IMG/VR virus record: IMGVR_UViG_3300028388_005362
Span: 29,880 to 93,879 of that record
DNA from: a virus
Length of the DNA: 64,000 nucleotides
Strand: one strand, 5' to 3'
Shown: in pieces, positions 1 to 64,000 of the stretch
How the letters are laid out: each line of letters opens with the position of its first letter
Position numbering within the stretch: the stretch's first letter is position 1
Notes under the pieces: model-generated
Databases searched by the model: none
The model's input: only the letters and a program-made list of their open reading frames with translations
What the model was told of the DNA's origin: nothing
Program-made: the position numbers and the translations under genes

Positions 1-1
1 C

Positions 2-304
2 ACCTTTCCTTCGCAGGGAGTTGCCACACCTTCTCTCTATGCCAAGGGCGGCAGTTTGATCCCTCCTGCTTACATCGCAGAAGGCGAAGAGGTGGTAGAG
101 CATTCACCCATGGACGTATTGATGACCGATGCTAACGGAGAAACCAACCGTCTGTCCAGCAACATGACCAAGCTGGAAGGCGACAAGCACAGTGCTCCCT
201 CAGGCGGAATAGGAGTGAACCAATCCGGAGGAGGCTTTGTGTTCTCCGACCAGATAGTGGTTCCCCAGGATTTGGTTCAACGCTTCAAAAATGCCCGACT
301 CTAA
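2..304 (+). CDS. C-terminal end of a structural-operon protein (cut by window start)
   Basis: The reading frame is open from the first bases of the window to a TAA at 302-304, so the gene begins upstream and about 100 residues are visible. The visible part is rich in Gly and Ser. It contains a segment with EGEEVVEH, then LEGDKHSAPSGGIGV, which resembles the K-H-x-x-GGI(P)V segments common in structural-module proteins of Bacteroidota phages; that likeness is from memory and weak. Its stop overlaps the start of the next gene by one base, so the two are probably translated together. I do not recognise the family. A virion component is inferred from position only. Confidence 0.7.
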   Translation, partial: TFPSQGVATPSLYAKGGSLIPPAYIAEGEEVVEHSPMDVLMTDANGETNRLSSNMTKLEGDKHSAPSGGIGVNQSGGGFVFSDQIVVPQDLVQRFKNARL

Positions 305-1212
305 TGAAAGAAAAGACATTTGCACAGCTGGCTGAAGAGCTGGCAAAGAAACGTGAAAAATATGAGGTTTTGGCAGACTCGCCAAGCCCCTTCGAACGTA
401 ATACTGCTGAGCGGATGCTCAAGCGCACAGACCGGGTCAGCAACATGCTCAAGGATGAGCAGGTACGACTGGCTCCTGCTCCAGAGACTGAGGAAGTTCC
501 TGTTATGGCACCTGGAGGCTTTCTTGCACCTGCGGGCGCACGTCAGGCGGCAAGTACTGCTGCAGCTAATGCAGGTGGTGGTAGTTTCCTGAGTGGGCTG
601 ATGAGTGGTATTCAAAATAACCTTCCCTTACTTTCAGATCTGGGTGGTAGCCTGCTTGATGCTGGCATACGCCAGGTGGGGACAAACAGTATGCAGGCTC
701 CGCCCAGTCCTTCTTTGATTCCACGAACAACCATCGACACTTCGGTGGACTACTCCCCCCAACTTCGTGCGGTACGGGATGCCCGTACCCTGCAGATGAG
801 AAGTGCTGACCGTAACCTGAGGGATTCACAGGCCGCTGAAGCCTTCAAGAATAAAGCCTTCTCGGATTCACTCAAGGAGTCTTCTGATATTCAGGGCAAG
901 TCCAACTTCGAGCGAGCTATCCTGAAGAGGACACAGGCCCAGGTTGACCAACGTACCAACGAGCAGAATGCCGGCATAGTCAATAACTTCAAGATGATGG
1001 ACAATGCTTTCCAGAACAATCGCACTGCATCGACAGTGAATAACTGGAGCGGAGCGTTGACCAATTTCCGTATGTCTCAGCGTGACCGTATGGCAAACGC
1101 AATGGATATGCTCAAGGCAGAGATCTATTCCCGCCAGTTTGGAGACTCCGGAATATGGCAACGAAACATTCAGGACATCATTGACCAATTTGCTAACAAC
1201 AATTCACGATGA
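304..1212 (+). CDS. Probable internal virion protein, 302 aa
   Basis: ATG at 304 overlaps the stop of the preceding gene, and the TGA overlaps the next ATG (ATGA at 1209-1212), which indicates one tightly coupled operon. The N-terminal 60 residues are highly charged and helical. A Gly/Ala/Ser-rich stretch with possible amphipathic character follows at about residues 75-125. The C-terminal half is rich in Asn, Gln and Arg, with repeated N-x-R and Q-R patterns typical of small proteins next to the giant genes of crAss-like phages. No catalytic motif is visible. A cargo or ejection role is inferred from the position just before two very large proteins. Confidence 0.75.
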   Translation: MKEKTFAQLAEELAKKREKYEVLADSPSPFERNTAERMLKRTDRVSNMLKDEQVRLAPAPETEEVPVMAPGGFLAPAGARQAASTAAANAGGGSFLSGLMSGIQNNLPLLSDLGGSLLDAGIRQVGTNSMQAPPSPSLIPRTTIDTSVDYSPQLRAVRDARTLQMRSADRNLRDSQAAEAFKNKAFSDSLKESSDIQGKSNFERAILKRTQAQVDQRTNEQNAGIVNNFKMMDNAFQNNRTASTVNNWSGALTNFRMSQRDRMANAMDMLKAEIYSRQFGDSGIWQRNIQDIIDQFANNNSR

Positions 1213-3305
1213 ACAATCCTTTTGCTCAAATAGCCCCGGCCCCATATATCTCTAAACGCAATGAGCTTCCATTGGATGCCATCCTGAGTACAGCGGGTGC
1301 CCTGCAGAAAAGATATTACGAGAACAAAGCCCAGATGGATAAGCTGGACATCATGGCGAACAGTTTGCAAATACTGGATAATGACCAGCACATCAAAGAC
1401 GAACTCTTAGGAGAGGTCGACAATACTATCAATGCTATCGCTGCGGATGAGGGAGCTTATGAAAATGCACACCACATCATCGGGCAGTTGGGCAAAAAGG
1501 TCAGCGGAGACCCCAGAGTTCAGGCGGCTATGTTCAATTTCCAGAAGAAGCAGCAGTGGGATGACTGGGCCGCTCAGCAGAGAGCTCAGGGAAAATTCGT
1601 ACATGACTTTGGAGCAGGGGATTTCCGTACAGTGGGGGAAGACGGGAAAATCAATTACTGGAATAACCAGCAAGAGGTTCTTTTAGATTACGGCGACAAG
1701 ATGACCGATATTTGGAAGAATATCGTCAAGGGAGAAGCCGGAGTCGGAGATATTGACCCCGAACAACTCGACCCTAACAATCCTTTCATTCGCGTAGCTC
1801 GCTGGCAGGGAGTCAGTCCTTCTCAAATCGATCGCAAAAAAGCCTATGCTCTTCAGCAGTACATGGAATCTGACGAAGGACGCCAACACGTTCGTTACCT
1901 GCAGAGCACGGGAGAGGAAAACCCCATGGATGCTATTGCCACACAGATGGAAATGGCGGGAGATGCACAGACCTATTATCAGGATCAGTCCAGCTACCTG
2001 GGCAATCCTGAGTACGTCAGCAGCTACAAGCACAAGATGGATATGCTTAACTATATGGCTAAAACCAAGGGCAAGGGAGAAGGCATTGAGTCCTTCACTC
2101 AGGGAATGGCTATGAGCATAGCTGAGCAACTTCATGACCCTGACCATCTGAATGAGCGTATTAAAGGGGCAACCAACGATAACGAACGCAATCTGTATAC
2201 CCATCAAATGCAGGAGGCTCTGGACCACACCTTTAATGTTAACCCGACCTTACAAGCGGAGCATTCCAAAATCAAAGCGGACCACGTGGCAGAGATTGGA
2301 AAGAACTCCTCGGCTATATTCGACCAGTTCGACCGCTATCTCAATATGCAAGCCGGAGCAAGTGTACTGGATGGTGGAAAGATAAAAGATTTCTTGCACT
2401 TGAATCCCGTGCCTGTCAAGCCTACAACAGGAGAGGAGAAGGTTATGAGAGGAAGGTATGCTGTTGAGCGTCAATCACAGTCCGGAGAATACAATCAACC
2501 CCCGGAAACTGCAACCATCATGGGTCAAGAGTATACACTGGAAGAGAGAAACCAGCTCTTCCAAGCCTATAAGGATTTGAGAAACTTCAAAGAAGATACA
2601 TTTGAGGACCAATTCAAAAGGTCTTCTTCTGAGCTTCAGCGCAACTCCCAGGTAATGATTCCTATGGAGAGTTCGGATATGACCGACTTCAAAGCCAACG
2701 TCCGTTCACTTGACCCTATGGCTTTCAGCATTCAACAAGTGTCTGATGGCAGCGATGAGTCTCTGTCTCCTGAAGATATACGAAGTTTTGAAACTTTCGA
2801 GGGAGTGGGCATCACCCCAGGTAACGGAGATTACAGCGGAAGAATCATCGTTAAGGACGAGTATGGAACCCAGTACGCCCTTACACCTAAGAGCAATAAT
2901 GCGGACAGCATGCTGATGAACTGGCTGGCTAAAATGGATGACGGCAAAAACGGTGCTTACTACAACCAGAAATATGTCGGTGAAACCATTCCACAGGAAG
3001 GAAAAGAATACAAGGGTATTCGTCTGAAGCCTGCTGGAAATGGTAAGTACTCAGCCGACATGTCCATCGAGGAATTCATTGGTAAACTCAAAGAGGTCAA
3101 CCCCAATGTTGCAGACAGGCTGTACGTGGATATGCTGATGGAAAGAGGAATATCCTACGCCCAGTTAGAGCTGTATCTGCAGGAACAGGAAGGTGGGGAG
3201 CAACAGCTTACCGACCAGACCCGTCAAAAGATTGAAGACGCCCTCAACTCGGATGCCATTGGCGCCAAGGGGATCATGATTCATAACATCATCAACAATT
3301 TCTAA
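1209..3305 (+). CDS. Large structural or ejected virion protein, 698 aa
   Basis: ATG at 1209 overlaps the upstream stop by four bases, and the TAA ends two bases before the giant gene. The protein is hydrophilic, acidic and rich in Gln, Asp and Asn, with predicted helices throughout and no signal peptide or clear membrane helix. The N-terminus (residues about 1-60) contains PISKRNELPLDAIL-like text and a helical repeat similar to internal virion proteins of Bacteroidota phages, by eye only. No enzyme motif was found. Its place between a small helical protein and the RNA-polymerase-like giant suggests it is packaged in the capsid or tail. Confidence 0.75.
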   Translation: MNNPFAQIAPAPYISKRNELPLDAILSTAGALQKRYYENKAQMDKLDIMANSLQILDNDQHIKDELLGEVDNTINAIAADEGAYENAHHIIGQLGKKVSGDPRVQAAMFNFQKKQQWDDWAAQQRAQGKFVHDFGAGDFRTVGEDGKINYWNNQQEVLLDYGDKMTDIWKNIVKGEAGVGDIDPEQLDPNNPFIRVARWQGVSPSQIDRKKAYALQQYMESDEGRQHVRYLQSTGEENPMDAIATQMEMAGDAQTYYQDQSSYLGNPEYVSSYKHKMDMLNYMAKTKGKGEGIESFTQGMAMSIAEQLHDPDHLNERIKGATNDNERNLYTHQMQEALDHTFNVNPTLQAEHSKIKADHVAEIGKNSSAIFDQFDRYLNMQAGASVLDGGKIKDFLHLNPVPVKPTTGEEKVMRGRYAVERQSQSGEYNQPPETATIMGQEYTLEERNQLFQAYKDLRNFKEDTFEDQFKRSSSELQRNSQVMIPMESSDMTDFKANVRSLDPMAFSIQQVSDGSDESLSPEDIRSFETFEGVGITPGNGDYSGRIIVKDEYGTQYALTPKSNNADSMLMNWLAKMDDGKNGAYYNQKYVGETIPQEGKEYKGIRLKPAGNGKYSADMSIEEFIGKLKEVNPNVADRLYVDMLMERGISYAQLELYLQEQEGGEQQLTDQTRQKIEDALNSDAIGAKGIMIHNIINNF

Positions 3306-3306
3306 C

Positions 3307-6300
3307 ATGCCTATCGACAAGGATCTTCTCAAAAGGGGGTTGGCAAAGCAAAAGCAAGGCCCTCAAGTGATCGGCCCATACCAGGGACCCATTGATAATA
3401 TGGAATACGGGTCAGGTTTGTCGGACGCCCTCAAGTACAGACCCAACATCTACAAAGGCGATGACCTCAATAAGATAAAAGCGGACGGTCAAAGCGAATG
3501 GAAGAAGGGATTCAACGCTGTGGTTGGTGGACTGGCTTCCGGATTACTCACTGCGGTAGAAGATACCGGTTATATCCTGGACTTTGAGAACAACCTGAAG
3601 AACCTTGCGGACTTGGAGAACGTGGAGAGCAACTGGCTCAGCGACCTTGCCAAAGAAGGAAAGCATGCCATAGATGAGGCAATGCCCATCTATACCGAAG
3701 ACCCCAACAAGATTTGGGATTGGAACGACAGTGGTCAATACTGGAAAGCATTGAAAGGCATTCTTGACTCGGCTGTGGGCTTCGCCATTCCCGGTGCAGG
3801 TGCAACAAAAGTGGTTGGTGCGGCTCAGCGTCTGGCACGTCTGGGCAGGTACATGAACTTTCTGAAGACCTCTAAGATGGGTCAGCAATTGACCAATTCT
3901 CTGGCAGCTGGTTACATCACCAACTACGGTGAAGGTAAGATGATGGCATTGGAGCAGTACGAGGACTCGTTGGAAAAGTACAAGCATGACCTCTGGGAGC
4001 GTACCTTCAAAGAAATTCAATCTAAGAACCTGGGAGAAGACCCTGGTGTTCTTACTCAACGTGCTCAGGATCTCTACAACCAAAGGTTGGCAGAGAGCAT
4101 GCCTGACTTCGAACGTATTGCCGGCGAAGAGGCGGACAAATTCATGTTCAAGAACAAGGCATTCATGCTCACCGATGCCATGGGCCTACACGGACTTTAC
4201 CGTGGACAGGGACTCACCCGTAACATTATCAAAGACCCTTCTTTCAAAGGCGGGTTGAAGGCTATGGGTAAAGCTGACCTGGATAATCCTATCATCCAGG
4301 GACTCAAGGAGAGTGCCGAGGAAATCGGGCAGAACGTTCTGCAGATGGAAGGCAAGTTCCAAACTGCTCAGCGTATGGGACAAGAAACCGAAAGCAACGA
4401 GGACCTTTGGAAACGTGCCCTGGAGTTTGCCACTTCCGACCAGGCTATACTGGAAGGAGCTATGGGATTCTTTGGTGGTGGTCCTCAACGTGTATTGACC
4501 AAAGCCGCATCCGGACAGTACTCTGCTAAACACCGCAAGCAACAGCGGGAAGCCTATGAGGACCAGCAGTTCATGATGGACCCTGAGGCTAAGACCCGTA
4601 CCGTTACACGTAAGCGCCCGGTCTTTGATAACGAGACCGGAGAAGAAACCTTTGAAGAATATGAAGTAACCGAATACAACAATCAATGGTTCATCGAGAA
4701 CCGCCTGAGCGAGTTCGATCAGACCCGTAAGCTGATTGATAAAGCCATGGAAAGAGGGGAGAAGGGATTGGCAGAGACCCTGAAGAACCAGATGTTCTTG
4801 AAGATGGCATCTGAGAACTTCGGCAGGGGAACCACCGCCAACCTGGAGCGTGCCCTCAAGGATGTTATTGAATCCAACCTCTCGGAAGAAGAAGTAGCTG
4901 AAAAGGGATGGGACCCCGACTACAAAGAGCAGGCCCGTGAACAGCTCAAGCTACTCAAGAAGATGGAGAACCGGTGGAATCGTTACACCAAGTACGAGAA
5001 CCGTGAAGACGTCTTCTACAACCGCATGTCCTATGATACTCTTCATGAACAGTTCTGGAACGCTTATAATAAGAGGAAAGAGGCGGAAGCCCTCACCGAC
5101 CAGATTCTGGAGATGAAAGGACTGCAAAGAGAAAACTTGACCGAGGAGCAATACCAGGAGTATATGCAAATGGAGTCCGTGCAGGATGAAATCTACTACG
5201 AGGAGTTGCGCTCTGCTATCCACAAACAGAGGGAAAAGCTGGATTCAGATTATCGCAAGATAACTTCTGATGAGTACCAGTCCTCTCTTCGTAAGATGGA
5301 CCGGCAATTCAAACGTATTGTCAAAGAACAGGCTGCTAAAGCCCGTGCAGAAGCCAAGCGCCAGAAGGATAAGGCAAAAGCAGAGAGCCGTTCTGAGAAA
5401 CAATCTAAAACTCAACCTAAAAATAACAACGCCGATGAATCAACTGTATCTTCTGAAGAACAGGGTGGAAACACTGGAGGAGAAAGTCAGACGTCTGGAA
5501 CAGACAGTGGAACTACTCAACCAAAAACTCGATCCCCCAAAACCCAGCCTTCCAACCCAGGTACCGACGGTTCCAGTGCAACCTCCGATACCCAGCAAAC
5601 TGAGGCTGAACCCGTTTCAGACGAAGAGTACGCAGATTTTGTTGACAACGGCAATGTAAGCGATCATCGCTTGCACATGATTGCCTCCAAGATACAGTCA
5701 GGCAAACAGAACGAATTATCCGAGAGAGAAAAAGCGATACACGCTGCCAAAACGCAGGAGGTGGAAGAGATGCTCCGTCTGCGAAAACAGCATGAAGAAG
5801 AACGAAAAAGAAAAGAGAAGGGCACTGCCAACGAGCAGACCCGTGCCAAGCAACAGCAGCAGGAGAACACCGATGAGATATTCACCGAGCGGGATACCGA
5901 TTCTACCACAGAGCAGAACACCAAGGCTGAGGAGTTGCTCAATGAGACCAACCCGGACGGTATTGAGGTACACGATAAGGTAGCTCTTCTGTCTCGTAAC
6001 TATATCAGAAAAGGTCAATCCACTTTCATCGACCTGGATAACAATGTCATCCGCTCCATGGATGGAATGCACGACATTCTCTTCAGCGATTTGGTAGGAG
6101 AAGGAACCAAGATCCGACTGGTGGTTGTAGATGACCCGGATGTGGAAATCTCTTCCGAGCTGACCTATCAGGTCTCCACTCAGGGAAAGACCACCTGGGG
6201 AGCCATCCGTGATAACGAACAGGACAAGACCAACAGAATTCCCATCCAGATACAACTGGAGGACGGGACCGCTATTGGCTGGTTGCATGAGATGAACTAT

Positions 6301-9300
6301 GCCAACGAGTTCGCTACTGACGACTCTTCGGCGCGTTTATATGCCGTTCGTAAAGCTGTCCTGGAGAAAGGCCCCATTGAAACTACCGTAACGAGCAATA
6401 ACGGTGGTAAATTTTTTAGATACGCTAACAACGAACAGCGCCCTGTTGGAGAAGCCATGCCGAATGCAACTATGGCGGTTGTCAAGAACGGAGAGCTTAT
6501 TTCCAATGGCGAGGTTGTTCAGGTGGACAATCCTGAGAGCCTGGCAAACGGTATGACCTACACCGTAATAGAGAGTGCGGGCAAGCGTTATGCCTTACAG
6601 GTCAACCCAACCAAGTTCACTGATACCGAATCCGGTCGTGCCCTCAAGCGGACCATTCTGAAAGTCATTGAGATCTTTACCGATGGAGACAGCCGTACAG
6701 CTGAGCAAGAAGAGATTGTCAACCAGATAATGGAGAATACCCGTAACTGGCCCGGAGGTGCAGTCAACATCACCACCGCCAAAGGTATGGACAGGTATCT
6801 GAGTGCCATCATGCTCAACAGCAATATCCACGGAGCTTCTATGCTATGGGCTGGTAGAAACGAAAAGGATAAGTCCAGGGGCTATCTTAACAACAATAAA
6901 ATCAAACCCGGCGCTGTCATCTTCACCATTAAGAATGGCGCCATCTCAGGCTCCCGCGATAAGGGGGTAGAACATGTTTCCCTGTCGAAGAACTCCCCGG
7001 AGAGTTTCCGTAAGGGAAAAGGAATCGAGGTATTTGAATCCCTTCTGGACAAAGCCTATGTCAAGATAGACAAGAACCTGGTGGGCTCCGATAAGAACAT
7101 CGTTCTGATTGGGGAAGACGGACAGGCTACCGTTGAGAAATACCAGGACATCGCAGGAAAGATTACCCAGACCAACCTAAAAGGGGTTCAGGTCAACACA
7201 TCACAGGGCGAACGAACCACCTATCGATTCCAACCACGGATCACGTTCGATATTTCTTTTGCTCCTCTGCCATTACCTGAGCAAAACGCCCAGAGCCAGC
7301 CCGCCAATGAATCCGGGCCGAATGCTATGGAAGTATTCAACAAGGTCAAAGGATTATTCATCAGCGACCCCAATGAGATGCTGGACAAGTGGAACAGCAT
7401 TGCTCCCATGGAACAGTGGTTGACAGAAGCTGTTGTAGAGTGGTTCACCCAGAACAAGAATGCCTACAACAAAGCCATGGAGGATTATGCCAAGTACAGC
7501 GGACAGAAAGCCTCTGATGCTTACAAGCGCTTGATGGTCCTGCAGAAATCTTTTGAGGCGGCTATCAAAAGGGCATCCCTTAAAGCTATCTCTATGCCAG
7601 ATACTTCCTCGGTGGTCAAACCGCCTTTGGAAAAGCCTGTGCAACCGCAGGAGACTCAACAGGAAATGAGCGAGGAAGAGCTGGCAAGTCATTTGGGGTT
7701 AAGTGATGGTCAGATAGGAGACATCAATATTTTGGTGGACGCAGACGAGGAGCCTAATTTCGAGGGTCCCGTACTCACAGAAGCCAAGGTGGCTGAGCTT
7801 ATCAAGGCTACTCAAAACATGATTATCGAAGGTCTGGGGCTTAAATTCCAGACCGAACTGGTAGAGACCATGGCGTCAGACATCTTCCGTCAACTCATCG
7901 AGAGTGAAGAGGGAAGAATGGAGTTTGCCGAGACCATGGAAACCTATAAGGATCTGGCAGCCAAAGCCGTTGCCGCTGCACAAAAAGACATTGATACACT
8001 GTCCGCAGGTATCAACAGCGGGACTCTGTCTGAAAAGAATACTCTGACCGCTAAGAAGGTACTTGCCCAACGACAGAAGGTGCAGGATGTATGGAATAAT
8101 GTACTGAGCAACTGGGACAGACTTTCCCAGTTCACCTTCGAGCGTGTGATGCAATTCAGCGACACGGCTATCGACGGAGACCCGGAGAACTTGCGTTGGG
8201 ATGACAACTCAGCATTCACCGTGGACACTAAAGAGAGTGTAGCTCCTATGCTCAAACGATTTTTGGCTTTGATTCCTGAGCGAGATGCGGACGGGAATAC
8301 CGTTAAGACTGTTTTGGGAACGACCAAGTACTTGGCTTTCGATAAGGTCTACAACATCCTTCAGCGGACCACACCTAATCGCCGTCCGGACTTCAATGAA
8401 TTGATGGAAGCCATCGATGAGAACACCAAAGCCTATCCTTTCTTAGCTGAGGTGAAAGCCGAGTTGATGAAGGCTGACCAGCAGATGAAGAACCTGTTTG
8501 TGGGAGCTATGAGCAACCACTATGTGAACATGCAACTGGTCGAGTGGTCCAGAGGAGAAAACGGAGAGTTCACTCTTCGCGCTCTGAGTGCTAACTCCAA
8601 TGCTATTGCATTGACCATCTTCGACATCTGGAGAGAAAATCTCAAAAGACACGATGATGTTTTTCAGGTGGAAGGTGAAGAGGAAGAGTACTTCATCGGG
8701 CCTGAATTGATTAAACGTCTGACCGATGCAGCTAATACATGGGGACATGTAACCCCGGATAAAGGAGGCCTCAAGTACTGGTTTGAGCAGTTGGGTATCA
8801 CTCTAAGTGAGAAGACTGTCGAGGACATTCTCTCTGGAGCCTTTCAATACGGCAACACAAAGAGTTTCCAGGACCACGTCAACAATCCGGGAGGACTTAT
8901 CCACACCTTGGTTAAAAACCTGAGTACCCGTGGAAAAACCAGCCTGAGCGATAACGATCCTTTGAATAACACCGTTGTCAAGCGGTTGTCCCGTCACGAT
9001 GCCCAGTACAGCCAAAATGCACTGAGTAACTCCCTGCAGACTGGAGGAAAGACCGTATATGCTTACGGACAAAACAAGTATGCCATTGTTCGTCACAACG
9101 AGCTGAAGCGTTTGAACACTTCGACCAAGGACGGCAAGAAGGTAAAGACCAATACACTTCTAACCCGCCTGGCGAAATACGGGTTCAGTGGTAATTCCCT
9201 GTGGTTGTATAAAATGGCTAAGACCAAGAATGGTGAGTTGCAATATGCCGATAACGGAGAGATAATTGTGGATGAGAACGGCGCATTTCTGACCAACCTT

Positions 9301-12300
9301 CGTCCATGGACCACATCTCTGGAACCTTTGCGCAAGAAAGGAAGCTCTTCACGTGAAGGCCGTGAGCTGTACAACATCTCTGCCGCTGAGCACGAACTCT
9401 TCAAGATGGGTATGCTGATGACCGACGTGAGTGATGAGAGCGGAAACAACAAACGTATCATTAACGTCACATATCCGACCAATTCGGATAAGACCACACA
9501 GATCGGATTCCAGATAGAAGCTGCTGATCTGCAGTTGGATCGTGAGGGTAACCTGGACTCCGACTCCCTTGAGTTGTTATACGAGGCGTTGGTTGCCCCG
9601 GAAATACAGCGGGTTCGTCAGGCAAGACAGGGCGGAATCGATGCAAACAACAAGGCGTACTCCAGCGGAGCCAGGTGGTTCATGCTGATGCCTGAGATAA
9701 ACAATATTGAAGGAATCTTCTACGAGGACGGGCGTTTGAACGAGGACATAGAGGGGGAGATGAAGCAGAAGATCATAGAGGTACTCCAAAGCTATGTCAA
9801 GCAGTTAGCGGAAAAGAAAGTATCCGACTGGAACGACATGGGTATAATCACCAAAAGCTCTGAGCTGGATAAGCGTTACCGCGATCACCTCAGTGCCGTA
9901 GATGAGAATAAGCAGCTTCAGGGAGCAGCCACCGATATGGTAGCCCAATACCTGGTAGCCAATGCCGAAATATTCAAGATGTTCATCGGTGACCCGGCCC
10001 AGTTCTATAAGACCTCTGTTTACAAAGATGTCAAAAAGAGACTGGTAGCTGAAGGCGTGGTTACACAACAGCAGGCCGCTGATATGAGCAACCGGGAAGT
10101 GGAAGAGCACTTCACCTCCGATGACATCATTCAGATCGCTGAAGATACTTTCCTCAATGTAGGTAAGCGGTTGGCGGGTGATATTGCTCCGGGACAGGAG
10201 CTGGCAGGAACCGACCGTCAGTACCACCCCATCAAGACAACCAAGCGCAGGTTTGGCAAGAGCAAGACCCGTAAGTTCTCCCGTGCCAACGATACGGGAA
10301 AACAATACAAGACTGTGGTACTCCAAGACTTTAAAGGAACGTCCACAGCCATGAAGCAACTCAAAGAGCTGTTCAAGGATGACCCCAAGGTAGCCGCCCA
10401 GTACGGCGGATTCGAGTCCACTGATGCACAGGAGTATACTACATGGGAAGAGCACCTTAACATGATGCTCTGGACAGGTAAGTTATCCGAGGAAGAGTAT
10501 ACCAATTTCTACGATAAACTCTCCCAGGGAGAAGACCTGGGCAAGAAGGACCTCAAGAAGGTACTCCAGCCCATGAAGCCGGTATATGTCTACAATACCG
10601 AAGACAAATCCGGAACATACGACCGCCGTGTGTATGTCAAAAGCTCCTCCTTCCCATTGATTCCTCAGCTGGTACGGGGATTGGAATTGGAGAAGCTGGC
10701 TAAAGCCATGCAGACACAAGGCATTCAACGCGCTGCATTTGCTACGGCGGTCAAGGTGGGTGCCCCTGCTAAGCTCGCCCAGGTGTTCAATACCGACGGT
10801 ACGATAAAAGATGATTTGGATTTTACTGATTCCCAGTTGACTCTGGAGCGTGCTGGACTTCGTATCCAGCAGCAGATTCCTTACGATGGTTCCAAAGCCT
10901 CCATCAACCGTGTATCTCAGGCGATGAAGAACTTCATGGTGAACATGATGGATGTGGAAGGATTCAAGGTCAAGTGGCATAACGACGGCAAGCCCATTAA
11001 CGGTCGCGAACTTCACTCTTTGTTCCTGGAGAACTACGAGAAGCTGTTCGAGATGAGCAAGGAAGAGCTGTTGGAAGAACTGCAGGATAGCGATGGTAGT
11101 TTCTCCCAGGATAAGATCATCAAACTGTTGCGAAGAGAAGCTATTGAGCGTGACTACCCTATGAGTGAGGTAGAGATGACCGAGTACGAAGACTTCCTTC
11201 GCATGATGCCTTATCTGCCCTCTGCCGATAGATTTGAGGCCCTTTTGAACTCCATTATAACCAATCGCATTGTCAAGCAGAAAATGCCTGGTAAATCGTA
11301 TGTATTGGGTGCTCAGGAAGGCTTTAAGACTTTGGATGAGTTGGACAATGATACCCGTGCCGGTATAACATTCACTCCCGCTTTTGATGGGGAGTTGAAG
11401 AGCAACCAGGTATTGATTCCATGGAAATTCAAGACCCCCGACGGTAAACTGATCAACATGCGTCAGTTCGTGGGCAAGGACGGCAAGATTGACATGGACA
11501 GGCTCAGTCCTGAGGTACTGAAAATATTTGGTATGCGTATTCCAAACCAGGGACCTATGTCACAACGGTCACTGGAAATCGCCGGGTTCCTGCCCAAGGC
11601 TTCCGGAGACCTTATCATTGCTCCTCGTGACCTTGTGGTACAAATGGGTAGTGACTTTGATGTGGATAAGCTCTACACTTACATGTACAACGTAGAGGTG
11701 GTTGGAAGCAAGGAACATCCCCAGCTACTCAAGTTCGTATACAGTGAAGGTAAGCACAACAAGCACAAAAAGTACAAATTTCATAAGAAAATAGATACTG
11801 ACACAGAGCGTGAGATGACCGAGGTTGAAACCATCCGGGAGCTTACCCGAATGGAACACCAGAACAAGGTCATCGACATCATGCACGCTGTTCATGAGAA
11901 CCCTGACCGCTCCGTACAAAAGCAGATCCACACCCCGTTAGGATTCTGGCATTTGCCTGAGGTAGCCCAGAAGGTTACAAAGGCCCGCCGTGCCCGTATG
12001 CAAGGAGGAGATTTGTTCACCGGACTCTCTGATGCCTACCAGCGTCAGAAGTACATCAACGCTACTGCAGGTAAGTCTGGAACAGGAGTATTCGCTAAGG
12101 ATTCTGCCTTCAATGCCACCATCCAGGGGGTGGAAAAGCCCATGAATCTGAGAGGTAAAGGCAAGAGACCATACACGGTCACTTTCGGAAACCGTAACAG
12201 CGGAAAACAGGGACTCAATAGCCCCATGGCACTGGATGGCAAGACTTACAAGAGTGATGTCATCTCCGGATACCTGTCTGCGGCTGTGGATAACGAGAAG

Positions 12301-15234
12301 GAACAGCTGCTGGATAAGCTCAACATCAACAATGCCACCTTCGGAGTGGTTACCCTGTTGAACCAGATGGGATTCACCGATGAGGTGCTGTACTTCATCA
12401 CCCAGGACATTATCTTCGACTACGCTGAAAACCTGGCGAAGGTCAGAAGTTCCCTCAACGAAGAGGAGAAAGGTAATCCTGAGGCACGGGCCATGAAGAT
12501 GACCCTCGACCAATATGAGAAGAAAGCACAGCAGGCTGGAAAGAGTTGGTCCATTGACGACAATGAAGTATGGAACCGCTACAAAGCTCCGTATGTCAAG
12601 GACATGGAGAAGATGATTGTGGAGGGGGAAAATTCCCAGGATTATTTCGTTCGTCAGTTGGCGATACTGGAAAAATTCAAGGAGTTGCAGAAGGCTGCTA
12701 AGAGTCTGGGTGCTGTACAAGCAGCTGTAAACCCGGATTCCAAAGGTATGCCTAAAGATATGGTCGGGTTGAGTTTGAAACAAACTGCAGCCGCTGAGCT
12801 GGGCAAAAAGCTCATTAACGGAGAGGACCTTATCCACCCTGTTGGAAAAGCCAAGACCGTTAACGCCATCGTACACAGGAATGCCACAAACCTGGCAGTC
12901 CAGCTTTGGCTCAGCGGAAACAACGGGGTGAGCTTCCCATACGCCTCTCCATCCACTTTGGAGTCACTGCTTGAAGGCTATCAACTCATTACCCAGAAAG
13001 AGCTGTTCAGCGATACGGAGAAATCCAATGTTGCCCGCGAGATGTGGAATGATATGAAGAGTTATCTGTTCACCGCCCAAACACTGGGATTGAGCAGAAA
13101 GGATGTGAAGTCCTTGCGCCATACCCTCACCCACGACGAACGTAAAAAAGAGAAAGGGGATAACAATACGGTTAGCTGGGAGCACACCAAAATGTCTTTG
13201 GCTTCCATCGTCAAAGCTCTTCAGGATTCCGGGCAGCTGGGCAACAATGCCTTCTTCAACAAACTCATTCCTCACCCGGGATACAAAGGAAACCCTGCGC
13301 GGGTAGACCTTAACGCTGCTGTCAGTGAAGACTTTGACCCCATCAATACTTATCGCGGGTTCATCGATTTGTTGATTCATGACAAACCTTTGGGCACATT
13401 CAACGGGGTTGAGTACACCACACGTAAGCTGGCGAGTGATCTGATTGCTTATGCGTATGTTACGGGAGGAGTACAAAAGGCCCACCAATTCATACGTTAC
13501 GTTCCACCGGCATACCTGAAGACCATCGGGTTCTTTGACGGGTTGTTTGCCATTGAGGATGCCAAACCGGATGTCCAGATATTTCTGGACCAGTGGGCTC
13601 AGCACAATGCCAAGCGGGTTCCCCAGGTCAAGTTCTCCGAAGCACAAAAAAGTGCTGATGGCAAGGATTGGATCTCTTTGACCAGCTTTGCCCCGGATAA
13701 CAAAGTGGATACCTTCTGGTACCAGGAAACGGTGAAGGGGAAAGAACTTAGCTTCCCTGTTCCTTTTGTTGCTGTTAAGAATAGTAAAGGCACCTTGGCA
13801 CTGTTCAAACTCAAGGACGGTGTATACGAGAGGATTGACACACTGGGCAACAAGTTCGGGTACAAGGAATATGACTTCCAGAGTGCTGTCGGAGAATCCC
13901 AGATTCCAAAGAATCGGGGGTATCGCAAAGACAGTGCGGATGTCAACAACCCTTCCCATGAGGATGGAAAAGTTCAGAACACCGACAAGGCAACAAAGGG
14001 TGGGCGATTGATGGACACCGGTGGAAGAACCACCCACAGGAAGAATTTGGGCAGGATAAAGAAAGCAACTACTAACAAGTACCTGCAGACCCTTGCAGAT
14101 GCTTTGAGCAAGCGCCCAGACCTGACTCCAGAGAATATGAGGGTCACCAAAAGCAAGAATCCATTGATTGCCGGACGCTCGTTTGTGGACGAAAGAGGCG
14201 CCAGTATTTTGGAAATGAACCCACATGTTCCGAAATTTGAAGATGTGAATGAATTTGCCAAGACATACCTGCATGAGACCATGCACCTGTTGACCCGCTC
14301 GCAGTTGATCCGTTATGAAAATTATCTCAAGGACACGGAAGGTACCCGGGAATCCCGCATGCGTAAATGGGGGCTGACCCCTAAGAGCATTGCCGCGATG
14401 GCAGAATTGCGTCGGGTACACCTGATGGCAAGAGAGGAGCTGATGAAGGACCCCAAAGCCAAGGAGCTGATGGATAAGTTAGCCCTTCGTGAGCAGTATA
14501 AGGAGCAATATAAGAATGAGGAAATCACCCAGGAGCAGTTACTGGAAAAAGTGGATGCTCTACAACTGAGTACATACGACACACAACAGTACTATGGTAT
14601 ATATAATCTAAAGGAATTCGTTGCAGAAGCATTGACCAATGAGAAGTTCCAGAGGAGATTGAACGATATTACAGATAACCAAGGCACCACCTGGCTCGAC
14701 CGCATCCTCGACAAGCTCAAGGATCTGTTTGCCTCTTTAGGCTTTGAGGTCAAGAAAGGCTCTGTGCTGGAAACAGCCGTAGTGAATACCTTCTCTCTGA
14801 TTGAGGGCATGCCTGCTACTGAGGAAGCCGCTCAGCTCAAGGACATCAAAGAGGAGAAGAAATCGGTCGATAGTCCGCTTGCCGGAATGGCTGGACTGGG
14901 GACAAACTCTTCGGAGTACCCCGCTGTGAATGCCAATCCCGTACTGGAAATCAACCGCAAGCTGATGGGGGAGAACCTGGTGGGACAAGACGGTCGCATC
15001 ACCGGTGGTACCAAGGATTTGAACCGTGCAGCCGAGATAGTCAAGGGACACAACCAAGCCTCCCTGGAGCGTATTGGAGTACCTTTGGCGAAACTTAACT
15101 GGGCTGACCGCAAGGTAGAGTTCGACCAAGCGGCTGTCGATAAGTATCGAAAGTATATGAATGCCACAGAATTCTTAGGAGAGTTCGAGGCAGAGAAAGT
15201 AAATGAATACAAAGAGAAATACAATATTTGTTAA
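3307..15234 (+). CDS. Giant 3975-aa virion protein with DxDxD RNA-polymerase-like motif and HExxH peptidase-like region
   Basis: This is the longest gene here, one uninterrupted frame of 3975 codons. Residues 2781-2788 read GSDFDVDK. A DxDxD motif is the metal-binding signature of double-psi beta-barrel RNA polymerases, and crAss-like phages carry such an enzyme in a giant virion protein that is injected with the DNA. Near the C-terminus residues 3656-3660 are HETMH, a zinc-metallopeptidase HExxH motif, followed about 110 residues later by EFVAEA (3770-3775), whose glutamate could be the third zinc ligand. A low-complexity Lys/Glu/Gln/Ser-Thr stretch at about residues 670-780 separates an N-terminal region from the rest. 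No signal peptide. The gene sits in a gapless plus-strand operon. The motifs are seen. The enzyme functions are inferred and need structure prediction. A polyvalent conflict protein is the main alternative. Confidence 0.85.
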   Translation: MPIDKDLLKRGLAKQKQGPQVIGPYQGPIDNMEYGSGLSDALKYRPNIYKGDDLNKIKADGQSEWKKGFNAVVGGLASGLLTAVEDTGYILDFENNLKNLADLENVESNWLSDLAKEGKHAIDEAMPIYTEDPNKIWDWNDSGQYWKALKGILDSAVGFAIPGAGATKVVGAAQRLARLGRYMNFLKTSKMGQQLTNSLAAGYITNYGEGKMMALEQYEDSLEKYKHDLWERTFKEIQSKNLGEDPGVLTQRAQDLYNQRLAESMPDFERIAGEEADKFMFKNKAFMLTDAMGLHGLYRGQGLTRNIIKDPSFKGGLKAMGKADLDNPIIQGLKESAEEIGQNVLQMEGKFQTAQRMGQETESNEDLWKRALEFATSDQAILEGAMGFFGGGPQRVLTKAASGQYSAKHRKQQREAYEDQQFMMDPEAKTRTVTRKRPVFDNETGEETFEEYEVTEYNNQWFIENRLSEFDQTRKLIDKAMERGEKGLAETLKNQMFLKMASENFGRGTTANLERALKDVIESNLSEEEVAEKGWDPDYKEQAREQLKLLKKMENRWNRYTKYENREDVFYNRMSYDTLHEQFWNAYNKRKEAEALTDQILEMKGLQRENLTEEQYQEYMQMESVQDEIYYEELRSAIHKQREKLDSDYRKITSDEYQSSLRKMDRQFKRIVKEQAAKARAEAKRQKDKAKAESRSEKQSKTQPKNNNADESTVSSEEQGGNTGGESQTSGTDSGTTQPKTRSPKTQPSNPGTDGSSATSDTQQTEAEPVSDEEYADFVDNGNVSDHRLHMIASKIQSGKQNELSEREKAIHAAKTQEVEEMLRLRKQHEEERKRKEKGTANEQTRAKQQQQENTDEIFTERDTDSTTEQNTKAEELLNETNPDGIEVHDKVALLSRNYIRKGQSTFIDLDNNVIRSMDGMHDILFSDLVGEGTKIRLVVVDDPDVEISSELTYQVSTQGKTTWGAIRDNEQDKTNRIPIQIQLEDGTAIGWLHEMNYANEFATDDSSARLYAVRKAVLEKGPIETTVTSNNGGKFFRYANNEQRPVGEAMPNATMAVVKNGELISNGEVVQVDNPESLANGMTYTVIESAGKRYALQVNPTKFTDTESGRALKRTILKVIEIFTDGDSRTAEQEEIVNQIMENTRNWPGGAVNITTAKGMDRYLSAIMLNSNIHGASMLWAGRNEKDKSRGYLNNNKIKPGAVIFTIKNGAISGSRDKGVEHVSLSKNSPESFRKGKGIEVFESLLDKAYVKIDKNLVGSDKNIVLIGEDGQATVEKYQDIAGKITQTNLKGVQVNTSQGERTTYRFQPRITFDISFAPLPLPEQNAQSQPANESGPNAMEVFNKVKGLFISDPNEMLDKWNSIAPMEQWLTEAVVEWFTQNKNAYNKAMEDYAKYSGQKASDAYKRLMVLQKSFEAAIKRASLKAISMPDTSSVVKPPLEKPVQPQETQQEMSEEELASHLGLSDGQIGDINILVDADEEPNFEGPVLTEAKVAELIKATQNMIIEGLGLKFQTELVETMASDIFRQLIESEEGRMEFAETMETYKDLAAKAVAAAQKDIDTLSAGINSGTLSEKNTLTAKKVLAQRQKVQDVWNNVLSNWDRLSQFTFERVMQFSDTAIDGDPENLRWDDNSAFTVDTKESVAPMLKRFLALIPERDADGNTVKTVLGTTKYLAFDKVYNILQRTTPNRRPDFNELMEAIDENTKAYPFLAEVKAELMKADQQMKNLFVGAMSNHYVNMQLVEWSRGENGEFTLRALSANSNAIALTIFDIWRENLKRHDDVFQVEGEEEEYFIGPELIKRLTDAANTWGHVTPDKGGLKYWFEQLGITLSEKTVEDILSGAFQYGNTKSFQDHVNNPGGLIHTLVKNLSTRGKTSLSDNDPLNNTVVKRLSRHDAQYSQNALSNSLQTGGKTVYAYGQNKYAIVRHNELKRLNTSTKDGKKVKTNTLLTRLAKYGFSGNSLWLYKMAKTKNGELQYADNGEIIVDENGAFLTNLRPWTTSLEPLRKKGSSSREGRELYNISAAEHELFKMGMLMTDVSDESGNNKRIINVTYPTNSDKTTQIGFQIEAADLQLDREGNLDSDSLELLYEALVAPEIQRVRQARQGGIDANNKAYSSGARWFMLMPEINNIEGIFYEDGRLNEDIEGEMKQKIIEVLQSYVKQLAEKKVSDWNDMGIITKSSELDKRYRDHLSAVDENKQLQGAATDMVAQYLVANAEIFKMFIGDPAQFYKTSVYKDVKKRLVAEGVVTQQQAADMSNREVEEHFTSDDIIQIAEDTFLNVGKRLAGDIAPGQELAGTDRQYHPIKTTKRRFGKSKTRKFSRANDTGKQYKTVVLQDFKGTSTAMKQLKELFKDDPKVAAQYGGFESTDAQEYTTWEEHLNMMLWTGKLSEEEYTNFYDKLSQGEDLGKKDLKKVLQPMKPVYVYNTEDKSGTYDRRVYVKSSSFPLIPQLVRGLELEKLAKAMQTQGIQRAAFATAVKVGAPAKLAQVFNTDGTIKDDLDFTDSQLTLERAGLRIQQQIPYDGSKASINRVSQAMKNFMVNMMDVEGFKVKWHNDGKPINGRELHSLFLENYEKLFEMSKEELLEELQDSDGSFSQDKIIKLLRREAIERDYPMSEVEMTEYEDFLRMMPYLPSADRFEALLNSIITNRIVKQKMPGKSYVLGAQEGFKTLDELDNDTRAGITFTPAFDGELKSNQVLIPWKFKTPDGKLINMRQFVGKDGKIDMDRLSPEVLKIFGMRIPNQGPMSQRSLEIAGFLPKASGDLIIAPRDLVVQMGSDFDVDKLYTYMYNVEVVGSKEHPQLLKFVYSEGKHNKHKKYKFHKKIDTDTEREMTEVETIRELTRMEHQNKVIDIMHAVHENPDRSVQKQIHTPLGFWHLPEVAQKVTKARRARMQGGDLFTGLSDAYQRQKYINATAGKSGTGVFAKDSAFNATIQGVEKPMNLRGKGKRPYTVTFGNRNSGKQGLNSPMALDGKTYKSDVISGYLSAAVDNEKEQLLDKLNINNATFGVVTLLNQMGFTDEVLYFITQDIIFDYAENLAKVRSSLNEEEKGNPEARAMKMTLDQYEKKAQQAGKSWSIDDNEVWNRYKAPYVKDMEKMIVEGENSQDYFVRQLAILEKFKELQKAAKSLGAVQAAVNPDSKGMPKDMVGLSLKQTAAAELGKKLINGEDLIHPVGKAKTVNAIVHRNATNLAVQLWLSGNNGVSFPYASPSTLESLLEGYQLITQKELFSDTEKSNVAREMWNDMKSYLFTAQTLGLSRKDVKSLRHTLTHDERKKEKGDNNTVSWEHTKMSLASIVKALQDSGQLGNNAFFNKLIPHPGYKGNPARVDLNAAVSEDFDPINTYRGFIDLLIHDKPLGTFNGVEYTTRKLASDLIAYAYVTGGVQKAHQFIRYVPPAYLKTIGFFDGLFAIEDAKPDVQIFLDQWAQHNAKRVPQVKFSEAQKSADGKDWISLTSFAPDNKVDTFWYQETVKGKELSFPVPFVAVKNSKGTLALFKLKDGVYERIDTLGNKFGYKEYDFQSAVGESQIPKNRGYRKDSADVNNPSHEDGKVQNTDKATKGGRLMDTGGRTTHRKNLGRIKKATTNKYLQTLADALSKRPDLTPENMRVTKSKNPLIAGRSFVDERGASILEMNPHVPKFEDVNEFAKTYLHETMHLLTRSQLIRYENYLKDTEGTRESRMRKWGLTPKSIAAMAELRRVHLMAREELMKDPKAKELMDKLALREQYKEQYKNEEITQEQLLEKVDALQLSTYDTQQYYGIYNLKEFVAEALTNEKFQRRLNDITDNQGTTWLDRILDKLKDLFASLGFEVKKGSVLETAVVNTFSLIEGMPATEEAAQLKDIKEEKKSVDSPLAGMAGLGTNSSEYPAVNANPVLEINRKLMGENLVGQDGRITGGTKDLNRAAEIVKGHNQASLERIGVPLAKLNWADRKVEFDQAAVDKYRKYMNATEFLGEFEAEKVNEYKEKYNIC

Positions 15235-15236
15235 TC

Positions 15237-18200
15237 ATGGGAAAAGCCAATTGTCAGATATTCCCGACGGCGCCTAACGGTAAGGATTCCAACCTGTTCA
15301 AGGATGTGTTGGAGTCCACCGGTAGTCGTGAAGCAGCCACTTACGCATACGGATACGCCAGGAGCGAAGAGTTCCGATACAAAATGGGTGACTGGTTGTA
15401 TAAGAATCCACATAACCCCTATAAAGGAACGCTGGACCAGAACGGTGAACCCATCATGGCGGATCTCACTGAGGTGCTTATCACCAAAGACTTCGAGATG
15501 CCTCAAACACAGGATGACCGGTTCAAGCCTTTACACAAGGTACGGGAACTGGAGAAAAGGGACCTATACAAACAACTCGGGGAATTCAAGCGTAAGCTCA
15601 AGGAAACAGAAAAAGATGTTGACAGGGTCAAGTACCGTCAGCTTATCCAGCGTACTGAGCAGCGAATCGATGCTTTGGATATGGAAATGGAAGACATGTT
15701 GAAGAAGTCCTCCCTGGAAGAGATTGAACAGTATGCCCGTCAGGACCTTGATCGTGCATGGGACATCTTACAGAAGGATGAAATCACTCCGGGGGAAATG
15801 TACCTGGTGGGACACATCATCTCTTTGTGGCAGAAAGCCGGAGACTTCTCCGAGGATGACCACCTGTTCTTCGACCAGGCAGAGTTAGAAGCCCGCCGGG
15901 AAGGACTCAAGGAGATAACCGATAAGTTCCTGGAATGGAAGGATGAGGCGGACCACATGTACACCAACTACTTGCTTCCCCTCCAGCGAAACATGGTAGA
16001 GTCTTCTGTCAAGGAAACCTTTGGAGAGAACGCTTCCAGCGGTCTGGATAACTCCAGAAAGGATAAATCGTGGGCGGTGCTAAATTTTTTGGACATCACT
16101 GAAACAAGCGATACGCTGCTGCAAGCCATGGGTGCATGGGTGAAGACAGCTCAATTCAAAGCCCATCAGGAAAGCGAAGCAGTAATGGCTGAGATTGACC
16201 AGTTGATTAAAGAGAGCGGTGTGAAGGATTTCGATCTGTTCATGCAGACCTTCTCCAACGAAGACTCAAGACTCACCGGTAACCTGGTATTCCGCTGGAC
16301 ACAGGCATACTTTGACGAATCCAAACGGCAGAAAGCCCGCTTGCATAAGGCACGTAACCAGGCAATGCTAATCGAAGACCCTAAGGAAAGGGGCCGTAAG
16401 ATTGCCAAGATACACCAGAACTACTTCCGTCAGATGGCAAAGCGTTCGATAACCTTTGACCTCAGGAAGCTGTTCCCGGATGCGGATATGTACAACGAGA
16501 CCTCTTTTACCGAAGAAGAGCGCAGAAATCACGAAGCTGAACTCCGTCTGCACCTGGGAGATAAAGGCTACGAGCGATTCATTGAAGACGCTGAGGAGCT
16601 CTTGGAAGACTACAAGAAGGACAGAGAAGCCTATATGCTGGAGTTGGAAGCTGAATTCCAGGATGAAATGTCTGCAGGAGACACCTCGAACTTCGATGTG
16701 CACCTGCGCGTATGGGAGATGTCAAACTCACCTTACTGGCATGCGCAGTTCCAGGAAGAGGGATACCCATCCAAAGGAATACAGGGCATGTACGCCAAGC
16801 CTACCTCTCGGTATGTCAAGACGGTTCCCCGCCGATTCGATACTGACGGCAATGACACCGGCTATTATGATAAGAAGTATGAGCAGATAGAGGCAGACGA
16901 GAAGAAACTTAAGCTCTACGACTATATCTTTGACACCCTCAAGCAATCCCGGGAATACTTACCCAACCACAAGATCTCTTTCATGCAGGTCAACACCTTG
17001 CCCATGATTGAGAAGACCGTGTTGGAGACCTTTGCCAGGGATGGCATGCTCTCAGGAGCAGCAGGTATGTGGGAGTCCTTAAAGAAAGCCACACGTTCAG
17101 ATGCTTTATCGGATACTGAATACAACGATATTGACCCTTTGACCGGAGAAGCGGGCATGACCCATCAGTTAGCCTTCGTATCCAATCCTACCAAAAGGGT
17201 AGAAGAGTATGTCGAGCGCAAGGAGATTGAATGGACGGGGAAGAACGGCAAGCCTGAATCGGATGCCGAGTTAAACGAATTGCTTCTGCTCAAAGAAGAG
17301 TGGCGTAGAGAAGCCACCGACAAGCTGGCGAACCAGAAGTCCCATGATTTGGGTATGGTCACCAAGGCATTTGCCGCTATGGCGCTCTCATTTAAGCACA
17401 AGGCGCTTATCGAACCCCAGATGACCCTAAGCTACAAGTTGATGAATAACTCCCTTGAGCAGGTCACAAACGATGCCGGATCACAAATGGTTGACAAGGA
17501 CGGGAACCCGATGAAGAAGAAGGGCCTGGAGAACATGCGTAAGATGTTGAAGGATTTCATGGAGACGTCCTATTATGGGTATCCCGTGCGCATCAAGCAA
17601 GGGCAGACCAAGAAAAGGGTGCTTACTCCTCAGGAAAAGAAAGTCCGTAAGGAGATTGAGTCTTCCATGGAACAGCTCAAAGCAATGCACGAAAAGGGAG
17701 ACCTTACCGATGCGGAATACAACGGCAAGCAACAAAAACTGCAGGACCAACTCGATAAGCTGGGCGGAGTATTTACCGCAAGTCAGTTCGGAGATATGAT
17801 GCTCAAGTACGTCCAGATACTTGGACTGGGATGGAACGTGAAGGCCGCCATTGCGAATTTGGGCTTTGGTTTCATCTCCAATATCATTGAGGCTGCCGAT
17901 GGTCGCTCGTTCACTATCGGGGAGTATTTCAAGGCAATGTCCCTGGTCAAAAGTTCTGTATTGAAGAACATGTCCTTCAACCAGATTGAGACCAAGAACG
18001 CCAAGAAGATTCGCAATATGATGGATAAACTTGACGTACTCAAGGACAGCCGATACGAGCTGTACAAGGCTACTGTCGGGGGCAACAAGCTCAAAGAGAA
18101 ACTCAACTGGCTTGACCCGTATAACCCCAATGCCCGAACCGAGTACATCAACCAGGCTTCCATTATGGTTGCCATGTTGATGCACGACGGACTCTGGGAT

Positions 18201-19034
18201 AAGTACGATGAGAATGGTAATCTCAAAGAAGGCGAGGAAGTCGACGAGAAGGCATTCATTGACACCAAACTCCGCATCGACAAACTCAACAAGATCTCCC
18301 ACGGTAATTACGACCCTGACCTGACATTGTCGGTCAAGCGTAAGTTTTTGGGAAGAGCTTTCTCTCAGTTCCGTACCTGGGCCTTTATGGGATTTGCCAA
18401 CCGTTTTCAGGCAGGCTTTTATGATAACCAGTTGGGATATGAGAGAAAGGGAAGATACCGCTCTTATAGCGCACTTGCCCAACAAATAGGCAAGGTGATG
18501 AAACAGGAGAGCGGGTATAGGGCAGCAGCCTTTGGTGCCAAAGAACTGTTGCGTGCAGCTACCTTCGGGGTATATAACCCGGAAAGCGGTATGGTAGAAG
18601 GACTCAGCGAGGTGGATCAAGCCAATCTTCGAAAGAACCTGATGGAGCTTTATCTCTATCTGGCGTTGGCAATCCTGGTGAGGGCATTCTCAGCCATGGC
18701 AGACACAGACGATGACAAAGAGGCGACATGGAAGTATAGTACTTTCTTCACCATCAATATCCTTGCCCGTCTGCAGACTGATATATTGTTCTACACGAAT
18801 CCGTCGGAATTTGAACGATTGCAGAGAAACGCTCTGGCTGTATTCTCTTTGGTGGTAGACAGTCAGAAGGCTCTGGATTCCACATATAATTGGATGGTCG
18901 GGGGCGACGACATTCTCCAAAGGGGGCCTAATAAAGGGGAATCAAGGATGCTTCGTGACTGGTCTAAATTGATTCCCATGTGGAATCAGAAGTATCGCAT
19001 GGAGGCAGCGTACTCGATGATATTCGACCGTTAA
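15237..19034 (+). CDS. Large structural or ejected protein, about 1265 aa
   Basis: I start at ATG 15237, two bases after the stop of the giant gene. A TTG at 15228 is possible but less likely. The product is charged and helical, with long Glu/Lys/Arg-rich segments, and has one hydrophobic stretch near the C-terminus (LYLYLALAILVRAF, starting around residue 1139) that could cross or dip into a membrane. The last 80 residues are aromatic-rich and end in a compact YSMIFDR tail. No enzyme motif was recognised. As the last gene of the structural operon and next to the RNA-polymerase-like protein it is probably a co-packaged or channel-forming protein. It ends four bases inside the converging Lrp-like gene. 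Confidence 0.8.
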   Translation: MGKANCQIFPTAPNGKDSNLFKDVLESTGSREAATYAYGYARSEEFRYKMGDWLYKNPHNPYKGTLDQNGEPIMADLTEVLITKDFEMPQTQDDRFKPLHKVRELEKRDLYKQLGEFKRKLKETEKDVDRVKYRQLIQRTEQRIDALDMEMEDMLKKSSLEEIEQYARQDLDRAWDILQKDEITPGEMYLVGHIISLWQKAGDFSEDDHLFFDQAELEARREGLKEITDKFLEWKDEADHMYTNYLLPLQRNMVESSVKETFGENASSGLDNSRKDKSWAVLNFLDITETSDTLLQAMGAWVKTAQFKAHQESEAVMAEIDQLIKESGVKDFDLFMQTFSNEDSRLTGNLVFRWTQAYFDESKRQKARLHKARNQAMLIEDPKERGRKIAKIHQNYFRQMAKRSITFDLRKLFPDADMYNETSFTEEERRNHEAELRLHLGDKGYERFIEDAEELLEDYKKDREAYMLELEAEFQDEMSAGDTSNFDVHLRVWEMSNSPYWHAQFQEEGYPSKGIQGMYAKPTSRYVKTVPRRFDTDGNDTGYYDKKYEQIEADEKKLKLYDYIFDTLKQSREYLPNHKISFMQVNTLPMIEKTVLETFARDGMLSGAAGMWESLKKATRSDALSDTEYNDIDPLTGEAGMTHQLAFVSNPTKRVEEYVERKEIEWTGKNGKPESDAELNELLLLKEEWRREATDKLANQKSHDLGMVTKAFAAMALSFKHKALIEPQMTLSYKLMNNSLEQVTNDAGSQMVDKDGNPMKKKGLENMRKMLKDFMETSYYGYPVRIKQGQTKKRVLTPQEKKVRKEIESSMEQLKAMHEKGDLTDAEYNGKQQKLQDQLDKLGGVFTASQFGDMMLKYVQILGLGWNVKAAIANLGFGFISNIIEAADGRSFTIGEYFKAMSLVKSSVLKNMSFNQIETKNAKKIRNMMDKLDVLKDSRYELYKATVGGNKLKEKLNWLDPYNPNARTEYINQASIMVAMLMHDGLWDKYDENGNLKEGEEVDEKAFIDTKLRIDKLNKISHGNYDPDLTLSVKRKFLGRAFSQFRTWAFMGFANRFQAGFYDNQLGYERKGRYRSYSALAQQIGKVMKQESGYRAAAFGAKELLRAATFGVYNPESGMVEGLSEVDQANLRKNLMELYLYLALAILVRAFSAMADTDDDKEATWKYSTFFTINILARLQTDILFYTNPSEFERLQRNALAVFSLVVDSQKALDSTYNWMVGGDDILQRGPNKGESRMLRDWSKLIPMWNQKYRMEAAYSMIFDR

Positions 19035-19522
19035 AGGTCTTTGACCATACTCATACTTACCTGGGTCTGCCATTCACGGGAGACCCTTTTTGCTACCCTT
19101 CTTTTGATGTCAATAACAGTGAGGTCCTTGACCAGACCTTTAAGGACGTTGTTGGCTTGTTCAATACTTGAGAACATCCAGTGCATCCACAAAGTTACCA
19201 TGCCCGTCATTTCGTGGGGCTCGCTCTGGGATATATGCACACAGAGGTTTTCATCCTCTGCACGGGCAGTCAGGGCCTGGATGGTAGCTTCAGAGGCCAT
19301 TATTTCCACCATTTCCCTGTGTTCTGTTCTGAAAAAGTCGGTATTCACCTTGATGGTGTACCCGGAGATGACTCCGTTGGTGATCAGGTTCTGCACCCTT
19401 ACCAATGTAGGAGGAGGGCTAAGTCCTATCTTCACCGCCAAGTTCCGATTTGTGATACTGGCATCCTGTTCCAGGATTTTAAGTATCTCGACGTCTTTCT
19501 CGTCGATGACTTTCTTTTTCAT
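19031..19522 (-). CDS. Lrp/AsnC-family transcription regulator
   Basis: The N-terminus reads DEKDVEILKILEQDASITNRNLAVKIGLSPPPTLVRVQ in pieces typical of the AsnC winged helix-turn-helix: L-D-x-x-D-x-x-I-L, then N-R-x-L-A-x-x-I-G-L-S-x-x-x-x-x-x-R-V. The rest (about residues 60-150) fits the alpha-beta RAM effector-binding domain, with GVISGYTIKVN at the hinge. Length (163 aa) matches the family. Members bind DNA as dimers or octamers and often sense amino acids. It is the last gene of the minus block and converges with the structural operon, so it could regulate the phage or remodel host metabolism. Family call is firm, target unknown. Confidence 0.88.
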   Translation of the reverse strand: MKKKVIDEKDVEILKILEQDASITNRNLAVKIGLSPPPTLVRVQNLITNGVISGYTIKVNTDFFRTEHREMVEIMASEATIQALTARAEDENLCVHISQSEPHEMTGMVTLWMHWMFSSIEQANNVLKGLVKDLTVIDIKRRVAKRVSREWQTQVSMSMVKDL

Positions 19523-19635
19523 AGCTAAAGTTAATAACTGATAATTGTTGTTTGTTGGTTAAAGTAACGAAATAAAATAATTTATAACAAGCAAAAGAGG
19601 ACATTAAATCCCCTTTTGCAAAATTAAGTAAAAAC

Positions 19636-20619
19636 TTACCACTTTACGGTCTTTTTCCCGTGGTCCATTAGATAAACATTCGCCTGGGAAAAATGTTTGC
19701 ACCCGAAAAACCCTCTGTTTGCGCTGAGAGGAGAAGGGTGTGCGGCTTCAAGGATCAGGTGTCGCTTCGCATCGATTAGGCCCTTGAGATTTCTGGCAGG
19801 GTTGCCCCACAACATGAATACGACATTCTCCAAATTGTCGTTTATAAGGGAAATAGTTTTGTGGGTGAAGTTCTGCCAGCCTATCCTGCTATGAGAAGCG
19901 GGCTCTCCTTTTCGCACGGTTAAAATGGTATTGAGTAAGAATACACCTTGATAGGCCCATCGCTCCAGTGAGGGAAAACTCCTCAGGTAGAGTCCTCGGC
20001 TGACGTCCTTTTCTATCTCTTTGTAGATGTTCTTCAGAGAAGGAGGTACAACGGAGGGGTCCTTGCTTGAAAAAGCAAGACCGTGTGCCATTCCAGGGGT
20101 GTGGTAAGGGTCTTGTCCGAGTATCACAACTTTTATGTTGTCAAACCCGGTCAATCGATAAGCGTTGAATACGTCGGATGAATCCGGGAAGATGGTATGG
20201 GAAGCTCTTTCTTGCTTGAGCAACTTCATCATTTCCTTCATATAAGGCTGAAGGAACTGCTTACCTATCTTCGGTGCCCACTGATGCCCCACCAGGTCCA
20301 CTATCTTCTCGTGAAGAGCAGATTTAGGACGGCGGGTCCAATGGGAAAGTCCGACTATCCACCAACCGGAGTCATCGGGAGGGGTTCCAGGATACCGGTT
20401 CCCGTCCTCGATGACATGTTCGGCGTTGATGAGATAATCCACATACGGGGTTCTGTAACAGATCACCTTCCCTGCCGAAGACAATCCTTGTCTTACTAAG
20501 AATGCCTGTTGTGAAGGCATCCAATGCTCGTCAGTGACTTCGACAAGGGAGGTGTCGTTATCGACGGTTGCCAGAAGCTCCTCGCTTCCCCTTCCGTCGT
20601 CCGGTTCCAGAATTATCAT
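19636..20619 (-). CDS. ung: Family 1 uracil-DNA glycosylase with an N-terminal extension
   Basis: The C-terminal about 220 residues are a family 1 uracil-DNA glycosylase. GQDPYH at 168-173 is the water-activating loop with the catalytic Asp, and HPSPLS at 294-299 is the DNA-intercalation loop. LWGNPARN lies between them. The enzyme removes uracil from DNA and UDG is a common gene of crAss-like phages. I chose ATG 20619, which follows the upstream TGA by one base. An earlier ATG at 20661 would overlap the neighbour. The first about 100 residues are not part of the usual 220-aa enzyme and include WWIVGLSHWTRRP. Their role is unknown; they may be a DNA- or partner-binding module. Confidence 0.93.
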   Translation of the reverse strand: MIILEPDDGRGSEELLATVDNDTSLVEVTDEHWMPSQQAFLVRQGLSSAGKVICYRTPYVDYLINAEHVIEDGNRYPGTPPDDSGWWIVGLSHWTRRPKSALHEKIVDLVGHQWAPKIGKQFLQPYMKEMMKLLKQERASHTIFPDSSDVFNAYRLTGFDNIKVVILGQDPYHTPGMAHGLAFSSKDPSVVPPSLKNIYKEIEKDVSRGLYLRSFPSLERWAYQGVFLLNTILTVRKGEPASHSRIGWQNFTHKTISLINDNLENVVFMLWGNPARNLKGLIDAKRHLILEAAHPSPLSANRGFFGCKHFSQANVYLMDHGKKTVKW

Positions 20620-20620
20620 A

Positions 20621-21037
20621 TCATCGCGTAATTTTGCCGTAAATGTTGATGGTTGGTACATGTTTAAGGGTTTCAACAGGGTCAGCTCCAAGCAGTTCGC
20701 ATATTTCATACCAGCTCTGACGGAAGTCTTTGTTGGTATGGATAAGATCCACGGCTTTACTGTTGGCGAACAAGGCTGTGGTCCGATCCTTGTTCAACAG
20801 CGGCCCTGCTGTTTCTGCAGTGTATTTGTATATACCGGTCAAGGCTAACCAAAAGAGTTTACGCCCGTCCGCATAGTAACGTGTCTGGGTCTTGCTGACC
20901 AGGTTTTCACGGGTCAACCCGGTTACTTTCAAAACGGCTTTGTAAACATCTTTCTCAGGGTCCGCAATAAGCCCCAGAATTACTTCCGGGGCGCTGCGGT
21001 TGTCTATGGCTTGCTGTATAGCTTCAATCTTTGTCAT
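20621..21037 (-). CDS. DnaA domain IV-like DNA-binding protein
   Basis: The product is 138 aa. The segment TRYYADGRKLFWLALTGIY followed by KDRTTALFANSKAVDLI fits the C-terminal DNA-binding domain of the initiator DnaA, where the signature is G-R-D-H-(S/T)-T-V-x-H-A-x-x-K-I. The ATPase domain of DnaA is absent. DnaA domain IV binds 9-bp DnaA boxes, so this protein could bind or mask such sites at the host or phage origin, but that is inference. It lies in the replication block just before UDG and overlaps the upstream zinc-ribbon gene by 14 bases. The match is by eye, with moderate confidence. Confidence 0.75.
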   Translation of the reverse strand: MTKIEAIQQAIDNRSAPEVILGLIADPEKDVYKAVLKVTGLTRENLVSKTQTRYYADGRKLFWLALTGIYKYTAETAGPLLNKDRTTALFANSKAVDLIHTNKDFRQSWYEICELLGADPVETLKHVPTINIYGKITR

Positions 21038-21233
21038 AACCTTTGAATCTTACCTGTCGACTTTGGCACCGGGGACAGGAGATGGCTCCTGTTTTTGGGT
21101 CCTCTACGGTACGGGTTTTGTCGTACATAATTAAACTGCTTGACTGTGGGGGTCGGGGGTGATCAAATACGTGACTGCAATGCAGACACTTTAATTTGAC
21201 CAGATGGTCGTGTATCTGTTTCTCCGGGCTCAT
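21024..21233 (-). CDS. Small zinc-ribbon protein, 69 aa
   Basis: From ATG 21233 the product carries CLHC and CPRC about 37 residues apart, two Cys pairs that can form one zinc ribbon. The end is basic. The gene overlaps the preceding zinc-ribbon gene by 71 bases in another frame, which is unusual. Either both are translated, or a frameshift joins them into one double-ribbon protein. No other ATG downstream would keep the first Cys pair. Function unknown; phage zinc ribbons of this size often act in transcription or DNA binding. Confidence 0.6.
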   Translation of the reverse strand: MSPEKQIHDHLVKLKCLHCSHVFDHPRPPQSSSLIMYDKTRTVEDPKTGAISCPRCQSRQVRFKGYDKD

Positions 21234-21333
21234 ATCCACAATGTGCGCAGAATCCCTTGGCTGCAGGGACAATCAAATTATCCTTGCCGCACTTGGGGCA
21301 TTCTGGTAATGGGTCTTTAATCTTCTTGTTCAT
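21163..21333 (-). CDS. Small zinc-ribbon protein, 56 aa
   Basis: ATG at 21333 opens a 56-codon frame ending with TGA at 21163. It has CPKC at residues 12-15 and CAHC at 29-32, the spacing of a rubredoxin-like zinc ribbon. It overlaps the end of the upstream nuclease gene by 17 bases, which suggests translational coupling. The last 18 residues are read from the region that also encodes the start of the next zinc-ribbon gene. Function unknown. Confidence 0.6.
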   Translation of the reverse strand: MNKKIKDPLPECPKCGKDNLIVPAAKGFCAHCGYEPGETDTRPSGQIKVSALQSRI

Positions 21334-22366
21334 CGGCTGCTACCTCCATAGGTTCTAATACAAACTCCCCACCATTCTCCAGCTCTTCGCGGGAGAATAT
21401 CCAATTCTGATCCTTAGAGTGGGAGAGAATACGACGGATGAGGTCCATGTATTCTTCTCTACCCATTTCCAAGTACTTCCTGTGTACTTTGAACCTACGT
21501 ACCAGGTTGTAGCCCGTGGTCTCAACAACGACCATATAATGGTCTGCGGGTTTGAAACCTTTAAAGCCAGCTTCTTCCAGGCGGTACATCACTGCACGCT
21601 CGTAGAATGCCATCTGGCGGTAGTATCGATAATATTCGAATGAATTTTGAAAACGTTGGACGCTCTTTGACGTGGTTTTAAGGTCTCTGATGGAGAAGGT
21701 CTTGTTCTCCATGTCGAGTAGAAGTCCGTCGAGCTTACTTTTACACTCAACAATTTGTCCGTCCACATCCAGTTTCCAGAATATCTCTTTCTCCAGAAAC
21801 AGTTGTTGCTTGGATGTTTGTGGTTCAGCAAACATCTCTTTAACAGAAGGACGTTGAGTGAGGTTCAGTTTGATTCTGGTGATATTGGACATGGTCTTTG
21901 CATCCACGATGTCCTTGCCTTCGTTGACAAGCATGAAGTTCCAATATGCTTGCCCACTCTTTTGTATATCCTTGATGATACGATCGTCCTTGTAGTTCCC
22001 CTTGCCGTATTTTAATTCGTTGGCTGCTTTGAGAACAAAGACCTTGTTATCTTCAATGGATGTATTTCCCCCGGCTTCTCCAAAGCTGAGGGATTCTGTG
22101 CTTCCTGCCTCTTTTCTGTACTGTAAGGCTTTGTCGATGATGTTCTTGACCGTGTCACTGGGCACTTTGTCCAGCATGACCGGTTCAATATTCTCCAATA
22201 TCAACTTATGGACCAAATCGCCCAAGGTGAGTGCCTTGGTATCGTCTCCTTTAAAGGTGCCCATGACATAGTCGTGGTACTTTTCAGGAGAGCCGCCTTC
22301 ATCCGGGTTGATGTAGGAGAGTGAGCTATTGTTGATAGCTTTTGACTCCTCATAGGTAGTGTTCAT
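21317..22366 (-). CDS. PD-(D/E)XK nuclease, RecE/Cas4-like exonuclease candidate
   Basis: 349 aa. Around residues 205-235 the sequence has a Lys-rich strand, LDGLLLDME, then IRDLKTT, the D-x(9-15)-(D/E)-x-K arrangement of PD-(D/E)XK nucleases. The following FQNSFEYYRYYRQMAFYERAV matches the Q-x-x-x-Y helix found in RecB, Cas4 and RecE-type exonucleases. Such enzymes resect DNA ends for recombination, fitting the Sak4-type ATPase and SSB-like genes encoded upstream in the same block. A promoter with a perfect 17-bp palindrome lies just before the gene (22406-22431). Whether it is an exonuclease or another nuclease of the superfamily is not decided by sequence. Confidence 0.8.
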   Translation of the reverse strand: MNTTYEESKAINNSSLSYINPDEGGSPEKYHDYVMGTFKGDDTKALTLGDLVHKLILENIEPVMLDKVPSDTVKNIIDKALQYRKEAGSTESLSFGEAGGNTSIEDNKVFVLKAANELKYGKGNYKDDRIIKDIQKSGQAYWNFMLVNEGKDIVDAKTMSNITRIKLNLTQRPSVKEMFAEPQTSKQQLFLEKEIFWKLDVDGQIVECKSKLDGLLLDMENKTFSIRDLKTTSKSVQRFQNSFEYYRYYRQMAFYERAVMYRLEEAGFKGFKPADHYMVVVETTGYNLVRRFKVHRKYLEMGREEYMDLIRRILSHSKDQNWIFSREELENGGEFVLEPMEVAADEQED

Positions 22367-22405
22367 AACTTTATTTTCTTTCTTGATTGCTTGATTAAAG
22401 AATCA

Positions 22406-22431
22406 CAAATTTAAACAGAATTATATTCTGT
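22406..22431 (-). promoter_or_regulatory. Promoter with a perfect 17-bp operator-like palindrome
   Basis: On the minus strand TAAATTTG (22413-22406) fits the Bacteroidota -7 box TAnnTTTG, 39 bases before the nuclease start codon. Directly upstream, 22415-22431 is ACAGAAT-TAT-ATTCTGT, a perfect inverted repeat with a 3-bp centre. It is the best copy of the operator-like family found at five other places here, but lies in the spacer upstream of the -7 box, where a bound protein would be expected to repress. Confidence 0.6.
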
Positions 22432-22436
22432 GAAAG

Positions 22437-22502
22437 GGTAGGAAGGAGAATACTCATAAATGAGTATTTTTCACAAAATTTGTGTTAATCTCCTTCCTAT
22501 CC
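22437..22502 (-). terminator. Branched inverted repeat downstream of rIIB-like gene
   Basis: An outer stem pairs 22437-22449 with 22489-22501. Inside it are two perfect hairpins: 22449-22468 (9-bp stem, 2-base loop) and 22472-22484 (CACAAA/TTTGTG). The whole could fold as a three-way junction. It follows the rIIB-like stop in the minus direction and lies just before the nuclease promoter. It probably ends or stabilises the rII transcript, but lacks a classical T-run immediately after the outer stem. Confidence 0.5.
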
Positions 22503-22518
22503 TTGGACAAGCAAAATA

Positions 22519-23928
22519 TTATGCTTTTATTTCGAAGTCGGGTCCCGTTTCATTGGGATTGTCCATTGACAGATCCACCAAGCGGCCTTTGAGCAGCTCA
22601 ATGACCTCATCCAGTTCGACGTCTTCAATATCACGAGAAGCCATCTCATGACGCTTGACGCGCAACTCCTGCAAACGCTCACTTACTTTGGAGCGTTCGT
22701 AGTCCAGAAAGTCCACTTCGAAATACTTAGTATCTACCTCACGAATTTTCCCGTCCTCGTCCAGTTCACACACCGCATAAGGGTAGTATCTGCTGGTACG
22801 CATCTTCTCAAAATTGTAGTCGTAAGGAACTGCGGCAACGTCAGCCGGATTGACCAGGCATGCCAGGACAAAACGGTCTTCCTGATGCCCCCCAAACATT
22901 TTCACATACCCGGGTGCACCTACGTGCAGACCGGAAGAACATGTGTTGTTCGGGTTGGTATCGCAATCTTCCATTGGCATTTCCACTGGGGTCCCCAGCT
23001 TGATGGTCATGCGGCGGCTGTGAATGTCGGTGAAGACATCTTCGCCATCGGTGGAGACCTTGAACTTTTGGATGAGTTCTTCGTACAGCTGTTCGAGGTT
23101 GCCCAGGTGATGCCACAACTCTGTTTCGTTCACCAGAGCTTCGACCTCAGGATTGGTCAGACGCTGGTATCCCAAACTCTCAGCCAAGGCTAAGCCGGCC
23201 TCAAATGTATAATCCGGGTTGTTGTACTTGAAGCGTTCGTATGCCTGGTTACGGTCGAAGTCGTCCTGCAGATACTCCACAACATGGTCCCACTCACGCT
23301 CATCTCTCCAGAACTCCACATTTCTTTCCACGATCTCTGCCCACTCCTTGGGAGTGTATAGCATGAATCCATCATCTTCGTCTTCTCCCTGTCGGAACAC
23401 CTCGTAATCCTGAGGCTTGCGTCCGTTGGAGATATGATAGAGGAATTTGCCGGAAATAAAAGCTGCATAGTTCTTGAAGGATTGTCCTTTCCACAGAACA
23501 GATTTGTAGGCGATAAAGTAGCCGTGGTCTGTGATTGGGAACTGGAAGCGGTCTGCAAATGAGAACAAATCATCCTTGACGTGCTCATTCTCATTAGTCA
23601 TTAGCAGACGCCAGAAGTTGATCAGTGGGTCAACTCCCAGCTCATCCTCTTCTCTTTCCTTGATGCGGTCGACCATCAGCTGAGGTAAGGCACGACGGAT
23701 ACCATCGAGGAAGTACTTACCCTTGCGGTTCTTTTTGAGTACACCTTCGGTGGTCATGAAATCATCTGAGAAAAATTCAGCAAGCATGCTGGGCCAGTCG
23801 ATCAGTTTTTTGGCGTCCTCAACCATTTGCCTGGCGTGTTCCTCTTCTTCGAAGGGAACCTGATACTGTTTTCCATTAACATACGCAGTTACAGTACTAC
23901 CACTGCGCATTACAATAGGTTTTGCCAT
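22519..23928 (-). CDS. RIIB-like protein
   Basis: 469 aa with the features of phage RIIB homologues: a middle region with FPITDHGYFIAYKSV and a C-terminal part with CSSGLHVGAPGYV followed by VNPADVAAVPYD. T4 rIIB works with rIIA at the inner membrane and lets phage escape RexAB-type abortive infection; many crAss-like phages carry both. The gene overlaps the rIIA-like gene by 32 bases and is co-transcribed with it. Function in this phage is inferred from that pairing. Confidence 0.88.
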   Translation of the reverse strand: MAKPIVMRSGSTVTAYVNGKQYQVPFEEEEHARQMVEDAKKLIDWPSMLAEFFSDDFMTTEGVLKKNRKGKYFLDGIRRALPQLMVDRIKEREEDELGVDPLINFWRLLMTNENEHVKDDLFSFADRFQFPITDHGYFIAYKSVLWKGQSFKNYAAFISGKFLYHISNGRKPQDYEVFRQGEDEDDGFMLYTPKEWAEIVERNVEFWRDEREWDHVVEYLQDDFDRNQAYERFKYNNPDYTFEAGLALAESLGYQRLTNPEVEALVNETELWHHLGNLEQLYEELIQKFKVSTDGEDVFTDIHSRRMTIKLGTPVEMPMEDCDTNPNNTCSSGLHVGAPGYVKMFGGHQEDRFVLACLVNPADVAAVPYDYNFEKMRTSRYYPYAVCELDEDGKIREVDTKYFEVDFLDYERSKVSERLQELRVKRHEMASRDIEDVELDEVIELLKGRLVDLSMDNPNETGPDFEIKA

Positions 23929-26293
23929 ATAGCGATTTGAAATTTAAAAGGGATTTTAGATATGAGTTGAAATATTTTTCGGGATTTGAGTCATCCACCA
24001 TCAGCCTGGTGATGAGTGAGCGGGAAGTCTCCCTAACTCCTGTAATCCAGAGATTGTCTTGCAGGAACCGGTATATCAACCGATGCACAGAGAACATGTC
24101 GTAGTTGACTCCGTCCACAGTATGAATAATATCAGCATGCAGACTGGCGTAAGGCCCCCAATTACGGAAAGGTATATACGGAAGATCCTTCTTTACCCGG
24201 TGCTCTTTATAAAAGGACCTGTATACTCCATAGAGTTTTTCCAGACGGCTGTCTTTGACAAGGTGCCTGATAGCCTCATACTGCTTGTTGAAGTCAGGAA
24301 AAGCAACAATGAAATAACTGCGGGCAATATCCTTGGCAAATACCTTCATTGCCTGGTTCGGGGACAAGAATCTTGGGTTGTCCCTGAAATACTTCAGATT
24401 AGCCTGACTCACCCGGGCAAAAGCCACCCTTTTAGAGAATCTATTGTACCCTGTAAAGCTCATGCCTTCAAACTTTTTAAGCGATTTAAGCGAAAGCGCC
24501 AGGTTCTCTAAACGATTGGTATCATCCATGGTACCTACAACAAAGAGTAATTTTTCGGAAGCCTCAAAGATGTCAGCTACTTTGTGGTTGTCCGTATACC
24601 AATAGAAATCATAACAGGTACTTGGTTGAAGCAATCGGAAAGTGATTTTTTCGTTTCCTCTTTTTCTTTCCCGCTCTTCCTTGAGGTCTGATTCGTACTG
24701 CTTGATCCACTCGTCAGGAACTTGGTGCTCTTCATAGCTGTCCACATTGTGTAGCAAGTAATTGCTTATGTACTCTCGGTAGAATATCACGGCTTTGTCC
24801 TGGGTTTCCTGGGGAATTTTCATGGCTTCGCCAGCAGCTATTTTAGCGAACACATTTTGGTTGTAGTTCCTTGGGCGGATCAAGTAGATATTGTTTCCGT
24901 ACTTCTCATTCAGGTACAATGCTTTACGCTTTGACACTTTTTCTTCTTGGACGCGCAGGCACACAGTATCCTTGTCCCAATAGCGGTTTTTATATTGAGA
25001 GGAAAAACCCCACAAATAAGCACCTACCTGGAATTCGTGTTTGGGCTCCCGCCCATCAGCTTCGTCTTTTTTGTAACTTTCGCTCTCTGATGCCACCTTT
25101 AGCACTTTCCCACGGGCCAGTTTTCTTTTGACCTCGTACTCAAAGAATGGGTTTAAAGGAATATCAAATTTCATTTGATTCTCCTTTTCAAAGGCTTCAA
25201 AGGGAGTGAAGACTACATGGTTCTTTATTTTGAAAGGTACCCAAAGGTTGACATCCTCTGTAAGAGGGATGTAGTCTAAAGACCTTCCTTGTAGATACTC
25301 TTTCAAATCGTCGAACCGCAGTTTATTTCTGGTTATCTCAAAGAGTTCCAGCAGCATATCGACAATTTTATTGACTATCTTCTCGGCAACATCGTCCTTG
25401 TACTCAAGAGATTCTCGGGACATGGTCACCGGCAGCTGCCCTACCTCAAAGCGAAGGGCAACAGGAGTATAAAGTACTTTGTCAACATTGGTTATCTTGG
25501 CAAATCGCTCAGAGATCCTCTTGGTGAGAAGTTCTTTGATATGGGATTCGCTGATGGGATACCGGACACGCCCCAGGGCAATCTCCAATTTTTCTGGGGT
25601 ATTGCTTGGGTTGTAAAGGAATGTTTTTCCTTTGATTATCTGGAAGTCATTGTCGGCTGTTATGAATCCTTGGTAATACAGCTCTTCGAAGTAGCGAAGC
25701 TGGTTTTTGATGGCTATCTTGAACAGATCTTCGTCCTTAACGGACTTCAACGATATGCTCACCTGGGTTCCATTGCCTTTTTCGGTTTCATAGGAGTCCA
25801 TCAGTTTGATGGAAGGGGCTTTCTCGCCCCGGTGTACCGTGTAGATGTACTCTGTACCGGCAAATCGGGTGCGCACATTGAATGCGTCCACGTATGCCAG
25901 AGGTGACTTGGCGCCAATACCAAAACCACCGATCTGTCCGTTGGTCTCTCTTTTGGTGGAAGAAAAGTACTTGGCGTAAATCTTGGCGACCCTTTCACGA
26001 GACATACCCACACCGAAGTCTTCCACTACAAAACGAGCCGGAAGGTCAGAGGATGGGTCCGAGGGAAATAACGAGACGAGTACGGGCTTATCGACCTTGG
26101 CTTCTATATGTGAGTCGACGCCATTAGAGACGATTTCCCGCACGATTGACCCTATCTTATCCGAATAGGTGGAATCGGAGAAAACCTTGAAGAAAATGCC
26201 CAAAGATTCGCTGTCAAGGGCAAATTCCTGCTCTGCTATATTCTCACCACCGATAACTTCGGTAGTGGTATCTTGAACTTGATCAATTATCAT
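23897..26293 (-). CDS. RIIA-like GHKL ATPase
   Basis: 798 aa. The first about 200 residues form a GHKL (Hsp90/histidine-kinase type) ATPase: IVREIVSNGVDSH gives the N-box, VVEDFGVGMS the G1 box and GGFGIGAKSPLAY the G2 box. The rest is long, basic and has no named domain, as in RIIA proteins. Together with the overlapping RIIB-like gene it forms the rII pair, known in T4 for escape from Rex exclusion and for membrane association. Anti-defence or infection-control function is inferred from T4; the family call is firm. Confidence 0.9.
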   Translation of the reverse strand: MIIDQVQDTTTEVIGGENIAEQEFALDSESLGIFFKVFSDSTYSDKIGSIVREIVSNGVDSHIEAKVDKPVLVSLFPSDPSSDLPARFVVEDFGVGMSRERVAKIYAKYFSSTKRETNGQIGGFGIGAKSPLAYVDAFNVRTRFAGTEYIYTVHRGEKAPSIKLMDSYETEKGNGTQVSISLKSVKDEDLFKIAIKNQLRYFEELYYQGFITADNDFQIIKGKTFLYNPSNTPEKLEIALGRVRYPISESHIKELLTKRISERFAKITNVDKVLYTPVALRFEVGQLPVTMSRESLEYKDDVAEKIVNKIVDMLLELFEITRNKLRFDDLKEYLQGRSLDYIPLTEDVNLWVPFKIKNHVVFTPFEAFEKENQMKFDIPLNPFFEYEVKRKLARGKVLKVASESESYKKDEADGREPKHEFQVGAYLWGFSSQYKNRYWDKDTVCLRVQEEKVSKRKALYLNEKYGNNIYLIRPRNYNQNVFAKIAAGEAMKIPQETQDKAVIFYREYISNYLLHNVDSYEEHQVPDEWIKQYESDLKEERERKRGNEKITFRLLQPSTCYDFYWYTDNHKVADIFEASEKLLFVVGTMDDTNRLENLALSLKSLKKFEGMSFTGYNRFSKRVAFARVSQANLKYFRDNPRFLSPNQAMKVFAKDIARSYFIVAFPDFNKQYEAIRHLVKDSRLEKLYGVYRSFYKEHRVKKDLPYIPFRNWGPYASLHADIIHTVDGVNYDMFSVHRLIYRFLQDNLWITGVRETSRSLITRLMVDDSNPEKYFNSYLKSLLNFKSLYGKTYCNAQW

Positions 26294-26303
26294 GAGATGG
26301 ATT

Positions 26304-26951
26304 TTAAAATTCGATCTTCTCGACTGCTGGTTCTTCGCCTATCGGGGTGTGCTGATAAGGACTCAGTCGGATGATCAGACGTCTTTGAACGTCTTCTGGG
26401 ATGAAACAATATTCCCCGCCACCGGCCTTTCGGACCAAGTCGCAGGTGTCATTAGGTATAACGCCAACGTCTACCAGGGAATCCAAGATAACCTTGTTGT
26501 ATATCCAGGAGTTGTTGTCCACATCAAAGAGTTGTTTGGGTTCAGGCAAGTAAAAGCTCAGCTCCATCTGGATAGGAAACCAGTGTTGAGGGATTTTCTT
26601 GATTGGAGCATCTTTGAGCGCCTTGCGTATTTCCTCACGGAAATACTCTTTGATGGCATTGACCATTTGGTAGCGTTGTATAGGCACATTGCCGCCGCTG
26701 TAGAAATCCTGACCGTTTATTTTCTTGAGTCTGGGGGTTCCTACGGTCTTGGGATTGGCAATGACCTTTTCTCCCGTGAGCTTGCTGATTAGAATACCTT
26801 CCTTGTTGAATCCGTATAGCTTACGATTCTGATACTTCTTGGGAAGGTTTTTCTTTTCAACCCATTCACGGGTGTAGTATCGGGCACGTCTGCTTTTTGC
26901 CAGCTGGACGTGTGTGATATAATTGGGGATTTGAATGATTAATTCTGACAT
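26304..26951 (-). CDS. RusA-like Holliday junction resolvase
   Basis: 215 aa. At about residues 145-185 the text LFDVDNNSWIYNKVILDSL...VIPNDTCD follows the RusA pattern D-x-D-N-x-x-K-x-x-x-D-x-L-x-x-x-x-x-x-x-D-D, with one of the last two Asp replaced by Asn. RusA dimers cut Holliday junctions and are common in phage replication modules. The N-terminal about 60 residues are basic and extend beyond the 120-140 aa core. It lies one base from the primase gene. Confidence 0.7.
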   Translation of the reverse strand: MSELIIQIPNYITHVQLAKSRRARYYTREWVEKKNLPKKYQNRKLYGFNKEGILISKLTGEKVIANPKTVGTPRLKKINGQDFYSGGNVPIQRYQMVNAIKEYFREEIRKALKDAPIKKIPQHWFPIQMELSFYLPEPKQLFDVDNNSWIYNKVILDSLVDVGVIPNDTCDLVRKAGGGEYCFIPEDVQRRLIIRLSPYQHTPIGEEPAVEKIEF

Positions 26952-27959
26952 TTAAACGTTGTGTTTCTTACGGGCTTGCTCGATTATCTTTTGTGCTCTT
27001 TCAATCGAGTGATTGGTAACGAACTCAGCCGGATCTTTAGCTTGAAAGTTAGCTGAGCCGAAGCGCCCGTTGGTAAGAAATATGGGGTGTATGCCGTATA
27101 GACGTTTTATCTGGTTTGCCATACATACCCCGGCATAATCGAAATCATACAGGGAGTAAATATGGGTGAACCTTCCGTTGAGTTCCTCGATGAGTTCCTT
27201 GGGAGGCAATACGCTCTCAGCTTGCATCGCACAACTATACAGTCCAAGTCTTCTTATTACGATGACATCCTTCATACTCTTGGTCAAAATCAACAAGTCA
27301 GCCGAATCAGGTAGCTGGTTGTAACCTTGCACGCGAGTGGTGTTGGATATAAATCGCGTCTTTTGCCCGTCCCGCGAACGGTAGGGGAAGTAGACCTTGA
27401 ACTCTCCCTGGGCAAAGCGGTAAGCATAAGCCGGGTCGGAAGGGGAGAAGTTGTAGATGATATTGTCGCCGAGCCACAGGGTTTGCACCAGGTGGGTATC
27501 GAAATACTGCAGATTGTGGTAAGTAATACCCATGCCGCCCCAGAAGTCTTTGTCTACCTTATGGGGCTCACGGGTTGAAATGGTAAGTTTTGTTTCCTCC
27601 TTGATTGCCTGTTCTATTTTGTCTATATCTTTTGGTTTGAGGCTTTTGAAATCAGGTGCGGAAATCAAATCGAAATCTCCAGCCACTTTTCTGAGTGCTT
27701 GGTCGTAGTTGAGACCGAAGACGTGCTGAACGATGTCGAACACGTCTCCAAAAAAGTGACCGGAGAAATCTTTGAAATACAATCTGCCGTTACGAGCGTA
27801 TTTGAACCCACAGGTAGGATGGTTGTCCCTTCTCAGCGGTGAGCGTACTTTTTGGGAGAATTGTACCGGGATACCCAGGTAGTGCTCCATCATTTGCTCT
27901 TGACTGATATGTCGAAGGATAAACTCCCGGTCTACCGGGTTGGTAAGCTCGTAGAGCAT
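26952..27959 (-). CDS. DnaG-like primase with TOPRIM domain
   Basis: 335 aa. The N-terminus has a DnaG-type fold: SPLRRDNHPTCGF, then YFKDFSGHFFGDVFDIVQ, like the zinc-binding domain but without a clear set of four Cys/His ligands. The C-terminal half is TOPRIM-like, with LILTKSMKDVIVIRRLG (glutamate of motif I replaced) and YDFDYAGV giving the D-x-D metal-binding pair. It would lay RNA primers for replication beside the DnaB-like helicase and polymerase A encoded in the same block. Lack of zinc ligands and the altered TOPRIM glutamate leave activity to be shown. Confidence 0.8.
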   Translation of the reverse strand: MLYELTNPVDREFILRHISQEQMMEHYLGIPVQFSQKVRSPLRRDNHPTCGFKYARNGRLYFKDFSGHFFGDVFDIVQHVFGLNYDQALRKVAGDFDLISAPDFKSLKPKDIDKIEQAIKEETKLTISTREPHKVDKDFWGGMGITYHNLQYFDTHLVQTLWLGDNIIYNFSPSDPAYAYRFAQGEFKVYFPYRSRDGQKTRFISNTTRVQGYNQLPDSADLLILTKSMKDVIVIRRLGLYSCAMQAESVLPPKELIEELNGRFTHIYSLYDFDYAGVCMANQIKRLYGIHPIFLTNGRFGSANFQAKDPAEFVTNHSIERAQKIIEQARKKHNV

Positions 27960-27962
27960 GGT

Positions 27963-28652
27963 TTAGAAGCTCAGTTCTTCGGTAGTACTGGCGTCCATGG
28001 TTGCACTATCAGCAGCTTCTTCAGCCGTCTCGTTCTTCGGAGCCTCAGCGGCATCGAAGTTCATGGGAGTGCTGGCTGCAGGAGAACCATCACCATCAGG
28101 CTTTGGCTTCTTGACCACGCGGTCATATTTAGGATCAAGTACTAAACGTGTAGGAACACCCTCTTTCATCAATTCAACAAACGGGCTGATAGCACGCTTG
28201 GGGAAGGTGGTGTAGTCCTTATTGTTGAGGATGAGCTTGATGCGAAGAGGAATACCTTGGTAATGATTTCCAGCCAGGGCAATGTATTGCTCTGCCAACA
28301 CTTTGAAGTTGGGAGCTTTCAATACCAACTGCTCAGCTGGGATGAAAGGCTCCAAAATATGCTTCAGACGTTCTCCCATGGCATTCATCTCACTCTTGAT
28401 GAACTCTTTTGGATCTTTCTGGAATACAGTCTTGGCGAGCTTTTCCCACTGCTTGAAATCCGGTGAAAACTCCTTGTGTACAAAAGTAGAACCTGCAGGG
28501 TCAGTAAAGGTGATGGCGATAACCATCTTGTCTGAGCCTTGTTTCATGGGTTCGTACTTGATTGAGGTAATTTGCACATTCTCGTTGATACCAGCGTTCA
28601 TGAATTTACCAGCGCCGGTGGACTCGTCAAAACCGAAATGATTTTCTGACAT
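27963..28652 (-). CDS. Single-stranded DNA-binding protein candidate
   Basis: 229 aa. The first about 170 residues are mixed alpha/beta with many Lys and aromatic residues, compatible with an OB fold. The last about 50 are low-complexity, Ala/Glu/Asp/Thr-rich, and end in TTEELSF. A disordered acidic tail ending in Phe is the hallmark of SSB proteins, which recruit replication partners through it. It sits between primase and a Sak4-type ATPase. No strong sequence match to classical SSB was recognised; the call rests on tail and context. A promoter with an operator-like site lies just upstream. Confidence 0.6.
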   Translation of the reverse strand: MSENHFGFDESTGAGKFMNAGINENVQITSIKYEPMKQGSDKMVIAITFTDPAGSTFVHKEFSPDFKQWEKLAKTVFQKDPKEFIKSEMNAMGERLKHILEPFIPAEQLVLKAPNFKVLAEQYIALAGNHYQGIPLRIKLILNNKDYTTFPKRAISPFVELMKEGVPTRLVLDPKYDRVVKKPKPDGDGSPAASTPMNFDAAEAPKNETAEEAADSATMDASTTEELSF

Positions 28653-28680
28653 AATAACTTATTTAAGTAGGGATTAGAAA

Positions 28681-28723
28681 CAAATTTACGAATTATTACT
28701 CTTTATACAGTATATAATTATGC
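28681..28723 (-). promoter_or_regulatory. Promoter of the SSB-primase-rII operon with an upstream operator-like site
   Basis: On the minus strand TAAATTTG (28688-28681) matches the -7 box. Eighteen bases upstream, 28707-28723 reads ACAGTAT-ATA-ATTATGC on the plus strand, a degenerate copy of the operator-like family with the same 18-bp spacing to the -7 box as at 48.9 and 63.3 kb. No good second site is present downstream of the box. Confidence 0.5.
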
Positions 28724-28737
28724 TTAAAGCACAAAAA

Positions 28738-29409
28738 TTAATCTATATAGATCTTCTTCCAGTCAAAGGGAATGACCTTGCCTGCCAGGTGAGCACTACG
28801 GGAGCCGCATTCTACTCCACCCTGACTGTTAAAGCTGACCATTAGCTTGTCTTCTTCGCTTCGATGAACGAATCCGATAGCGTCCATATCAGCCATGACA
28901 ATGTTCTTGAGCTTGCCGGTTAAATCCAGCGAGCTTTCTGAAAACTCGACACTGTCGCTTCCTAAAACGGTCTTCTTCAGGTGTCCCACAATAATGACTC
29001 GGCTTCCCAGGGTCTTGAACAGGTCGACCACTTGCATCACCTGTGTGCGGACAATCCCGTACCCAGCACCGTATTCGATCTCACCGATGTGGGCAACTCC
29101 TTTTTCAGCCGCTACTTTGGCTTCAATCCAGTCGGCGATCTTATCGATGGGGTCAAGGGCGATATAATCGTATTTGTGTTCGCTCTCCTTGATAGCACGG
29201 CCTACACTCATCAGCTCGGCAAGGGAATTGGCGCTTACTTTCAAAGCATCCAGCTTGCGGGTACCCTTCTCCAGGTCAATGATCAGACAGTTGGGAAGTT
29301 TAGCAAGCATTGAGGTTTTACCGACCTTGGGCGGTCCAAAAATCAGTAAAGGGTCGGGAGACAAACTCTCGGCTTTTACCTTTTTGGTAGGTAATTGAAT
29401 TGTTGACAT
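28738..29409 (-). CDS. Sak4-like RecA-fold ATPase
   Basis: About 223 aa from ATG 29409, which follows the upstream stop by one base; an earlier ATG at 29430 is less likely. Walker A is FGPPKVGKTS near residues 24-33, Walker B is YDYIALDPID, and VIIVGHLKK fits motif 3. The layout matches AAA_24/Sak4 single-strand annealing ATPases of phages, which work with SSB in recombination. Its neighbours are the SSB-like gene downstream and the DnaB-like helicase upstream. Confidence 0.82.
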   Translation of the reverse strand: MSTIQLPTKKVKAESLSPDPLLIFGPPKVGKTSMLAKLPNCLIIDLEKGTRKLDALKVSANSLAELMSVGRAIKESEHKYDYIALDPIDKIADWIEAKVAAEKGVAHIGEIEYGAGYGIVRTQVMQVVDLFKTLGSRVIIVGHLKKTVLGSDSVEFSESSLDLTGKLKNIVMADMDAIGFVHRSEEDKLMVSFNSQGGVECGSRSAHLAGKVIPFDWKKIYID

Positions 29410-29410
29410 A

Positions 29411-30394
29411 TTATTCAGCTGTAAAGTCAATAAAATCGGGTTCTACATACTCGATGATGCGACCGTTGGCAAAGTCCTCGGTCAGAGGCAGCCACTTGTT
29501 GGGCTCTCCGAATCGGTTCTTCACACTGTGCAGTGCAATGAGCCTGTCGGTATCCAGTGCACTCTCAGGGTCGCTTCCATACTGGGAGATGTGCAGCATC
29601 TCCGGGCGATGGATGACAATGACGTGGTCCATGGCATGAAATACCTGCTTGGAACCAAAGATGTCTCCCATCTTGGGGAATTGTTTACCGAATTCTCTGC
29701 GCTTGGGATCTTCGATGGTATCCTTGAGCTGGCCCACCAAAAAATTGATGTTGTTCAGCTTCTGACGCACACGTATGTACATCTTAGCCAGGTTAGCCAT
29801 CATTTCCACCTCTGATTCTGAGCCTGCGCGTTCGGTCAGCAGTCCGTGGTCAAGGGAGGTAATCAACATGTGGTCAGGAAATTTCTCCTGTATGTCGTAT
29901 ATGGTCTCCTCGACCTGGTTAACAGTTCCGGTGGTGTTTATCCACAGGGTGTCATCCCTGTCGGAGAAAGCCTCCAACATCTTCTTGATATACTCAAGCT
30001 GGTTGGGAGTTATCTTCTCGCCCACACCCAGTAGTTGAGAATATTTCAGCCCAGTTGCAGCAATGATGTCCCGGAGTCCTTCTTCGGTCATATCCATTTC
30101 AAAGGTGAAATGCACATTGATTCTCTTTTTGGGGAACTTTCCGTTAAGGGCATCGTTGGCAAAATCCTGGTGCAGCATACGCAAGAAAAAACTCTTACCA
30201 CTACCTGAGAGTCCACTCAACAGCACATTTCGACTCTGATGAAACCCACCCACCAACGTACCGTTGAGCTTGGGGTATCTTGTCTGCAGGTAATTGGGGT
30301 GCGGACTCATTCCTTTCAGCACTCTCTCCAGGGTAGCCTTGGCTACATCGGAATTGCGGTGAAAAGGAAGGTTGTAGTTAAAGTCGTCCATCAT
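29411..30394 (-). CDS. DnaB-like replicative helicase (RecA-fold domain)
   Basis: About 327 aa from ATG 30394 (30391 equally possible). Walker A is LLSGLSGSGKSFFL, the Walker B region is MLITSLDHGLL, and LVGQLKD plus MGDIFGSKQVFHAMDHVIVI correspond to helicase motifs 3 and 4 of the SF4 family. The N-terminal primase-interaction domain of full DnaB (about 460 aa) is missing; only the C-terminal motor is present. It probably unwinds DNA at the fork with the primase and family A polymerase. It overlaps the upstream unknown gene by 17 bases. Confidence 0.85.
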   Translation of the reverse strand: MMDDFNYNLPFHRNSDVAKATLERVLKGMSPHPNYLQTRYPKLNGTLVGGFHQSRNVLLSGLSGSGKSFFLRMLHQDFANDALNGKFPKKRINVHFTFEMDMTEEGLRDIIAATGLKYSQLLGVGEKITPNQLEYIKKMLEAFSDRDDTLWINTTGTVNQVEETIYDIQEKFPDHMLITSLDHGLLTERAGSESEVEMMANLAKMYIRVRQKLNNINFLVGQLKDTIEDPKRREFGKQFPKMGDIFGSKQVFHAMDHVIVIHRPEMLHISQYGSDPESALDTDRLIALHSVKNRFGEPNKWLPLTEDFANGRIIEYVEPDFIDFTAE

Positions 30395-30938
30395 CTTTCT
30401 TTCGGGTATTGGATATACGGTCAGCTTCTTCCAGCAAAGGCTTCCAGACCTCACCCTTCAACCACCGGTCGATACGTGATTTGACCTCATCGAGGTTTTT
30501 GCCATGTTGGAGTGCCCGCATGATGTCCCTGTGACGGGACAGACTGCCGTGTACTTCGTTATTATAATATTCGATGAATTCTTCCTTGTCCAGTTGCTTG
30601 AGGTATACCCTCTGTCCGTTAATCCAGGTGGACGGCGGGTACGCATCCCAGAACTCGTAACCGGGTGAGGGGTCAGAGTCCAGACGGAGTTCCTTGCGTA
30701 TCTTATCAGACACACTGTAATAACTCACGTCGGTCTCCTTAGGGTCCTTGGGCGGTATGACCAGCCCTCGGTCAATCAACTCACCAATCTCGCTGTGCAG
30801 GAATTTTCGGTTCTTTTCCTGATAGATCGTCAGCGGTGCCCAGTTCTCCTCAGCGATCAGACGCATGAAGAAATACTGGTTGGGAGAGATTTTGTGCTTA
30901 ACCAAGAAATCGGTGTATTCCTTGACGTTCTGAATCAT
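30378..30938 (-). CDS. Unknown protein next to helicase, possible replisome organiser
   Basis: About 186 aa from ATG 30938; an earlier ATG would overlap the upstream gene more. The N-terminal half has helices with ISPNQYFFMRLIAE and a segment ending SVSDKIRKELRLD, which looks like a winged-helix DNA- or partner-binding domain. The C-terminal part is charged. Small genes directly before a phage DnaB-like helicase often encode its loader or an origin-binding organiser; that role is inferred from position only. Confidence 0.6.
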   Translation of the reverse strand: MIQNVKEYTDFLVKHKISPNQYFFMRLIAEENWAPLTIYQEKNRKFLHSEIGELIDRGLVIPPKDPKETDVSYYSVSDKIRKELRLDSDPSPGYEFWDAYPPSTWINGQRVYLKQLDKEEFIEYYNNEVHGSLSRHRDIMRALQHGKNLDEVKSRIDRWLKGEVWKPLLEEADRISNTRKKDDGRL

Positions 30939-31134
30939 AGTATCTATGTTTCTGTATTTCGTACATCTCATCGTAGTATATGCCTTCGACGGCATCTACT
31001 ATCTCCTTTAGGGAATACAAGTTCCCATACGCCAGGTAGAGTTCCCTTTGAATGTCTTTGGAATCATCCGAAAGTGAAATAGGGTTGCTCTTCCTGTGGG
31101 TCAAGGCTGAGATTTGCGTTCTGATTAAACTCAT
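30898..31134 (-). CDS. Small acidic protein of unknown function, 78 aa
   Basis: The frame runs from ATG 31134 and overlaps both neighbours (71 bases with the helicase fragment, 41 with the next gene). A later TTG start at about 31104 would reduce the overlap. The C-terminal half is Tyr- and Glu-rich and helical. No family recognised. It is kept as a gene because it fills the only space between two clear genes and continues the operon. Confidence 0.5.
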   Translation of the reverse strand: MSLIRTQISALTHRKSNPISLSDDSKDIQRELYLAYGNLYSLKEIVDAVEGIYYDEMYEIQKHRYYDSERQGIHRFLG

Positions 31135-31522
31135 CTATTTCCTCCAATCGATTAATCCAGAAGACTCCAGGAACGCCCGCCATTCTTTTTCGGGTCCAGT
31201 CTTCGTCCTTAGAATCTCGGATGTACAGGTTAACAATAAGTGCAGATTTGCCTTCCTTAAAGCGGATGGCTCTTCCGATACGCTGGATTCCCTGGCGTTT
31301 GGTCGAGTTACCGCTACAAATCACCGCAAGCTCAATTCCTTCCACGTTGAAGCCTTCATCGAGGGCTTTGGCGGAAGAGATCACACGAACCTTGGTTCTT
31401 TTGTCCTTGAATCGCTCCAGGTTTGCCAGGCGTTGTTTCTTGGGAATCTTACTGTGGAATCCCACAGCCCTTTCTGGGATGTTCGTTGAGAATCTTCTTG
31501 CGCTGTTGCATGGTACGGGCAA
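31064..31522 (-). CDS. C-terminal part of a frameshifted SF2 helicase
   Basis: This frame carries the second RecA-like lobe: VISSAKALDEGFNVEGIELA fits motif V and KRQGIQRIGRAIRF is motif VI with the arginine finger. Residues before AVGFHSKIPKK are out of register with the family. The first lobe is in the next frame upstream (31449-32219), and joining them needs skipping one G in the GGG at 31468-31470. So this is either an independently translated domain, a +1 frameshift product, or a break by mutation or sequencing error. Confidence 0.7.
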   Translation of the reverse strand: MPVPCNSARRFSTNIPERAVGFHSKIPKKQRLANLERFKDKRTKVRVISSAKALDEGFNVEGIELAVICSGNSTKRQGIQRIGRAIRFKEGKSALIVNLYIRDSKDEDWTRKRMAGVPGVFWINRLEEIDEFNQNANLSLDPQEEQPYFTFG

Positions 31523-32219
31523 AGTTGATCGCAGCCACTTGTATCTCCTGAGGCGTCATGTCCCACTCATCGGCGACGGTCTGGCGAAGCAGAGGGTCAC
31601 TCAGAGCAGCCATAGCCCGGCGGAAGTCATGGTTGAAGAAACGGAAATTATAGATGAATCTTCGATTGAGGCCCTTGTAGGCTTCTCTTTCGTCCTCTTC
31701 CATATCCAAGGGAATGTTGTAGATCCTAAAATCTGACACATACCCCTCTTCCCGTGCCTCCTTCATGCCCAGAGTGTAGATAACAGGAGCACGATCGGTA
31801 ATCAAATCGTGTTTGCCATCCTCTCTTTCCAGTGTGGCTGTTAGCCCCAGGATGAAGTGATATTTTACAGCACTAAAGACCCGACGAAACTGCTCGGCTG
31901 CATAGCGGTGGACTTCGTCCAAAATAAGCAGGTGAATGTCATATTGGTTGCGAATCACCGTATTGATGACCACAACCGTGACATTCTTGAGCTTGTGCGT
32001 CTTTATTTCCGCCTCCCACTGACTCTTTAGTACCAGTGTTGGTACCACTATCATGGTGGTGCGGTCGGGGTGACGCTCGTTCATGTCTTTAATGATGAGA
32101 ATTCCAATGAAGGATTTTCCGAAGCCGGTCACAGCAGAGACAGTCCCTTTTGCGCCGGCCTGTATCCAATCGGCGATGATTGCCTTTTGCTTCTTCAGCT
32201 TCTTCTGATTGATTTTCAT
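31449..32219 (-). CDS. N-terminal part of an SF2 DEAD/DEAH-type helicase, frame broken at about 31468
   Basis: 256 aa. Walker A is TGFGKS (residues 31-36), motif Ia VVPTLVLKSQW, motif II DEVH (101-104) and motif III GLTATLE (125-131). This is the first lobe of a RecA-fold SF2 translocase, similar to UvsW/RAD25-like phage helicases that unwind R-loops and branched DNA. The family continues with a second lobe that here lies in another frame; after EHPRK the residues GCGIPQ followed by stop look unrelated. ATG overlaps the upstream stop by four bases. Confidence 0.8.
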   Translation of the reverse strand: MKINQKKLKKQKAIIADWIQAGAKGTVSAVTGFGKSFIGILIIKDMNERHPDRTTMIVVPTLVLKSQWEAEIKTHKLKNVTVVVINTVIRNQYDIHLLILDEVHRYAAEQFRRVFSAVKYHFILGLTATLEREDGKHDLITDRAPVIYTLGMKEAREEGYVSDFRIYNIPLDMEEDEREAYKGLNRRFIYNFRFFNHDFRRAMAALSDPLLRQTVADEWDMTPQEIQVAAINFARTMQQRKKILNEHPRKGCGIPQ

Positions 32220-32794
32220 TTTAAGAAGGGTTCTATTACTTCGTTGAACCGCTTGTAGTGCGGAGAGTCTTCTACTTCAGATGTCAGAATGCGGTCGTAG
32301 GCATCCATCAGGTTGTCATACTCCTTACCTTTGTATGTAAAGGGACCTTCTTCGTCCGAATCGTACTCTCCTTTGGCTTCAAGCTGTTCTAAGAAGTTTT
32401 CTAACTCACTTATCTGGTCTTCGATACCAACGGTCACCAAAGTGTCCTCAAAGATGTACCGGGCGTCATATATGCCCATACCCAACTCCTCTTGTTCGGC
32501 GTAAACACCTGAGAGCTGGTAGGTATCGTAGATGAGCCGGAGCAATTCATCGTCCAGTGCCCAGTCCACAGAGAAGTTGACCTGCAGGTAGGTCTTGGTG
32601 TGAGACTCTTCGTACACATAGACTTCGTAGATGCCCCTGTATTCCAGATCTTCCTGTTTGGTGCGCTCCAGGTGGAAATACCTATCCTGGCTGTCCTGCT
32701 GTTTGCGCTCTATGTCAGCGAAGTCTTTGTAAGCAGCGGCTATTTTTCCAGGTCCCCCGTACATCTGAAGGAAAACCGCGCAATGATTAGCCAT
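32216..32794 (-). CDS. Acidic protein of unknown function, 192 aa
   Basis: The product is strongly acidic (many Glu/Asp, Tyr), with SDEEGPFTYKGKEYDNLMDAYDR near the C-terminus split over a loop. It overlaps the helicase start by four bases and the upstream gene stop by eight, so it belongs to the same transcript. No motif or family recognised. A DNA-mimic role could be considered from its charge, but nothing in the sequence supports it further. Confidence 0.65.
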   Translation of the reverse strand: MANHCAVFLQMYGGPGKIAAAYKDFADIERKQQDSQDRYFHLERTKQEDLEYRGIYEVYVYEESHTKTYLQVNFSVDWALDDELLRLIYDTYQLSGVYAEQEELGMGIYDARYIFEDTLVTVGIEDQISELENFLEQLEAKGEYDSDEEGPFTYKGKEYDNLMDAYDRILTSEVEDSPHYKRFNEVIEPFLK

Positions 32795-33584
32795 CGGTCA
32801 CCTCAGCTTCCTCTACCGGCTCGATTTGGCGAATCACACCTCCTACATTGGTCCATCCCATCTCCGAGAGGATCTGGTTGTGTACCTTCAGGTGTCCGCC
32901 ACTGTATTCTCCCGGTGGGTTGTACTTGAGCAGTTCAGTGAATTGGTTATACACATTCCACACGTTAAAGGTGCGGGGCTCCTTGGGGTCTAATGCCCAG
33001 TTCTTGTCTGTATGAAGATTTCTGCGAAGCATTTCCAGCTGAAGTGTATTCAGCAGGCGCTCCTCCATATAGAACTTACCAGCCAGTTTGTGGACCAGTT
33101 CCATATCCACGCGGGTCTCCATCATCTTCTGACGGGACTCTTCCAGGTTATTCAGGTACTTATCAGCACCAGCGAATATCTTGTCGAGCAGTTTGGTCAG
33201 CTGATCGATGACTTTACCGGTGTGCATGTGAGAGCCTCCGGCGAACTGACGCTCGGTCACCATTCCGTTGGAGCAGGCAAGCACCAAACCCATCAAACCG
33301 ATGGAGAGCTTACGGGTTTTGTCGTAGGAATTGGTGAAGTTGACAGACAGGTTGAGTGGTCCGGGCTTTTCTTCGCGTCCGATCATGGTCACACCGGTTA
33401 CCACTTTGAGTTGGTTGGTTCCCATATATCCGGAACCATAAACACGGAATCCTTCATCCTGGGCTCTCTGCCTGATTTGTTGGATGATGGTTTTGTTGGG
33501 TACGGGAACATAGGTCTCCGTAGCCTGTGGGAGTGGGACTTCAATAACGTCCGACTCCCTGACGTTGTACTTCTTTAGTGCCAT
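32787..33584 (-). CDS. DUF932-like phage protein
   Basis: 265 aa. The segment VVTGVTMIGREEKPGPLNL, then LSIGLMGLVLACSNGMV follows the DUF932 pattern with its conserved C-S-N-G-(L/M)-V. After this comes a helical region with repeated K/L heptads (IDQLTKLLDKI). DUF932 proteins are widespread in phages and plasmids and were first noticed in mobile elements; their biochemical role is not settled. Its start lies inside the upstream gene (44-base overlap). Confidence 0.7.
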   Translation of the reverse strand: MALKKYNVRESDVIEVPLPQATETYVPVPNKTIIQQIRQRAQDEGFRVYGSGYMGTNQLKVVTGVTMIGREEKPGPLNLSVNFTNSYDKTRKLSIGLMGLVLACSNGMVTERQFAGGSHMHTGKVIDQLTKLLDKIFAGADKYLNNLEESRQKMMETRVDMELVHKLAGKFYMEERLLNTLQLEMLRRNLHTDKNWALDPKEPRTFNVWNVYNQFTELLKYNPPGEYSGGHLKVHNQILSEMGWTNVGGVIRQIEPVEEAEVTDG

Positions 33585-33903
33585 CGTTTAACGATTTGCG
33601 GGATTGTTCAATAAAATATTGCGTAGCGTATACTGCGTGGATGTTGGTGCCTCCAACGTTCCAGTTACGCATCATGTGTTTGGGGACTCGGCTATTCCAG
33701 TCGTATATGGTGAATACGACAGAATTTCCGTTTTCGTCCAGACATTTGCCTTGCCAGTGCCAGCGAAATTTGTAATCGATTTCTTCTGCGGGTTCGCCGA
33801 AAATAGCAATGAGTTCATCGTAGGTGACATCGTATAGATGCCCTTTGAAAGAAGTAGGGGTAATGAATACATCACGCCCGGCTTCTAAGTCTGTGAAAAT
33901 CAT
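33541..33903 (-). CDS. Small protein of unknown function, 120 aa
   Basis: A compact alpha/beta product with TPTSFKGHLYDVTYDELIA-like text split by loops, then WHWQGKCLDENGN and FTIYDWNSR. This resembles small phage proteins that start with a beta-hairpin and carry a Y-D-E-L-x-x-x-F-G motif. ATGA overlap with the next gene upstream shows coupling. No function can be given. Confidence 0.6.
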   Translation of the reverse strand: MIFTDLEAGRDVFITPTSFKGHLYDVTYDELIAIFGEPAEEIDYKFRWHWQGKCLDENGNSVVFTIYDWNSRVPKHMMRNWNVGGTNIHAVYATQYFIEQSRKSLNDGTKEVQRQGVGRY

Positions 33904-34286
33904 TTGAGTGATTCTAAAGGATACGAGACTGATTCCTTCAGGTCGTCTTCTTTGTAGTCATCTATGACTAAAACAATAACACAGTCCTGAACCAGTCCGT
34001 TCTTGTAGTAGGTTACACTCAGATTCTCTTCTGAGGTACCATCACTGTCCATATTATCCCATAACTTAAAGACTACTCCCGGATATTCAAGGGATTGCTT
34101 CAGCATGAACTTTTCCCAATAGGCAAAGGTATTGTAGTAGGAAAAGCCCGTCCCGTGATTGATAATATCAGAATCAGGCATGTGTTCTTCTTCCAGGGAT
34201 TTGATAACCTCTTGGATAATCATTTCGCTGGGCATCTCCGTAGGATTCTCCTGTATGGAGATTTCTGTGTAAGAATAAGTTCTCAT
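33900..34286 (-). CDS. Small acidic protein of unknown function, 128 aa
   Basis: Acidic, with many Glu, Asp, Ser and Tyr. The middle FSYYNTFAYWEKFML is aromatic-rich and the end carries LVIDDYKEDDLKESV. It overlaps both neighbours by four bases (ATGA), so translation is coupled along this stretch. No family recognised. Confidence 0.6.
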   Translation of the reverse strand: MRTYSYTEISIQENPTEMPSEMIIQEVIKSLEEEHMPDSDIINHGTGFSYYNTFAYWEKFMLKQSLEYPGVVFKLWDNMDSDGTSEENLSVTYYKNGLVQDCVIVLVIDDYKEDDLKESVSYPLESLK

Positions 34287-34486
34287 GTCTTGTCGGGTAT
34301 AATTCTCAATTGATGTGTGTGAACACTGAAATGTTCTGCATTGAATCCACTTTCAAAATCTTCAGAAGATTCATAAATAACACCACCTTTAAGTTTTGCT
34401 AAGCCTTCAAACGCTTCATCGCTTAGATTTGAAGGGTCATCCACTGATCCATTAAGGGTGTCCCAATTAAATAGTAAGTATCTCAT
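34283..34486 (-). CDS. Small protein of unknown function, 67 aa
   Basis: I start at ATG 34486 because a good ribosome site (GAAAGGAG, nine bases upstream) precedes it; the frame extends 16 codons further up but those lie within the neighbour. The N-terminus is MRYLLFNWDTL, followed by an acidic helix. Its leader is nearly the same as those of the next two genes upstream. No function visible. Confidence 0.6.
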   Translation of the reverse strand: MRYLLFNWDTLNGSVDDPSNLSDEAFEGLAKLKGGVIYESSEDFESGFNAEHFSVHTHQLRIIPDKT

Positions 34487-34487
34487 A

Positions 34488-34958
34488 TCACTCTCCTTTC
34501 TTGGTGGGGGTGTTAAAGGCATCAAACAACTCATTAAAGGAATAGTAAACGGGAATGTTTAAATGCTTAGCGAGACTTACCTCGCCATCAGCGCCGCTAC
34601 TTTTACCATCAAGTCTCAATACACAATCACAAACTTGAACCCATTCCAAATCAATATTAATCCAATCTTGGTACGGTCTTGGGTGCGCCATGTGCTGAAA
34701 ATGGCTGTATAAAGGTGCAAATGGAGCAAAGCCTTTGTCCATTAATTTATCTACGGCATCTAATTGCCTTTTGACATTTACAGCTACATCTCCTAATGTG
34801 TAAGGGCTTGCTATATAAACCCTAATCATTCTCTCCCCCTCACTCGGTTGGGTGAGTTTGGATTCGAGCCATTGAGCATACCAGTCATCTATATTCCATT
34901 CATTTATAACGTTTCCCGTTTCCTCCTCATAGAGTTGTCTTAATTCTTCTGCTTTCAT
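34488..34958 (-). CDS. DUF4406-like protein (nucleoside 2-deoxyribosyltransferase fold)
   Basis: 156 aa. The C-terminal 110 residues start MIRVYIASPYTLGD and contain DWINIDLEWVQVCDCVLRL and GADGEVSLAKHLNIPVYY. This is the DUF4406/nucleoside 2-deoxyribosyltransferase-like layout (I-A-S-P-Y, then D, then S-x-G-x-x-x-E). Related enzymes cut N-glycosidic bonds of nucleotides, so a nucleotide-handling role is plausible. The N-terminal 43 residues are an extra acidic helix. It has a GAAAGGAG ribosome site. Confidence 0.75.
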   Translation of the reverse strand: MKAEELRQLYEEETGNVINEWNIDDWYAQWLESKLTQPSEGERMIRVYIASPYTLGDVAVNVKRQLDAVDKLMDKGFAPFAPLYSHFQHMAHPRPYQDWINIDLEWVQVCDCVLRLDGKSSGADGEVSLAKHLNIPVYYSFNELFDAFNTPTKKGE

Positions 34959-35215
34959 TTCTCGCTCCTTTCTTTAAACCATTTTAGGAAGTTGTTGACT
35001 GTTAATATATCTTGTAGTTGATAATGACCTTGTTCAAGCTCATCTACCGTAGCATTCTCACGTGCTGTAGCAACCCACTCCTCCACATCCTTTTCAGTAG
35101 GTAAACTTGCTTCTAAATGACAGATGTAGGTATCCAGGTCAACCCTATATTGTCTTTCGTCGAAATCTCTTGTACCTGTCCAATACTTATCATCACTTCT
35201 TTTTGGTCTTTTCAT
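34955..35215 (-). CDS. Small charged protein of unknown function, 86 aa
   Basis: Begins with a basic stretch MKRPKRSDDKYW and continues as an acidic helical protein ending FLKWFKERSEK. ATG 35215 has the GAAAGGAG ribosome site also seen before the two following genes. Its stop overlaps the next start by four bases. No family recognised. Confidence 0.6.
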   Translation of the reverse strand: MKRPKRSDDKYWTGTRDFDERQYRVDLDTYICHLEASLPTEKDVEEWVATARENATVDELEQGHYQLQDILTVNNFLKWFKERSEK

Positions 35216-35248
35216 TTCTCACTCCTTTCGTTTAGGTAGGTATAAATT

Positions 35249-35276
35249 AGGGGGTAGAGTTGCTTTTCTACCCCCT
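35249..35276 (-). terminator. Hairpin terminator
   Basis: A 10-bp perfect stem (35249-35258 with 35267-35276, core GGGGGTAGA/TCTACCCCC) and an 8-base loop follow the stop at 35288. In the minus direction the next bases are AATTTATA, only weakly T-rich, so termination may be partial. Confidence 0.65.
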
Positions 35277-35287
35277 GAATAATAGAC

Positions 35288-35857
35288 TTATTCAGCCAAG
35301 CTCGCAATCCTTGTGTGAGCAATTTCCTGCCCTTGTTTCAGGGCAATTGTACGGTCATAGTCATACCCGTTGAAACTTCCATCACTGGATTCGCTGTGCA
35401 GTAAACTGAAAAAGGCCATGTCGCCCCTCATGTTGATACCGGTACAGCCATATCTGCGGGTTGTTTCGTCGGGCATATCCATTTGAATGATGTCTCCAAT
35501 ACACCACCTTTCAGGGAATCCGTTTTCCATCATATCCCTTACTTTGGGCCGATCCTCTTCAGGAACGAACTCTTTGAGGATCATAATGGCCTTATGGACT
35601 TCATTCAAAATGAATGGTTCTGCATTTGCATCCTCTAAGGTTTTACGTCCTTCTTTTAGTGAAAGAATAGCATTTACCAAGGAATCATTTTTTCTTGTGG
35701 CTTCGGAGTTGTGTAGTCTGTGTAGACCGACCTCAATTCTTACAAGGGCTTCATGCTGTTGTTTTGTCGGCCCTGTGTAGTTTTGAGCTTCCCTGACGAG
35801 TTTTTTGACAAACTCAGTCCTTGTGGGGTTAAATAAATCTAAACTGTTTTCAATCAT
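35288..35857 (-). CDS. Unknown protein, 189 aa
   Basis: N-terminal about 100 residues are helical and charged (EFVKKLVREAQ, LKEGRKTLEDANAEPF). The C-terminal part is beta-rich, with RWCIGDIIQMDMPDETTRRYGC, resembling small beta-barrel or SH3-like phage proteins. It begins a transcription unit whose end is the hairpin at 35249-35276. No family recognised. Confidence 0.6.
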   Translation of the reverse strand: MIENSLDLFNPTRTEFVKKLVREAQNYTGPTKQQHEALVRIEVGLHRLHNSEATRKNDSLVNAILSLKEGRKTLEDANAEPFILNEVHKAIMILKEFVPEEDRPKVRDMMENGFPERWCIGDIIQMDMPDETTRRYGCTGINMRGDMAFFSLLHSESSDGSFNGYDYDRTIALKQGQEIAHTRIASLAE

Positions 35858-35909
35858 TTTTAAATAGTGTTTAGTTAGATATTTTATTTATCACCTTTCA
35901 ATTTCTTTG

Positions 35910-36560
35910 CTATTGTTGGTTACAAAATTCAAGTAGTTCAATTAGTTTAATTGCCTGTGCCCGTAAGCCAACAAGAGTAGCGTTGTAAACCTCCAAGTCA
36001 GCATCCAAGTCGCTTATATAGGCTTCTGATTCATGAGGATCTGATGGAGACTCCATTCCCTTGCGCGTAATACGAACAAGGATGCCTCCCTTATCCTTTA
36101 TAGCATCAACCTCATTAGGGAAACGGGTATCAGAAATGATCCATCTGTCCTTATCCTTGTACTCTGCCATCAGAGAATTAACCCAGGCGTTTTGGTGAAC
36201 CGCTTTACGAATACCTTCAGTTCCCAGCTTTTGTAGGAACTCCCGGTAAGTCATTGGTTTACCATCTATATTCCACTCCGGTGGCAGCTGTTGGTCTCTG
36301 AACGCTTGGTCGTTCTCCCAACGTTCGGCAAAGTCAGGCATTCCTAAAAGGATTCCTGCTATTTCTTTGACCTTGCCGGCCCATTTGTGGTTCTCCCATT
36401 GACCTATACGATCATGGTTAGATGTTAAGTTTTTAAGAGTGTCGAAAAAAACTACATCTTCAACTTCCATTTTATGGCGGTCATACTTAAGCTGAAGCAT
36501 CAGGATGTGGGCAAAGGTGTCCTTGCCGGACCCCTTATACCCTATTAGTCCTATAATCAT
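35910..36560 (-). CDS. Deoxynucleotide monophosphate kinase
   Basis: 216 aa. MIIGLIGYKGSGKDTFAHIL gives a P-loop (GYKGSGKDT) at the very N-terminus, and RWISDTRFPNEVDAIKDKGG-type text carries the conserved D-x-R-F-x-x-E near residue 150. This is the layout of T4 gp1-like dNMP kinases, which turn dNMPs into dNDPs for phage DNA synthesis. ATG overlaps the upstream stop by four bases. Confidence 0.82.
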   Translation of the reverse strand: MIIGLIGYKGSGKDTFAHILMLQLKYDRHKMEVEDVVFFDTLKNLTSNHDRIGQWENHKWAGKVKEIAGILLGMPDFAERWENDQAFRDQQLPPEWNIDGKPMTYREFLQKLGTEGIRKAVHQNAWVNSLMAEYKDKDRWIISDTRFPNEVDAIKDKGGILVRITRKGMESPSDPHESEAYISDLDADLEVYNATLVGLRAQAIKLIELLEFCNQQ

Positions 36561-36931
36561 TTGATTTCTGTTTGGCGTTTTGTTCTTCCTACCAAGTGAA
36601 AAGCATTCCTGCTGTATGTTTCTGCATGCTGTATAGCATTGATTACAGCTTCCGACGCACTGAGATAAGATTTGTTTTCGTCCCAGTCAAAGGGAGGATC
36701 TCCAAAATTATCCGAAAGTACGCGAGCGGTATAGGTAGATTCGTGGTCATCAAACTCCAGAACAGTCACCTGAACAGTGCCCAGACGAGCAGCAACACGC
36801 CAATACCCGTCAAACCAAACATGAGCCGTCCAGTCTCCACCTACAGCCTTTTTCAGCTCCTGTGCCATGCTCATAGCGTGCTCTTTTGCTGTGGATTCAC
36901 CGGGGTGAGCATTAATATTATACCTTATCAT
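36557..36931 (-). CDS. Small protein of unknown function, 124 aa
   Basis: Mixed alpha/beta; contains DWTAHVWFDGYWRVAA and VQVTVLEFDDHESTYTA, a beta-rich core, then an alpha-helical tail ending basic. It overlaps the kinase start (ATGA) and touches the gene upstream by one base. No family recognised. Confidence 0.6.
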   Translation of the reverse strand: MIRYNINAHPGESTAKEHAMSMAQELKKAVGGDWTAHVWFDGYWRVAARLGTVQVTVLEFDDHESTYTARVLSDNFGDPPFDWDENKSYLSASEAVINAIQHAETYSRNAFHLVGRTKRQTEIK

Positions 36932-37227
36932 TAGTTTCCGTTTTTATAAATTGGATCTGTATTTCTCTGCCCATTTTTGTCAACGATGTCCTTAACCACC
37001 TCAATTGTGGAAAACCCACCATTTTGTTCTGGGGATAAATACGAATCAGTCTCTTCCAAAGACTCGAATACGGGGATATACCCCTCATCTTCAATAAACT
37101 CAAATAGGGAAGTACCGGATGTTATCTCGTTAGAGGAAATCTTCTCCAGTATTTCTTTTTGAAGTTCTTCAGGAAGGTTTTCTAAAGGGAATTTCTCCCA
37201 ACGACTGAGCTTAAAATGTACTTCCAT
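36931..37227 (-). CDS. Small protein, paralogue of its upstream neighbour, 98 aa
   Basis: Shares order and residues with the next gene upstream: a first strand, L-x-x-x-x-Q-x-E-(I/V)-L-x-K-I-x-x-x-x-I-T, then EFIE, then PIYG/IPVF, S-x-Y-(L/I)-(S/N)-P-(E/D)-Q-N-x-G, and an ending with NG. So the two are tandem duplicates. Function unknown. The fold looks like a short helix pair followed by beta strands. Confidence 0.65.
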   Translation of the reverse strand: MEVHFKLSRWEKFPLENLPEELQKEILEKISSNEITSGTSLFEFIEDEGYIPVFESLEETDSYLSPEQNGGFSTIEVVKDIVDKNGQRNTDPIYKNGN

Positions 37228-37502
37228 TATGATTCTCCGTTTTGAAATACTACTTGCAAAGAATTGGATTTTTGCACCAGGAAGGTGGAGTTTCCAAAAT
37301 TCTGGTCGGGGTTTATATACTCAGAATGGTTGGCAAAACCGTAAATGGGCCTATCGTAGTTCTCTTCGATGAACTCCGCCAATTCATTCCCGTCGGTTAT
37401 AACGCCCGCTTTGATTTTTGCAAGTACTTCCTCTCTTTGCTTCTCAGTGAGTTTCGAGAGGTCATACTGCTCTTCTACGAGGTAAAATGCTGTGACTATC
37501 AT
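37227..37502 (-). CDS. Small protein, paralogue of its downstream neighbour, 91 aa
   Basis: I start at ATG 37502 (MIVTAFYLVEEQYDL), which overlaps the upstream TGA by four bases; the frame is open further up but runs into that gene. It aligns with 36931-37227 through KQREEVLAKIKAGVIT, AEFIEENYDRPIYGF, EYINPDQNFG and a final NGES. Function unknown. Confidence 0.65.
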   Translation of the reverse strand: MIVTAFYLVEEQYDLSKLTEKQREEVLAKIKAGVITDGNELAEFIEENYDRPIYGFANHSEYINPDQNFGNSTFLVQKSNSLQVVFQNGES

Positions 37503-38626
37503 AAACTTAAAATTTTGGAAAGGAAACCTCTTCTCCTGTTTGGTTCGGCAACTTCCTTTTCCACATGTATGGTAGTTGTGCATGGGAACTTGACTCCCAG
37601 AGAATCCATCTTCTGTGCTACTTCATTGACAGTAATGTCTCTTTCTTGGAAGTAATTTATCACAGTGGATTGCTCCATGTTAGACTCTACCATGGTAATC
37701 AAATCGTATTCCATAGCTTCTGTCCATTTACTTACAGGGGTCAATTCAACAGGGGGAAGCTGTTCAAAGAGCTCTTGCTCAACAACTTCTTTTGTTTCAT
37801 TGTCTCTCTTGTAAGGAATGCCTTTTTCAACAGAATATCCTTCTACATTAAGTTTAGCCTTTATAGCACCTTCTGTACGGTCAGGGAATATTTCAGCAAG
37901 TCTATCTACCGTAACTCCCAAATCTGCATACGCCTTTAAAGATTTTATATCTTCTGCTGCCCATTTAGAACCGCTGGATTTTGGCGAGCAAAGCGCCAGG
38001 TCTTTTTTAGAGGCAGATACCTCAGGTGTAGGATTATTGCCTGTTGCATGCCCGTAGTAAAGGGAATACAATAGAATTTCCTTCACCATTCGGTTGTTTA
38101 TCTCATAAGACCCCCATTTATACGCACTAAACTGCTTTTCTACAATCCCAAGGTTGATCGCAGCACGCAAGGTCCGTTTAATGATACTTTTATGTATACC
38201 CATTTGTTGGTATAGATAGTCAACAGAACACCTTCCCGGCGCTTCTTTTACCGCCAACAACAGGGAATGTGCTTGTTTCTCACGTTTCTCCTTAGACTTC
38301 ACTAAAGGATAATCAGCTAATGTGCTGAGTTTGCCTCTATATACTTTAAGAGGGGCTTCTTCCTCTTTAGGAGGCGTTGGCTCCTGCAGACCGTAGAAAT
38401 AAGCATTTACCTTATTGTTGTCAAGGTCAATGGGCTTTAAATACAGTTCCCCATCTTTATTACGCAATAATATTTGCATCTTCATTAAAATGCCCTTCAA
38501 TTTTTCGTAGTCATAGCCATATTTAATGGTATGCTTTTCAAGGGAATTCTCCGTAAACTTATTGCCTGAAAAAGTATTAAATACTCCGGGGATGAATTCG
38601 GACAAAGGAACGATTGCTGTGCTCAT
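37499..38626 (-). CDS. DNA-binding protein with wHTH and two Myb/SANT-like repeats
   Basis: 375 aa. At about residues 120-165 the text DYLYQQMGIHKSIIKRTLRAA reads as a helix-turn-helix. Two later regions, KWAAEDIKSLKAYADLGVTV...RTEGAIKAKL and KWTEAMEYDLITMVES...NEVAQKMDSLG, match the Myb/SANT-like (GcrA-type) pattern W-x-x-x-(E/D)-x-x-x-L...A-(I/V)-x-x-(K/M). A replisome-organiser or transcription role is suggested by its location two genes after polymerase A. Order of domains and charge (C-terminal basic RRRGFLSK) support DNA binding; its site is unknown. Confidence 0.65.
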   Translation of the reverse strand: MSTAIVPLSEFIPGVFNTFSGNKFTENSLEKHTIKYGYDYEKLKGILMKMQILLRNKDGELYLKPIDLDNNKVNAYFYGLQEPTPPKEEEAPLKVYRGKLSTLADYPLVKSKEKREKQAHSLLLAVKEAPGRCSVDYLYQQMGIHKSIIKRTLRAAINLGIVEKQFSAYKWGSYEINNRMVKEILLYSLYYGHATGNNPTPEVSASKKDLALCSPKSSGSKWAAEDIKSLKAYADLGVTVDRLAEIFPDRTEGAIKAKLNVEGYSVEKGIPYKRDNETKEVVEQELFEQLPPVELTPVSKWTEAMEYDLITMVESNMEQSTVINYFQERDITVNEVAQKMDSLGVKFPCTTTIHVEKEVAEPNRRRGFLSKILSL

Positions 38627-38985
38627 AAACTTAGTTTTTGAATGGATTCTTCTAATGCTTCTTTAACTTGCCGTATCGCATCAATGCGCTGGGAGAGACT
38701 CTCGATGTAGTTGGAAATCTCGTCCGGGTCATTGGATACGTAATATCCGTTGGCAGTAGCCAAAAGATTGGGTACCACACCCGTAGTCCGGATGTGGTTG
38801 ATTATCTTTCTCACACGTGCACCTCCGAGCTTGATGCCCTTCTTTTTGAAGTGTTCAGTGATCTGATTTGCCGTGATGGCATTGTCCTTGCCCACCCGCG
38901 ATGAAAGCGAGCGAACAAAGACACGGACATACTTTTTCTCGATTCCCGATAAGGGAGCCGTTTCTTTTTCAAATCCGTTTATCAT
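38623..38985 (-). CDS. Winged-helix DNA-binding protein candidate, 120 aa
   Basis: The segment ITANQITEHFKKKGIKLGGARVRKIINHIRTTGVVP is a classic winged helix-turn-helix with recognition helix around GGARVRKIINHIR and a wing. The C-terminal 35 residues form a coiled-coil-like helix for dimerisation. It lies between polymerase A and the Myb-like gene, overlapping the latter start by four bases. Confidence 0.65.
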   Translation of the reverse strand: MINGFEKETAPLSGIEKKYVRVFVRSLSSRVGKDNAITANQITEHFKKKGIKLGGARVRKIINHIRTTGVVPNLLATANGYYVSNDPDEISNYIESLSQRIDAIRQVKEALEESIQKLSL

Positions 38986-38991
38986 GGGATG

Positions 38992-40986
38992 TTACTTTTT
39001 CCAGTGCTCACATATCTCGGCTTCAGCCTTCAGCAGACCGGAAGGAATGATGGCAAGAGCAGCCTCTTCCATTTTACGGACAAGGATCTCTTTCCATTCC
39101 AACGCGAAATCTTTGTGACAGATAGTGTCAATCTGGTCGTGGACCATCATGACCATGAATACTGGGTAGTTATTACGAATGATTTCATGTCGGAGCTTAC
39201 CGACAGCATATTTGGTCATGTCTGCTCCTGAACCCTGGATATGGGTGTTCTTGCTCTGGCGTTCTATCTCGCCTCTGACCTTACCTTCGAACCGGTTATA
39301 CCAATTTTTGAACCAACGAATGCGACCAAAGGGAGGCATGGTTCGAATATAACCGCTGGTCATGCCGTACTCGGCAGAGCGTTCCAGGGAATCTTTAATC
39401 TTTGGAAAAGCATTGAAATACTGCTCGATGAGTTCTTCAGCCTCTTCCAGGGAAATTCCCAGGGCGTCATGCAGCTTGTGGGCTGACATACCGTAGGCAA
39501 GACCGAAGTTGATGGTCTTCACACCGGTTCGAAGCGACTTATGCTTTTTGCATTTACACTTCTTCTTGGCGAGGGTTTCCACCAGTACTCCACCTTCTTG
39601 CTCTGTTGTGTGCTCATAGAACGCACAATCGTCCTCGGCAGCCTCTTTCCACTTGTCGCCATAGACCAGGGCGGCAGCTACCGAGTGAAGGTCTTGTCCT
39701 TTTCGGAGTGCTTCCAACCAAACAGGGTCCTGGCTGTCGTGTGCGATCAGTGCCAGCTCCTGAGATGAGTAATCCGCAGAGACGAAAACGTAGTCCTCGT
39801 ATCCGGGTTCAAAACAGGCACGATAGGCATTGATGTCCCCGTGCACTTCAGCTACGGTTTCTTTAGCTGGAACCTGTTGAAGGTTGGGGTCTCGCGAAGA
39901 TACTCTGCCGGTGGAGACAATCAGGTTGAAGTCTGTTCTGACCCTTCCATCTGAATCTACATGCTTGAAGTAATCCAGCCCGTAGGTAGTCACCATCTTG
40001 CGGTATTCTCCGCTTTTGAGGTACATGGAGATAATGGGATGTCTCCATTTGTGGGGAGTCAACTCATCTACACCAACACCTTCCAATTCAGGAACGACCT
40101 TGCGCATGACCTTGAGTACTTGGGCAACGGAAGACCACGAGACTTCTACCTTTCGAAGCTGCTCATACGGAGTGAACATATCTGTCTGAGTGGCACGGGC
40201 ACGGAAGTCTGCGAACAGATCGTCTGTCATGACGATTTCATCCAGCTTGGCATTCATCTTGTCAACCATGGGCTTGGCTGTCTCATACAGCTTGGTCCAT
40301 TTTTCTTTGTTGAGGTGCATGCCCCTGAATTCCATCTCTGCGGCACCCAGTGTCCCTTCGTTCTCAATCTTCATCACATTGGACAGCCCGTGAACACGAG
40401 CCTGCTGGACTTGGATATTGAACAGGTCAATGAGTTTGTTTACATCGCCCGCAGCGTATCGGATTTCTCCGAGTGTGAACGGACCAGAGGTCTTACCGAT
40501 GAAGGTATTTCTCTGGGTCTTATCCATATCGATGTCGAATCTACGCTTGAGCACTTCAGCCAGGGAGTTGCCCGGCTGTTTCTTAGGCTTCTGTTTGAGT
40601 TTGCCCAGAACATCGCTCAGATGCTTTCCTTTGGTGAGGATCTCTTCACCTAAGAAGGTACAGTGAACGTTATTGATGGGAATTCCGTTTTTGAGCAGGA
40701 ATTTGGCATCAAACTTCATGTTGTGAGCTATCTTGGTTATATCCGGGCTGTTGAAGACATCGAATAAGAATAGGGGAGAATAGCTCAGACAATCCAGAAC
40801 GAACTGGTCTTTTTCATCTCCCAGTATGAGAAGAAGCAGCTTATTGTCCAGTGGACTAAGACCTGAGGTCTCTGTATCGAAGCCCAATACGCTGTGTTTG
40901 TTTGCGAAATTGAGCATCTCATCCGGAGTGGCGCTTAGCACCCCGTCACCCTCAATGAAGGTCTGATTGCTTACAAAATGTATCAT
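38992..40986 (-). CDS. Family A DNA polymerase with 3'-5' exonuclease
   Basis: 664 aa. Exonuclease motifs: DTET at 37-40, AHNMKFDAKFL at 87-97, YAAGD at 177-181, all acidic residues present, so proofreading should work. Polymerase motif A: SADYSSQELALIAH (D405), motif B: KTINFGLAYG (490-499), motif C: VHDQID (H616, D617), with Gln where Glu is common. A Lys/Cys-rich insertion (TLAKKKCKCKKHKS, about 471-484) precedes motif B and could bind DNA or a metal; no such insert is in T7 polymerase. This is the replicative polymerase of the phage. The stop is followed by a winged-helix gene. Confidence 0.95.
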   Translation of the reverse strand: MIHFVSNQTFIEGDGVLSATPDEMLNFANKHSVLGFDTETSGLSPLDNKLLLLILGDEKDQFVLDCLSYSPLFLFDVFNSPDITKIAHNMKFDAKFLLKNGIPINNVHCTFLGEEILTKGKHLSDVLGKLKQKPKKQPGNSLAEVLKRRFDIDMDKTQRNTFIGKTSGPFTLGEIRYAAGDVNKLIDLFNIQVQQARVHGLSNVMKIENEGTLGAAEMEFRGMHLNKEKWTKLYETAKPMVDKMNAKLDEIVMTDDLFADFRARATQTDMFTPYEQLRKVEVSWSSVAQVLKVMRKVVPELEGVGVDELTPHKWRHPIISMYLKSGEYRKMVTTYGLDYFKHVDSDGRVRTDFNLIVSTGRVSSRDPNLQQVPAKETVAEVHGDINAYRACFEPGYEDYVFVSADYSSQELALIAHDSQDPVWLEALRKGQDLHSVAAALVYGDKWKEAAEDDCAFYEHTTEQEGGVLVETLAKKKCKCKKHKSLRTGVKTINFGLAYGMSAHKLHDALGISLEEAEELIEQYFNAFPKIKDSLERSAEYGMTSGYIRTMPPFGRIRWFKNWYNRFEGKVRGEIERQSKNTHIQGSGADMTKYAVGKLRHEIIRNNYPVFMVMMVHDQIDTICHKDFALEWKEILVRKMEEAALAIIPSGLLKAEAEICEHWKK

Positions 40987-41005
40987 GGGAAAAGGATTTA
41001 AAAGA

Positions 41006-41039
41006 GTCCGGGGGAGAAATCCTCGAAAAACCCCCGGAC
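41006..41039 (-). terminator. Rho-independent terminator
   Basis: 9-bp perfect stem GTCCGGGGG (41006-41014) with CCCCCGGAC (41031-41039), then TCTTTTAAATCC in the minus direction. It lies between the small gene at 41050-41388 and polymerase A, so it separates two transcription units or reduces polymerase expression. Confidence 0.75.
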
Positions 41040-41049
41040 ATAATTACAC

Positions 41050-41388
41050 CTAAACTGATTCCATCTTCTCCATTCTTTCAAACCACTTGCGGTCGTTTTC
41101 CAGAATCGAGTATTTTTCAGGATTCACTTCAGAGAGAGATTGGAGCTGCAGGTTCCTGCGACGCGACTCACTTAACAGCGAGCGAATCTTTTTGGAAAGC
41201 AGAGCAGCGGTATCAGCATGGCGTATTGCCTGATTATTGTGTTTGACATAGCGAGACTCAGCTGAACGCAGTGCGGCCTGCATGTGCTCGTCAGTCATTT
41301 GGGTCATGGGAATTCTTTCGCCTTTGGCAGTTACCCATACGTGATCGTCTTCGTTGTAGGTAAACTCGATGGTTTTTTCCTGTTTCAT
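41050..41388 (-). CDS. Small helical protein of unknown function, 112 aa
   Basis: N-terminal beta part (KTIEFTYNEDDHVWVTAKGERI), then a long helix from about residue 30 (HMQAALRSAESRYVK, SKKIRSLLSESRRR). Ends at the terminator before polymerase A. No family recognised. Confidence 0.65.
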   Translation of the reverse strand: MKQEKTIEFTYNEDDHVWVTAKGERIPMTQMTDEHMQAALRSAESRYVKHNNQAIRHADTAALLSKKIRSLLSESRRRNLQLQSLSEVNPEKYSILENDRKWFERMEKMESV

Positions 41389-41409
41389 TTTTATGGATCA
41401 GTTAAGTTA

Positions 41410-41961
41410 TTAAAAGGTAAGTTGACCGGCCTGGGCTGGGGCTTCTTCTTCGTCCTTCTTGGTGATTTGCTCAAGGGACACGCCAGCTTTGGGCTTTTCC
41501 TCAGTTGGTTCCAGTGGCTTGAGGGGAGCCTGTTTTACAGCAGCTTTAGGGGCTTCTGCAGGAACATCACCCACCAAGGGGTGACCGGCACTCTTGAATA
41601 CTTTTTGAACAGCAACTTCAAAGAGTGGATGGTCGTCTTTGACAAAGACAGCGGCGGAATAGGTATTCACTTCTCTGTCGCCAATGACGTAAGGACGAAC
41701 CGGGCGGGTCTCAATGGAGCCAACCACTTTCATACCTTCGGTTGCTTTCCAGAGGAAAGACGGCTTGTCGTTGAGGTAACTCTCCTTGTAGGCAGTGGTC
41801 ATCACGGATTTGGCTTCGACCAGGGCTTTGATGATTTCCCCGGTGTCTTCATCCACGTAGGTTTCCACTTCAGGATTGCTTAGCTCAACGAGCTTGTAGT
41901 CTCTTCCGTTCTTGTCCTTTCGGACGTCGCTCACGGAGATGACGGTTAGAAATTTGGGCAT
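41410..41961 (-). CDS. OB-fold-like protein, possible second SSB
   Basis: About 183 aa from ATG 41961 (MPKFLTVISVSDVRK). The first 120 residues are beta-rich, with RDYKLVELSNPEVE and VNTYSAAVFVKDDHP. A Pro/Ala/Lys/Glu-rich linker follows and the end is AQAGQLTF. A disordered tail with Phe at the very end, after a beta domain, is like SSB and like the 27963-28652 protein (TTEELSF). Single-strand DNA binding is inferred from this shape only. Confidence 0.5.
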   Translation of the reverse strand: MPKFLTVISVSDVRKDKNGRDYKLVELSNPEVETYVDEDTGEIIKALVEAKSVMTTAYKESYLNDKPSFLWKATEGMKVVGSIETRPVRPYVIGDREVNTYSAAVFVKDDHPLFEVAVQKVFKSAGHPLVGDVPAEAPKAAVKQAPLKPLEPTEEKPKAGVSLEQITKKDEEEAPAQAGQLTF

Positions 41962-41985
41962 GTTGTTAGGTGTATGGTGAAACAA

Positions 41986-42141
41986 TTACTTTAAACAGCT
42001 CTCCAACCGGTTGATTCGATTGACGAGTTTGAGGCGCTCAGAGCGTTTCTGAGCGTTCATCTGGTTCAACTGGTGGTTAGCATCGAAGGCTTGGAGTTTT
42101 GCTCTGAGGGCCTTCAATTCAGGGGGAATATGCTCATTCAT
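41986..42141 (-). CDS. Micro-protein of 51 aa, helical
   Basis: ATG 42141 to TAA 41986, 51 aa: starts MNEHIPPELKALRAKL and ends RINRLESCLK. One long charged helix (coiled coil likely). It fits the gap between two genes exactly and starts 3 bases after the upstream stop codon at 42144. Function unknown. Confidence 0.5.
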   Translation of the reverse strand: MNEHIPPELKALRAKLQAFDANHQLNQMNAQKRSERLKLVNRINRLESCLK

Positions 42142-42143
42142 GA

Positions 42144-42812
42144 CTAAGAGTTTTTAGTGGCTTTCACATCAGCGTTCATGGCAGCTTCGAGCTTAAAGGC
42201 CTCATTAGAAGCCAACACATCCAGGCAGTACTTTTGGAAGTTCTCTGGCTTTTTATTCAAATAGTCCTTCCAATAGCTTATCATCCTTTCTCGAACCACC
42301 TCAAACCCTTCGGTAAAGGCTTTGACAGGTACATACAAGGACCCTTCAGAGGTCTTCATGTATATTTCATAGTCTTCTCCGATGGAATTGGCGTAAATGG
42401 ACCAGTCAAACCAACTGAAGTACTCATACCGCATACTGAGGATGAAGTTGATTATCTGAGCTACTTCATTGGCCTGGTAGTGAGAAGGTGTGCAGTATTT
42501 ACAGTATTTGCTGTAAACAAAGTTCTGATCCTCTCTGCTGTACTTTCTTACCTGAAAGGTTTCAGTCAAAACATGGGGGTATGAAGGAGTAACTCCTTCG
42601 GGGTATTCGCTGTAACGGTCTGTTAATTTGCTGGTGGTAATGCCCAGCATACGAATCGCCTGGAGGATTTCCCTTTCGGAAAACATCTTCAGCAGTTCGT
42701 CTTTACAGGCGATCCAGTCGATTATAGGAATCTTAGTAATCTGCTCAGAGACAAGGTTTATGTCGATGTACTGGTTATTGATTTTTTGGCTTGTGTCTAT
42801 GCTTGAATACAT
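42144..42812 (-). CDS. Unknown protein, 222 aa
   Basis: Aromatic-rich helical protein: YCKYCTPSHYQANEVAQIIN and FSWFDWSIYANSIGEDYEIY in the middle. A C-x-x-C (CKYC) stands alone, so zinc binding is not supported. No family recognised. Its start overlaps the small downstream-coded gene by 16 bases. Confidence 0.6.
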   Translation of the reverse strand: MYSSIDTSQKINNQYIDINLVSEQITKIPIIDWIACKDELLKMFSEREILQAIRMLGITTSKLTDRYSEYPEGVTPSYPHVLTETFQVRKYSREDQNFVYSKYCKYCTPSHYQANEVAQIINFILSMRYEYFSWFDWSIYANSIGEDYEIYMKTSEGSLYVPVKAFTEGFEVVRERMISYWKDYLNKKPENFQKYCLDVLASNEAFKLEAAMNADVKATKNS

Positions 42813-42979
42813 GGTATTTCTTTTTCAATCCAGGTCTTGTTATCGACCTCGATTAGTTCAAACTTCTTCCCTTTTCGTTGGGCTCTGATCTCTGCCAGGA
42901 GTTTGCGGGCAGCTTCCACGTTATCGCGGTTGTCGGGGGCAAACAGATCCCCATCCAAATAGGGCACACTCTCATTCAT
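42797..42979 (-). CDS. Small protein of unknown function, 60 aa
   Basis: From ATG 42979 (MNESVPYLDGDLFAPD) to 42797. Middle part ARKLLAEIRAQRKGKKF is a basic helix. Its ATG overlaps the upstream stop by several bases (ATGAATGA), a mark of translational coupling. The frame is open further upstream, but that part lies inside the membrane-protein gene. Confidence 0.55.
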   Translation of the reverse strand: MNESVPYLDGDLFAPDNRDNVEAARKLLAEIRAQRKGKKFELIEVDNKTWIEKEIPCIQA

Positions 42980-43247
42980 AAAGCGCAAGGTTTTGTCCGC
43001 CCGGGGTGTACTTGGAGTACATATAACCGTTCTTATCGTAAGCAATCTCGTCGGCTCCGATGAAGGCTACCTTGCCCAGCTTGTCGGCATGGGCATCGAT
43101 TTGCTCCTGTTGGGCAGAATCCTGAATAACACTTTCATTTTGTTGCTCCTGAAGCTGCCCAATCTCTTCGGATTGGGTTCTTACCTTGTGTATGGTGGCA
43201 AGCAAAACACAGCCTATGATTATGTTGAGCACATAGATTGATTTCAT
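42972..43247 (-). CDS. Small N-terminally anchored membrane protein, 91 aa
   Basis: Residues 1-19 (MKSIYVLNIIIGCVLLATI) form one membrane helix or uncleaved signal. A Gln/Glu-rich coiled-coil segment follows (EEIGQLQEQQ...QEQID), then a short beta part (GADEIAYDKNGYMYS). The layout, one helix plus coiled coil, is seen in spanins, but no lipobox or partner is visible. It is the first gene of the minus block after the palindrome at 43281-43308. Confidence 0.6.
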   Translation of the reverse strand: MKSIYVLNIIIGCVLLATIHKVRTQSEEIGQLQEQQNESVIQDSAQQEQIDAHADKLGKVAFIGADEIAYDKNGYMYSKYTPGGQNLALYE

Positions 43248-43280
43248 ATCGAATGGTGTTGGTGAGACTTAGGGGAAAAG

Positions 43281-43308
43281 AAACCCTATGTATTAATACA
43301 TAGGGTTT
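43281..43308 (-). terminator. Perfect 28-bp palindrome, terminator-like
   Basis: The 28 bases are identical to their reverse complement (arms AAACCCTATGTATT). As RNA they fold into a 12-bp hairpin with a 4-base loop. In the minus direction CTTTTCCCC follows, so it probably ends the 43330-43749 transcript. A protein-binding palindrome is the alternative. Confidence 0.6.
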
Positions 43309-43329
43309 GCTTGATCTTTGGAGAAATTG

Positions 43330-43749
43330 TTATTTAGATGCTGTATATATTCTAAGCAAGCATATATCTTCCGACTCTATAAAAGAGCCATCCGATTGCT
43401 TTGCCCAAATACTGCATATTGTTGTAGGTGTAAGTGGTGCGCTTCCAGAACCAGTGTAAACAAATGTTAGCTCAAAAGCTCCAGGCCCTACAATCCAATA
43501 ACCATCAGTCACAGTACGACTGTTCTGAATTCCGGGTTGAATTGGGTTTAAATCTAACCCAGTTGTTAGAACTGTGCCAGACCCGTGTGCAAGAATGATG
43601 TTCGACCAATCCACAGTCACTCTGGGAGGGGTCTTTTCATAAGACTCATAGTAATCAGCCGCTGAGGCAACTACTGGGGGGCTTGACAACTGGGCAAAAG
43701 TCGAAACAGTAAAGGCAAGAAATGCAAAGAGAACAAAATACTTCTTCAT
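43330..43749 (-). CDS. Secreted single-module protein related to the repeats of the 1665-aa protein
   Basis: About 139 aa from ATG 43749. The start KKYFVLFAFLAFTVSTFAQ is a typical Bacteroidota signal peptide, cleaved near Ala-Gln. The mature part has VTVDWSNIILAHG, GLDLNPIQPGIQN, then GYWIVGPGAFELTFVY, matching in order the D-x-S-x-(Y/F)-I-x-x-x-G-Q, G-(L/I)-D-(L/I)-(N/D) and G-x-Q blocks of the repeats in the next gene. So it is probably one free module. Function unknown; export is expected. The terminator palindrome follows it. Confidence 0.75.
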   Translation of the reverse strand: MKKYFVLFAFLAFTVSTFAQLSSPPVVASAADYYESYEKTPPRVTVDWSNIILAHGSGTVLTTGLDLNPIQPGIQNSRTVTDGYWIVGPGAFELTFVYTGSGSAPLTPTTICSIWAKQSDGSFIESEDICLLRIYTASK

Positions 43750-43790
43750 AACGAATAAAGTTTTAATGGGTAAAAAATTGATTGGAAACA

Positions 43791-43811
43791 AGGGCAGGGG
43801 ATTCCTGCCCT
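43791..43811 (-). terminator. Hairpin terminator after the exported giant
   Basis: GGGCAGG (43792-43798) pairs with CCTGCCC (43804-43810), with one more A-T pair outside. Downstream in the minus direction a T-rich stretch (ATTTTTTACCC) begins about 15 bases further on. Separates the 1665-aa gene from the single-module gene. Confidence 0.5.
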
Positions 43812-43846
43812 CGTGGAGGACAGGGTCGTCCCCTCTTTGATTTACT

Positions 43847-46800
43847 CTATAAGACCACTACTCGAACAAGTTTTCCGTCTAACCAGAGGTCTTCCCAGCC
43901 GGTGAAACGTACTCCGTTGTGAGGGTAGAAGCGTGCCTCTGTCCCATGAATTCTCCAAGTACCTTTTGGGGTATTAACCTCTTTGTACTCAGCGGTGAAT
44001 GGAACATTGGTAACTGTGAAATACTCCAGTTTGTGGAAACGTCTGAGGTATTTGACAATACGTACATCCCCTTGAGGGAATTCGTTGTCGTTTGCCAAAG
44101 AAGAAGTCTCATCCAAACCAGTCACTTCACGAGCTGCGCTACGAATTCTGTACTCAGTCTCTACGTTTACATAATACTGATGTACACTATAGAAACCATG
44201 GGTGAGTGTCAGGTCATCGTACTTAGCCAGAGGATCGAACACATACATAGGCTCGATGGTCACCCAACCTTTGTCATAGGTCAGACGATAGTTATCCTTC
44301 TCAACGGTATATTGGTTTCCTGAAACAGAAGTATCAAGGTCACCAACCGCCTTATGGAATGTTCCGTACATATAATCGGCAAGACCGAACCATGCGATTG
44401 CAGGCATACGGGCCATCCCTTGGGCAAGCGTCCAATAGTTGATAGGATTATGCCATTGTGGGACACTATTGTTCGGCTCAGCATCGTAGTCAACCATCAC
44501 CTCCAAAGCAGTCAATCCTGCGTGTGAAGGATAAACGTTACCAAGACCGTCCATTGGAGCCAGATAAACTGTGGACAGAATGTAGTCTTTCTCGTCTCCT
44601 GAACCTCCGGTGATGTAGTAAGCGTATCCTTGAATGTCATGTAACCAGAACCCATTTCCCAGATCGATGCTATCCAAAACTGTTTGGGTAGATGGATTAT
44701 ATAGCCTAAGCCTTGGAAGAGCCTCAAGAGTGCTATAATTAGCAGCAATGTCTCCAGCATCGAAAGTATATACACCGTTGTGCTCATTTGCCTGGGTCAG
44801 AAGAATAGTAGTATTCTCTGACTCGGGGTTAGAGTTACCTGCATACGATATTCCGTTATAGCACTCTATTCTGTAAGTCACATTGTAACGGATTCCGAAG
44901 TCATCTTCCAGTTGAGCATAGACTGCGATTGGCCCCCCACTCATGAGCGTATCTCCACTCTGTGGAATGGCTTGCCACACAATCTTGTTGGTTCCTGACC
45001 TCACTTTCTTTTCAACCTTGAGGTCGTACAGACCAGCAGGACTATTTACTTCTCGGGTATAAACACTCACCTTAGACTTATTGGTCAAATCCCAAATGGA
45101 CCAATTTGCCATGGTCATCGTCGTATAGTCCGCCCACTCAATGAATGGAATATCAGCGATATTCATCTCTCCAGAAAAGTGCATATCTCCCTCAAATATA
45201 GGAGCAGCGGTCAGGTCATAGTTGTACTCGATCTCAGGATAAACTTCTTGGCAACTCAATGGACGTTCATCAAAATACATCATCAATGAACCAGTATTGG
45301 AGTAATTGCCTTCAGTATCGAACACGCGTATAGCCAAAGAAACTGTTTCTCCGACAAGATCGTTATCCTTTGCGATTCGAATCCACTGGTTAATCTCAGA
45401 ATCATGTTTACTCCAAATAACTGCTGTGTCACCTGGTTGCCATACCCATTGGCGCTTTTCCTGGTCTCCGGGTGTAGTAATATCAACATCAATACCAGCA
45501 ATTGGATTATCTCCTGGAGTTATATAAGGGCTCAGGTCAATCCACCACTCATTTCCAGCGGAGCTTGCACAGATGGTCTCGTAGATATTCTGCGTTATTT
45601 CCGGATCACCCTCATTGTTATCATCAATTGGAGTTGGACAATCACAAGTAGGCTCAGTGCCGTCAAAATACAGGGTATATTGAACATGGTTAGAGAAATC
45701 ATACTCGGTATCATATACCCTCAGCCAGATGGTAATCGAAGAACCTTCCAGGCTAACTCCCTGGTCCTTGATGAATTTGAGCTCTGTCTCTCCCTCTACA
45801 TTATTGTAACTGAAGAATGTTCCTTTACCAAATACATGTAGGCTATTTTCGATAGCTTCTGTACCAGTATCCAGGTCAATTCCAGCAATAGTCTGTCCAT
45901 TGGTAGTGATGTGAGAATCAAGGTCTGTCAAATACGCACAGGTATACCAGTCAATATTATAACATACCGTGTCTGTAATTGGCGTTTGAACACTCGGAGA
46001 ATCTGCAGGATTGATAGTGTCCACCAGACATTCACAAGTGGTTTGTGAAGGTTCAAAATACAACGTGATTGTAGAAGTAGTACTGGTATCCCCATCTGTA
46101 TCAAACACTTGAACATCGAAAGTTATTGAATCTCCGTCCAACAGCCCATGTTCTTGTGGGTAGATACGAATAAGTAAGGGGTTGTCTGCCCCGTGTTCTG
46201 TCCATAGGAGAGCCTCCGGTGTTTCAGTGGCTTCTTGGAAACCCGCCTGAGAAACATTCATATCTATACCCTCAACAATCTGGTCGTTATTATCCACGTA
46301 TGGGCTCATATCGAATAAGTATCCCAGACAATCCTGAGCCACCGTCCCACACAAAGTATCATTGATAGGTGAGGTAACAAGTGGAGGACAGCTGATACAA
46401 ATAGTGTCCATTGTACAGGCGCAAGTGGAGTCAGTACCATCGAAGAAAACAGTCAGAGTCTTGTAATCACTGGTGTCTCCCTCAGTATCAAAGGCTACCA
46501 TACCCAATATCAGTTCTTGTCCCTCTACACTTGCATTTTCTTTCTCGTAGAAATCGATGACAAATGGAGAAGCAGAATCGTGGTCTGTGTAATATGTACC
46601 ATAGAACCAGTTGGTGTAGGTGTCTTGGAAACCAGCTATGTCCGTATCAATGTCCAAACCAACGACTGTTTGACCGTTAGCGTCAATATAATCGCTAATA
46701 TCAAACCTCCAGCCAGGACAATCAGCTGCTTTGTTGTAACAAGCAGTCACATATACATCAGACAGTATTGGTGGGTCCAGTGGGTCAGGAGTTGAATCTC

Positions 46801-48844
46801 CGTAAGTACAAGAACAGTTGGTCAATGTATCGTTGAAGTATACCTGCAACGTAACAAAATCACTGCCGTTGCCTTCTTCATCCACCACACGGGCTTGTAT
46901 TTCCAAAGTATCTCCAGCGATGCTGTCAAAATATCCAGGGTTTGGAGTTACCCAGAACTTGGTTAAAGTATCTTGCTCGTAGTCTGTCTCAAAGGTTACA
47001 TACTCCAGAACATTTATACTGTCCATGTCCACTCCCAGGTCAAGGTCTATTCCTTGCAAGGTCTGACCATTGAGGTTAACATACGATGCAAGATCAAAAC
47101 TCCATCCAGCACAAGTCGATGTATCGATGTCATAACAGGCTTCAAACAATACAGGGTCTTGAGTAATTTCCGGAGCTGCTTGTTTGACTATATCACCCAG
47201 GCAAATACACTCGCTGTCCCCATTGGGGTCAAAGTATACTGAGGCAGTATAATAGTTTCCTACATCACCGTCCATATCGTAAGGATACATAGCAAGATAG
47301 AGTGTGTCCCCTGAAGGATTATACCCAGAGTCCGCTTCGAAAATCACTTCCTTGTTGTACACACTTCCCGGACGAGCATGCCAGGTTCCTTGTGCATAAG
47401 CATAGAAGGTGTTCTGGTTTCCGGAATCGGCAGTATTTAGATCTAACCCATCGAGCTCTTGACCATTCTCATCGATAAAATCTGACAGGTCAACCACCCA
47501 AGTATCACACCCTGAAGGTTGGTTGGCAGAAACAACCGCAAGAGAAGTTCCAGACATTTGTGGAGCATTCGACACCACTCTGCTGCCAAAGTCAGATACT
47601 TCAACAGTAATCGTAGCAGAATCAGTCCAATTACCATACTGGTCCTTATAGCGATACTGGAATGTGTGTTGAGTACCTACTGAAGGCATTGTTTGTCCAT
47701 CACGTAAGAACACCCAGAAACTTCCATTACCATAGAAATAGGAGCCTCCAGAAGAAGTCTTGTAGTAATGACTTTTTACTTTGTAAGGCCCAAAATCAAA
47801 TGAATCATCTACTGCCGCTGTGGCGGGGTTTAAGTCAAGCTCTATATCATGGTATCCCCCGTTACTTCCCGCATTATCGTCAGCGCCAGCGGTAACCCTC
47901 AGATTCTTGAGGATAAAATTGTGTCCGACATGGTACTGCTGTGACTTGTCGAAGTAAACCAAATCATCAAAGATCTTGACCGGAGAAGAACATAAAGAAT
48001 CTCCAGAAGGACTCTCTACAATATTCACGTTCAAAGCCGTGAAGTGGTCGTTATTGATGTGGTCATAGTTTCCTGCATAGTAAACTTTGTCCCAACCAGT
48101 AAAGTTAGTGTCCTGTGAGTCAAGAAAGAATGTGTAGGAATGACCGTAAGGCTCTCCTTCTCCGACTTGCCCCTCAGAAGGCCAGGTAATTACACCTGAG
48201 GCGTCTGTTGGTATAACCCCAGCAGGCTCAGCATTATAATTGTATTCCTGATAGTTGAAATTAAGCGACCTATACCCAGCTCTATCGCCCCACAATGGGT
48301 TTTCTATGGCGTCTTGAGTATAACGTATATCTACCTCTTTTGGCCCTGCTGGCTGAGCCATAAATTGGGAAGTACGGCTAATATCCGTTGTGCCCCCTGG
48401 TTGATAATACCTATACGTGAACTCATTGATCGTTGTTCTTGGAATACCGTGAGATTTGAAATAAAATTCACAGTATCCAGAACCAATAGAGTCCACCCAT
48501 ATCTGAAGATAGTCTTCAGCGTTATGGTAAATGGTCAAGGTGTCCACCCAAGCTCCTGTGTGAGTTTTGAATTTCACAGAATCTATGGTGCCTGTGATAT
48601 TATCAGATAGAGCCCGATTCCATCCTTGCGGGTTATCGATGTTGCCATCAGTGTCATAAAGGGAACCTACGCTTTCCCAGTAGATACCTGACTGAGAGAA
48701 AGCTCCCAGGGAAAGCAACATAACCATTGCTGTTGCAACAGTTCTGCGAAAATTTAGACTCTCAATAAATGAGGTCAGGGCATACAAGACGCCCGCTCCA
48801 GCCATGCCAAGCATGAGTAGAGGAAACAATACAAGTTTGTTCAT
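43847..48844 (-). CDS. Exported 1665-aa protein with six tandem beta-rich modules
   Basis: N-terminus has two hydrophobic stretches; the second (TVATAMVMLLSLGAFSQ) looks like a signal peptide with cleavage after Ser-Gln. Residues about 424-1206 hold six modules of about 130 aa, each with a Cys, then W-x-(F/V)-D-(L/I)-(S/A)-x-(Y/F)-(I/V), N-G-Q-x-(I/L)-x-G-(I/L)-D-(L/I/V)-(D/N), (V/A)-x-D-(T/E)-E-G-x-x-S and a final Y-F-(D/E)... C-x-C. The Cys pairs fit extracellular disulphides. The C-terminal 450 residues are beta-rich without repeats. Host-dependent secretion of so large a phage protein is unusual; surface adhesion, receptor blocking or a tail part are options. It has its own promoter with paired operator-like sites. 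Confidence 0.85.
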   Translation of the reverse strand: MNKLVLFPLLMLGMAGAGVLYALTSFIESLNFRRTVATAMVMLLSLGAFSQSGIYWESVGSLYDTDGNIDNPQGWNRALSDNITGTIDSVKFKTHTGAWVDTLTIYHNAEDYLQIWVDSIGSGYCEFYFKSHGIPRTTINEFTYRYYQPGGTTDISRTSQFMAQPAGPKEVDIRYTQDAIENPLWGDRAGYRSLNFNYQEYNYNAEPAGVIPTDASGVITWPSEGQVGEGEPYGHSYTFFLDSQDTNFTGWDKVYYAGNYDHINNDHFTALNVNIVESPSGDSLCSSPVKIFDDLVYFDKSQQYHVGHNFILKNLRVTAGADDNAGSNGGYHDIELDLNPATAAVDDSFDFGPYKVKSHYYKTSSGGSYFYGNGSFWVFLRDGQTMPSVGTQHTFQYRYKDQYGNWTDSATITVEVSDFGSRVVSNAPQMSGTSLAVVSANQPSGCDTWVVDLSDFIDENGQELDGLDLNTADSGNQNTFYAYAQGTWHARPGSVYNKEVIFEADSGYNPSGDTLYLAMYPYDMDGDVGNYYTASVYFDPNGDSECICLGDIVKQAAPEITQDPVLFEACYDIDTSTCAGWSFDLASYVNLNGQTLQGIDLDLGVDMDSINVLEYVTFETDYEQDTLTKFWVTPNPGYFDSIAGDTLEIQARVVDEEGNGSDFVTLQVYFNDTLTNCSCTYGDSTPDPLDPPILSDVYVTACYNKAADCPGWRFDISDYIDANGQTVVGLDIDTDIAGFQDTYTNWFYGTYYTDHDSASPFVIDFYEKENASVEGQELILGMVAFDTEGDTSDYKTLTVFFDGTDSTCACTMDTICISCPPLVTSPINDTLCGTVAQDCLGYLFDMSPYVDNNDQIVEGIDMNVSQAGFQEATETPEALLWTEHGADNPLLIRIYPQEHGLLDGDSITFDVQVFDTDGDTSTTSTITLYFEPSQTTCECLVDTINPADSPSVQTPITDTVCYNIDWYTCAYLTDLDSHITTNGQTIAGIDLDTGTEAIENSLHVFGKGTFFSYNNVEGETELKFIKDQGVSLEGSSITIWLRVYDTEYDFSNHVQYTLYFDGTEPTCDCPTPIDDNNEGDPEITQNIYETICASSAGNEWWIDLSPYITPGDNPIAGIDVDITTPGDQEKRQWVWQPGDTAVIWSKHDSEINQWIRIAKDNDLVGETVSLAIRVFDTEGNYSNTGSLMMYFDERPLSCQEVYPEIEYNYDLTAAPIFEGDMHFSGEMNIADIPFIEWADYTTMTMANWSIWDLTNKSKVSVYTREVNSPAGLYDLKVEKKVRSGTNKIVWQAIPQSGDTLMSGGPIAVYAQLEDDFGIRYNVTYRIECYNGISYAGNSNPESENTTILLTQANEHNGVYTFDAGDIAANYSTLEALPRLRLYNPSTQTVLDSIDLGNGFWLHDIQGYAYYITGGSGDEKDYILSTVYLAPMDGLGNVYPSHAGLTALEVMVDYDAEPNNSVPQWHNPINYWTLAQGMARMPAIAWFGLADYMYGTFHKAVGDLDTSVSGNQYTVEKDNYRLTYDKGWVTIEPMYVFDPLAKYDDLTLTHGFYSVHQYYVNVETEYRIRSAAREVTGLDETSSLANDNEFPQGDVRIVKYLRRFHKLEYFTVTNVPFTAEYKEVNTPKGTWRIHGTEARFYPHNGVRFTGWEDLWLDGKLVRVVVL

Positions 48845-48881
48845 GAATAAGTTGATTGGATAAATAATTTGTTAACTGGAT

Positions 48882-48949
48882 GCAGAATCTTATTCTGTCA
48901 GAACTGCAAATATACAGCTTTTTTGCCTGTATACAGTATATTATTCTGT
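48882..48949 (-). promoter_or_regulatory. Promoter of the exported giant with paired operator-like sites
   Basis: On the minus strand TATATTTG (48914-48907) is a perfect Bacteroidota -7 box. Sites 48933-48949 (ACAGTAT-ATT-ATTCTGT) upstream and 48882-48898 (GCAGAAT-CTT-ATTCTGT) downstream lie 18 and 8 bp from the box, 34 bp apart. The start codon is 38 bases further on. The same spacing occurs at 63262-63329. Confidence 0.7.
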
Positions 48950-48972
48950 GGTATGTCCAAATAAAAAACCGC

Positions 48973-49281
48973 TTACACTTCGTAGTACAAGAACCCATCT
49001 GCATCGATAGATTCCACAAAACCCATGCGTGTATATATCTTTCTAAGACGCCTTAAATACCAACCCACTCCAGAAGCAGGATAGAGACGACATTTCTTGT
49101 TTTGCGCACGGGCATAGGCTTTCACAGCGTTGATTATCTTGTATCCGTAGCCTTTGTGTCTGTAGCCTTTTCGGATCTCGATATACTCAACAAGAACTGT
49201 GGTATCATCTTCGTTCAACCACAGTTCCTTGAGCACATGCTGCATGTCGACGCAATAGTCGACCAGCTCGAATAGTTTCAC
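48973..49281 (-). CDS. GNAT-family acetyltransferase, short form
   Basis: 102 aa. VEYIEIRKGYRHKGYGYKIINA holds the acetyl-CoA-binding motif A, R-x-x-G-x-G (RHKGYG). Then LYPASGVGWYLRRLRKIYTRMGF has the G-F ending of motif B. It is shorter than usual GNATs (about 140-150 aa) and lacks the first helices, like small phage GNATs. Substrate unknown; such phage enzymes can modify host proteins or toxins. Confidence 0.75.
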   Translation of the reverse strand: MKLFELVDYCVDMQHVLKELWLNEDDTTVLVEYIEIRKGYRHKGYGYKIINAVKAYARAQNKKCRLYPASGVGWYLRRLRKIYTRMGFVESIDADGFLYYEV

Positions 49282-49284
49282 AAG

Positions 49285-49386
49285 TCAACCCCTCCATTGG
49301 TTAGGGTTATCCAAATCGATATTGCCCTGTAACAGGCAGTATATGAGACCGAATACAGCCCCTATTTTGTGTACAAATTTCTTCAT
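49285..49386 (-). CDS. Possible 33-aa hydrophobic micro-protein
   Basis: ATG 49386 to TGA 49285: MKKFVHKIGAVFGLIYCLL then a short polar tail. One short hydrophobic helix. Ends three bases before the acetyltransferase start, so it could be the first cistron of that transcript. No other support; its start lies next to the divergent promoter of the 49453 gene. Confidence 0.35.
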   Translation of the reverse strand: MKKFVHKIGAVFGLIYCLLQGNIDLDNPNQWRG

Positions 49387-49388
49387 AA

Positions 49389-49412
49389 GCAGTATTATAT
49401 TTCGTATTTTTG
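49389..49412 (+). promoter_or_regulatory. Promoter of the single plus-strand gene 49453-49713
   Basis: TATTTTTG at 49405-49412 fits the -7 box TAnnTTTG. Directly upstream GCAGTAT-TAT-ATTTCGT (49389-49405) resembles the operator-like family but matches only 10 of 14 arm positions. Start codon is about 40 bases downstream. Confidence 0.45.
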
Positions 49413-49452
49413 CAAGAATCATTTACTAATAACCCTTAAACATCATTTAATT

Positions 49453-49713
49453 ATGTCAGACGTATCATTAGGCGCTTACCTTCAAGATTGTGGAGTCAAA
49501 GGACTCGTTGAAAAGCAGTACATCAGTACTACTACTCCAATCAATACTTACATGGCGCAGCCTGCAGAATCAGCGTTTGCCAACGGAGCCTTAGGCTCAC
49601 AGTTCGTTGCTGACCCTGATGCGGGCAATCAGACAGAAGGTTGGTGGGACGATATGTGGGATTACTGGGGTCGCAAGGTAAGCGACTGGACGCTCGAAAA
49701 TATCGAACGATAG
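49453..49713 (+). CDS. Small acidic protein on its own transcript, 86 aa
   Basis: I start at ATG 49453 (MSDVSLGAYLQDCG); the frame is open further up but that part covers the promoter. Rich in Ala, Gly, Asn and acidic residues and ends with an aromatic, acidic tail (GWWDDMWDYWGRKVSDW). It lies alone on the plus strand with its own promoter and strong terminator, in the middle of minus-strand genes, so it is probably expressed at another time. Function unknown. Confidence 0.7.
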   Translation: MSDVSLGAYLQDCGVKGLVEKQYISTTTPINTYMAQPAESAFANGALGSQFVADPDAGNQTEGWWDDMWDYWGRKVSDWTLENIER

Positions 49714-49731
49714 TTTCTCCAACACATCATG

Positions 49732-49759
49732 AAAAACCCAGGCAATCGTCTGGGTTTTT
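49732..49759 (+). terminator. Strong rho-independent terminator
   Basis: AAAAACCCAG (49732-49741) pairs with CTGGGTTTTT (49750-49759), 8-base loop, then a T-run. Works in both directions; it also ends the opposite-strand micro-gene 49759-49932. Confidence 0.85.
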
Positions 49760-49932
49760 TATTTGAGTAGATTTACCAGGGATACCACAAAGGCTGTGAT
49801 ACATAAGGCCCCCAGCAACCAGCCCAACCAGTAGTCAGGCGACAGGACGAAATAGAACAAAAATGGAAATGCTAAAACCACCCCAATCAATGCTGAGGCT
49901 CGTCCTATAAACAAATTTCTTTTGGTCCTCAT
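49759..49932 (-). CDS. Two-helix membrane micro-protein, 57 aa
   Basis: ATG 49932 to TAA 49759: basic start MRTKRNLFIGRA, then two hydrophobic helices (ALIGVVLAFPFLFYFVL and WLLGALCITAFVVSLV) separated by SPDYWLG. This is holin- or immunity-protein-like in shape but no family was recognised. Its 3' end shares the terminator of the opposite gene. Confidence 0.55.
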   Translation of the reverse strand: MRTKRNLFIGRASALIGVVLAFPFLFYFVLSPDYWLGWLLGALCITAFVVSLVNLLK

Positions 49933-50104
49933 AGGTTTGGTTTATAGTTGTACTTTTAGAGCGAATTTATAAAAAGGAGCCGAGACCCACGGTGCCGTAG
50001 CCGGGCCAACGTGGATCGACTTCCCTATAATTTACTGAAAGAAAAAACTCTGTAAAGTGATTGTTTAAGTTGAGAACGTCGGGCTACTATTTATTTTGAG
50101 GATT

Positions 50105-50683
50105 TTATACAGGTACAGAGAACTCAAACAGCTTAGTCAGTGACTTGGAACCTCCTTGTATGTATAGCATTGCTAAATCGAATCGAGGATGGGTGACCTG
50201 AAGCATTCTATCCATGCAGCCCAGCTTCTCCTCGTAGGTATCGGCTACCATCATCTCCAAAAGGATTTCGTTGAGGGTAGGTAGACCGTAGTCTGAGATG
50301 AGCCACTGACCGTTTTCCTGGCTCCAGCAGTATTTGTCAGTCCAGGCTTCCAGGGATTCTTCAGTGCCTTCAGGCCAATCCCCTTCATCGGGAACATGTA
50401 CTTCGAATATATGTAAAGGTTTTAATGGGGAGTGACCACACAACTCAGTGTTGAGTTGAAGTCTTGCAGTTGTTTCAATGAACCTATCGATGACCTTCTC
50501 CATCAGTTTCTCTGAGCGAACAAACCCATACCGGGCGTACTCGACCCAGAGGCGACGGATCTCATGGAAAGGGGAGATGTTCCACTTTTGTTTAGTGACA
50601 CCCCCCATCCAATCTTGGTACATTTCATAAATAAGCTCATCGTATACTTCGTAGTATGCGTGTACAGCCTGGTCTTTGTTCAT
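50105..50683 (-). CDS. Unknown protein, 192 aa
   Basis: I start at ATG 50683, which overlaps the upstream stop by four bases (ATGA). Acidic, helical, Trp-rich protein (MYQDWMGG, WPEGTEESLEAWTDKY). Probably co-translated with the macro-like gene. No family recognised. Confidence 0.6.
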   Translation of the reverse strand: MNKDQAVHAYYEVYDELIYEMYQDWMGGVTKQKWNISPFHEIRRLWVEYARYGFVRSEKLMEKVIDRFIETTARLQLNTELCGHSPLKPLHIFEVHVPDEGDWPEGTEESLEAWTDKYCWSQENGQWLISDYGLPTLNEILLEMMVADTYEEKLGCMDRMLQVTHPRFDLAMLYIQGGSKSLTKLFEFSVPV

Positions 50684-51105
50684 AATCGAGGCATGTTTAG
50701 TTCTTGCCAGAATCTCTCCGGCAAGCAAATATTAGGCACATCCATCGCATCGTAGAACAAAGGAGCAATGTGCTCAGGCTCATACCCAGCCAATCCACAT
50801 CCTATCTCTGTTACCAGGAAGGTATGGGAAGGGTGAGCTTTGGCATACCTGATGAAATTATCAACATGTATCTCGATAGCGTCAAGAGAAATAGTTTCGA
50901 TTTGGTATCCTTTGGTTGGAATGGCAAAACACTGGCCTGTCATTCCATAACCCACACCCCACTGGGCATTCCACTGGATGTGAGCCGCACGAGCAGCGCC
51001 AGCCCCGTGTATGCCAGCAAGGTTAGAACCAAATACGAACACCTCACCACTGTTAAGCCCAGTGATGTGTTCAGGGGTTGTTCTATTTGTCACGCTGAGT
51101 CTCAT
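50680..51105 (-). CDS. Macro-domain-like phage protein (A1S_2505-type)
   Basis: 141 aa. GEVFVFGSNLAGIHGAGAA, GYGMTGQCFAIPTKG and FLVTEIGCGLAGYEPEHIAPLF follow the macro-domain-like order: G-S-N-x-x-x-x-H-G-x-G-A-A, then a loop ending I-P-T-K, then (T)-x-I-G-C-G-L-A-G. Macro domains bind ADP-ribose and some remove it from proteins or DNA. Such phage proteins may counter ADP-ribosylation or NAD-based defence, but this is inference. It overlaps its neighbours by four bases. Confidence 0.8.
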   Translation of the reverse strand: MRLSVTNRTTPEHITGLNSGEVFVFGSNLAGIHGAGAARAAHIQWNAQWGVGYGMTGQCFAIPTKGYQIETISLDAIEIHVDNFIRYAKAHPSHTFLVTEIGCGLAGYEPEHIAPLFYDAMDVPNICLPERFWQELNMPRL

Positions 51106-51461
51106 GACGACTTCTTTAACGGTACAGGAGCAACCGAAAGTCCGAGAGCATTTTTAATCTGGGTAGGAGTCATACCAGCCGCTTCCATTTCTTTGAGAGT
51201 GACTTCTCGCTCAGAGACAGCCGTTCGACGGATCTGGGCGCGTAGTTTTTCTCTTTGCAGGGTCATGTCGTTAACTTTGACGTTAGCAACCTGAACTGCG
51301 ATTATGTTCCTTGCGGATTCGTTGAGTGCGTAGGCTTTGTCTACGCCAAGTTTTCCATCTTTTAACTCTCTACGCTCTTGGAGCATGTCTTCTGTGAGCT
51401 CATCTAATAAAGTGGAGTTGTACTCAGCTTTGTGCGAGTCTGATCTTTTTTCTTCTTTCAC
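51102..51461 (-). CDS. Helical protein of unknown function, 119 aa
   Basis: Nearly all charged helix (QERRELKDGKLGVDKAY, LQREKLRAQIRRTAVSERE), ending with AGMTPTQIKNALGLSVAPVP, which looks like a short helix-turn-helix. Overlaps the zinc-finger gene upstream by 38 bases. Both begin MKEEKR, possibly a trace of duplication. No family recognised. Confidence 0.55.
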   Translation of the reverse strand: MKEEKRSDSHKAEYNSTLLDELTEDMLQERRELKDGKLGVDKAYALNESARNIIAVQVANVKVNDMTLQREKLRAQIRRTAVSEREVTLKEMEAAGMTPTQIKNALGLSVAPVPLKKSS

Positions 51462-52080
51462 GGTTGTAATTATTTTTAGAGGTAGTTATACATTTTTTAC
51501 ACTTAAACAGGTTGTTCTCTGCATTCTTTCCTTTTTTAGGGACATAGAAATTTTCTTCTGTGTAAGGCTTAGAGGTTCCGCAAGAAATGCACGTCAGAGT
51601 TTTTAGATCTCCCTTTCTTATTTGATTTCTCAGCTCTCTTATAAGTAAGAGTTGCGATCTTTTGAGTTCTATCACACTGTCAGGAAGTTCGTGCATCTCT
51701 TCCAGAGAGAGATCAAACTGCTTCTGCAGGTGCCCACGAATAATGTAGTCCTTTAAAACCAAAGAGTCTTTTTTCTTTCTCTTTTTTCTATAATATTTAA
51801 CTGCTTCAGGGTTTTTTAGTTCCCAATTCTTCTTGTACTGCTTAACTCTATCTGGGTGGGCAGCTACCCAGGCATCTCTTAGTTCTTTTTGTCTTTTTTT
51901 ATATTCGAGACTTCGGCTGTGGTAATCCTTTTTTGCTTTTTCGTTAATACAGCTCCTACAAGTATGTTTGAAGTAAGTTTTTGTTTTTCCGCCTCGTTTC
52001 TTAGTTTGAGTTGGAAAGAAGTCCAGATTCAGGAGTTTCTCTTCCCCACATTTAATGCACGTTCTCTTTTCTTCTTTCAT
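51424..52080 (-). CDS. Cys-rich (two zinc-finger pairs) basic protein A
   Basis: About 218 aa from ATG 52080. CIKC...CRSC near residues 8-40 and CISC...CKKC near the end are two four-Cys zinc sites; the middle is very basic with LPDSVIELKRSQLLLIREL. It aligns with the next gene upstream across both Cys pairs and the core (L-I-E-x-K-R-x-Q-L-L-x-x-R-E-L). These features occur in phage proteins linked to HNH or other homing endonucleases, but no HNH residues are seen. Nucleic-acid binding is likely. Confidence 0.7.
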   Translation of the reverse strand: MKEEKRTCIKCGEEKLLNLDFFPTQTKKRGGKTKTYFKHTCRSCINEKAKKDYHSRSLEYKKRQKELRDAWVAAHPDRVKQYKKNWELKNPEAVKYYRKKRKKKDSLVLKDYIIRGHLQKQFDLSLEEMHELPDSVIELKRSQLLLIRELRNQIRKGDLKTLTCISCGTSKPYTEENFYVPKKGKNAENNLFKCKKCITTSKNNYNRERRKKIRLAQS

Positions 52081-52795
52081 GGGTTTTCTTATTTTTCTGG
52101 TATATGTTACAGCATACTTTGCATTTAAAGTCAAACTTTTGCTTTGCGGGATGCCAATAGAAGAACTCAGTGCTTAGTGGGTATGTAGTCCCACAACTTT
52201 TACACAAACGAAGACCTTCAGCTTTAAGATCCTTCTCCTTGTGTTTGAGTTCCCGAAGCATAAGAAGTTGCTGCCTTTTAGCCTCAATTAGACCAGGATG
52301 GGCACGAACTTCTTGATGGGTTATGGATACGCCAAGCGTTTTTTCAACTATCAGCTTGACTATGTATGAATCAGATAGGGTATCCCTTCTGTTCTGGTGG
52401 TAGTTCCTTTCCCTTTCCCGTATTGTGTCCTTTTGTCTCTCGTAACGAGCTTTGTAAGTAGCTGCATTACGTTTAGTTTCCTCTCTTCTCCACTCTCTTT
52501 TCTTTTCTGTTTTACAGGAAGGACAATATTTCGCATTAGCACTCTTTGCAGCAAAAGTAGATCCACAAGATGTACATGTCATGTTGTTATGCCTCTGCTG
52601 GGTCTGCAAACGGAGCTTATCCTGGAACTTCTTCATGTTCTTAGCCATTTTCTCTTTGTTATTCTTGGCGTATTCCCTGAAATACTCTCGGGAACACACC
52701 TTACATAAAGAATATGGCTTCCCACTTCTTATGGGGAACTCTGTAATAGGCATGACTTCACCACACCGGTTACATTTCTTAGTATCACTACACAT
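52052..52795 (-). CDS. Cys-rich (zinc-finger) basic protein B, paralogue of A
   Basis: 247 aa. CNRC...CKVC at residues about 9-37, CTSC...CPSC at about 74-92, then CKSC...CKVC near the end: three four-Cys sites. The core HPGLIEAKRQQLLMLREL matches that of gene A. It overlaps A by 29 bases, so the two are tandem duplicates in one transcript that ends a nearby terminator-flanked segment. Basic, nucleic-acid binding likely; no nuclease motif visible. Confidence 0.7.
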   Translation of the reverse strand: MCSDTKKCNRCGEVMPITEFPIRSGKPYSLCKVCSREYFREYAKNNKEKMAKNMKKFQDKLRLQTQQRHNNMTCTSCGSTFAAKSANAKYCPSCKTEKKREWRREETKRNAATYKARYERQKDTIRERERNYHQNRRDTLSDSYIVKLIVEKTLGVSITHQEVRAHPGLIEAKRQQLLMLRELKHKEKDLKAEGLRLCKSCGTTYPLSTEFFYWHPAKQKFDFKCKVCCNIYQKNKKTHERRKENVH

Positions 52796-52825
52796 AATGT
52801 TTTTAAAGGGTTAAGGGTTGAAAAA

Positions 52826-52853
52826 CCAGGGGGCCTTGACCACCACCCCCTGG
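52826..52853 (-). terminator. Rho-independent terminator
   Basis: CCAGGGGG (52826-52833) pairs with CCCCCTGG (52846-52853); the minus strand then reads TTTTT. Ends the transcript that carries the tRNA-like element at 52977-53034, just before the zinc-finger genes. Confidence 0.8.
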
Positions 52854-52976
52854 AAACTATGAGAAACAAAACCTGCACTGCAAAACACATCGGGGAATTT
52901 GCCTCTTAGGGCTATGGAGTTCTGCGGCTCTTCATACTCACAAGGAGCACCTTCACCGCCATAATACAGGTTTAGG

Positions 52977-53034
52977 GCTTGGGGTGGGATTCGAACCCAC
53001 GTACCCGGGTGACACACCGTTGTCACTCCCAAGC
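52977..53034 (-). ncRNA. 58-nt tRNA-like element missing one arm
   Basis: Read on the minus strand: a 7-bp acceptor stem (GCTTGGG with CCCAAGC), then one base, a 5-bp arm GTGAC/GTCAC with loop AACGGTGT, an 8-base linker, and a perfect T arm GTGGG-TTCGAAT-CCCAC joined directly to the acceptor. The loop AACGGTGT has the GG of a D-loop rather than U33 plus anticodon, so the anticodon arm appears to be missing. It could not decode. Possible roles are a tRNA-like decoy, a remnant, or a processing site. A terminator lies on each side. Confidence 0.6.
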
Positions 53035-53043
53035 GTGTAAAAA

Positions 53044-53074
53044 GGGGGAGAGAAACACTTGAAAACTCTCCCCC
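53044..53074 (-). terminator. Hairpin terminator upstream of tRNA-like element
   Basis: GGGGGAGAG (53044-53052) with CTCTCCCCC (53066-53074); the minus strand then reads TTTTTACAC. It isolates the tRNA-like element from transcription further right, or is a processing hairpin. Confidence 0.7.
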
Positions 53075-53320
53075 AAACCAAATTAATCCACTAACCAATT
53101 TCTCACATGGATGAGAAATGGGTCAACTTATATGGTAAAATGCTTATATTCGCATGGCATTCTGCTTTTGGGAAAAGGGGCAGATCATTTGAAATATTAG
53201 CATTGTATAGAAACAAGATTTCAATGAACTTCGTCAAACGGTATTTTGTTAGGTGTTGACGAAGCAAATATAATACTTTTTGTTTTTATACAAAACAATA
53301 TTCTGTATAAAAAGGAGGAA
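53075..53320. other. Non-coding stretch before the PAS gene
   Basis: Contains a hairpin ATTTCTCA...TGAGAAAT at 53098-53119. Further right is a promoter-like TACTTTTTG at 53274-53282. Operator-like sites lie at 53238-53254 (weak, ACGGTAT-TTT-GTTAGGT) and 53290-53306 (ACAAAAC-AAT-ATTCTGT), 35 bp apart, close to the 34 bp seen elsewhere. No convincing gene. Confidence 0.45.
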
Positions 53321-53956
53321 ATGTTTCGATTATTTAGGAAAGCTACTATGGATGATTATCCCAAAACCAGAGATTTACTTGTCCAAAAAATACGTTTGTT
53401 GGATATGTTCCAGGATAGCGTGGGAGGATTACTCGTTAAGGATTTTGAGGAGCGGAAGGTGATTCACGTCAACAAGAACTTCTTGAGGTATATGAATATG
53501 GAAACTTTGAAGGAAGGGATAACAGGAGTTGAGCTCATGCAGCAGTTTATACACCCAGACTATTTACAGTACCACCAGAATTCTATTGAGTATTTGAGAA
53601 ATGAGAATAGCAAACGAGATGTGGTCACACACCTGATTCGAAGAGCTTCGGACAAAGCAGTCTTCAGGGCGGTGCTAATCAAGGTATCCGTAGAAGGAAC
53701 ACCACTGAAATTAATAGTGGGCAGGTATTTTCCACAAGATGAAGAGGAAATACTCAATGAGTATAGGGGGTTGCTCTATGATAAGATCCAGCAGGTGGAC
53801 GACTTTGTTGAAGCCGCCCAAGACCCGCTGGATTCTGTTGTAAAAAGGTCGATGTCCCTGAGTAAAATACCAGAAATGGCAGAGGTCACACGTTATGTGC
53901 AACAATTAGAGGATTTGATCACTGATTTAAGGGACAGCAACAAGACGCCCGACTAA
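53321..53956 (+). CDS. PAS-domain protein
   Basis: About 211 aa from ATG 53321, preceded by AAAGGAGG, one of few good ribosome sites here; the frame is open further up. Residues about 30-140 look like a PAS fold: a turn DMFQDSVGGLLVKDFEER, V-N-x-x-F-L-R-Y, then DYLQYHQNSIEYLRN and a final beta part KLIVGRY. The last 60 residues are a helical coiled-coil-like tail. PAS domains sense ligands, redox or light; a stand-alone one in a phage is unusual. No kinase or other output domain is seen, so it may bind a partner. The gene lies on the plus strand, opposite to its neighbours. Confidence 0.7.
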   Translation: MFRLFRKATMDDYPKTRDLLVQKIRLLDMFQDSVGGLLVKDFEERKVIHVNKNFLRYMNMETLKEGITGVELMQQFIHPDYLQYHQNSIEYLRNENSKRDVVTHLIRRASDKAVFRAVLIKVSVEGTPLKLIVGRYFPQDEEEILNEYRGLLYDKIQQVDDFVEAAQDPLDSVVKRSMSLSKIPEMAEVTRYVQQLEDLITDLRDSNKTPD

Positions 53957-54198
53957 GCAGGCACTTTACGGAGGGATTCTTTAAGGTATTCACGGTCGAG
54001 GTAGCCTTTTATTCCCGTACTCGGGCAAATAAAGCTCCCCTCATGTGACATCTGGTCATACTGTGCACGGGACAGGTACGAACAGAACTTGCTACCACCT
54101 AAGTGATAGACATGACCACTATTTTTATGCTCAAATAGCATTGAGCGTACTTTGTGGTCATTGGCGCAAATGATCACCCTGTAAGGTGTGACAGTCAT
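53953..54198 (-). CDS. Small protein of unknown function, 81 aa
   Basis: I start at ATG 54198 (MTVTPYRVIICANDHK), which overlaps the upstream stop by four bases. Contains GHVYHLGGSKFCSYLSRAQYD. No motif known to me. Its last codons overlap the stop of the converging PAS gene. Confidence 0.55.
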   Translation of the reverse strand: MTVTPYRVIICANDHKVRSMLFEHKNSGHVYHLGGSKFCSYLSRAQYDQMSHEGSFICPSTGIKGYLDREYLKESLRKVPA

Positions 54199-54500
54199 CG
54201 GGCAAATGCTGGGGTAGGATGCTTGTGAGAGGTATACTCCGTGCGTATTACCTCGTCTTTTTCCCACACCTTGTATTTAGACACCGGTATGGCGCGTCCC
54301 GACTTAACACGGGTGACCTTACCGGTCAATGGGTTAACAGTTTCGTAAACTTTGGCTTTGTGTGTTGTCGTGAAGAGATCTTCTTTTGCTTTGACATCAC
54401 GCAGCTTCTTGCGTACATAGAATGCACGGCCTTTACGGTTATTAATACGGTCCGATGTACCCGGACGATAGCGATTCAAAAGATTTGCAAAAAGGTTCAT
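54195..54500 (-). CDS. Small basic protein of unknown function, 101 aa
   Basis: Basic, helical start (NLFANLLNRYRPGTSDRINN) and a Lys/Thr-rich middle (TTTHKAKVYETVNPLTGKVT). Probably nucleic-acid or structural binding. Coupled by ATGA to the next gene; preceded by a structured leader (54546-54692). Confidence 0.55.
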   Translation of the reverse strand: MNLFANLLNRYRPGTSDRINNRKGRAFYVRKKLRDVKAKEDLFTTTHKAKVYETVNPLTGKVTRVKSGRAIPVSKYKVWEKDEVIRTEYTSHKHPTPAFAR

Positions 54501-54545
54501 TTTTGATTTGTATTTGTGATTGAACTTTTACTTGTCAACAGCCAA

Positions 54546-54692
54546 ACTCACCGTAAGTGGTGAGTCTGACTGATCTGCCCGACCAATCCCTCGGGCTGGG
54601 TATGAGAGTGAAGAGGTGTTCTTAGGAGGAAGTACTATGCTTTAACCAAAATCAATTGCCTGGCAGGATAGTTGGCGGGAGAACACCTCTTC
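54546..54692 (-). ncRNA. Structured intergenic RNA element, three hairpins
   Basis: Three stems lie in a row: ACTCACC/GGTGAGT (54546-54565), GCCCGA/TCGGGC (54577-54596) and a 13-bp pair GAAGAGGTGTTCT (54610-54622) with AGAACACCTCTTC (54680-54692) around a 57-base loop. It lies after the 54699-55568 stop and before the 54500 start, so it is a leader or processed intercistronic RNA. No known family recognised. Confidence 0.5.
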
Positions 54693-54698
54693 AGTATC

Positions 54699-55568
54699 TT
54701 AGGCTTCAGCTGGGCGCTTTTCACACATAGCCTCTTGCCATACTTGTTCAGCTAAATATCGACCGGCAGTAACATCGGTGAGAATATGTCCCACCCATCT
54801 CTCAGGTCGTTCGTCCTGAAGGTCATCGTATGAAATGCTTTTGGCACTCATATTAGCCTCAATGACGTCCAGGTATTTATACTTGGTGAACAGGTCTTTG
54901 AAGAGTTTGAGGTTCTTATCGAACTCCAAACGTTTCCTCGCTGCAGCTTCAGCTTCTTTCTTGACCTTGGCAGGTTCCTCGATGAGGTTAGGGAAGAGCT
55001 CCAAAAACTTCTGGTATCTTTCATTGAGGTCCCCCCAGAACGGCTCACCTTCTGGGGTATTCTCCCAGAGGAAAGCAGAATCAAGCAAATGCTTATGCTT
55101 ATAGTCTTTATAACGCTCTACAAACTTCTCCAGGGACTCATGAGCTGCAGTGATAGCGGCTTTAAAAGGGTCAATCGCCCCTGCAACCTGCATGAACAGC
55201 ACGATGGGATAGAGTATTGATGGGCCGTGAAACCCGTATTGTGCGTGAACCTCAACTTCACCTGGAAGATCTTCTTTTACAGGTTCGGCCTTGTTTTCGC
55301 TTAGGACTTTGTCAACAAGGGCATGCCATTTGTCATGAATTTGGGTCCAGTACTCAAGGCCCTCATCGGTGTCCGACCAATCGAAAGCATGAATTATTAC
55401 TTTCTCAGGTTTATGGGCAAGAACACCATCCAAATTCTTGTAAACTACCCATACATTGTCTTTTGTTGAAGCTCTGCCTAAATAAGCCATACGCTCATAA
55501 AAAGTGGTTACACCATTCTCCTTCAAGAATGTGTGGAATTGTCCTACTGTGATTTTCTTCTTTTCCAT
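54699..55568 (-). CDS. Unknown protein, 289 aa
   Basis: Helical, acidic protein. VIIHAFDWSDTDEGLEYWTQIHDKW near residue 60 and a long helix AAITAAHESLEKFVERYKDYK near 140. The frame starts ATG 55568, which lies inside an operator-like site. No function recognised. It has its own paired-site promoter (55565-55632). Confidence 0.7.
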   Translation of the reverse strand: MEKKKITVGQFHTFLKENGVTTFYERMAYLGRASTKDNVWVVYKNLDGVLAHKPEKVIIHAFDWSDTDEGLEYWTQIHDKWHALVDKVLSENKAEPVKEDLPGEVEVHAQYGFHGPSILYPIVLFMQVAGAIDPFKAAITAAHESLEKFVERYKDYKHKHLLDSAFLWENTPEGEPFWGDLNERYQKFLELFPNLIEEPAKVKKEAEAAARKRLEFDKNLKLFKDLFTKYKYLDVIEANMSAKSISYDDLQDERPERWVGHILTDVTAGRYLAEQVWQEAMCEKRPAEA

Positions 55569-55632
55569 TTGATTATTCTGTTTAATGGATTAAATATCGG
55601 TTATTTGACTGTTATACGGTATTATATACTGC
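55565..55632 (-). promoter_or_regulatory. Promoter with paired operator-like sites, gene 54699-55568
   Basis: Site 55616-55632 (plus: ACGGTAT-TAT-ATACTGC) and site 55565-55581 (plus: CCATTTG-ATT-ATTCTGT) are 34 bp apart, as at 48.9 and 63.3 kb. Between them the minus strand has GATATTTA (55598-55591), a 6/8 match to the -7 box. The second site covers the start codon, as at 63313-63329. Confidence 0.6.
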
Positions 55633-55727
55633 TATGAAATGCCAACAAAATGGCTTAGCAGCATGACCCCGACAGTCAGGATGACTGCCAGGATCAGTTG
55701 TGCGGCGATAATTATGTGTCGTTTCAT
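55632..55727 (-). CDS. Single-helix membrane micro-protein, 31 aa
   Basis: ATG 55727 overlaps the upstream TGA by four bases (ATGA), as for longer coupled genes here, and ends TAG 55632. MKRHIIIAAQLILAVILTV and onward form one membrane helix with positive N-terminus. Function unknown; size and coupling suggest a regulator of the 82-aa neighbour or a membrane-active peptide. Confidence 0.5.
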   Translation of the reverse strand: MKRHIIIAAQLILAVILTVGVMLLSHFVGIS

Positions 55728-55972
55728 GTTTCTGCGAGTTCGGTTTGGGATATTCTACGAGCAGCCATATCAATACGAAGGTTGAGATAGGTATGAGTAG
55801 ATTTTGGGATCTGTGCGAGGTCATCCAGGTCCATGGCATTGATAGTGTCATCAATACGATTGTCAATGGTGATGTCGCCTGTTTCGAGAAGGTGCTTGTA
55901 TGCTTCTTCGAGAAGCACCAGCACTGCAGTGTGCTGCTTGAGTGTTAGCAGTCTCATCACTGTTTTGTCCAT
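55724..55972 (-). CDS. Small protein of unknown function, 82 aa
   Basis: ATG 55972 (MDKTVMRLLTLKQHTAV); the longer frame upstream covers the non-coding part and another gene. Acidic and helical; HLLETGDITIDNRIDD, a hydrophobic-acidic pattern. Ends in ATGA overlap with the 31-aa membrane peptide. No family recognised. Confidence 0.6.
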   Translation of the reverse strand: MDKTVMRLLTLKQHTAVLVLLEEAYKHLLETGDITIDNRIDDTINAMDLDDLAQIPKSTHTYLNLRIDMAARRISQTELAET

Positions 55973-56054
55973 AGGATTTGTTTTTTTTAAAGTTCTTAAA
56001 TAAAAAATTAGGTTTTCTGTTGCCAGGATAACCTTAAACCCCGGTGATTGCCGT

Positions 56055-56369
56055 CTACATGTAGACAGCAAAACTCTTGCATCCGATGATGCGTCCCTGG
56101 GAATCTCTGACGAGATCGTGAGGAGCAACAACATCAGGACGAAGAGCCGCCTGTGCTACCATAGATGATACGATGAAGATCGTACCTTCTGTGGGAGCCG
56201 GGAGATTCTCAATCTCACCGAAAGAAACGGCGCAGATTGGAATATCACCGCCGGCAATCTGTTCGCTGTCCATAGACACGCGAGCAATATCGCCGGAAGG
56301 CTCAATCACCTCGGTCTCCCCGTTTACCATCAGGTTGATGGCATGAGGAGTCAAGTTGATCTTTCTCAT
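56055..56369 (-). CDS. Conserved phage protein, 104 aa
   Basis: I start at the second Met (MRKINLTPHAINLMVNGE). The pattern L-T-P-H-A-I, then P-S-G-x-x-A-R-V, F-G-E-I-E-N-L-P, F-I-V-S-S-M-V-A-Q-A and RD-S-Q-G-R-I-I-G-C is a small family widespread in phages and bacteria without known function. The stop region lies in a 14-bp palindrome (GTCTACATGTAGAC). Confidence 0.7.
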   Translation of the reverse strand: MRKINLTPHAINLMVNGETEVIEPSGDIARVSMDSEQIAGGDIPICAVSFGEIENLPAPTEGTIFIVSSMVAQAALRPDVVAPHDLVRDSQGRIIGCKSFAVYM

Positions 56370-56401
56370 TGTCAAGTGGTATTAATTGGTTTCAAATGAA
56401 A

Positions 56402-56429
56402 AAGCAGACCCAGTTAACCAGGTCTGCTT
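56402..56429 (-). terminator. Rho-independent terminator
   Basis: AAGCAGACC (56402-56410) with GGTCTGCTT (56421-56429); minus strand then reads TTTTT-like (TTTTTC). It ends whatever is transcribed leftward from the hairpin-rich stretch and marks its likely 3' end. Confidence 0.75.
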
Positions 56430-57257
56430 CGATAGCTGTGTTTCAGGCAATTGACTTTCTGTCCAGCTACCCGCCCCTCAAGAGCCAACCCTTCCAGGCA
56501 AACCAAGTAGCTGCTTGGTCTGTTATCCTTTGAGATTGACGGAAATTTGTAGGACCTATTGTAGAAACTTCACGGCATTCTCCTGAGCCATTGGCCGAGC
56601 CGACCTCTTCCCGGGTCGTTGTTTCTGCAAATTGGTAGTTGCTAACTACCACGGCGTATTTAATTCGTTATGTGCACTGTAAAAATAGTTTTGAGAACAA
56701 CAATACCCAGCCCGTAGGCTATGACCAGTCTCATTGGTGCGGGTGCCACCTCATCACCTCTGATTATGGTTTGGGTATTGCTGTTCTGTTGTAGAGGACA
56801 TCTCCCCTGCATACACTTTATTGTTTGGGCAAGCTACGCCCAACAGGTCTGCTGTTAATTCAGCTCAAGTATGCAACCTGTCTATCTTGAATTTCTTAAC
56901 GGTCTCGAAAGAAAGTTCCTATGTATAGAATAGGAGTGCTAAAAACACGCCCAGGCAGTATGGAGGACTAACCTGGGACGTGTCAGCAGATAAAATGAAC
57001 GATTGTTTATCCGGTAAAAATTATGAAAAGCCGAATAGGACAACAGTACAATTCCTCTTCCTGACTTACTCAGCAAACACCGGAAGAGGGGAAGGGTGTT
57101 TAGCTGGAAGGCGTCAACAGACGCTCACTCTAATCGTTGTCATAATCCCTAACATCTTGGATGTCAGAAACTACGACGCCATTAACTACATAATAGGTCA
57201 TGGTGTTGTGGGTATATTGGTGAAACATAAGTGTTCAACGCTATGACGAGAGTGCAG
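56430..57257 (-). ncRNA. Large hairpin-rich non-coding region, candidate ornate phage RNA
   Basis: About 0.83 kb without a convincing gene but with many stems: TGGTAGTT/AACTACCA, ACCAAG/CTTGGT, a 16-base pair with one mismatch (56693-56708 with 56773-56788), TTGGGC/GCCCAA, GCTG/CAGC, CCTCTTCC/GGAAGAGG, ACACG-CCCAGG with CCTGGGACGTGT. Some are mutually exclusive (CCTCTTCC/GGAAGAGG versus AAACACC/GGTGTTT), as in switching RNAs. A terminator at its left end and the preceding gene terminator at its right favour leftward transcription. Size and site recall the large phage RNA classes GOLLD and ROOL; no conserved motif of those was identified. Confidence 0.5.
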
Positions 57258-57261
57258 TCGT

Positions 57262-57296
57262 AAAAAACAAATCCCCAACTCCGAAGAGCTGGGGAT
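57262..57296 (-). terminator. Rho-independent terminator after 57304-57630
   Basis: AATCCCCA with TGGGGATA stem (57270-57297) and, in the minus direction, TTGTTTTTTACG. It ends the gene upstream and separates it from the hairpin-rich region. Confidence 0.8.
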
Positions 57297-57303
57297 AAGT
57301 CGG

Positions 57304-57630
57304 CTACGCAGTGGCGATAACCCTGGCTTTCATGGTACCCTTAGATACCAGAACGTCACCAGTGTCTTCATCAACCACGTCACGCACTGCTGTTTGCTCC
57401 GCTACCATGTAGGCAGCAGCATCAGTACGTACACCCTTAGCAACTGGTATGTACACCACTTCATCTCCGATTCTTGCACGCAAGCTGAAGTTGCCTGCAA
57501 AAGATTCGGACTCCGTGATGTAGTTGTCAGCGTCTACCTGTACGGTGACGCTTTTACCAGTAGTTGCATAAACAGGCTGGCTGGAATATTTCTTCAGCGA
57601 GCCTAAGTTCAGTTGTGATAATACACTCAT
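57304..57630 (-). CDS. Small beta-rich protein of unknown function, 108 aa
   Basis: Start at ATG 57630 (MSVLSQLNLGSLKKYSS). Strand-rich: TVQVDADNYITESESFAG, RARIGDEVVYIPVAK, ending VSKGTMKARVIATA. Looks like a small beta-barrel, as in head decoration proteins of phages, but it stands far from the structural operon. No family recognised. Confidence 0.6.
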   Translation of the reverse strand: MSVLSQLNLGSLKKYSSQPVYATTGKSVTVQVDADNYITESESFAGNFSLRARIGDEVVYIPVAKGVRTDAAAYMVAEQTAVRDVVDEDTGDVLVSKGTMKARVIATA

Positions 57631-58497
57631 GAGAATAGGATTTTGTGATGAAACATTTACGACTACAGCAGACCCCGGGGGGTCTACTCTCAACCTTTAG
57701 TGTGGGGTGATTGCTGTAGGTGGTAAACAAACACGTATACCCGTTCAATTTTTTTTCTGGAAAAATTTTTCCCGTCCCTCAGCTCAAAGAAGAAATCGTG
57801 CAATCGGATTGCAGATCTGGGAGGATTCGTACAGTGTAGTGTGCTTTTGTATGCAATTTTGCACCCGGATTGCATTTTTGCATGGATAAGTACAGGTTAA
57901 TGTACTTTCCCTTGCATCAAATAACCGTCAAATAAACGACAGTTATCTGATTTACTGGTAAATTTTTGATTGGGCAATTTGAGGTGGTGTACTTAAATTA
58001 AGAAAATTCACGCTAATTTTTCAGGTACGTTTGAATTGTTCACGTATCGTGAACGGTCAACTATCTTGTTCAAAATACTTGACTGATAAAACCAACACTA
58101 ACTAAGAAAATTGGACTTAGCGTATGGTTTAACCAACATAATGTAAAATACACTTGACAAATAGAGGGCTGTTTGTAAAATACGGTTTACATTTGGTAAT
58201 TCCGCTTAACCCCTGACGGTATTCGGAAAAAACTAACCCCTACCCGGAAATTTCCGCTTATGTAAAGGACACTATCAAAGACATTCAGTCCTTTATCCTG
58301 TCGCAAATAGTGCTAAAATGTGCGACAATTTTATGCACGTTTACAGTCATATGTACAAATTATGCTGTTTTTTGTACATATTCTCAAATATTCGCTATTC
58401 GCGAATCAAGAATCAACAGCACTTTGTGGAAGATTGGGTTCTGGATTTAACATACAGTTCCTCTGTTGCAGGTATATTGTACCCAGTTTAACACCCA
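57631..58497. promoter_or_regulatory. Palindrome-rich control region, no gene, possible origin or lysogeny switch
   Basis: 867 bases between divergent genes. Seen: 17-bp palindrome GTTCACG-TAT-CGTGAAC (58038-58054); 11-bp arms ATATGTACAAA/TTTGTACATAT (58349-58381); TGTCGCA/TGCGACA (58299-58327); AGGAC/GTCCT (58266-58292). Direct repeats: TGTAAAATAC (58142, 58174), TTCCGCTTA (58200, 58252), TAACCCCT (58207, 58234), CGGATTGCA (about 57808, 57867). Such arrays mark operators or origin iterons. The boundary between the two transcription directions falls here. No DnaA box consensus was looked for successfully. Confidence 0.55.
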
Positions 58498-58917
58498 ATG
58501 ACTATGAATGTAGAAGAAATGACACGTCAACAGCGCCTGGAAGCCATACAAGAGTATCATCCAGGTTGTGCTCCGGGAAAGTTTTCTTACCTGGTCATCG
58601 CTACTAAGGAAGGAGAATACCAGTGGAACACCGAAAGGCTTGAAAAAGCCTCTGACCAGGTATTGTTTAAGGTGCTGGTGCACATGAAGATCAACAAAGC
58701 GGACGCTATGGTGAATTTCCGCAAGTTCCAACAGGCCCGAGAGAAATTCTTTGAGGCGAATCCGGATACTGCCCAGTTCAAACGGACCATCAAAGGACCG
58801 ATAGGGGAGGATATGGATGTGGATGGGTACGAAGCACACCTGGCTACCTTTCGGCGTAATAAGTATAATGAGCGCATGAGAGACCGTGTGCTGTATGGAG
58901 AGGAGGTAAAAGCATGA
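58498..58917 (+). CDS. First gene of the right-hand operon, 139 aa, unknown
   Basis: ATG 58498 (58504 also possible). Charged helical protein; KADAMVNFRKFQQAREKFF and TFRRNKYNERMRDRVLY. Followed by a coupled tiny gene (ATGA). Position after the control region suggests an immediate-early or lysogeny-related gene; no family recognised. Confidence 0.65.
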   Translation: MTMNVEEMTRQQRLEAIQEYHPGCAPGKFSYLVIATKEGEYQWNTERLEKASDQVLFKVLVHMKINKADAMVNFRKFQQAREKFFEANPDTAQFKRTIKGPIGEDMDVDGYEAHLATFRRNKYNERMRDRVLYGEEVKA

Positions 58918-59075
58918 ATGAGACATTCGACGGGATATTCGGGGGACAGAACGGTGAGGTGATCACCCTGCATAACTCTGGGGGACAGGTGAAGTATCCC
59001 GTCGTCATTATCTACGATAAGAACGGAAATTTATTAAAAATAGACTGCCATGCAGACGCAAAAGAAGCCGCCTAA
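58914..59075 (+). CDS. Micro-protein of 53 aa
   Basis: ATG 58914 overlaps the upstream TGA, has an AGGAGG ribosome site (about 58901-58906) and ends TAA 59075. MNETFDGIFGGQNGEV... then VKYPVVIIYDKNGNLLKIDC: a single beta-rich fold with D-K-N-G turn. The next gene starts within it. Function unknown. Confidence 0.6.
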   Translation: MNETFDGIFGGQNGEVITLHNSGGQVKYPVVIIYDKNGNLLKIDCHADAKEAA

Positions 59076-59577
59076 ACAGGTCGCCATCACATTCAGTGAA
59101 CTGAAAGCATACGCCAGGGACTGGAATTTCGCCCGGATCGTTATATTTGAGAAGATTCTGGCGCTTTACAGCCGATATGGGGTGCAGATCCGGCTTTCCC
59201 GCAGGGATCTGATGCGTGAGATCGATCTTTTATCCCGAAGAAACATCCAGGCATCCCTGGATTACTTCGAAAAGCAGGGATTCCTTGAGGTATTGCCCAC
59301 TCCCCATGGAAAAACCACTACCCTCCTGCTGAATACCCAGAAGATAGTGGACTCTGCCCACATTATCTACCGCACAGACCGCTTCAAAGACCCGGAAGAA
59401 TCCTTGGCTTTCCTGGATATGAAACGTCAATACCTTAAAGGGCTGCTCAGGACCGTTTCCCTGCAGTTGGATGAGGATACTTACACCCCAGAATTCGGAT
59501 TCCCTGTTGGGAGTCCAACGTGCACAGTTGACCAAAAAACACTAAAAGAGAGTCCAACGTACACACAACAGTATTAA
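59050..59577 (+). CDS. Winged-helix-like protein, 175 aa
   Basis: Residues about 10-95 read as DNA-binding: LKAYARDWNFARIVIFEKIL, then SRRDLMREIDLLSRRNIQASLDYFEKQGFL, with KTTTLLLN as the wing. The family of replication-initiation or plasmid-type wHTH proteins looks similar. The C-terminal part is acidic with many Thr/Ser. It sits in the operon after the control region. Starts inside the previous gene (26-base overlap). Confidence 0.6.
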   Translation: MQTQKKPPKQVAITFSELKAYARDWNFARIVIFEKILALYSRYGVQIRLSRRDLMREIDLLSRRNIQASLDYFEKQGFLEVLPTPHGKTTTLLLNTQKIVDSAHIIYRTDRFKDPEESLAFLDMKRQYLKGLLRTVSLQLDEDTYTPEFGFPVGSPTCTVDQKTLKESPTYTQQY

Positions 59578-59615
59578 TAGTAATATATAGTAATATAATA
59601 GAAGTTAGTAGAATT

Positions 59616-59927
59616 ATGAAGACTATAGAGACCAGCGCCGATGCCCTGCAAGAGGAAGGCAAGACCTACCAGGTTTCGCCAGGTCATCGCCCATCTTACT
59701 GCCTCAGAAGGGCGGAATTCTATCTTCACCTTCTCTGGAGTGAGACATCGATAAAGAAATTTAAAGCCCGCTCAGGCCGTCAGCGCAAGCTCAGACGGGT
59801 ACAGATCCTGGTCGGACAAACAACCAAACAAGCCCATGAGGATGTAGGTACGGGAATCGTATACAAAGACGATAAAGGAATGCCCACCTGGATTATCTGG
59901 AGCAAATGTCAAATCATTAAACAGTAG
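59616..59927 (+). CDS. Small basic protein of unknown function, 103 aa
   Basis: Starts with a charged helix (KTIETSADALQEEGKTY), then a basic middle (KKFKARSGRQRKLRRVQIL) and a beta end (GTGIVYKDDKGMPTWIIWS). Likely binds nucleic acid. Precedes the Tad2-like gene by a few bases. No family recognised. Confidence 0.6.
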   Translation: MKTIETSADALQEEGKTYQVSPGHRPSYCLRRAEFYLHLLWSETSIKKFKARSGRQRKLRRVQILVGQTTKQAHEDVGTGIVYKDDKGMPTWIIWSKCQIIKQ

Positions 59928-59931
59928 TATT

Positions 59932-60411
59932 ATGCAAACTTACATTGGAACCAAGATCATTGAAGCACGTCCTATGAACAGGGGAGATTACAACCTTTAC
60001 AGGGGCTGGGATATACCCGAGGACGAAAATCCTGACGATACAGGATACCTCGTTCGATACCCCGATGGTTATGAAAGCTGGTCTCCCAGCAAGCAATTCG
60101 AAGCTGCTTACAAGGTGATGGATTCGGATATGGACTTCGGTACCGCACTTCTGGGCCTCAAGCAGGGCAAGAAGATTGCCCGACAGGGGTGGAATGGAAA
60201 AGGCATGTTCTTATTCCTTCTGCCTGCAGGAACCATTCCCAAATCGGCTATCCATGACCCCATGCTCAAAAGCATACTCTCTGACAATGGCAAGGACCAT
60301 TTTGAAGCCTTAGGCTCTATTCGTATGAAAACTGCCGATGACAAGATCCTTACCGGCTGGCTGGCTTCTCAGACAGATATGTTGGCAGAGGATTGGGTAT
60401 TTGTAGATTAA
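59932..60411 (+). CDS. Tad2-like (DUF2829) anti-Thoeris candidate with an N-terminal domain
   Basis: 159 aa. From about residue 68: DFGTALLGLKQGKKIARQGWNGKGM and LTGWLASQTDMLAEDWVFVD match the DUF2829 pattern (F-G-x-A-L-x-x-L-K-x-G-K-x-(V/I)-A-R-x-G-W-N-G-K-G-M ... W-L-A-S-Q-T-D-M-L-A-x-D-W). Tad2 proteins sequester the gcADPR signal of the Thoeris defence system. The first 60 residues are another small domain (YNLYRGWDIPEDEN, YLVRYPDGYESWSPS) often seen in phages next to DUF2829. Fusion of both is the form seen here. Terminator follows at once. Confidence 0.85.
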   Translation: MQTYIGTKIIEARPMNRGDYNLYRGWDIPEDENPDDTGYLVRYPDGYESWSPSKQFEAAYKVMDSDMDFGTALLGLKQGKKIARQGWNGKGMFLFLLPAGTIPKSAIHDPMLKSILSDNGKDHFEALGSIRMKTADDKILTGWLASQTDMLAEDWVFVD

Positions 60412-60479
60412 CGAAGAAATGAGCTAAACAGAACAAAGTTCTGAGCCCGTACTGACATCCTGTCACAAATGCACACGAA

Positions 60480-60791
60480 GAGGTATCGTTGGAGGTATCA
60501 CAAAAAACAGCCCGCTAAAAAAGCGGGCTATTTTGTTGATTATCAAGTGATTCGCCTGGGGCTCGAACCCAGGACCCACGCCTTAAAAGGGCGTTGCTCT
60601 ACGCCCTGCTTAATAACTTCCCTACAGATTAAAAACCACCTCTATTTCTTTAATAACGAGCGTTTGCGATGATTTGCGTCTCATTCTGCAAACATAACAA
60701 TATTTGTTATATTGGCAAAAATGGGCTACTTTTACATCGTCTGAGGTATCATTGGAGGTATCTTTTGAAGAGACCCCAAAAAGATACCTCC
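60480..60791. other. attP site: tRNA-Lys 3' fragment with flanking arm-type repeats
   Basis: 60548-60602 is the reverse complement of the 3' part of tRNA-Lys: end of the D stem (GTAGAGC), anticodon arm ACGCC-CTTTTAA-GGCGT with anticodon TTT, T arm CTGGG-TTCGAGC-CCCAG, and acceptor strand GCGAATC with A73. The 5' acceptor strand is absent, so it is not a complete gene, but an attachment core. GAGGTATCGTTGGAGGTATC (60480-60499) and GAGGTATCATTGGAGGTATC (60743-60762) flank it, with an inverted GATACCTCC at 60783-60791: probable arm-type integrase sites. The integrase starts 12 bases on. Confidence 0.75.
60509..60529 (+). terminator. Rho-independent terminator after Tad2-like gene
   Basis: AGCCCGCT (60509-60516) with AGCGGGCT (60522-60529), then ATTTTG; an A-run precedes it, so it may act in both directions. 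It isolates the attP core from transcription from the left. Confidence 0.8.
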
Positions 60792-60802
60792 GAAGCTCTG
60801 TA

Positions 60803-62020
60803 ATGAAGCACAAAATAAAACTCATCCACCCGTCTATCAAGAGGTTACGCACTGCCGAGGGATACCCCATCATGTTGGAGGTATACCTGGGTCGTGGAGA
60901 CCGGATTCGACTCAAATCGGGGTATCATTTTGACAAAGAGGCAGTCTCAGATACTGGATTGGTACGGGGAAGATCTTCCGCTGCAGTGCAGACAAACAAG
61001 CAACTGAAGCGAATGCTGGACAAAGCCCACCAGATTGATGAGATGCTGGGGGCTGAATACACCCGCAAGCAGTTCATGGATGCCTGGAGGGGGATAGACA
61101 AGGAGGATGACCCCAGTGATTTGTTTAAGTACTTTGAAATCGTGATTCCGCAAAAGCCAAAGGGCAGGACAAGGAACTACTTTGTCACCACCTTAAAGCA
61201 CCTGAAGGCATTTCACCCAGATCCCATACCTATATATAAGGTAGACAAGGACTTTGTGGAAGGATACAGGAAATTTTTGGAGGAATGGCTGGCACCCAAT
61301 ACCGTCAGAACGCATCTATCTAAGCTCAGAAACGTGCTCAATCTGGCGGTGGGAGACAAGAATATGGACCTGAAGGGGTATGTACCTCCTTTTATGACCA
61401 ACCGCTTACTCCCTGCTCCCGTGCGCAAGACAAGGGACCGCTCGTTGAATCCCCGGCTGATTCAGCGATTGTTCGAGCTTCCGACAGCCAAAGGCAGACG
61501 CCACTACAAGTCCCAGCGGCTGTATCATTTGTCCTATCTTTGTTATGGGGCTAACCTGATTGACCTGGCATTGCTCAAGCAGTCATCCATCGTTGGGGGA
61601 ACCCTGGAGTTTGACCGCAGCAAAACGGGTCGTCAGATTCCACCGGTGGTGATAACCTCCGAGATGGAGCAGATCTTTGAGGATCTGAAGCCCTACTGCA
61701 AGGAAGATTACCTGGTCCACATCCTCAAGGATGAGTTCAACTGGCACAACGTCAGAACACGGGTTGACCGCTGGGACAGACACATCAACGACTGGTTGAG
61801 CTCAGCCTGTGATGTACTGGGAATACAGCCCAAGGTGACCTTCTATTCGGCCCGGCATAGTTTTGCCCAACATTTGCGCTACGCGGATAAGAGCGATTCG
61901 TTCATTGCCAGGTTCTTGGCGCACTCCTCAGAGAGTACGGTCAAGGGATACCTGGTCAACCATGATGTAAAACAATTAATTGAAGTTCAGGATAGCCTGC
62001 TTCAGCAACGTAAACCATAA
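60803..62020 (+). CDS. int: Tyrosine recombinase, phage integrase
   Basis: 405 aa from ATG 60803; the frame continues upstream, but that part covers the arm-type repeats. Core-binding domain at about 100-210, catalytic domain after 225. Catalytic set: Lys274 (SKTGRQ), Arg351 and His352 (YSARHS), His374 (FLAHSS), nucleophile Tyr383 (KGYL). The first catalytic arginine, expected in the C-x-G motif, is Tyr248 (CYGAN). In the CTnDOT integrase the same residue is Ser, so activity may persist. The adjacent attP fits tRNA-Lys integration. Followed 11 bases later by a related gene. Confidence 0.88.
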   Translation: MKHKIKLIHPSIKRLRTAEGYPIMLEVYLGRGDRIRLKSGYHFDKEAVSDTGLVRGRSSAAVQTNKQLKRMLDKAHQIDEMLGAEYTRKQFMDAWRGIDKEDDPSDLFKYFEIVIPQKPKGRTRNYFVTTLKHLKAFHPDPIPIYKVDKDFVEGYRKFLEEWLAPNTVRTHLSKLRNVLNLAVGDKNMDLKGYVPPFMTNRLLPAPVRKTRDRSLNPRLIQRLFELPTAKGRRHYKSQRLYHLSYLCYGANLIDLALLKQSSIVGGTLEFDRSKTGRQIPPVVITSEMEQIFEDLKPYCKEDYLVHILKDEFNWHNVRTRVDRWDRHINDWLSSACDVLGIQPKVTFYSARHSFAQHLRYADKSDSFIARFLAHSSESTVKGYLVNHDVKQLIEVQDSLLQQRKP

Positions 62021-62031
62021 ACAATAAGACC

Positions 62032-63129
62032 ATGGGAGTTTTTAGAGTAGAAAGAGACACTAAGGGGCTGGTGAAGGTTGTGTGGGAGAACCACAGCAAC
62101 CACACCGATCGTTTTGCCTTGTCTACTGGTGTGAAGGTCTCCCAGGAGAACTTCCACTCAGGTCGGGTCTTGGATACAGACCCCCACCACAAGTTCAAAA
62201 ACGAGGTTATCAAGGAGTACTTCTCCGAGATCATCTCTCTGGTGATTCGCTGTAACAAGCAGAACAACCAGACTAACGCCAAACTGTTGGAAGGAATGTG
62301 GAGTGCACGTCAGGACGGAGTCAATTTTGACTATGTCATCCAGTACAAAACGTGGGCCGAAAGCAAATACCTGGATAAGGGGTATAGCGAGCAGACCCTC
62401 AAGAATGTAATGGGACACGCCAATCTGATCTCCGAGTTCGAAGCTCATCGCCGCATGTCCCTGGATGTGTCTGTGTTTGACAAAGCGACCATGGATGAGT
62501 TGGTGGTTTACATGCAGCTGCACAAACAGTATACTGACCAGCACGTGCTGCGCCAGGTCCGAATGGTCAAGACCTTCTTGAGCGAGCGGTATCCTGTGGC
62601 AGACTGGGGCTGGATAAAATATCGTCCGATGTCAACCCGGATTCACTGGCTCAACGACAGTGACATCCAGCTGCTGCAGCGAACACAGCTTGAGCCTCGC
62701 CTTAACCAGGTACGGGAAATGCTGTTGGTGATGATAGGAGGAGGACTAAGTCTGCAGGACATGTTCAGGCGTCAGAAGTTTGTCCGGGGATTCCGTTCCC
62801 GGTACTACGAGCTGGCAATTGAGTTGTACAAGGATCACACTCGTGTGGACCCGGACGAAGAACGCTTTGAGGGCCAGTTGCGTGAGGTTCTCTACAAGTG
62901 TGAGATAGAACGTCAAGTGGAAACAGACAGCGGACAGTACGTACCTTTATATATGGCGGTATCTGGTTCCCTGGGATTTGACACCTATGTGATGGAAGCA
63001 CTCATTCGTGGGTACAGCCCTTACAAGTTGTTCTACAGTTTACCTATGGCCCACTGGCAATTGTTCTATCCTTATATACGAGAGCGGAATCGCTACAACA
63101 AAGAGCTCAAAAAGTTCAAAGGGTTCTAA
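62032..63129 (+). CDS. Degenerate tyrosine-recombinase-like protein, probable partner of the integrase
   Basis: 365 aa. The N-terminal 200 residues have the arm- and core-binding fold of recombinases (TLKNVMGHANLISEFEAHRRM, RQVRMVKTFLSERYP). The catalytic half starts like box I (MLLVMIGGGLSLQDM) but has no Arg there, no SKT lysine, no R-H pair and no terminal Tyr. So it is probably inactive as an enzyme. It is co-transcribed with the integrase (11-base gap), and a hetero-oligomer role is inferred. Alternative: decayed duplicate. Confidence 0.75.
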   Translation: MGVFRVERDTKGLVKVVWENHSNHTDRFALSTGVKVSQENFHSGRVLDTDPHHKFKNEVIKEYFSEIISLVIRCNKQNNQTNAKLLEGMWSARQDGVNFDYVIQYKTWAESKYLDKGYSEQTLKNVMGHANLISEFEAHRRMSLDVSVFDKATMDELVVYMQLHKQYTDQHVLRQVRMVKTFLSERYPVADWGWIKYRPMSTRIHWLNDSDIQLLQRTQLEPRLNQVREMLLVMIGGGLSLQDMFRRQKFVRGFRSRYYELAIELYKDHTRVDPDEERFEGQLREVLYKCEIERQVETDSGQYVPLYMAVSGSLGFDTYVMEALIRGYSPYKLFYSLPMAHWQLFYPYIRERNRYNKELKKFKGF

Positions 63130-63134
63130 ACAAC

Positions 63135-63161
63135 AAACCCCCGGCATACCACCGGGGGTTT
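63135..63161 (+). terminator. Rho-independent terminator after recombinase pair
   Basis: AAACCCCCGG (63135-63144) with CCGGGGGTTT (63152-63161), then TTATTT. Strong stem, 7-base loop. Confidence 0.88.
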
Positions 63162-63244
63162 TTATTTACCCAACAACACCGGGTAAATGTTTCACCACCG
63201 CAAATCTACACAAAATTTACAACTGTTTGTGGATAAAAGGTCCC

Positions 63245-63252
63245 TATATTTG
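63245..63252 (+). promoter_or_regulatory. Second possible promoter, upstream of the paired-site promoter
   Basis: TATATTTG at 63245-63252 is a full -7 box, with TTTG at 63226-63229 as a possible -33 element, 15 bases apart (closer than usual). It lies 10 bases before the first operator-like site. Confidence 0.4.
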
Positions 63253-63261
63253 GCGACCTAA

Positions 63262-63329
63262 CCATAATAATATTCTGTATAACGTATAGTATTCCTTATA
63301 TTTGTTCTCATAACAGAATATAATTATGG
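63262..63329 (+). promoter_or_regulatory. Promoter with two operator-like sites in mirror arrangement
   Basis: TATATTTG (63297-63304) is a -7 box. 63262-63278 is CCATAAT-AAT-ATTCTGT and 63313-63329 is ACAGAAT-ATA-ATTATGG; the two are inverted copies of each other, 34 bp apart, with the box 18 bp after the first and 8 bp before the second. The second covers the start codon of the next gene. Confidence 0.7.
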
Positions 63330-63628
63330 ATATAGTCAAACCGGGAGTGGTATTCGAGCTGAAGAATTTGGAGGCTGATTCTGTCCAGACCATTCGGTTC
63401 GTAGAGAAAGTAGCTGGCAAGTTAATGCCCGGAACGACCAACGAAGAAGTCATCCAAATGATGATCGAACGCTTCTACCACCTCCAGAAGGAGGGTCCCT
63501 CGGTGGAAAACCAGATGATTCTCATGCTTTTAAAGGACATCAGACGCACACTGGTTCGCCGACAACAGAAGAAATTCCAGAGAAAACAGCAGGCAGGACA
63601 TGAAAAAGAAGTTAAAAGTACCCTTTAG
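63326..63628 (+). CDS. Helical protein of unknown function, first gene of the right-end operon, 100 aa
   Basis: Short N-terminal strand (MDIVKPGVVFELKN), then helices with ADSVQTIRFVEKVAGK and EEVIQMMIERFYHL, and a very basic tail (RRTLVRRQQKKFQRKQQ). It could be a small DNA-binding protein and, given the operator-like site over its start codon, an autoregulator; that is speculation. Overlaps the next gene by 29 bases. Confidence 0.6.
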   Translation: MDIVKPGVVFELKNLEADSVQTIRFVEKVAGKLMPGTTNEEVIQMMIERFYHLQKEGPSVENQMILMLLKDIRRTLVRRQQKKFQRKQQAGHEKEVKSTL

Positions 63629-63935
63629 CAAACAGGAGTATATTGCCACATACGTAAAGTTGCTCAACGGGGTCTTCGATTTGACCCCCAGAGAACTGCA
63701 AGCCCTCACCATCTTCCTGCAAAAGGATTTGAAGACTCCTGCTACAACTCCCGCCCGTAAAGCCGCTCTGGAGCAAATGAAGCTCACCTCTCCGATGGCA
63801 ATCAACAATCTGGTCAAATCCCTGCGCACCAAAGGAGCTATCCTTGGAGAGCCGGGAGACTACCAATACCACCCCATACTCAGAATAGACAAGAGACCCG
63901 CACAGTTAATATACGAATTCGATGAACAAGTCTGA
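63600..63935 (+). CDS. Winged-helix-like protein, 111 aa
   Basis: FDLTPRELQALTIFLQ, then SPMAINNLVKSLRTKGAIL and YQYHPILRID: a helix-turn-helix with a wing, as in MarR/phage regulatory proteins. Starts inside the previous gene and is followed by an overlapping ATG. Function unknown. Confidence 0.6.
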   Translation: MKKKLKVPFSKQEYIATYVKLLNGVFDLTPRELQALTIFLQKDLKTPATTPARKAALEQMKLTSPMAINNLVKSLRTKGAILGEPGDYQYHPILRIDKRPAQLIYEFDEQV

Positions 63936-64000
63936 AGCAGTTAAGAACCGAGAAGAACTGGTACGCCAGGTAGCCGAGGAGATAGGCTCTTCTTTGGAAG
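63922..64000 (+). CDS. Start of a gene cut by the window end
   Basis: ATG 63922 overlaps the previous stop by 14 bases; 26 codons are visible (MNKSEAVKNREELVRQV...), a charged helix. Nothing more can be said. Confidence 0.5.
   Translation, partial: MNKSEAVKNREELVRQVAEEIGSSLE

Follow-up and report, generated by a model that had tools for sequence, protein, structure and literature searches.

A candidate structured noncoding RNA of 0.84 kb between two terminators in a phage with a crAss-like gene set

What fills a hairpin-rich gap between two leftward genes in the early region of a phage? The gap lies in a 64-kb stretch of DNA, called here the window, which forms the end of a virus record of 93,879 bases. 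The genes of the record include a family A polymerase, a primase, a DnaB-like helicase and rIIA/rIIB-like proteins, a uracil-DNA glycosylase is also encoded, and by its gene set the record is assigned to the crAss-like phages. The terminase has 41% identity to that of Flavobacterium phages Fpv and 34-36% to those of gut crAss-like phages, and among cultured relatives the nearest one found was a prophage in Zeaxanthinibacter sp. PT1, with a capsid identity of 78%. Given its tyrosine recombinase gene, the phage may be temperate. A 1665-aa protein of the early region (43847-48844, minus strand) has no Pfam or PHROG match. The features around the gap are the following, with positions counted in the window.

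60704-63129, near the right end: tyrosine recombinase gene (438 aa), then a 365-aa gene without a family match
57304-57630, minus strand: preceding gene, 108 aa from ATG, without known relatives
57296-57271, minus strand: T1, upstream intrinsic terminator, 11-bp stem and U tail, just past the stop of gene 57304-57630
56431-57270, minus strand: candidate noncoding RNA of 0.84 kb (no coding signal, folding, no protein families)
56430-56401, minus strand: T2, downstream intrinsic terminator, 13-bp stem and U tail
56055-56375, minus strand: next gene, 106-aa protein, ATG near 56369, conserved in other phages

The initial annotation had called about 0.83 kb of this interval noncoding, and the coding analysis agrees. 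In an order-2 codon-phase model, recalibrated on checked genes because its first version missed some real early genes, the open reading frames (ORFs) of at least 40 aa in the stretch score -0.11 to -0.45 bits per codon, and the checked genes of the phage -0.05 to +0.24. Every ORF of the stretch thus falls below every checked gene at order 2, a scale on which some real early genes score low, and with models of order 3 or 4 two zinc-finger-like genes score inside the upper end of the ORF range. No convincing Pfam or PHROG family was found for the ORFs, only stray matches with E of 0.01-0.15, and tblastn against phages with two of them gave no match. Two recodings were also tried and rejected: reading TAG as Q opened frames of up to 141 aa, and reading TGA as W opened a 208-aa frame running antisense through the neighbouring gene, none of them gene-like.

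The two leftward terminators reported around the stretch are both intrinsic and real. Between 24 and 64 kb, leftward terminator-like sites with at least 10 pairs are T1, T2 and 63161-63135 only; the last (63135-63161) is a strong bidirectional terminator separating the recombinase genes from the next gene. From 24 to 63 kb, T1 and T2 are therefore the only strong leftward terminators, and they exactly bracket the stretch, which runs in the direction of its operon. Of the architectural features, this enclosure argues most strongly for a separate transcript. We lean, at slightly less than even confidence, towards a leftward noncoding RNA gene that stands alone within the early operon of this crAss-like phage and measures about 0.84 kb.

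The stems that bear on this reading are listed below.

56694-56709/56772-56787, minus strand: longest stem, 16 bp, closing a branched loop (pairing and shuffle comparison)
57139-57156/57160-57177, minus strand: 18-bp hairpin with five G.U pairs and a 3-nt loop (pair probability of at least 0.98)
57054-57089, minus strand: 8-bp stem CCTCTTCC/GGAAGAGG, interlocking with 57075-57081/57095-57101 and hence mutually exclusive with it or pseudoknotted
56945-56983, minus strand: 11-bp stem with one bulge, ACACGUCCCAGG/CCUGGGCGUGU (predicted fold)
56808-56875, minus strand: helix TGCATAC/GTATGCA in pseudoknot-like overlap with ACAGGT/ACCTGT (stem comparison and direct reading)

The initial annotation had singled out a stem that keeps pairing by G-U in the minus-strand RNA only. 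This is the 16-bp stem, which had been placed one position off; it has 15 Watson-Crick pairs and one A.C, which becomes G.U in the minus RNA alone, and a stem as good occurred in none of 100 shuffles. The hairpin at 57139-57177, absent from that annotation, is likewise an unbroken helix in the minus RNA only. The stem said to favour the plus strand also exists, at 57171-57182/57200-57211 with three T.G pairs. The use of wobble pairs as support for leftward transcription thus survives for the two strongest stems and fails for the whole set, in which stems scoring at least 7 give 11 plus-strand against 10 minus-strand wobbles; with totals so nearly equal, wobble alone leaves the strand unsettled. 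The high density of stems stands as a count, six scoring at least 8, but 13% of shuffles reach that number. That some stems are mutually exclusive is consistent with the interlocking pair at 57054-57089, which could also be pseudoknotted.

Such interlocking stems would also suit a long untranslated leader, in which attenuation controls the downstream early genes and read-through is set by alternative hairpins or a bound factor. The position of T2 fits this alternative, since about 30 nt separate it from the start codon of the 106-aa gene, with no clear promoter seen between them, and in one relative (G008) a structured RNA similarly precedes a terminator-like hairpin and a nearby ATG. However, alternative partners for either terminator arm are no better than chance (about 20% of shuffles match them). 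The internal copy AGCAGACCTG (56853-56844), for instance, pairs at -16.0 kcal/mol, a value equalled or bettered in 21% of shuffles. As the stretch also matches no riboswitch or leader family of Rfam, we regard the leader as an unlikely explanation, albeit the foremost rival of the stand-alone RNA.

Regarding overall stability, the stretch folds strongly, with z values of -6.0 on the minus and -4.7 on the plus strand (100 shuffles, terminators excluded), or -4.6 and -4.8 with 20 shuffles. Depending on bounds and shuffle number, its minimum free energy lies below that of dinucleotide shuffles by 4.6-6 standard deviations (minus strand) or 4.7-6.8 (plus strand). When the 157 segments of the record are ranked by stability for their GC, 56431-57270 comes fourth on the minus strand and second on the plus strand. 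All four leading minus-strand segments fall within 55.9-58.0 kb, and the top three overlap or flank the stretch. The z value is high but not unique, since other noncoding gaps of the same and related phages reach -2 to -6, and a 465-base gap of one relative (G1175) reaches -7.8. Idle DNA of 0.84 kb is rarely kept by phage genomes. A spacer without function, or the remnant of a gene, lying in an early region that changes fast and with hairpins that are mostly incidental, would be expected to look much like this in some respects: gaps elsewhere fold almost as well, wobble pairs have no overall strand preference, and no relative appeared in any collection searched. Against it stand the rarity of idle DNA of this length in phages, the longest stem, which shuffling did not reproduce, the two strong flanking terminators and the lack of any protein remnant in the stretch. 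We judge the spacer improbable, and slightly more so than the leader.

At the BLASTN level, no DNA relative turned up among 50,697 phages, 72,556 plasmids, 21 + 48 crAss-like contigs (about 70) and some 790 genomes of Bacteroidota. Two covariance models, each built from a single sequence and covering one part of the stretch (R2 and R3), recovered only the window from 1.05 Mb that included large relatives, and R2 found nothing in 22 further records. A scan with the 16-mer GTGATGAGGTGGCACC matched ten contigs, in which similarity hardly extended past the word itself. Relatives of the genes at 57304-57630 and 54699-55568 were absent from the viral contigs searched, and those of the 106-aa gene, followed as a route to related stretches, occupy other contexts. 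In these collections, from which records very close to the window may be missing, the candidate RNA is, by sequence comparison, an orphan.

GOLLD RNAs form a homo-oligomeric nanocage, have a conserved 3' region and are frequently, if not universally, associated with tRNAs. They occur in phages, with many members over 800 nt and often near tRNAs, and ROOL RNAs, also large and of ornate fold, are carried by phages and prophages, frequently close to tRNA islands; neither kind has an established function (PMC12286853). The suggestion that the stretch might be such an RNA found no support, as the Rfam search gave no GOLLD or ROOL match at the gathering score, nor in the stretch at E of up to 10. 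In size and phage location the candidate does resemble GOLLD, and tRNAs occur in the corresponding operon of related phages; in contrast, it has no covariance-model match even under relaxed settings, and neither the window nor the rest of the record contains a tRNA. It shares with ROOL its large size, predicted ornate fold and phage origin, but not a match in Rfam. Functional resemblance to either is an analogy only. The window has no match to any Rfam family at the gathering score, and OLE or another family was likewise rejected for the stretch.

In the relatives examined, the early operon of this phage group commonly carries structured RNAs. The main examples are given here.

L070:2586-3005: structured RNA of G008, near tRNAs
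L073:9965-10530, minus strand: structured RNA of G012
L099:16035-16308 (G023:C1:986035-986308), minus strand: permuted tmRNA of the Zeaxanthinibacter sp. PT1 prophage
L228:1290-1565 (G1185:21290-21565): permuted tmRNA of G1185
L232:8739-8873, minus strand: hatchet ribozyme of G1168 (73.4 bits), early region, two tRNAs nearby

The RNAs of G008 and G012 have in common a core of 180 nt with 80% identity, within an undescribed structured RNA of 0.4-0.57 kb that lies upstream of the polymerase gene on the early strand and ends in a hairpin just before a small gene. Among its 46 predicted pairs, four have changed on both sides in a compensatory way, two on one side and none is broken. It has no Rfam match, and no further members were found among 38 + 48 other records. 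Like our candidate, it belongs to the same phage group, early operon and strand, is several hundred nucleotides long and has an end hairpin before a small gene; the difference is that its covariance model (R1, a core of 185 positions) recovers those two only. Homology of the stretch to it was rejected at this sensitivity, as R1 found no match with filters on or off; its best score in 55.0-58.5 kb of the window was 3.2 bits with filters off, which is not significant. The permuted tmRNAs lie beside tRNAs in the early operon and score 63.1 bits in the prophage and 66.9 bits in G1185, over a cut-off of 47; ARAGORN calls their tags as GKVIQMNNAPVRLAA and GKFSIASEGRVVPMTRQQLKAVA. In G1185, ARAGORN also reports a tRNA-Stop with anticodon UUA at L228:1208-1282, which would read UAA and whose anticodon stem looks weak. 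None of these early-operon RNAs is detectably related to the stretch of the window. Two other candidates were discarded: a high-GC, well-folding gap common to G008 and G009 read like a protein-coding sequence (ATGGCAAAAGCC...), and in G013 the dense hairpins sit between short ORFs and so do not form one long RNA.

Given the terminators, the operon direction, the two strongest stems and a stretch without coding signal, a long leftward structured noncoding transcript is the best-supported reading. Its form as a stand-alone RNA gene is favoured because the only two strong leftward terminators in 24-63 kb enclose it exactly, because it yields no coding signal, protein family or convincing recoded frame, because its minus-strand z reaches -6 and it forms, with its flanks, the most stable minus-strand segments for their GC, because its two strongest stems pair continuously in the minus RNA only, and because the same operon of relatives carries structured RNAs. 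We infer separate transcription, the 5' end and any molecular role. Leftward transcription would start in the divergent region around 57.7-58.5 kb and would pass T1 or restart behind it; the RNA would fold into many hairpins, have its 3' end at T2 and most likely act via its fold, as a scaffold or decoy, like large ornate RNAs of other phages. Several results count against the stand-alone RNA: no relative was found, and hence no covariation; the Bacteroidota-type promoter TAnnTTTG is missing on the minus strand near 57.3 kb; and there are the comparable z values of other noncoding stretches, the even wobble counts and the good folding of the plus strand.

Inverted repeats near a switch of gene direction and the nearby integrase could speak for an element acting at the DNA level, for example an origin of replication or a site of recombination. 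This is very improbable, as self-comparison gave no direct-repeat family, cumulative GC skew has no sharp turn at the stretch, and the strongest stems retain G.U pairs in the RNA sense. Equally remote are several missed, very short early genes separated by hairpins, since, even if the G013 ORFs of 77-154 aa between hairpins escaped the coding score and some real early genes of the same phage score low, the ORFs of the stretch reach at most 88 aa, do not tile it, score lower at order 2 than any checked gene and have no family match.

Returning to the stand-alone RNA, a new class of large structured phage RNAs, with this stretch as its first known example, is possible, though unlikely. If this were true, then, with the RNA of G008 and G012, the crAss-like early operon would be a store of fast-diverging ornate RNAs beside tRNA and tmRNA genes. 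Known large structured phage RNAs are few (PMC12286853), and a separate crAss-like one would add a test system for a role in early infection. The Zeaxanthinibacter sp. PT1 prophage, a cultured relative with structured RNAs in its early operon, would belong to that system.

The candidate stretch itself contains no tRNA or tmRNA, nor a permuted tmRNA (RF04321) with tRNA-like domain and tag frame; in this it differs from the early operons of the two crAss-like relatives that carry one. The only related signal is a weak alpha_tmRNA match 3' of the next gene, at 56006-56090 on the minus strand (23 bits, E 2e-4, cut-off 50). The matching segment follows the 106-aa gene, is pseudoknot-like, resembles the 3' end of the alphaproteobacterial tmRNA model and is nearly identical to it over CCUGGCAACAGAAA.

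Follow-up and report, generated by a model that had tools for sequence, protein, structure and literature searches.

The window analysed here is a 64,000-bp stretch, positions 29880-93879 of a 93,879-bp IMG/VR virus record. Towards its end lie two 17-bp palindromes of the type ACAGAAT-N3-ATTCTGT, placed as an earlier note on this DNA had described them, with 34 bp from edge to edge, 51 bp from centre to centre and TATATTTG between them. Promoters of Bacteroidota have a -33/-7 architecture in which the -7 box is TAnnTTTG, and our reading of these loci as promoters rests on the match to that consensus. Upstream, a third and weaker site extends the array, together with another copy of TATATTTG. 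The features of the locus are as follows.

63210-63226: third, weaker site of the array, ACAAAATTTACAACTGT, lying 52 bp upstream of the 63262 site, with the second TATATTTG (63245-63252) between them
63262-63278: site 1 of the 63-kb pair, CCATAATAATATTCTGT, upstream of the -7 box and over the expected -33 region
63297-63304, plus strand: putative -7 box TATATTTG of the TAnnTTTG type, with 18 bp between it and site 1 and 8 bp between it and site 2
63313-63329: site 2 of the 63-kb pair, ACAGAATATAATTATGG, containing the ATG of the 63326 gene and overlying the expected transcript start region
63326-63628, plus strand: target gene, 100 aa, phrog_2428, conserved in crAss-like relatives
63600-63935, plus strand: second gene of the 63326 run, 111 aa, with a LexA-like winged-helix DNA-binding domain (a weak match, just below the Pfam cut-off)

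The 63326 gene heads a run of genes that crosses the record ends towards the terminase gene. The two ends have 15 identical bases in common and an open frame runs across them when they are joined; hence, the phage genome is probably circular and complete. Because its major capsid protein matches Pfam Crass_capsid (PF23898, E 1.5e-88), and terminase, portal and head PHROGs are matched elsewhere in the genome, we assign it by sequence to the crAss-like phages (Crassvirales). Terminases of its IMG/VR relatives are mostly 52-64% identical, with 35% for one record and 80% over one short stretch. Several giant genes are present, including a single 3975-aa open frame at 3307-15234. A terminator-like hairpin (AACCCCCGG ... 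CCGGGGGTTTTT) lies at 63130-63165, between the 62032 gene and the 63262 promoter.

The same arrangement had been reported to recur at 48.9 and 55.6 kb. At 48.9 kb it does so on the minus strand without any change in geometry (18 bp, TATATTTG, 8 bp); at 55.6 kb the 51-bp spacing is kept but the box is degenerate.

48933-48949: site 1 of the 48.9-kb pair, ACAGAATAATATACTGT as read on the minus strand, serving a putative minus-strand promoter
48907-48914, minus strand: putative -7 box TATATTTG, at offsets of 18 and 8 bp, identical to those of the 63-kb pair
48882-48898: site 2 of the 48.9-kb pair
43847-48844, minus strand: target gene of the 48.9-kb pair, 1665 aa, with a hydrophobic N-terminus
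55616-55632: site 1 of the 55.6-kb pair
55591-55598, minus strand: degenerate -7 box GATATTTA, 17 bp after site 1
55565-55581: site 2 of the 55.6-kb pair, weak, overlapping the ATG of the 54699-55568 gene
54699-55568, minus strand: target gene of the 55.6-kb pair, 289 aa, phrog_16354

Across the whole genome, five pairs have exactly 51 bp between their centres: 63262/63313, 48882/48933, 55565/55616, 49389/49440 and, at genome positions outside the window, 4541/4592. The last two were added by a whole-genome PWM scan; the 4541 pair, which lies ahead of the portal and capsid genes, was left out of the sites from which the PWM was built. Four weaker partners stand at 52-53 bp, beside 63262, 53290, 22415 and 49389. 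The further sites in the window are listed here.

49389-49405: site GCAGTATTATATTTCGT of a further 51-bp pair, with a weak third site 53 bp leftward (49336)
49440-49456: partner of the 49389 site, ACATCATTTAATTATGT, with no clear -7 box between the two
53290-53306: strong site, with TATATTTG (53265-53272, minus strand) 17 bp downstream on the minus strand
53238-53254: weaker partner of the 53290 site, 52 bp from it
28707-28723: strong single site ahead of a minus-strand gene at 27963-28652; TAAATTTG (28681-28688, minus strand) follows it after exactly 18 bp
22415-22431: perfect 17-bp palindrome ACAGAATTATATTCTGT between RIIB-like and exonuclease genes, with a weak partner 52 bp leftward (22363)

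An inverted repeat that could fold as a hairpin (GGGTAGGAAGGAGA ... TCTCCTTCCTATCC, 22432-22500) adjoins the perfect palindrome. Exact matches to TAnnTTTG, which occurs in this genome at 0.03% per position, follow the first site by 18 bp at 63262, 48933 (minus strand) and 28707 (minus strand), by 19 bp at genome 4541 and by 17 bp at 53290 (minus strand); the 49389 and 22415 arrays have no TAnnTTTG at the usual offset. In the three clearest pairs, site 2 begins 7-8 bp past the box and should therefore cover the transcription start, and the sites at 63313 and 55565 contain the start codon of the downstream frame.

The fixed spacing held up against shuffled sequence. Among pairs 20-89 bp apart in which both sites have PWM scores >6, all fall at 51, 52 or 53 bp. 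Lowering the PWM cut-off gives nine pairs at 51-53 bp, whereas 200 dinucleotide shuffles averaged 0.26 and never exceeded 3. The PWM was derived from the sites themselves, which makes this comparison partly circular; hence, we repeated it with a probe independent of the phage sites: the E. coli Lrp consensus AGAATWWWATTCT. Allowing ≤3 mismatches, we found four pairs at 51 bp, whereas 200 dinucleotide shuffles gave a mean of 0.045 and a maximum of 1. Single sites are only mildly enriched (53, against 32 in shuffles), and the case for the sites rests on spacing rather than on these counts. A distance of 51-53 bp, seen at multiple sites, is about five helical turns, and would place paired sites on one face of the helix, in agreement with the earlier proposal. 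A third site midway (two plus three turns) was seen only weakly, at +19, in two of the five pairs; we therefore rejected a general two-plus-three-turn array. Two other candidates were also set aside. The sites resemble the inverted repeats of an invertible promoter, but the 34 bp between them and the recurrence at many promoters argue otherwise, and N4-like hairpin promoters do not fit several of the sites, which make poor hairpins (CCATAAT/ATTCTGT pairs at 5/7).

The half-sites in the phage are those of the E. coli Lrp consensus AGAATwwwATTCT, a 13-17 bp imperfect palindrome with an AT-rich centre; the consensus is given as AGAATwwwATTCT / yAGhAwATTwTdCTr by Cui et al. (1995, 1996, as cited in PMC5554404). 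Four candidate regulators had been named, the products of the genes at 63326, 63600, 19031 and 59050. The 19031 product is our choice: it is a member of the Lrp/AsnC family, and the motif is identical with the consensus for Lrp. The other three are weighed below. The suggestion that one regulator would act at many phage promoters is supported.

19031-19522, minus strand: proposed regulator, Lrp/AsnC-family protein, 163 aa, with an HTH and a RAM-type beta-alpha-beta-beta-alpha-beta order
19567-19583: weak Lrp-like site ACGAAATAAAATAATTT, upstream of lrp

The N-terminus of the 19031 product matches AsnC-type HTH families above cut-off (PF13404, 5.4e-11; PF13412, HTH_24, 7.4e-14). A PDB sequence-profile match to E. 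coli Lrp (2gqq, 1.3e-13) covers nearly the full length, and the best NCBIfam match is Lrp (1.2e-12). No RAM family was detected by sequence in Pfam at E 0.1; the predicted secondary structure gives the RAM order (E68-76 H78-90 E94-99 E109-117 H120-130 E138-147). Confidence in the structure model is moderate (pLDDT 69); a Foldseek search with it returned members of the Lrp/AsnC superfamily, including siroheme decarboxylase AhbA/B, as all of the first 42 PDB matches, with TM-scores of about 0.4 and rmsd >10. Thus, Pfam, NCBIfam, the PDB profile, the predicted fold and the fold search all assign the product to the Lrp/AsnC proteins.

Copies of lrp outside the window genome allowed the motif to be compared with the regions upstream of them. 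A search of 18 phage records, many of which are fragments, found lrp in two: the window genome and an 85-kb genome, G006. Its position is alike in the two, with the giant-gene block on one side and the exonuclease gene on the other. A third copy (L102) is on a 17.6-kb contig, DMFR01000444.1, filed under a Prolixibacteraceae MAG; there (160-10271) the Lrp gene is convergent with a 3185-aa gene resembling the giant genes of crAss-like relatives, and the contig looks like a crAss-like phage fragment. Against composition-matched shuffles, the best motif match upstream of lrp has p 0.004 in G006, 0.045 in the window genome and 0.078 in L102. In G006, the top match genome-wide to the window-derived PWM sits directly upstream of lrp, a result that modestly and independently ties the motif to Lrp. 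Autoregulation of the window lrp through the 19567 site is possible.

We consider it likely that the sites are operators of the phage-encoded Lrp/AsnC regulator, an oligomer of which would bridge or wrap the promoter and repress the operons; we infer binding, oligomer, repression and effector. Each 17-bp site would bind one Lrp dimer. A higher oligomer, probably an octamer, would hold both sites on one face, five helical turns apart, using two of its dimers for the two specific sites and carrying the promoter between them. Promoter DNA would thereby be bent or wrapped, with the -7 box between the sites. Site 1 would cover the -33 region and site 2 the transcription start, so binding should exclude RNA polymerase. 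The targets held off together would include the packaging genes (63262), portal and capsid (4541), the 1665-aa gene, the 289-aa gene and others. By analogy with other family members, an amino-acid effector may tie phage development to host nutrition.

Site 1 may also act in the opposite direction. With the same binder, it could be an activator site or an alternative -33 element, so that the promoters are turned on. Site 1 keeps a constant distance to the -7 box, only an upstream role is well supported at 28707, and Lrp proteins are known as dual regulators; activation from site 1 is thus possible. However, the expected transcript start, and in some cases the start codon, falls under site 2, as would suit a repressor, and as a general account we regard activation as rather doubtful, its probability overlapping with that of the repressor explanation.

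The host's own Lrp/AsnC regulator might bind instead, if the phage has equipped its promoters with operators for host Lrp and so reads the nutritional state of the host. Lrp consensus sequences are alike across the family and Bacteroidota encode Lrp/AsnC proteins. However, the paired pattern with ≤3 mismatches, found at two places in the 94-kb phage, is missing from all 395 genomes of the host class searched, as expected from the earlier claim that the arrangement belongs to the phage rather than the host, and the phage has retained an lrp of its own, whose gene neighbourhood is conserved. We therefore think binding by the host protein unlikely.

A different phage DNA-binding protein is a poorer candidate still for the binder. 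The 63600 product matches LexA-type winged helices weakly and the 59050 product very weakly, and 63600 belongs to the gene run under the 63262 pair. However, homologues of the 63326 and 63600 products are present in relatives without the motif, and the motif agrees with the Lrp consensus, making it improbable that any of these three products is the binder. Chance occurrence of AT-rich palindromes would fit the mild excess of single sites but not the spacing (nine pairs against 0.26 expected, or four against 0.045 with the outside consensus), and can be neglected.

The phage Lrp thus remains our preferred binder, and several observations stand against it. The pairs are not conserved in relatives, G006 included, and the window lrp site is weak (p 0.045). 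The 49389 and 22415 arrays lack the usual box, and the structure model is of moderate confidence. Extending the search to the whole genome yielded further pairs, but none was found in the distant relatives available, G006 with its lrp included; this absence is not decisive, because only one of the 17 relatives' records has lrp and many are fragments. In five relatives we found no convincing palindrome pairs of the same geometry. The plain pair pattern was absent from the IMG/VR contigs searched, and the box-containing half-pair gave 30 loci in viral contigs, none with two palindromic sites and most belonging to one repeated sequence family. Single-protein searches with Lrp and with the 62032 protein recovered no close relatives, and two-row and three-row Lrp alignments against viral contigs recovered only G006. 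Upstream of the 63326 homologue, G004 and G006 have a different shared stretch (around ACGTTACGTTA / ATGTTACGTTA) in place of the Lrp pair.

Like lambda CI-type temperate-phage systems, the phage operators would represent one regulator with multiple 17-bp operators overlapping promoters; here, in contrast, the regulator is of the Lrp/AsnC family, its operators straddle single promoters of operons that lie far apart, and its gene is not beside the integrase. With E. coli Lrp operators they share the palindromic half-site and the AT-rich centre, and the phage protein has a homologous HTH, whereas the phage sites are five turns apart with a promoter between them, in a phage genome with Bacteroidota TAnnTTTG promoters. 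Lrp dimers bind 13-17 bp sites, form higher oligomers with the DNA-binding domains outward and wrap DNA, with neighbouring sites reported two or three turns apart (PMC2995911, PMC10201364). The archaeal Lrp-family regulators Ss-LrpB, BarR and FL11 likewise have clusters of imperfect 13-17 bp palindromes set in helical phase, with octamer or multi-dimer wrapping proposed, but two or three turns separate neighbouring sites there (PMC2995911, PMC10201364) and the regulators are cellular, often acting on metabolic genes. The phage operators, at five turns, depart from this. The five-turn spacing does not appear in those two papers and there is no consistent middle site, which counts against our explanation; we take two-or-three-turn spacing as typical of Lrp, not obligatory.

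The genome also bears on lifestyle. A tyrosine integrase gene lies at 60803-62020. Beside it, a 58-bp segment (60545-60602, minus strand) matches the 3' part of Bacteroidia tRNA-Lys(TTT) genes at up to 95%, and near-identical 20-bp repeats at 60480-60499 and 60743-60762 flank the segment like integrase arm sites. Together, integrase, tRNA-Lys segment and flanking repeats suggest that the segment is attP-like and that this crAss-like phage is temperate. Temperate lifestyle in crAss-like phages is still debated (PMC11054128). Epsilon crAss-like phages are likewise suspected to be temperate, but have BRO_N/KilAC-type repressor/anti-repressor genes with no integrase found (PMC11054128), whereas here there are Lrp-type operators, an integrase and a tRNA-Lys attP-like segment. 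More tentatively, a nutrient-sensing switch in a temperate crAss-like phage may be envisaged, in which the phage Lrp reads the amino-acid state of the host, wraps the five-turn promoters and keeps packaging, capsid and other operons closed in a lysogenic or carrier state.

Little is known yet of gene control in crAss-like phages, or of whether any of them can become quiescent and by what route; named operators at named promoters and a concrete regulator make both directly testable. A literature search found no paper joining AsnC with crAssphage, subscription journals being mostly outside its reach. If our explanation is true, a phage-encoded Lrp with a promoter-straddling five-turn geometry extends a family whose known arrays have two- or three-turn spacing. 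It also suggests that one switch could close many phage promoters together; Lrp-type regulators are often nutrient-sensing. Close to the integrase gene, at 59932-60411, the genome also encodes a Tad2-like (Thoeris anti-defence 2) protein (Pfam 5.8e-23).
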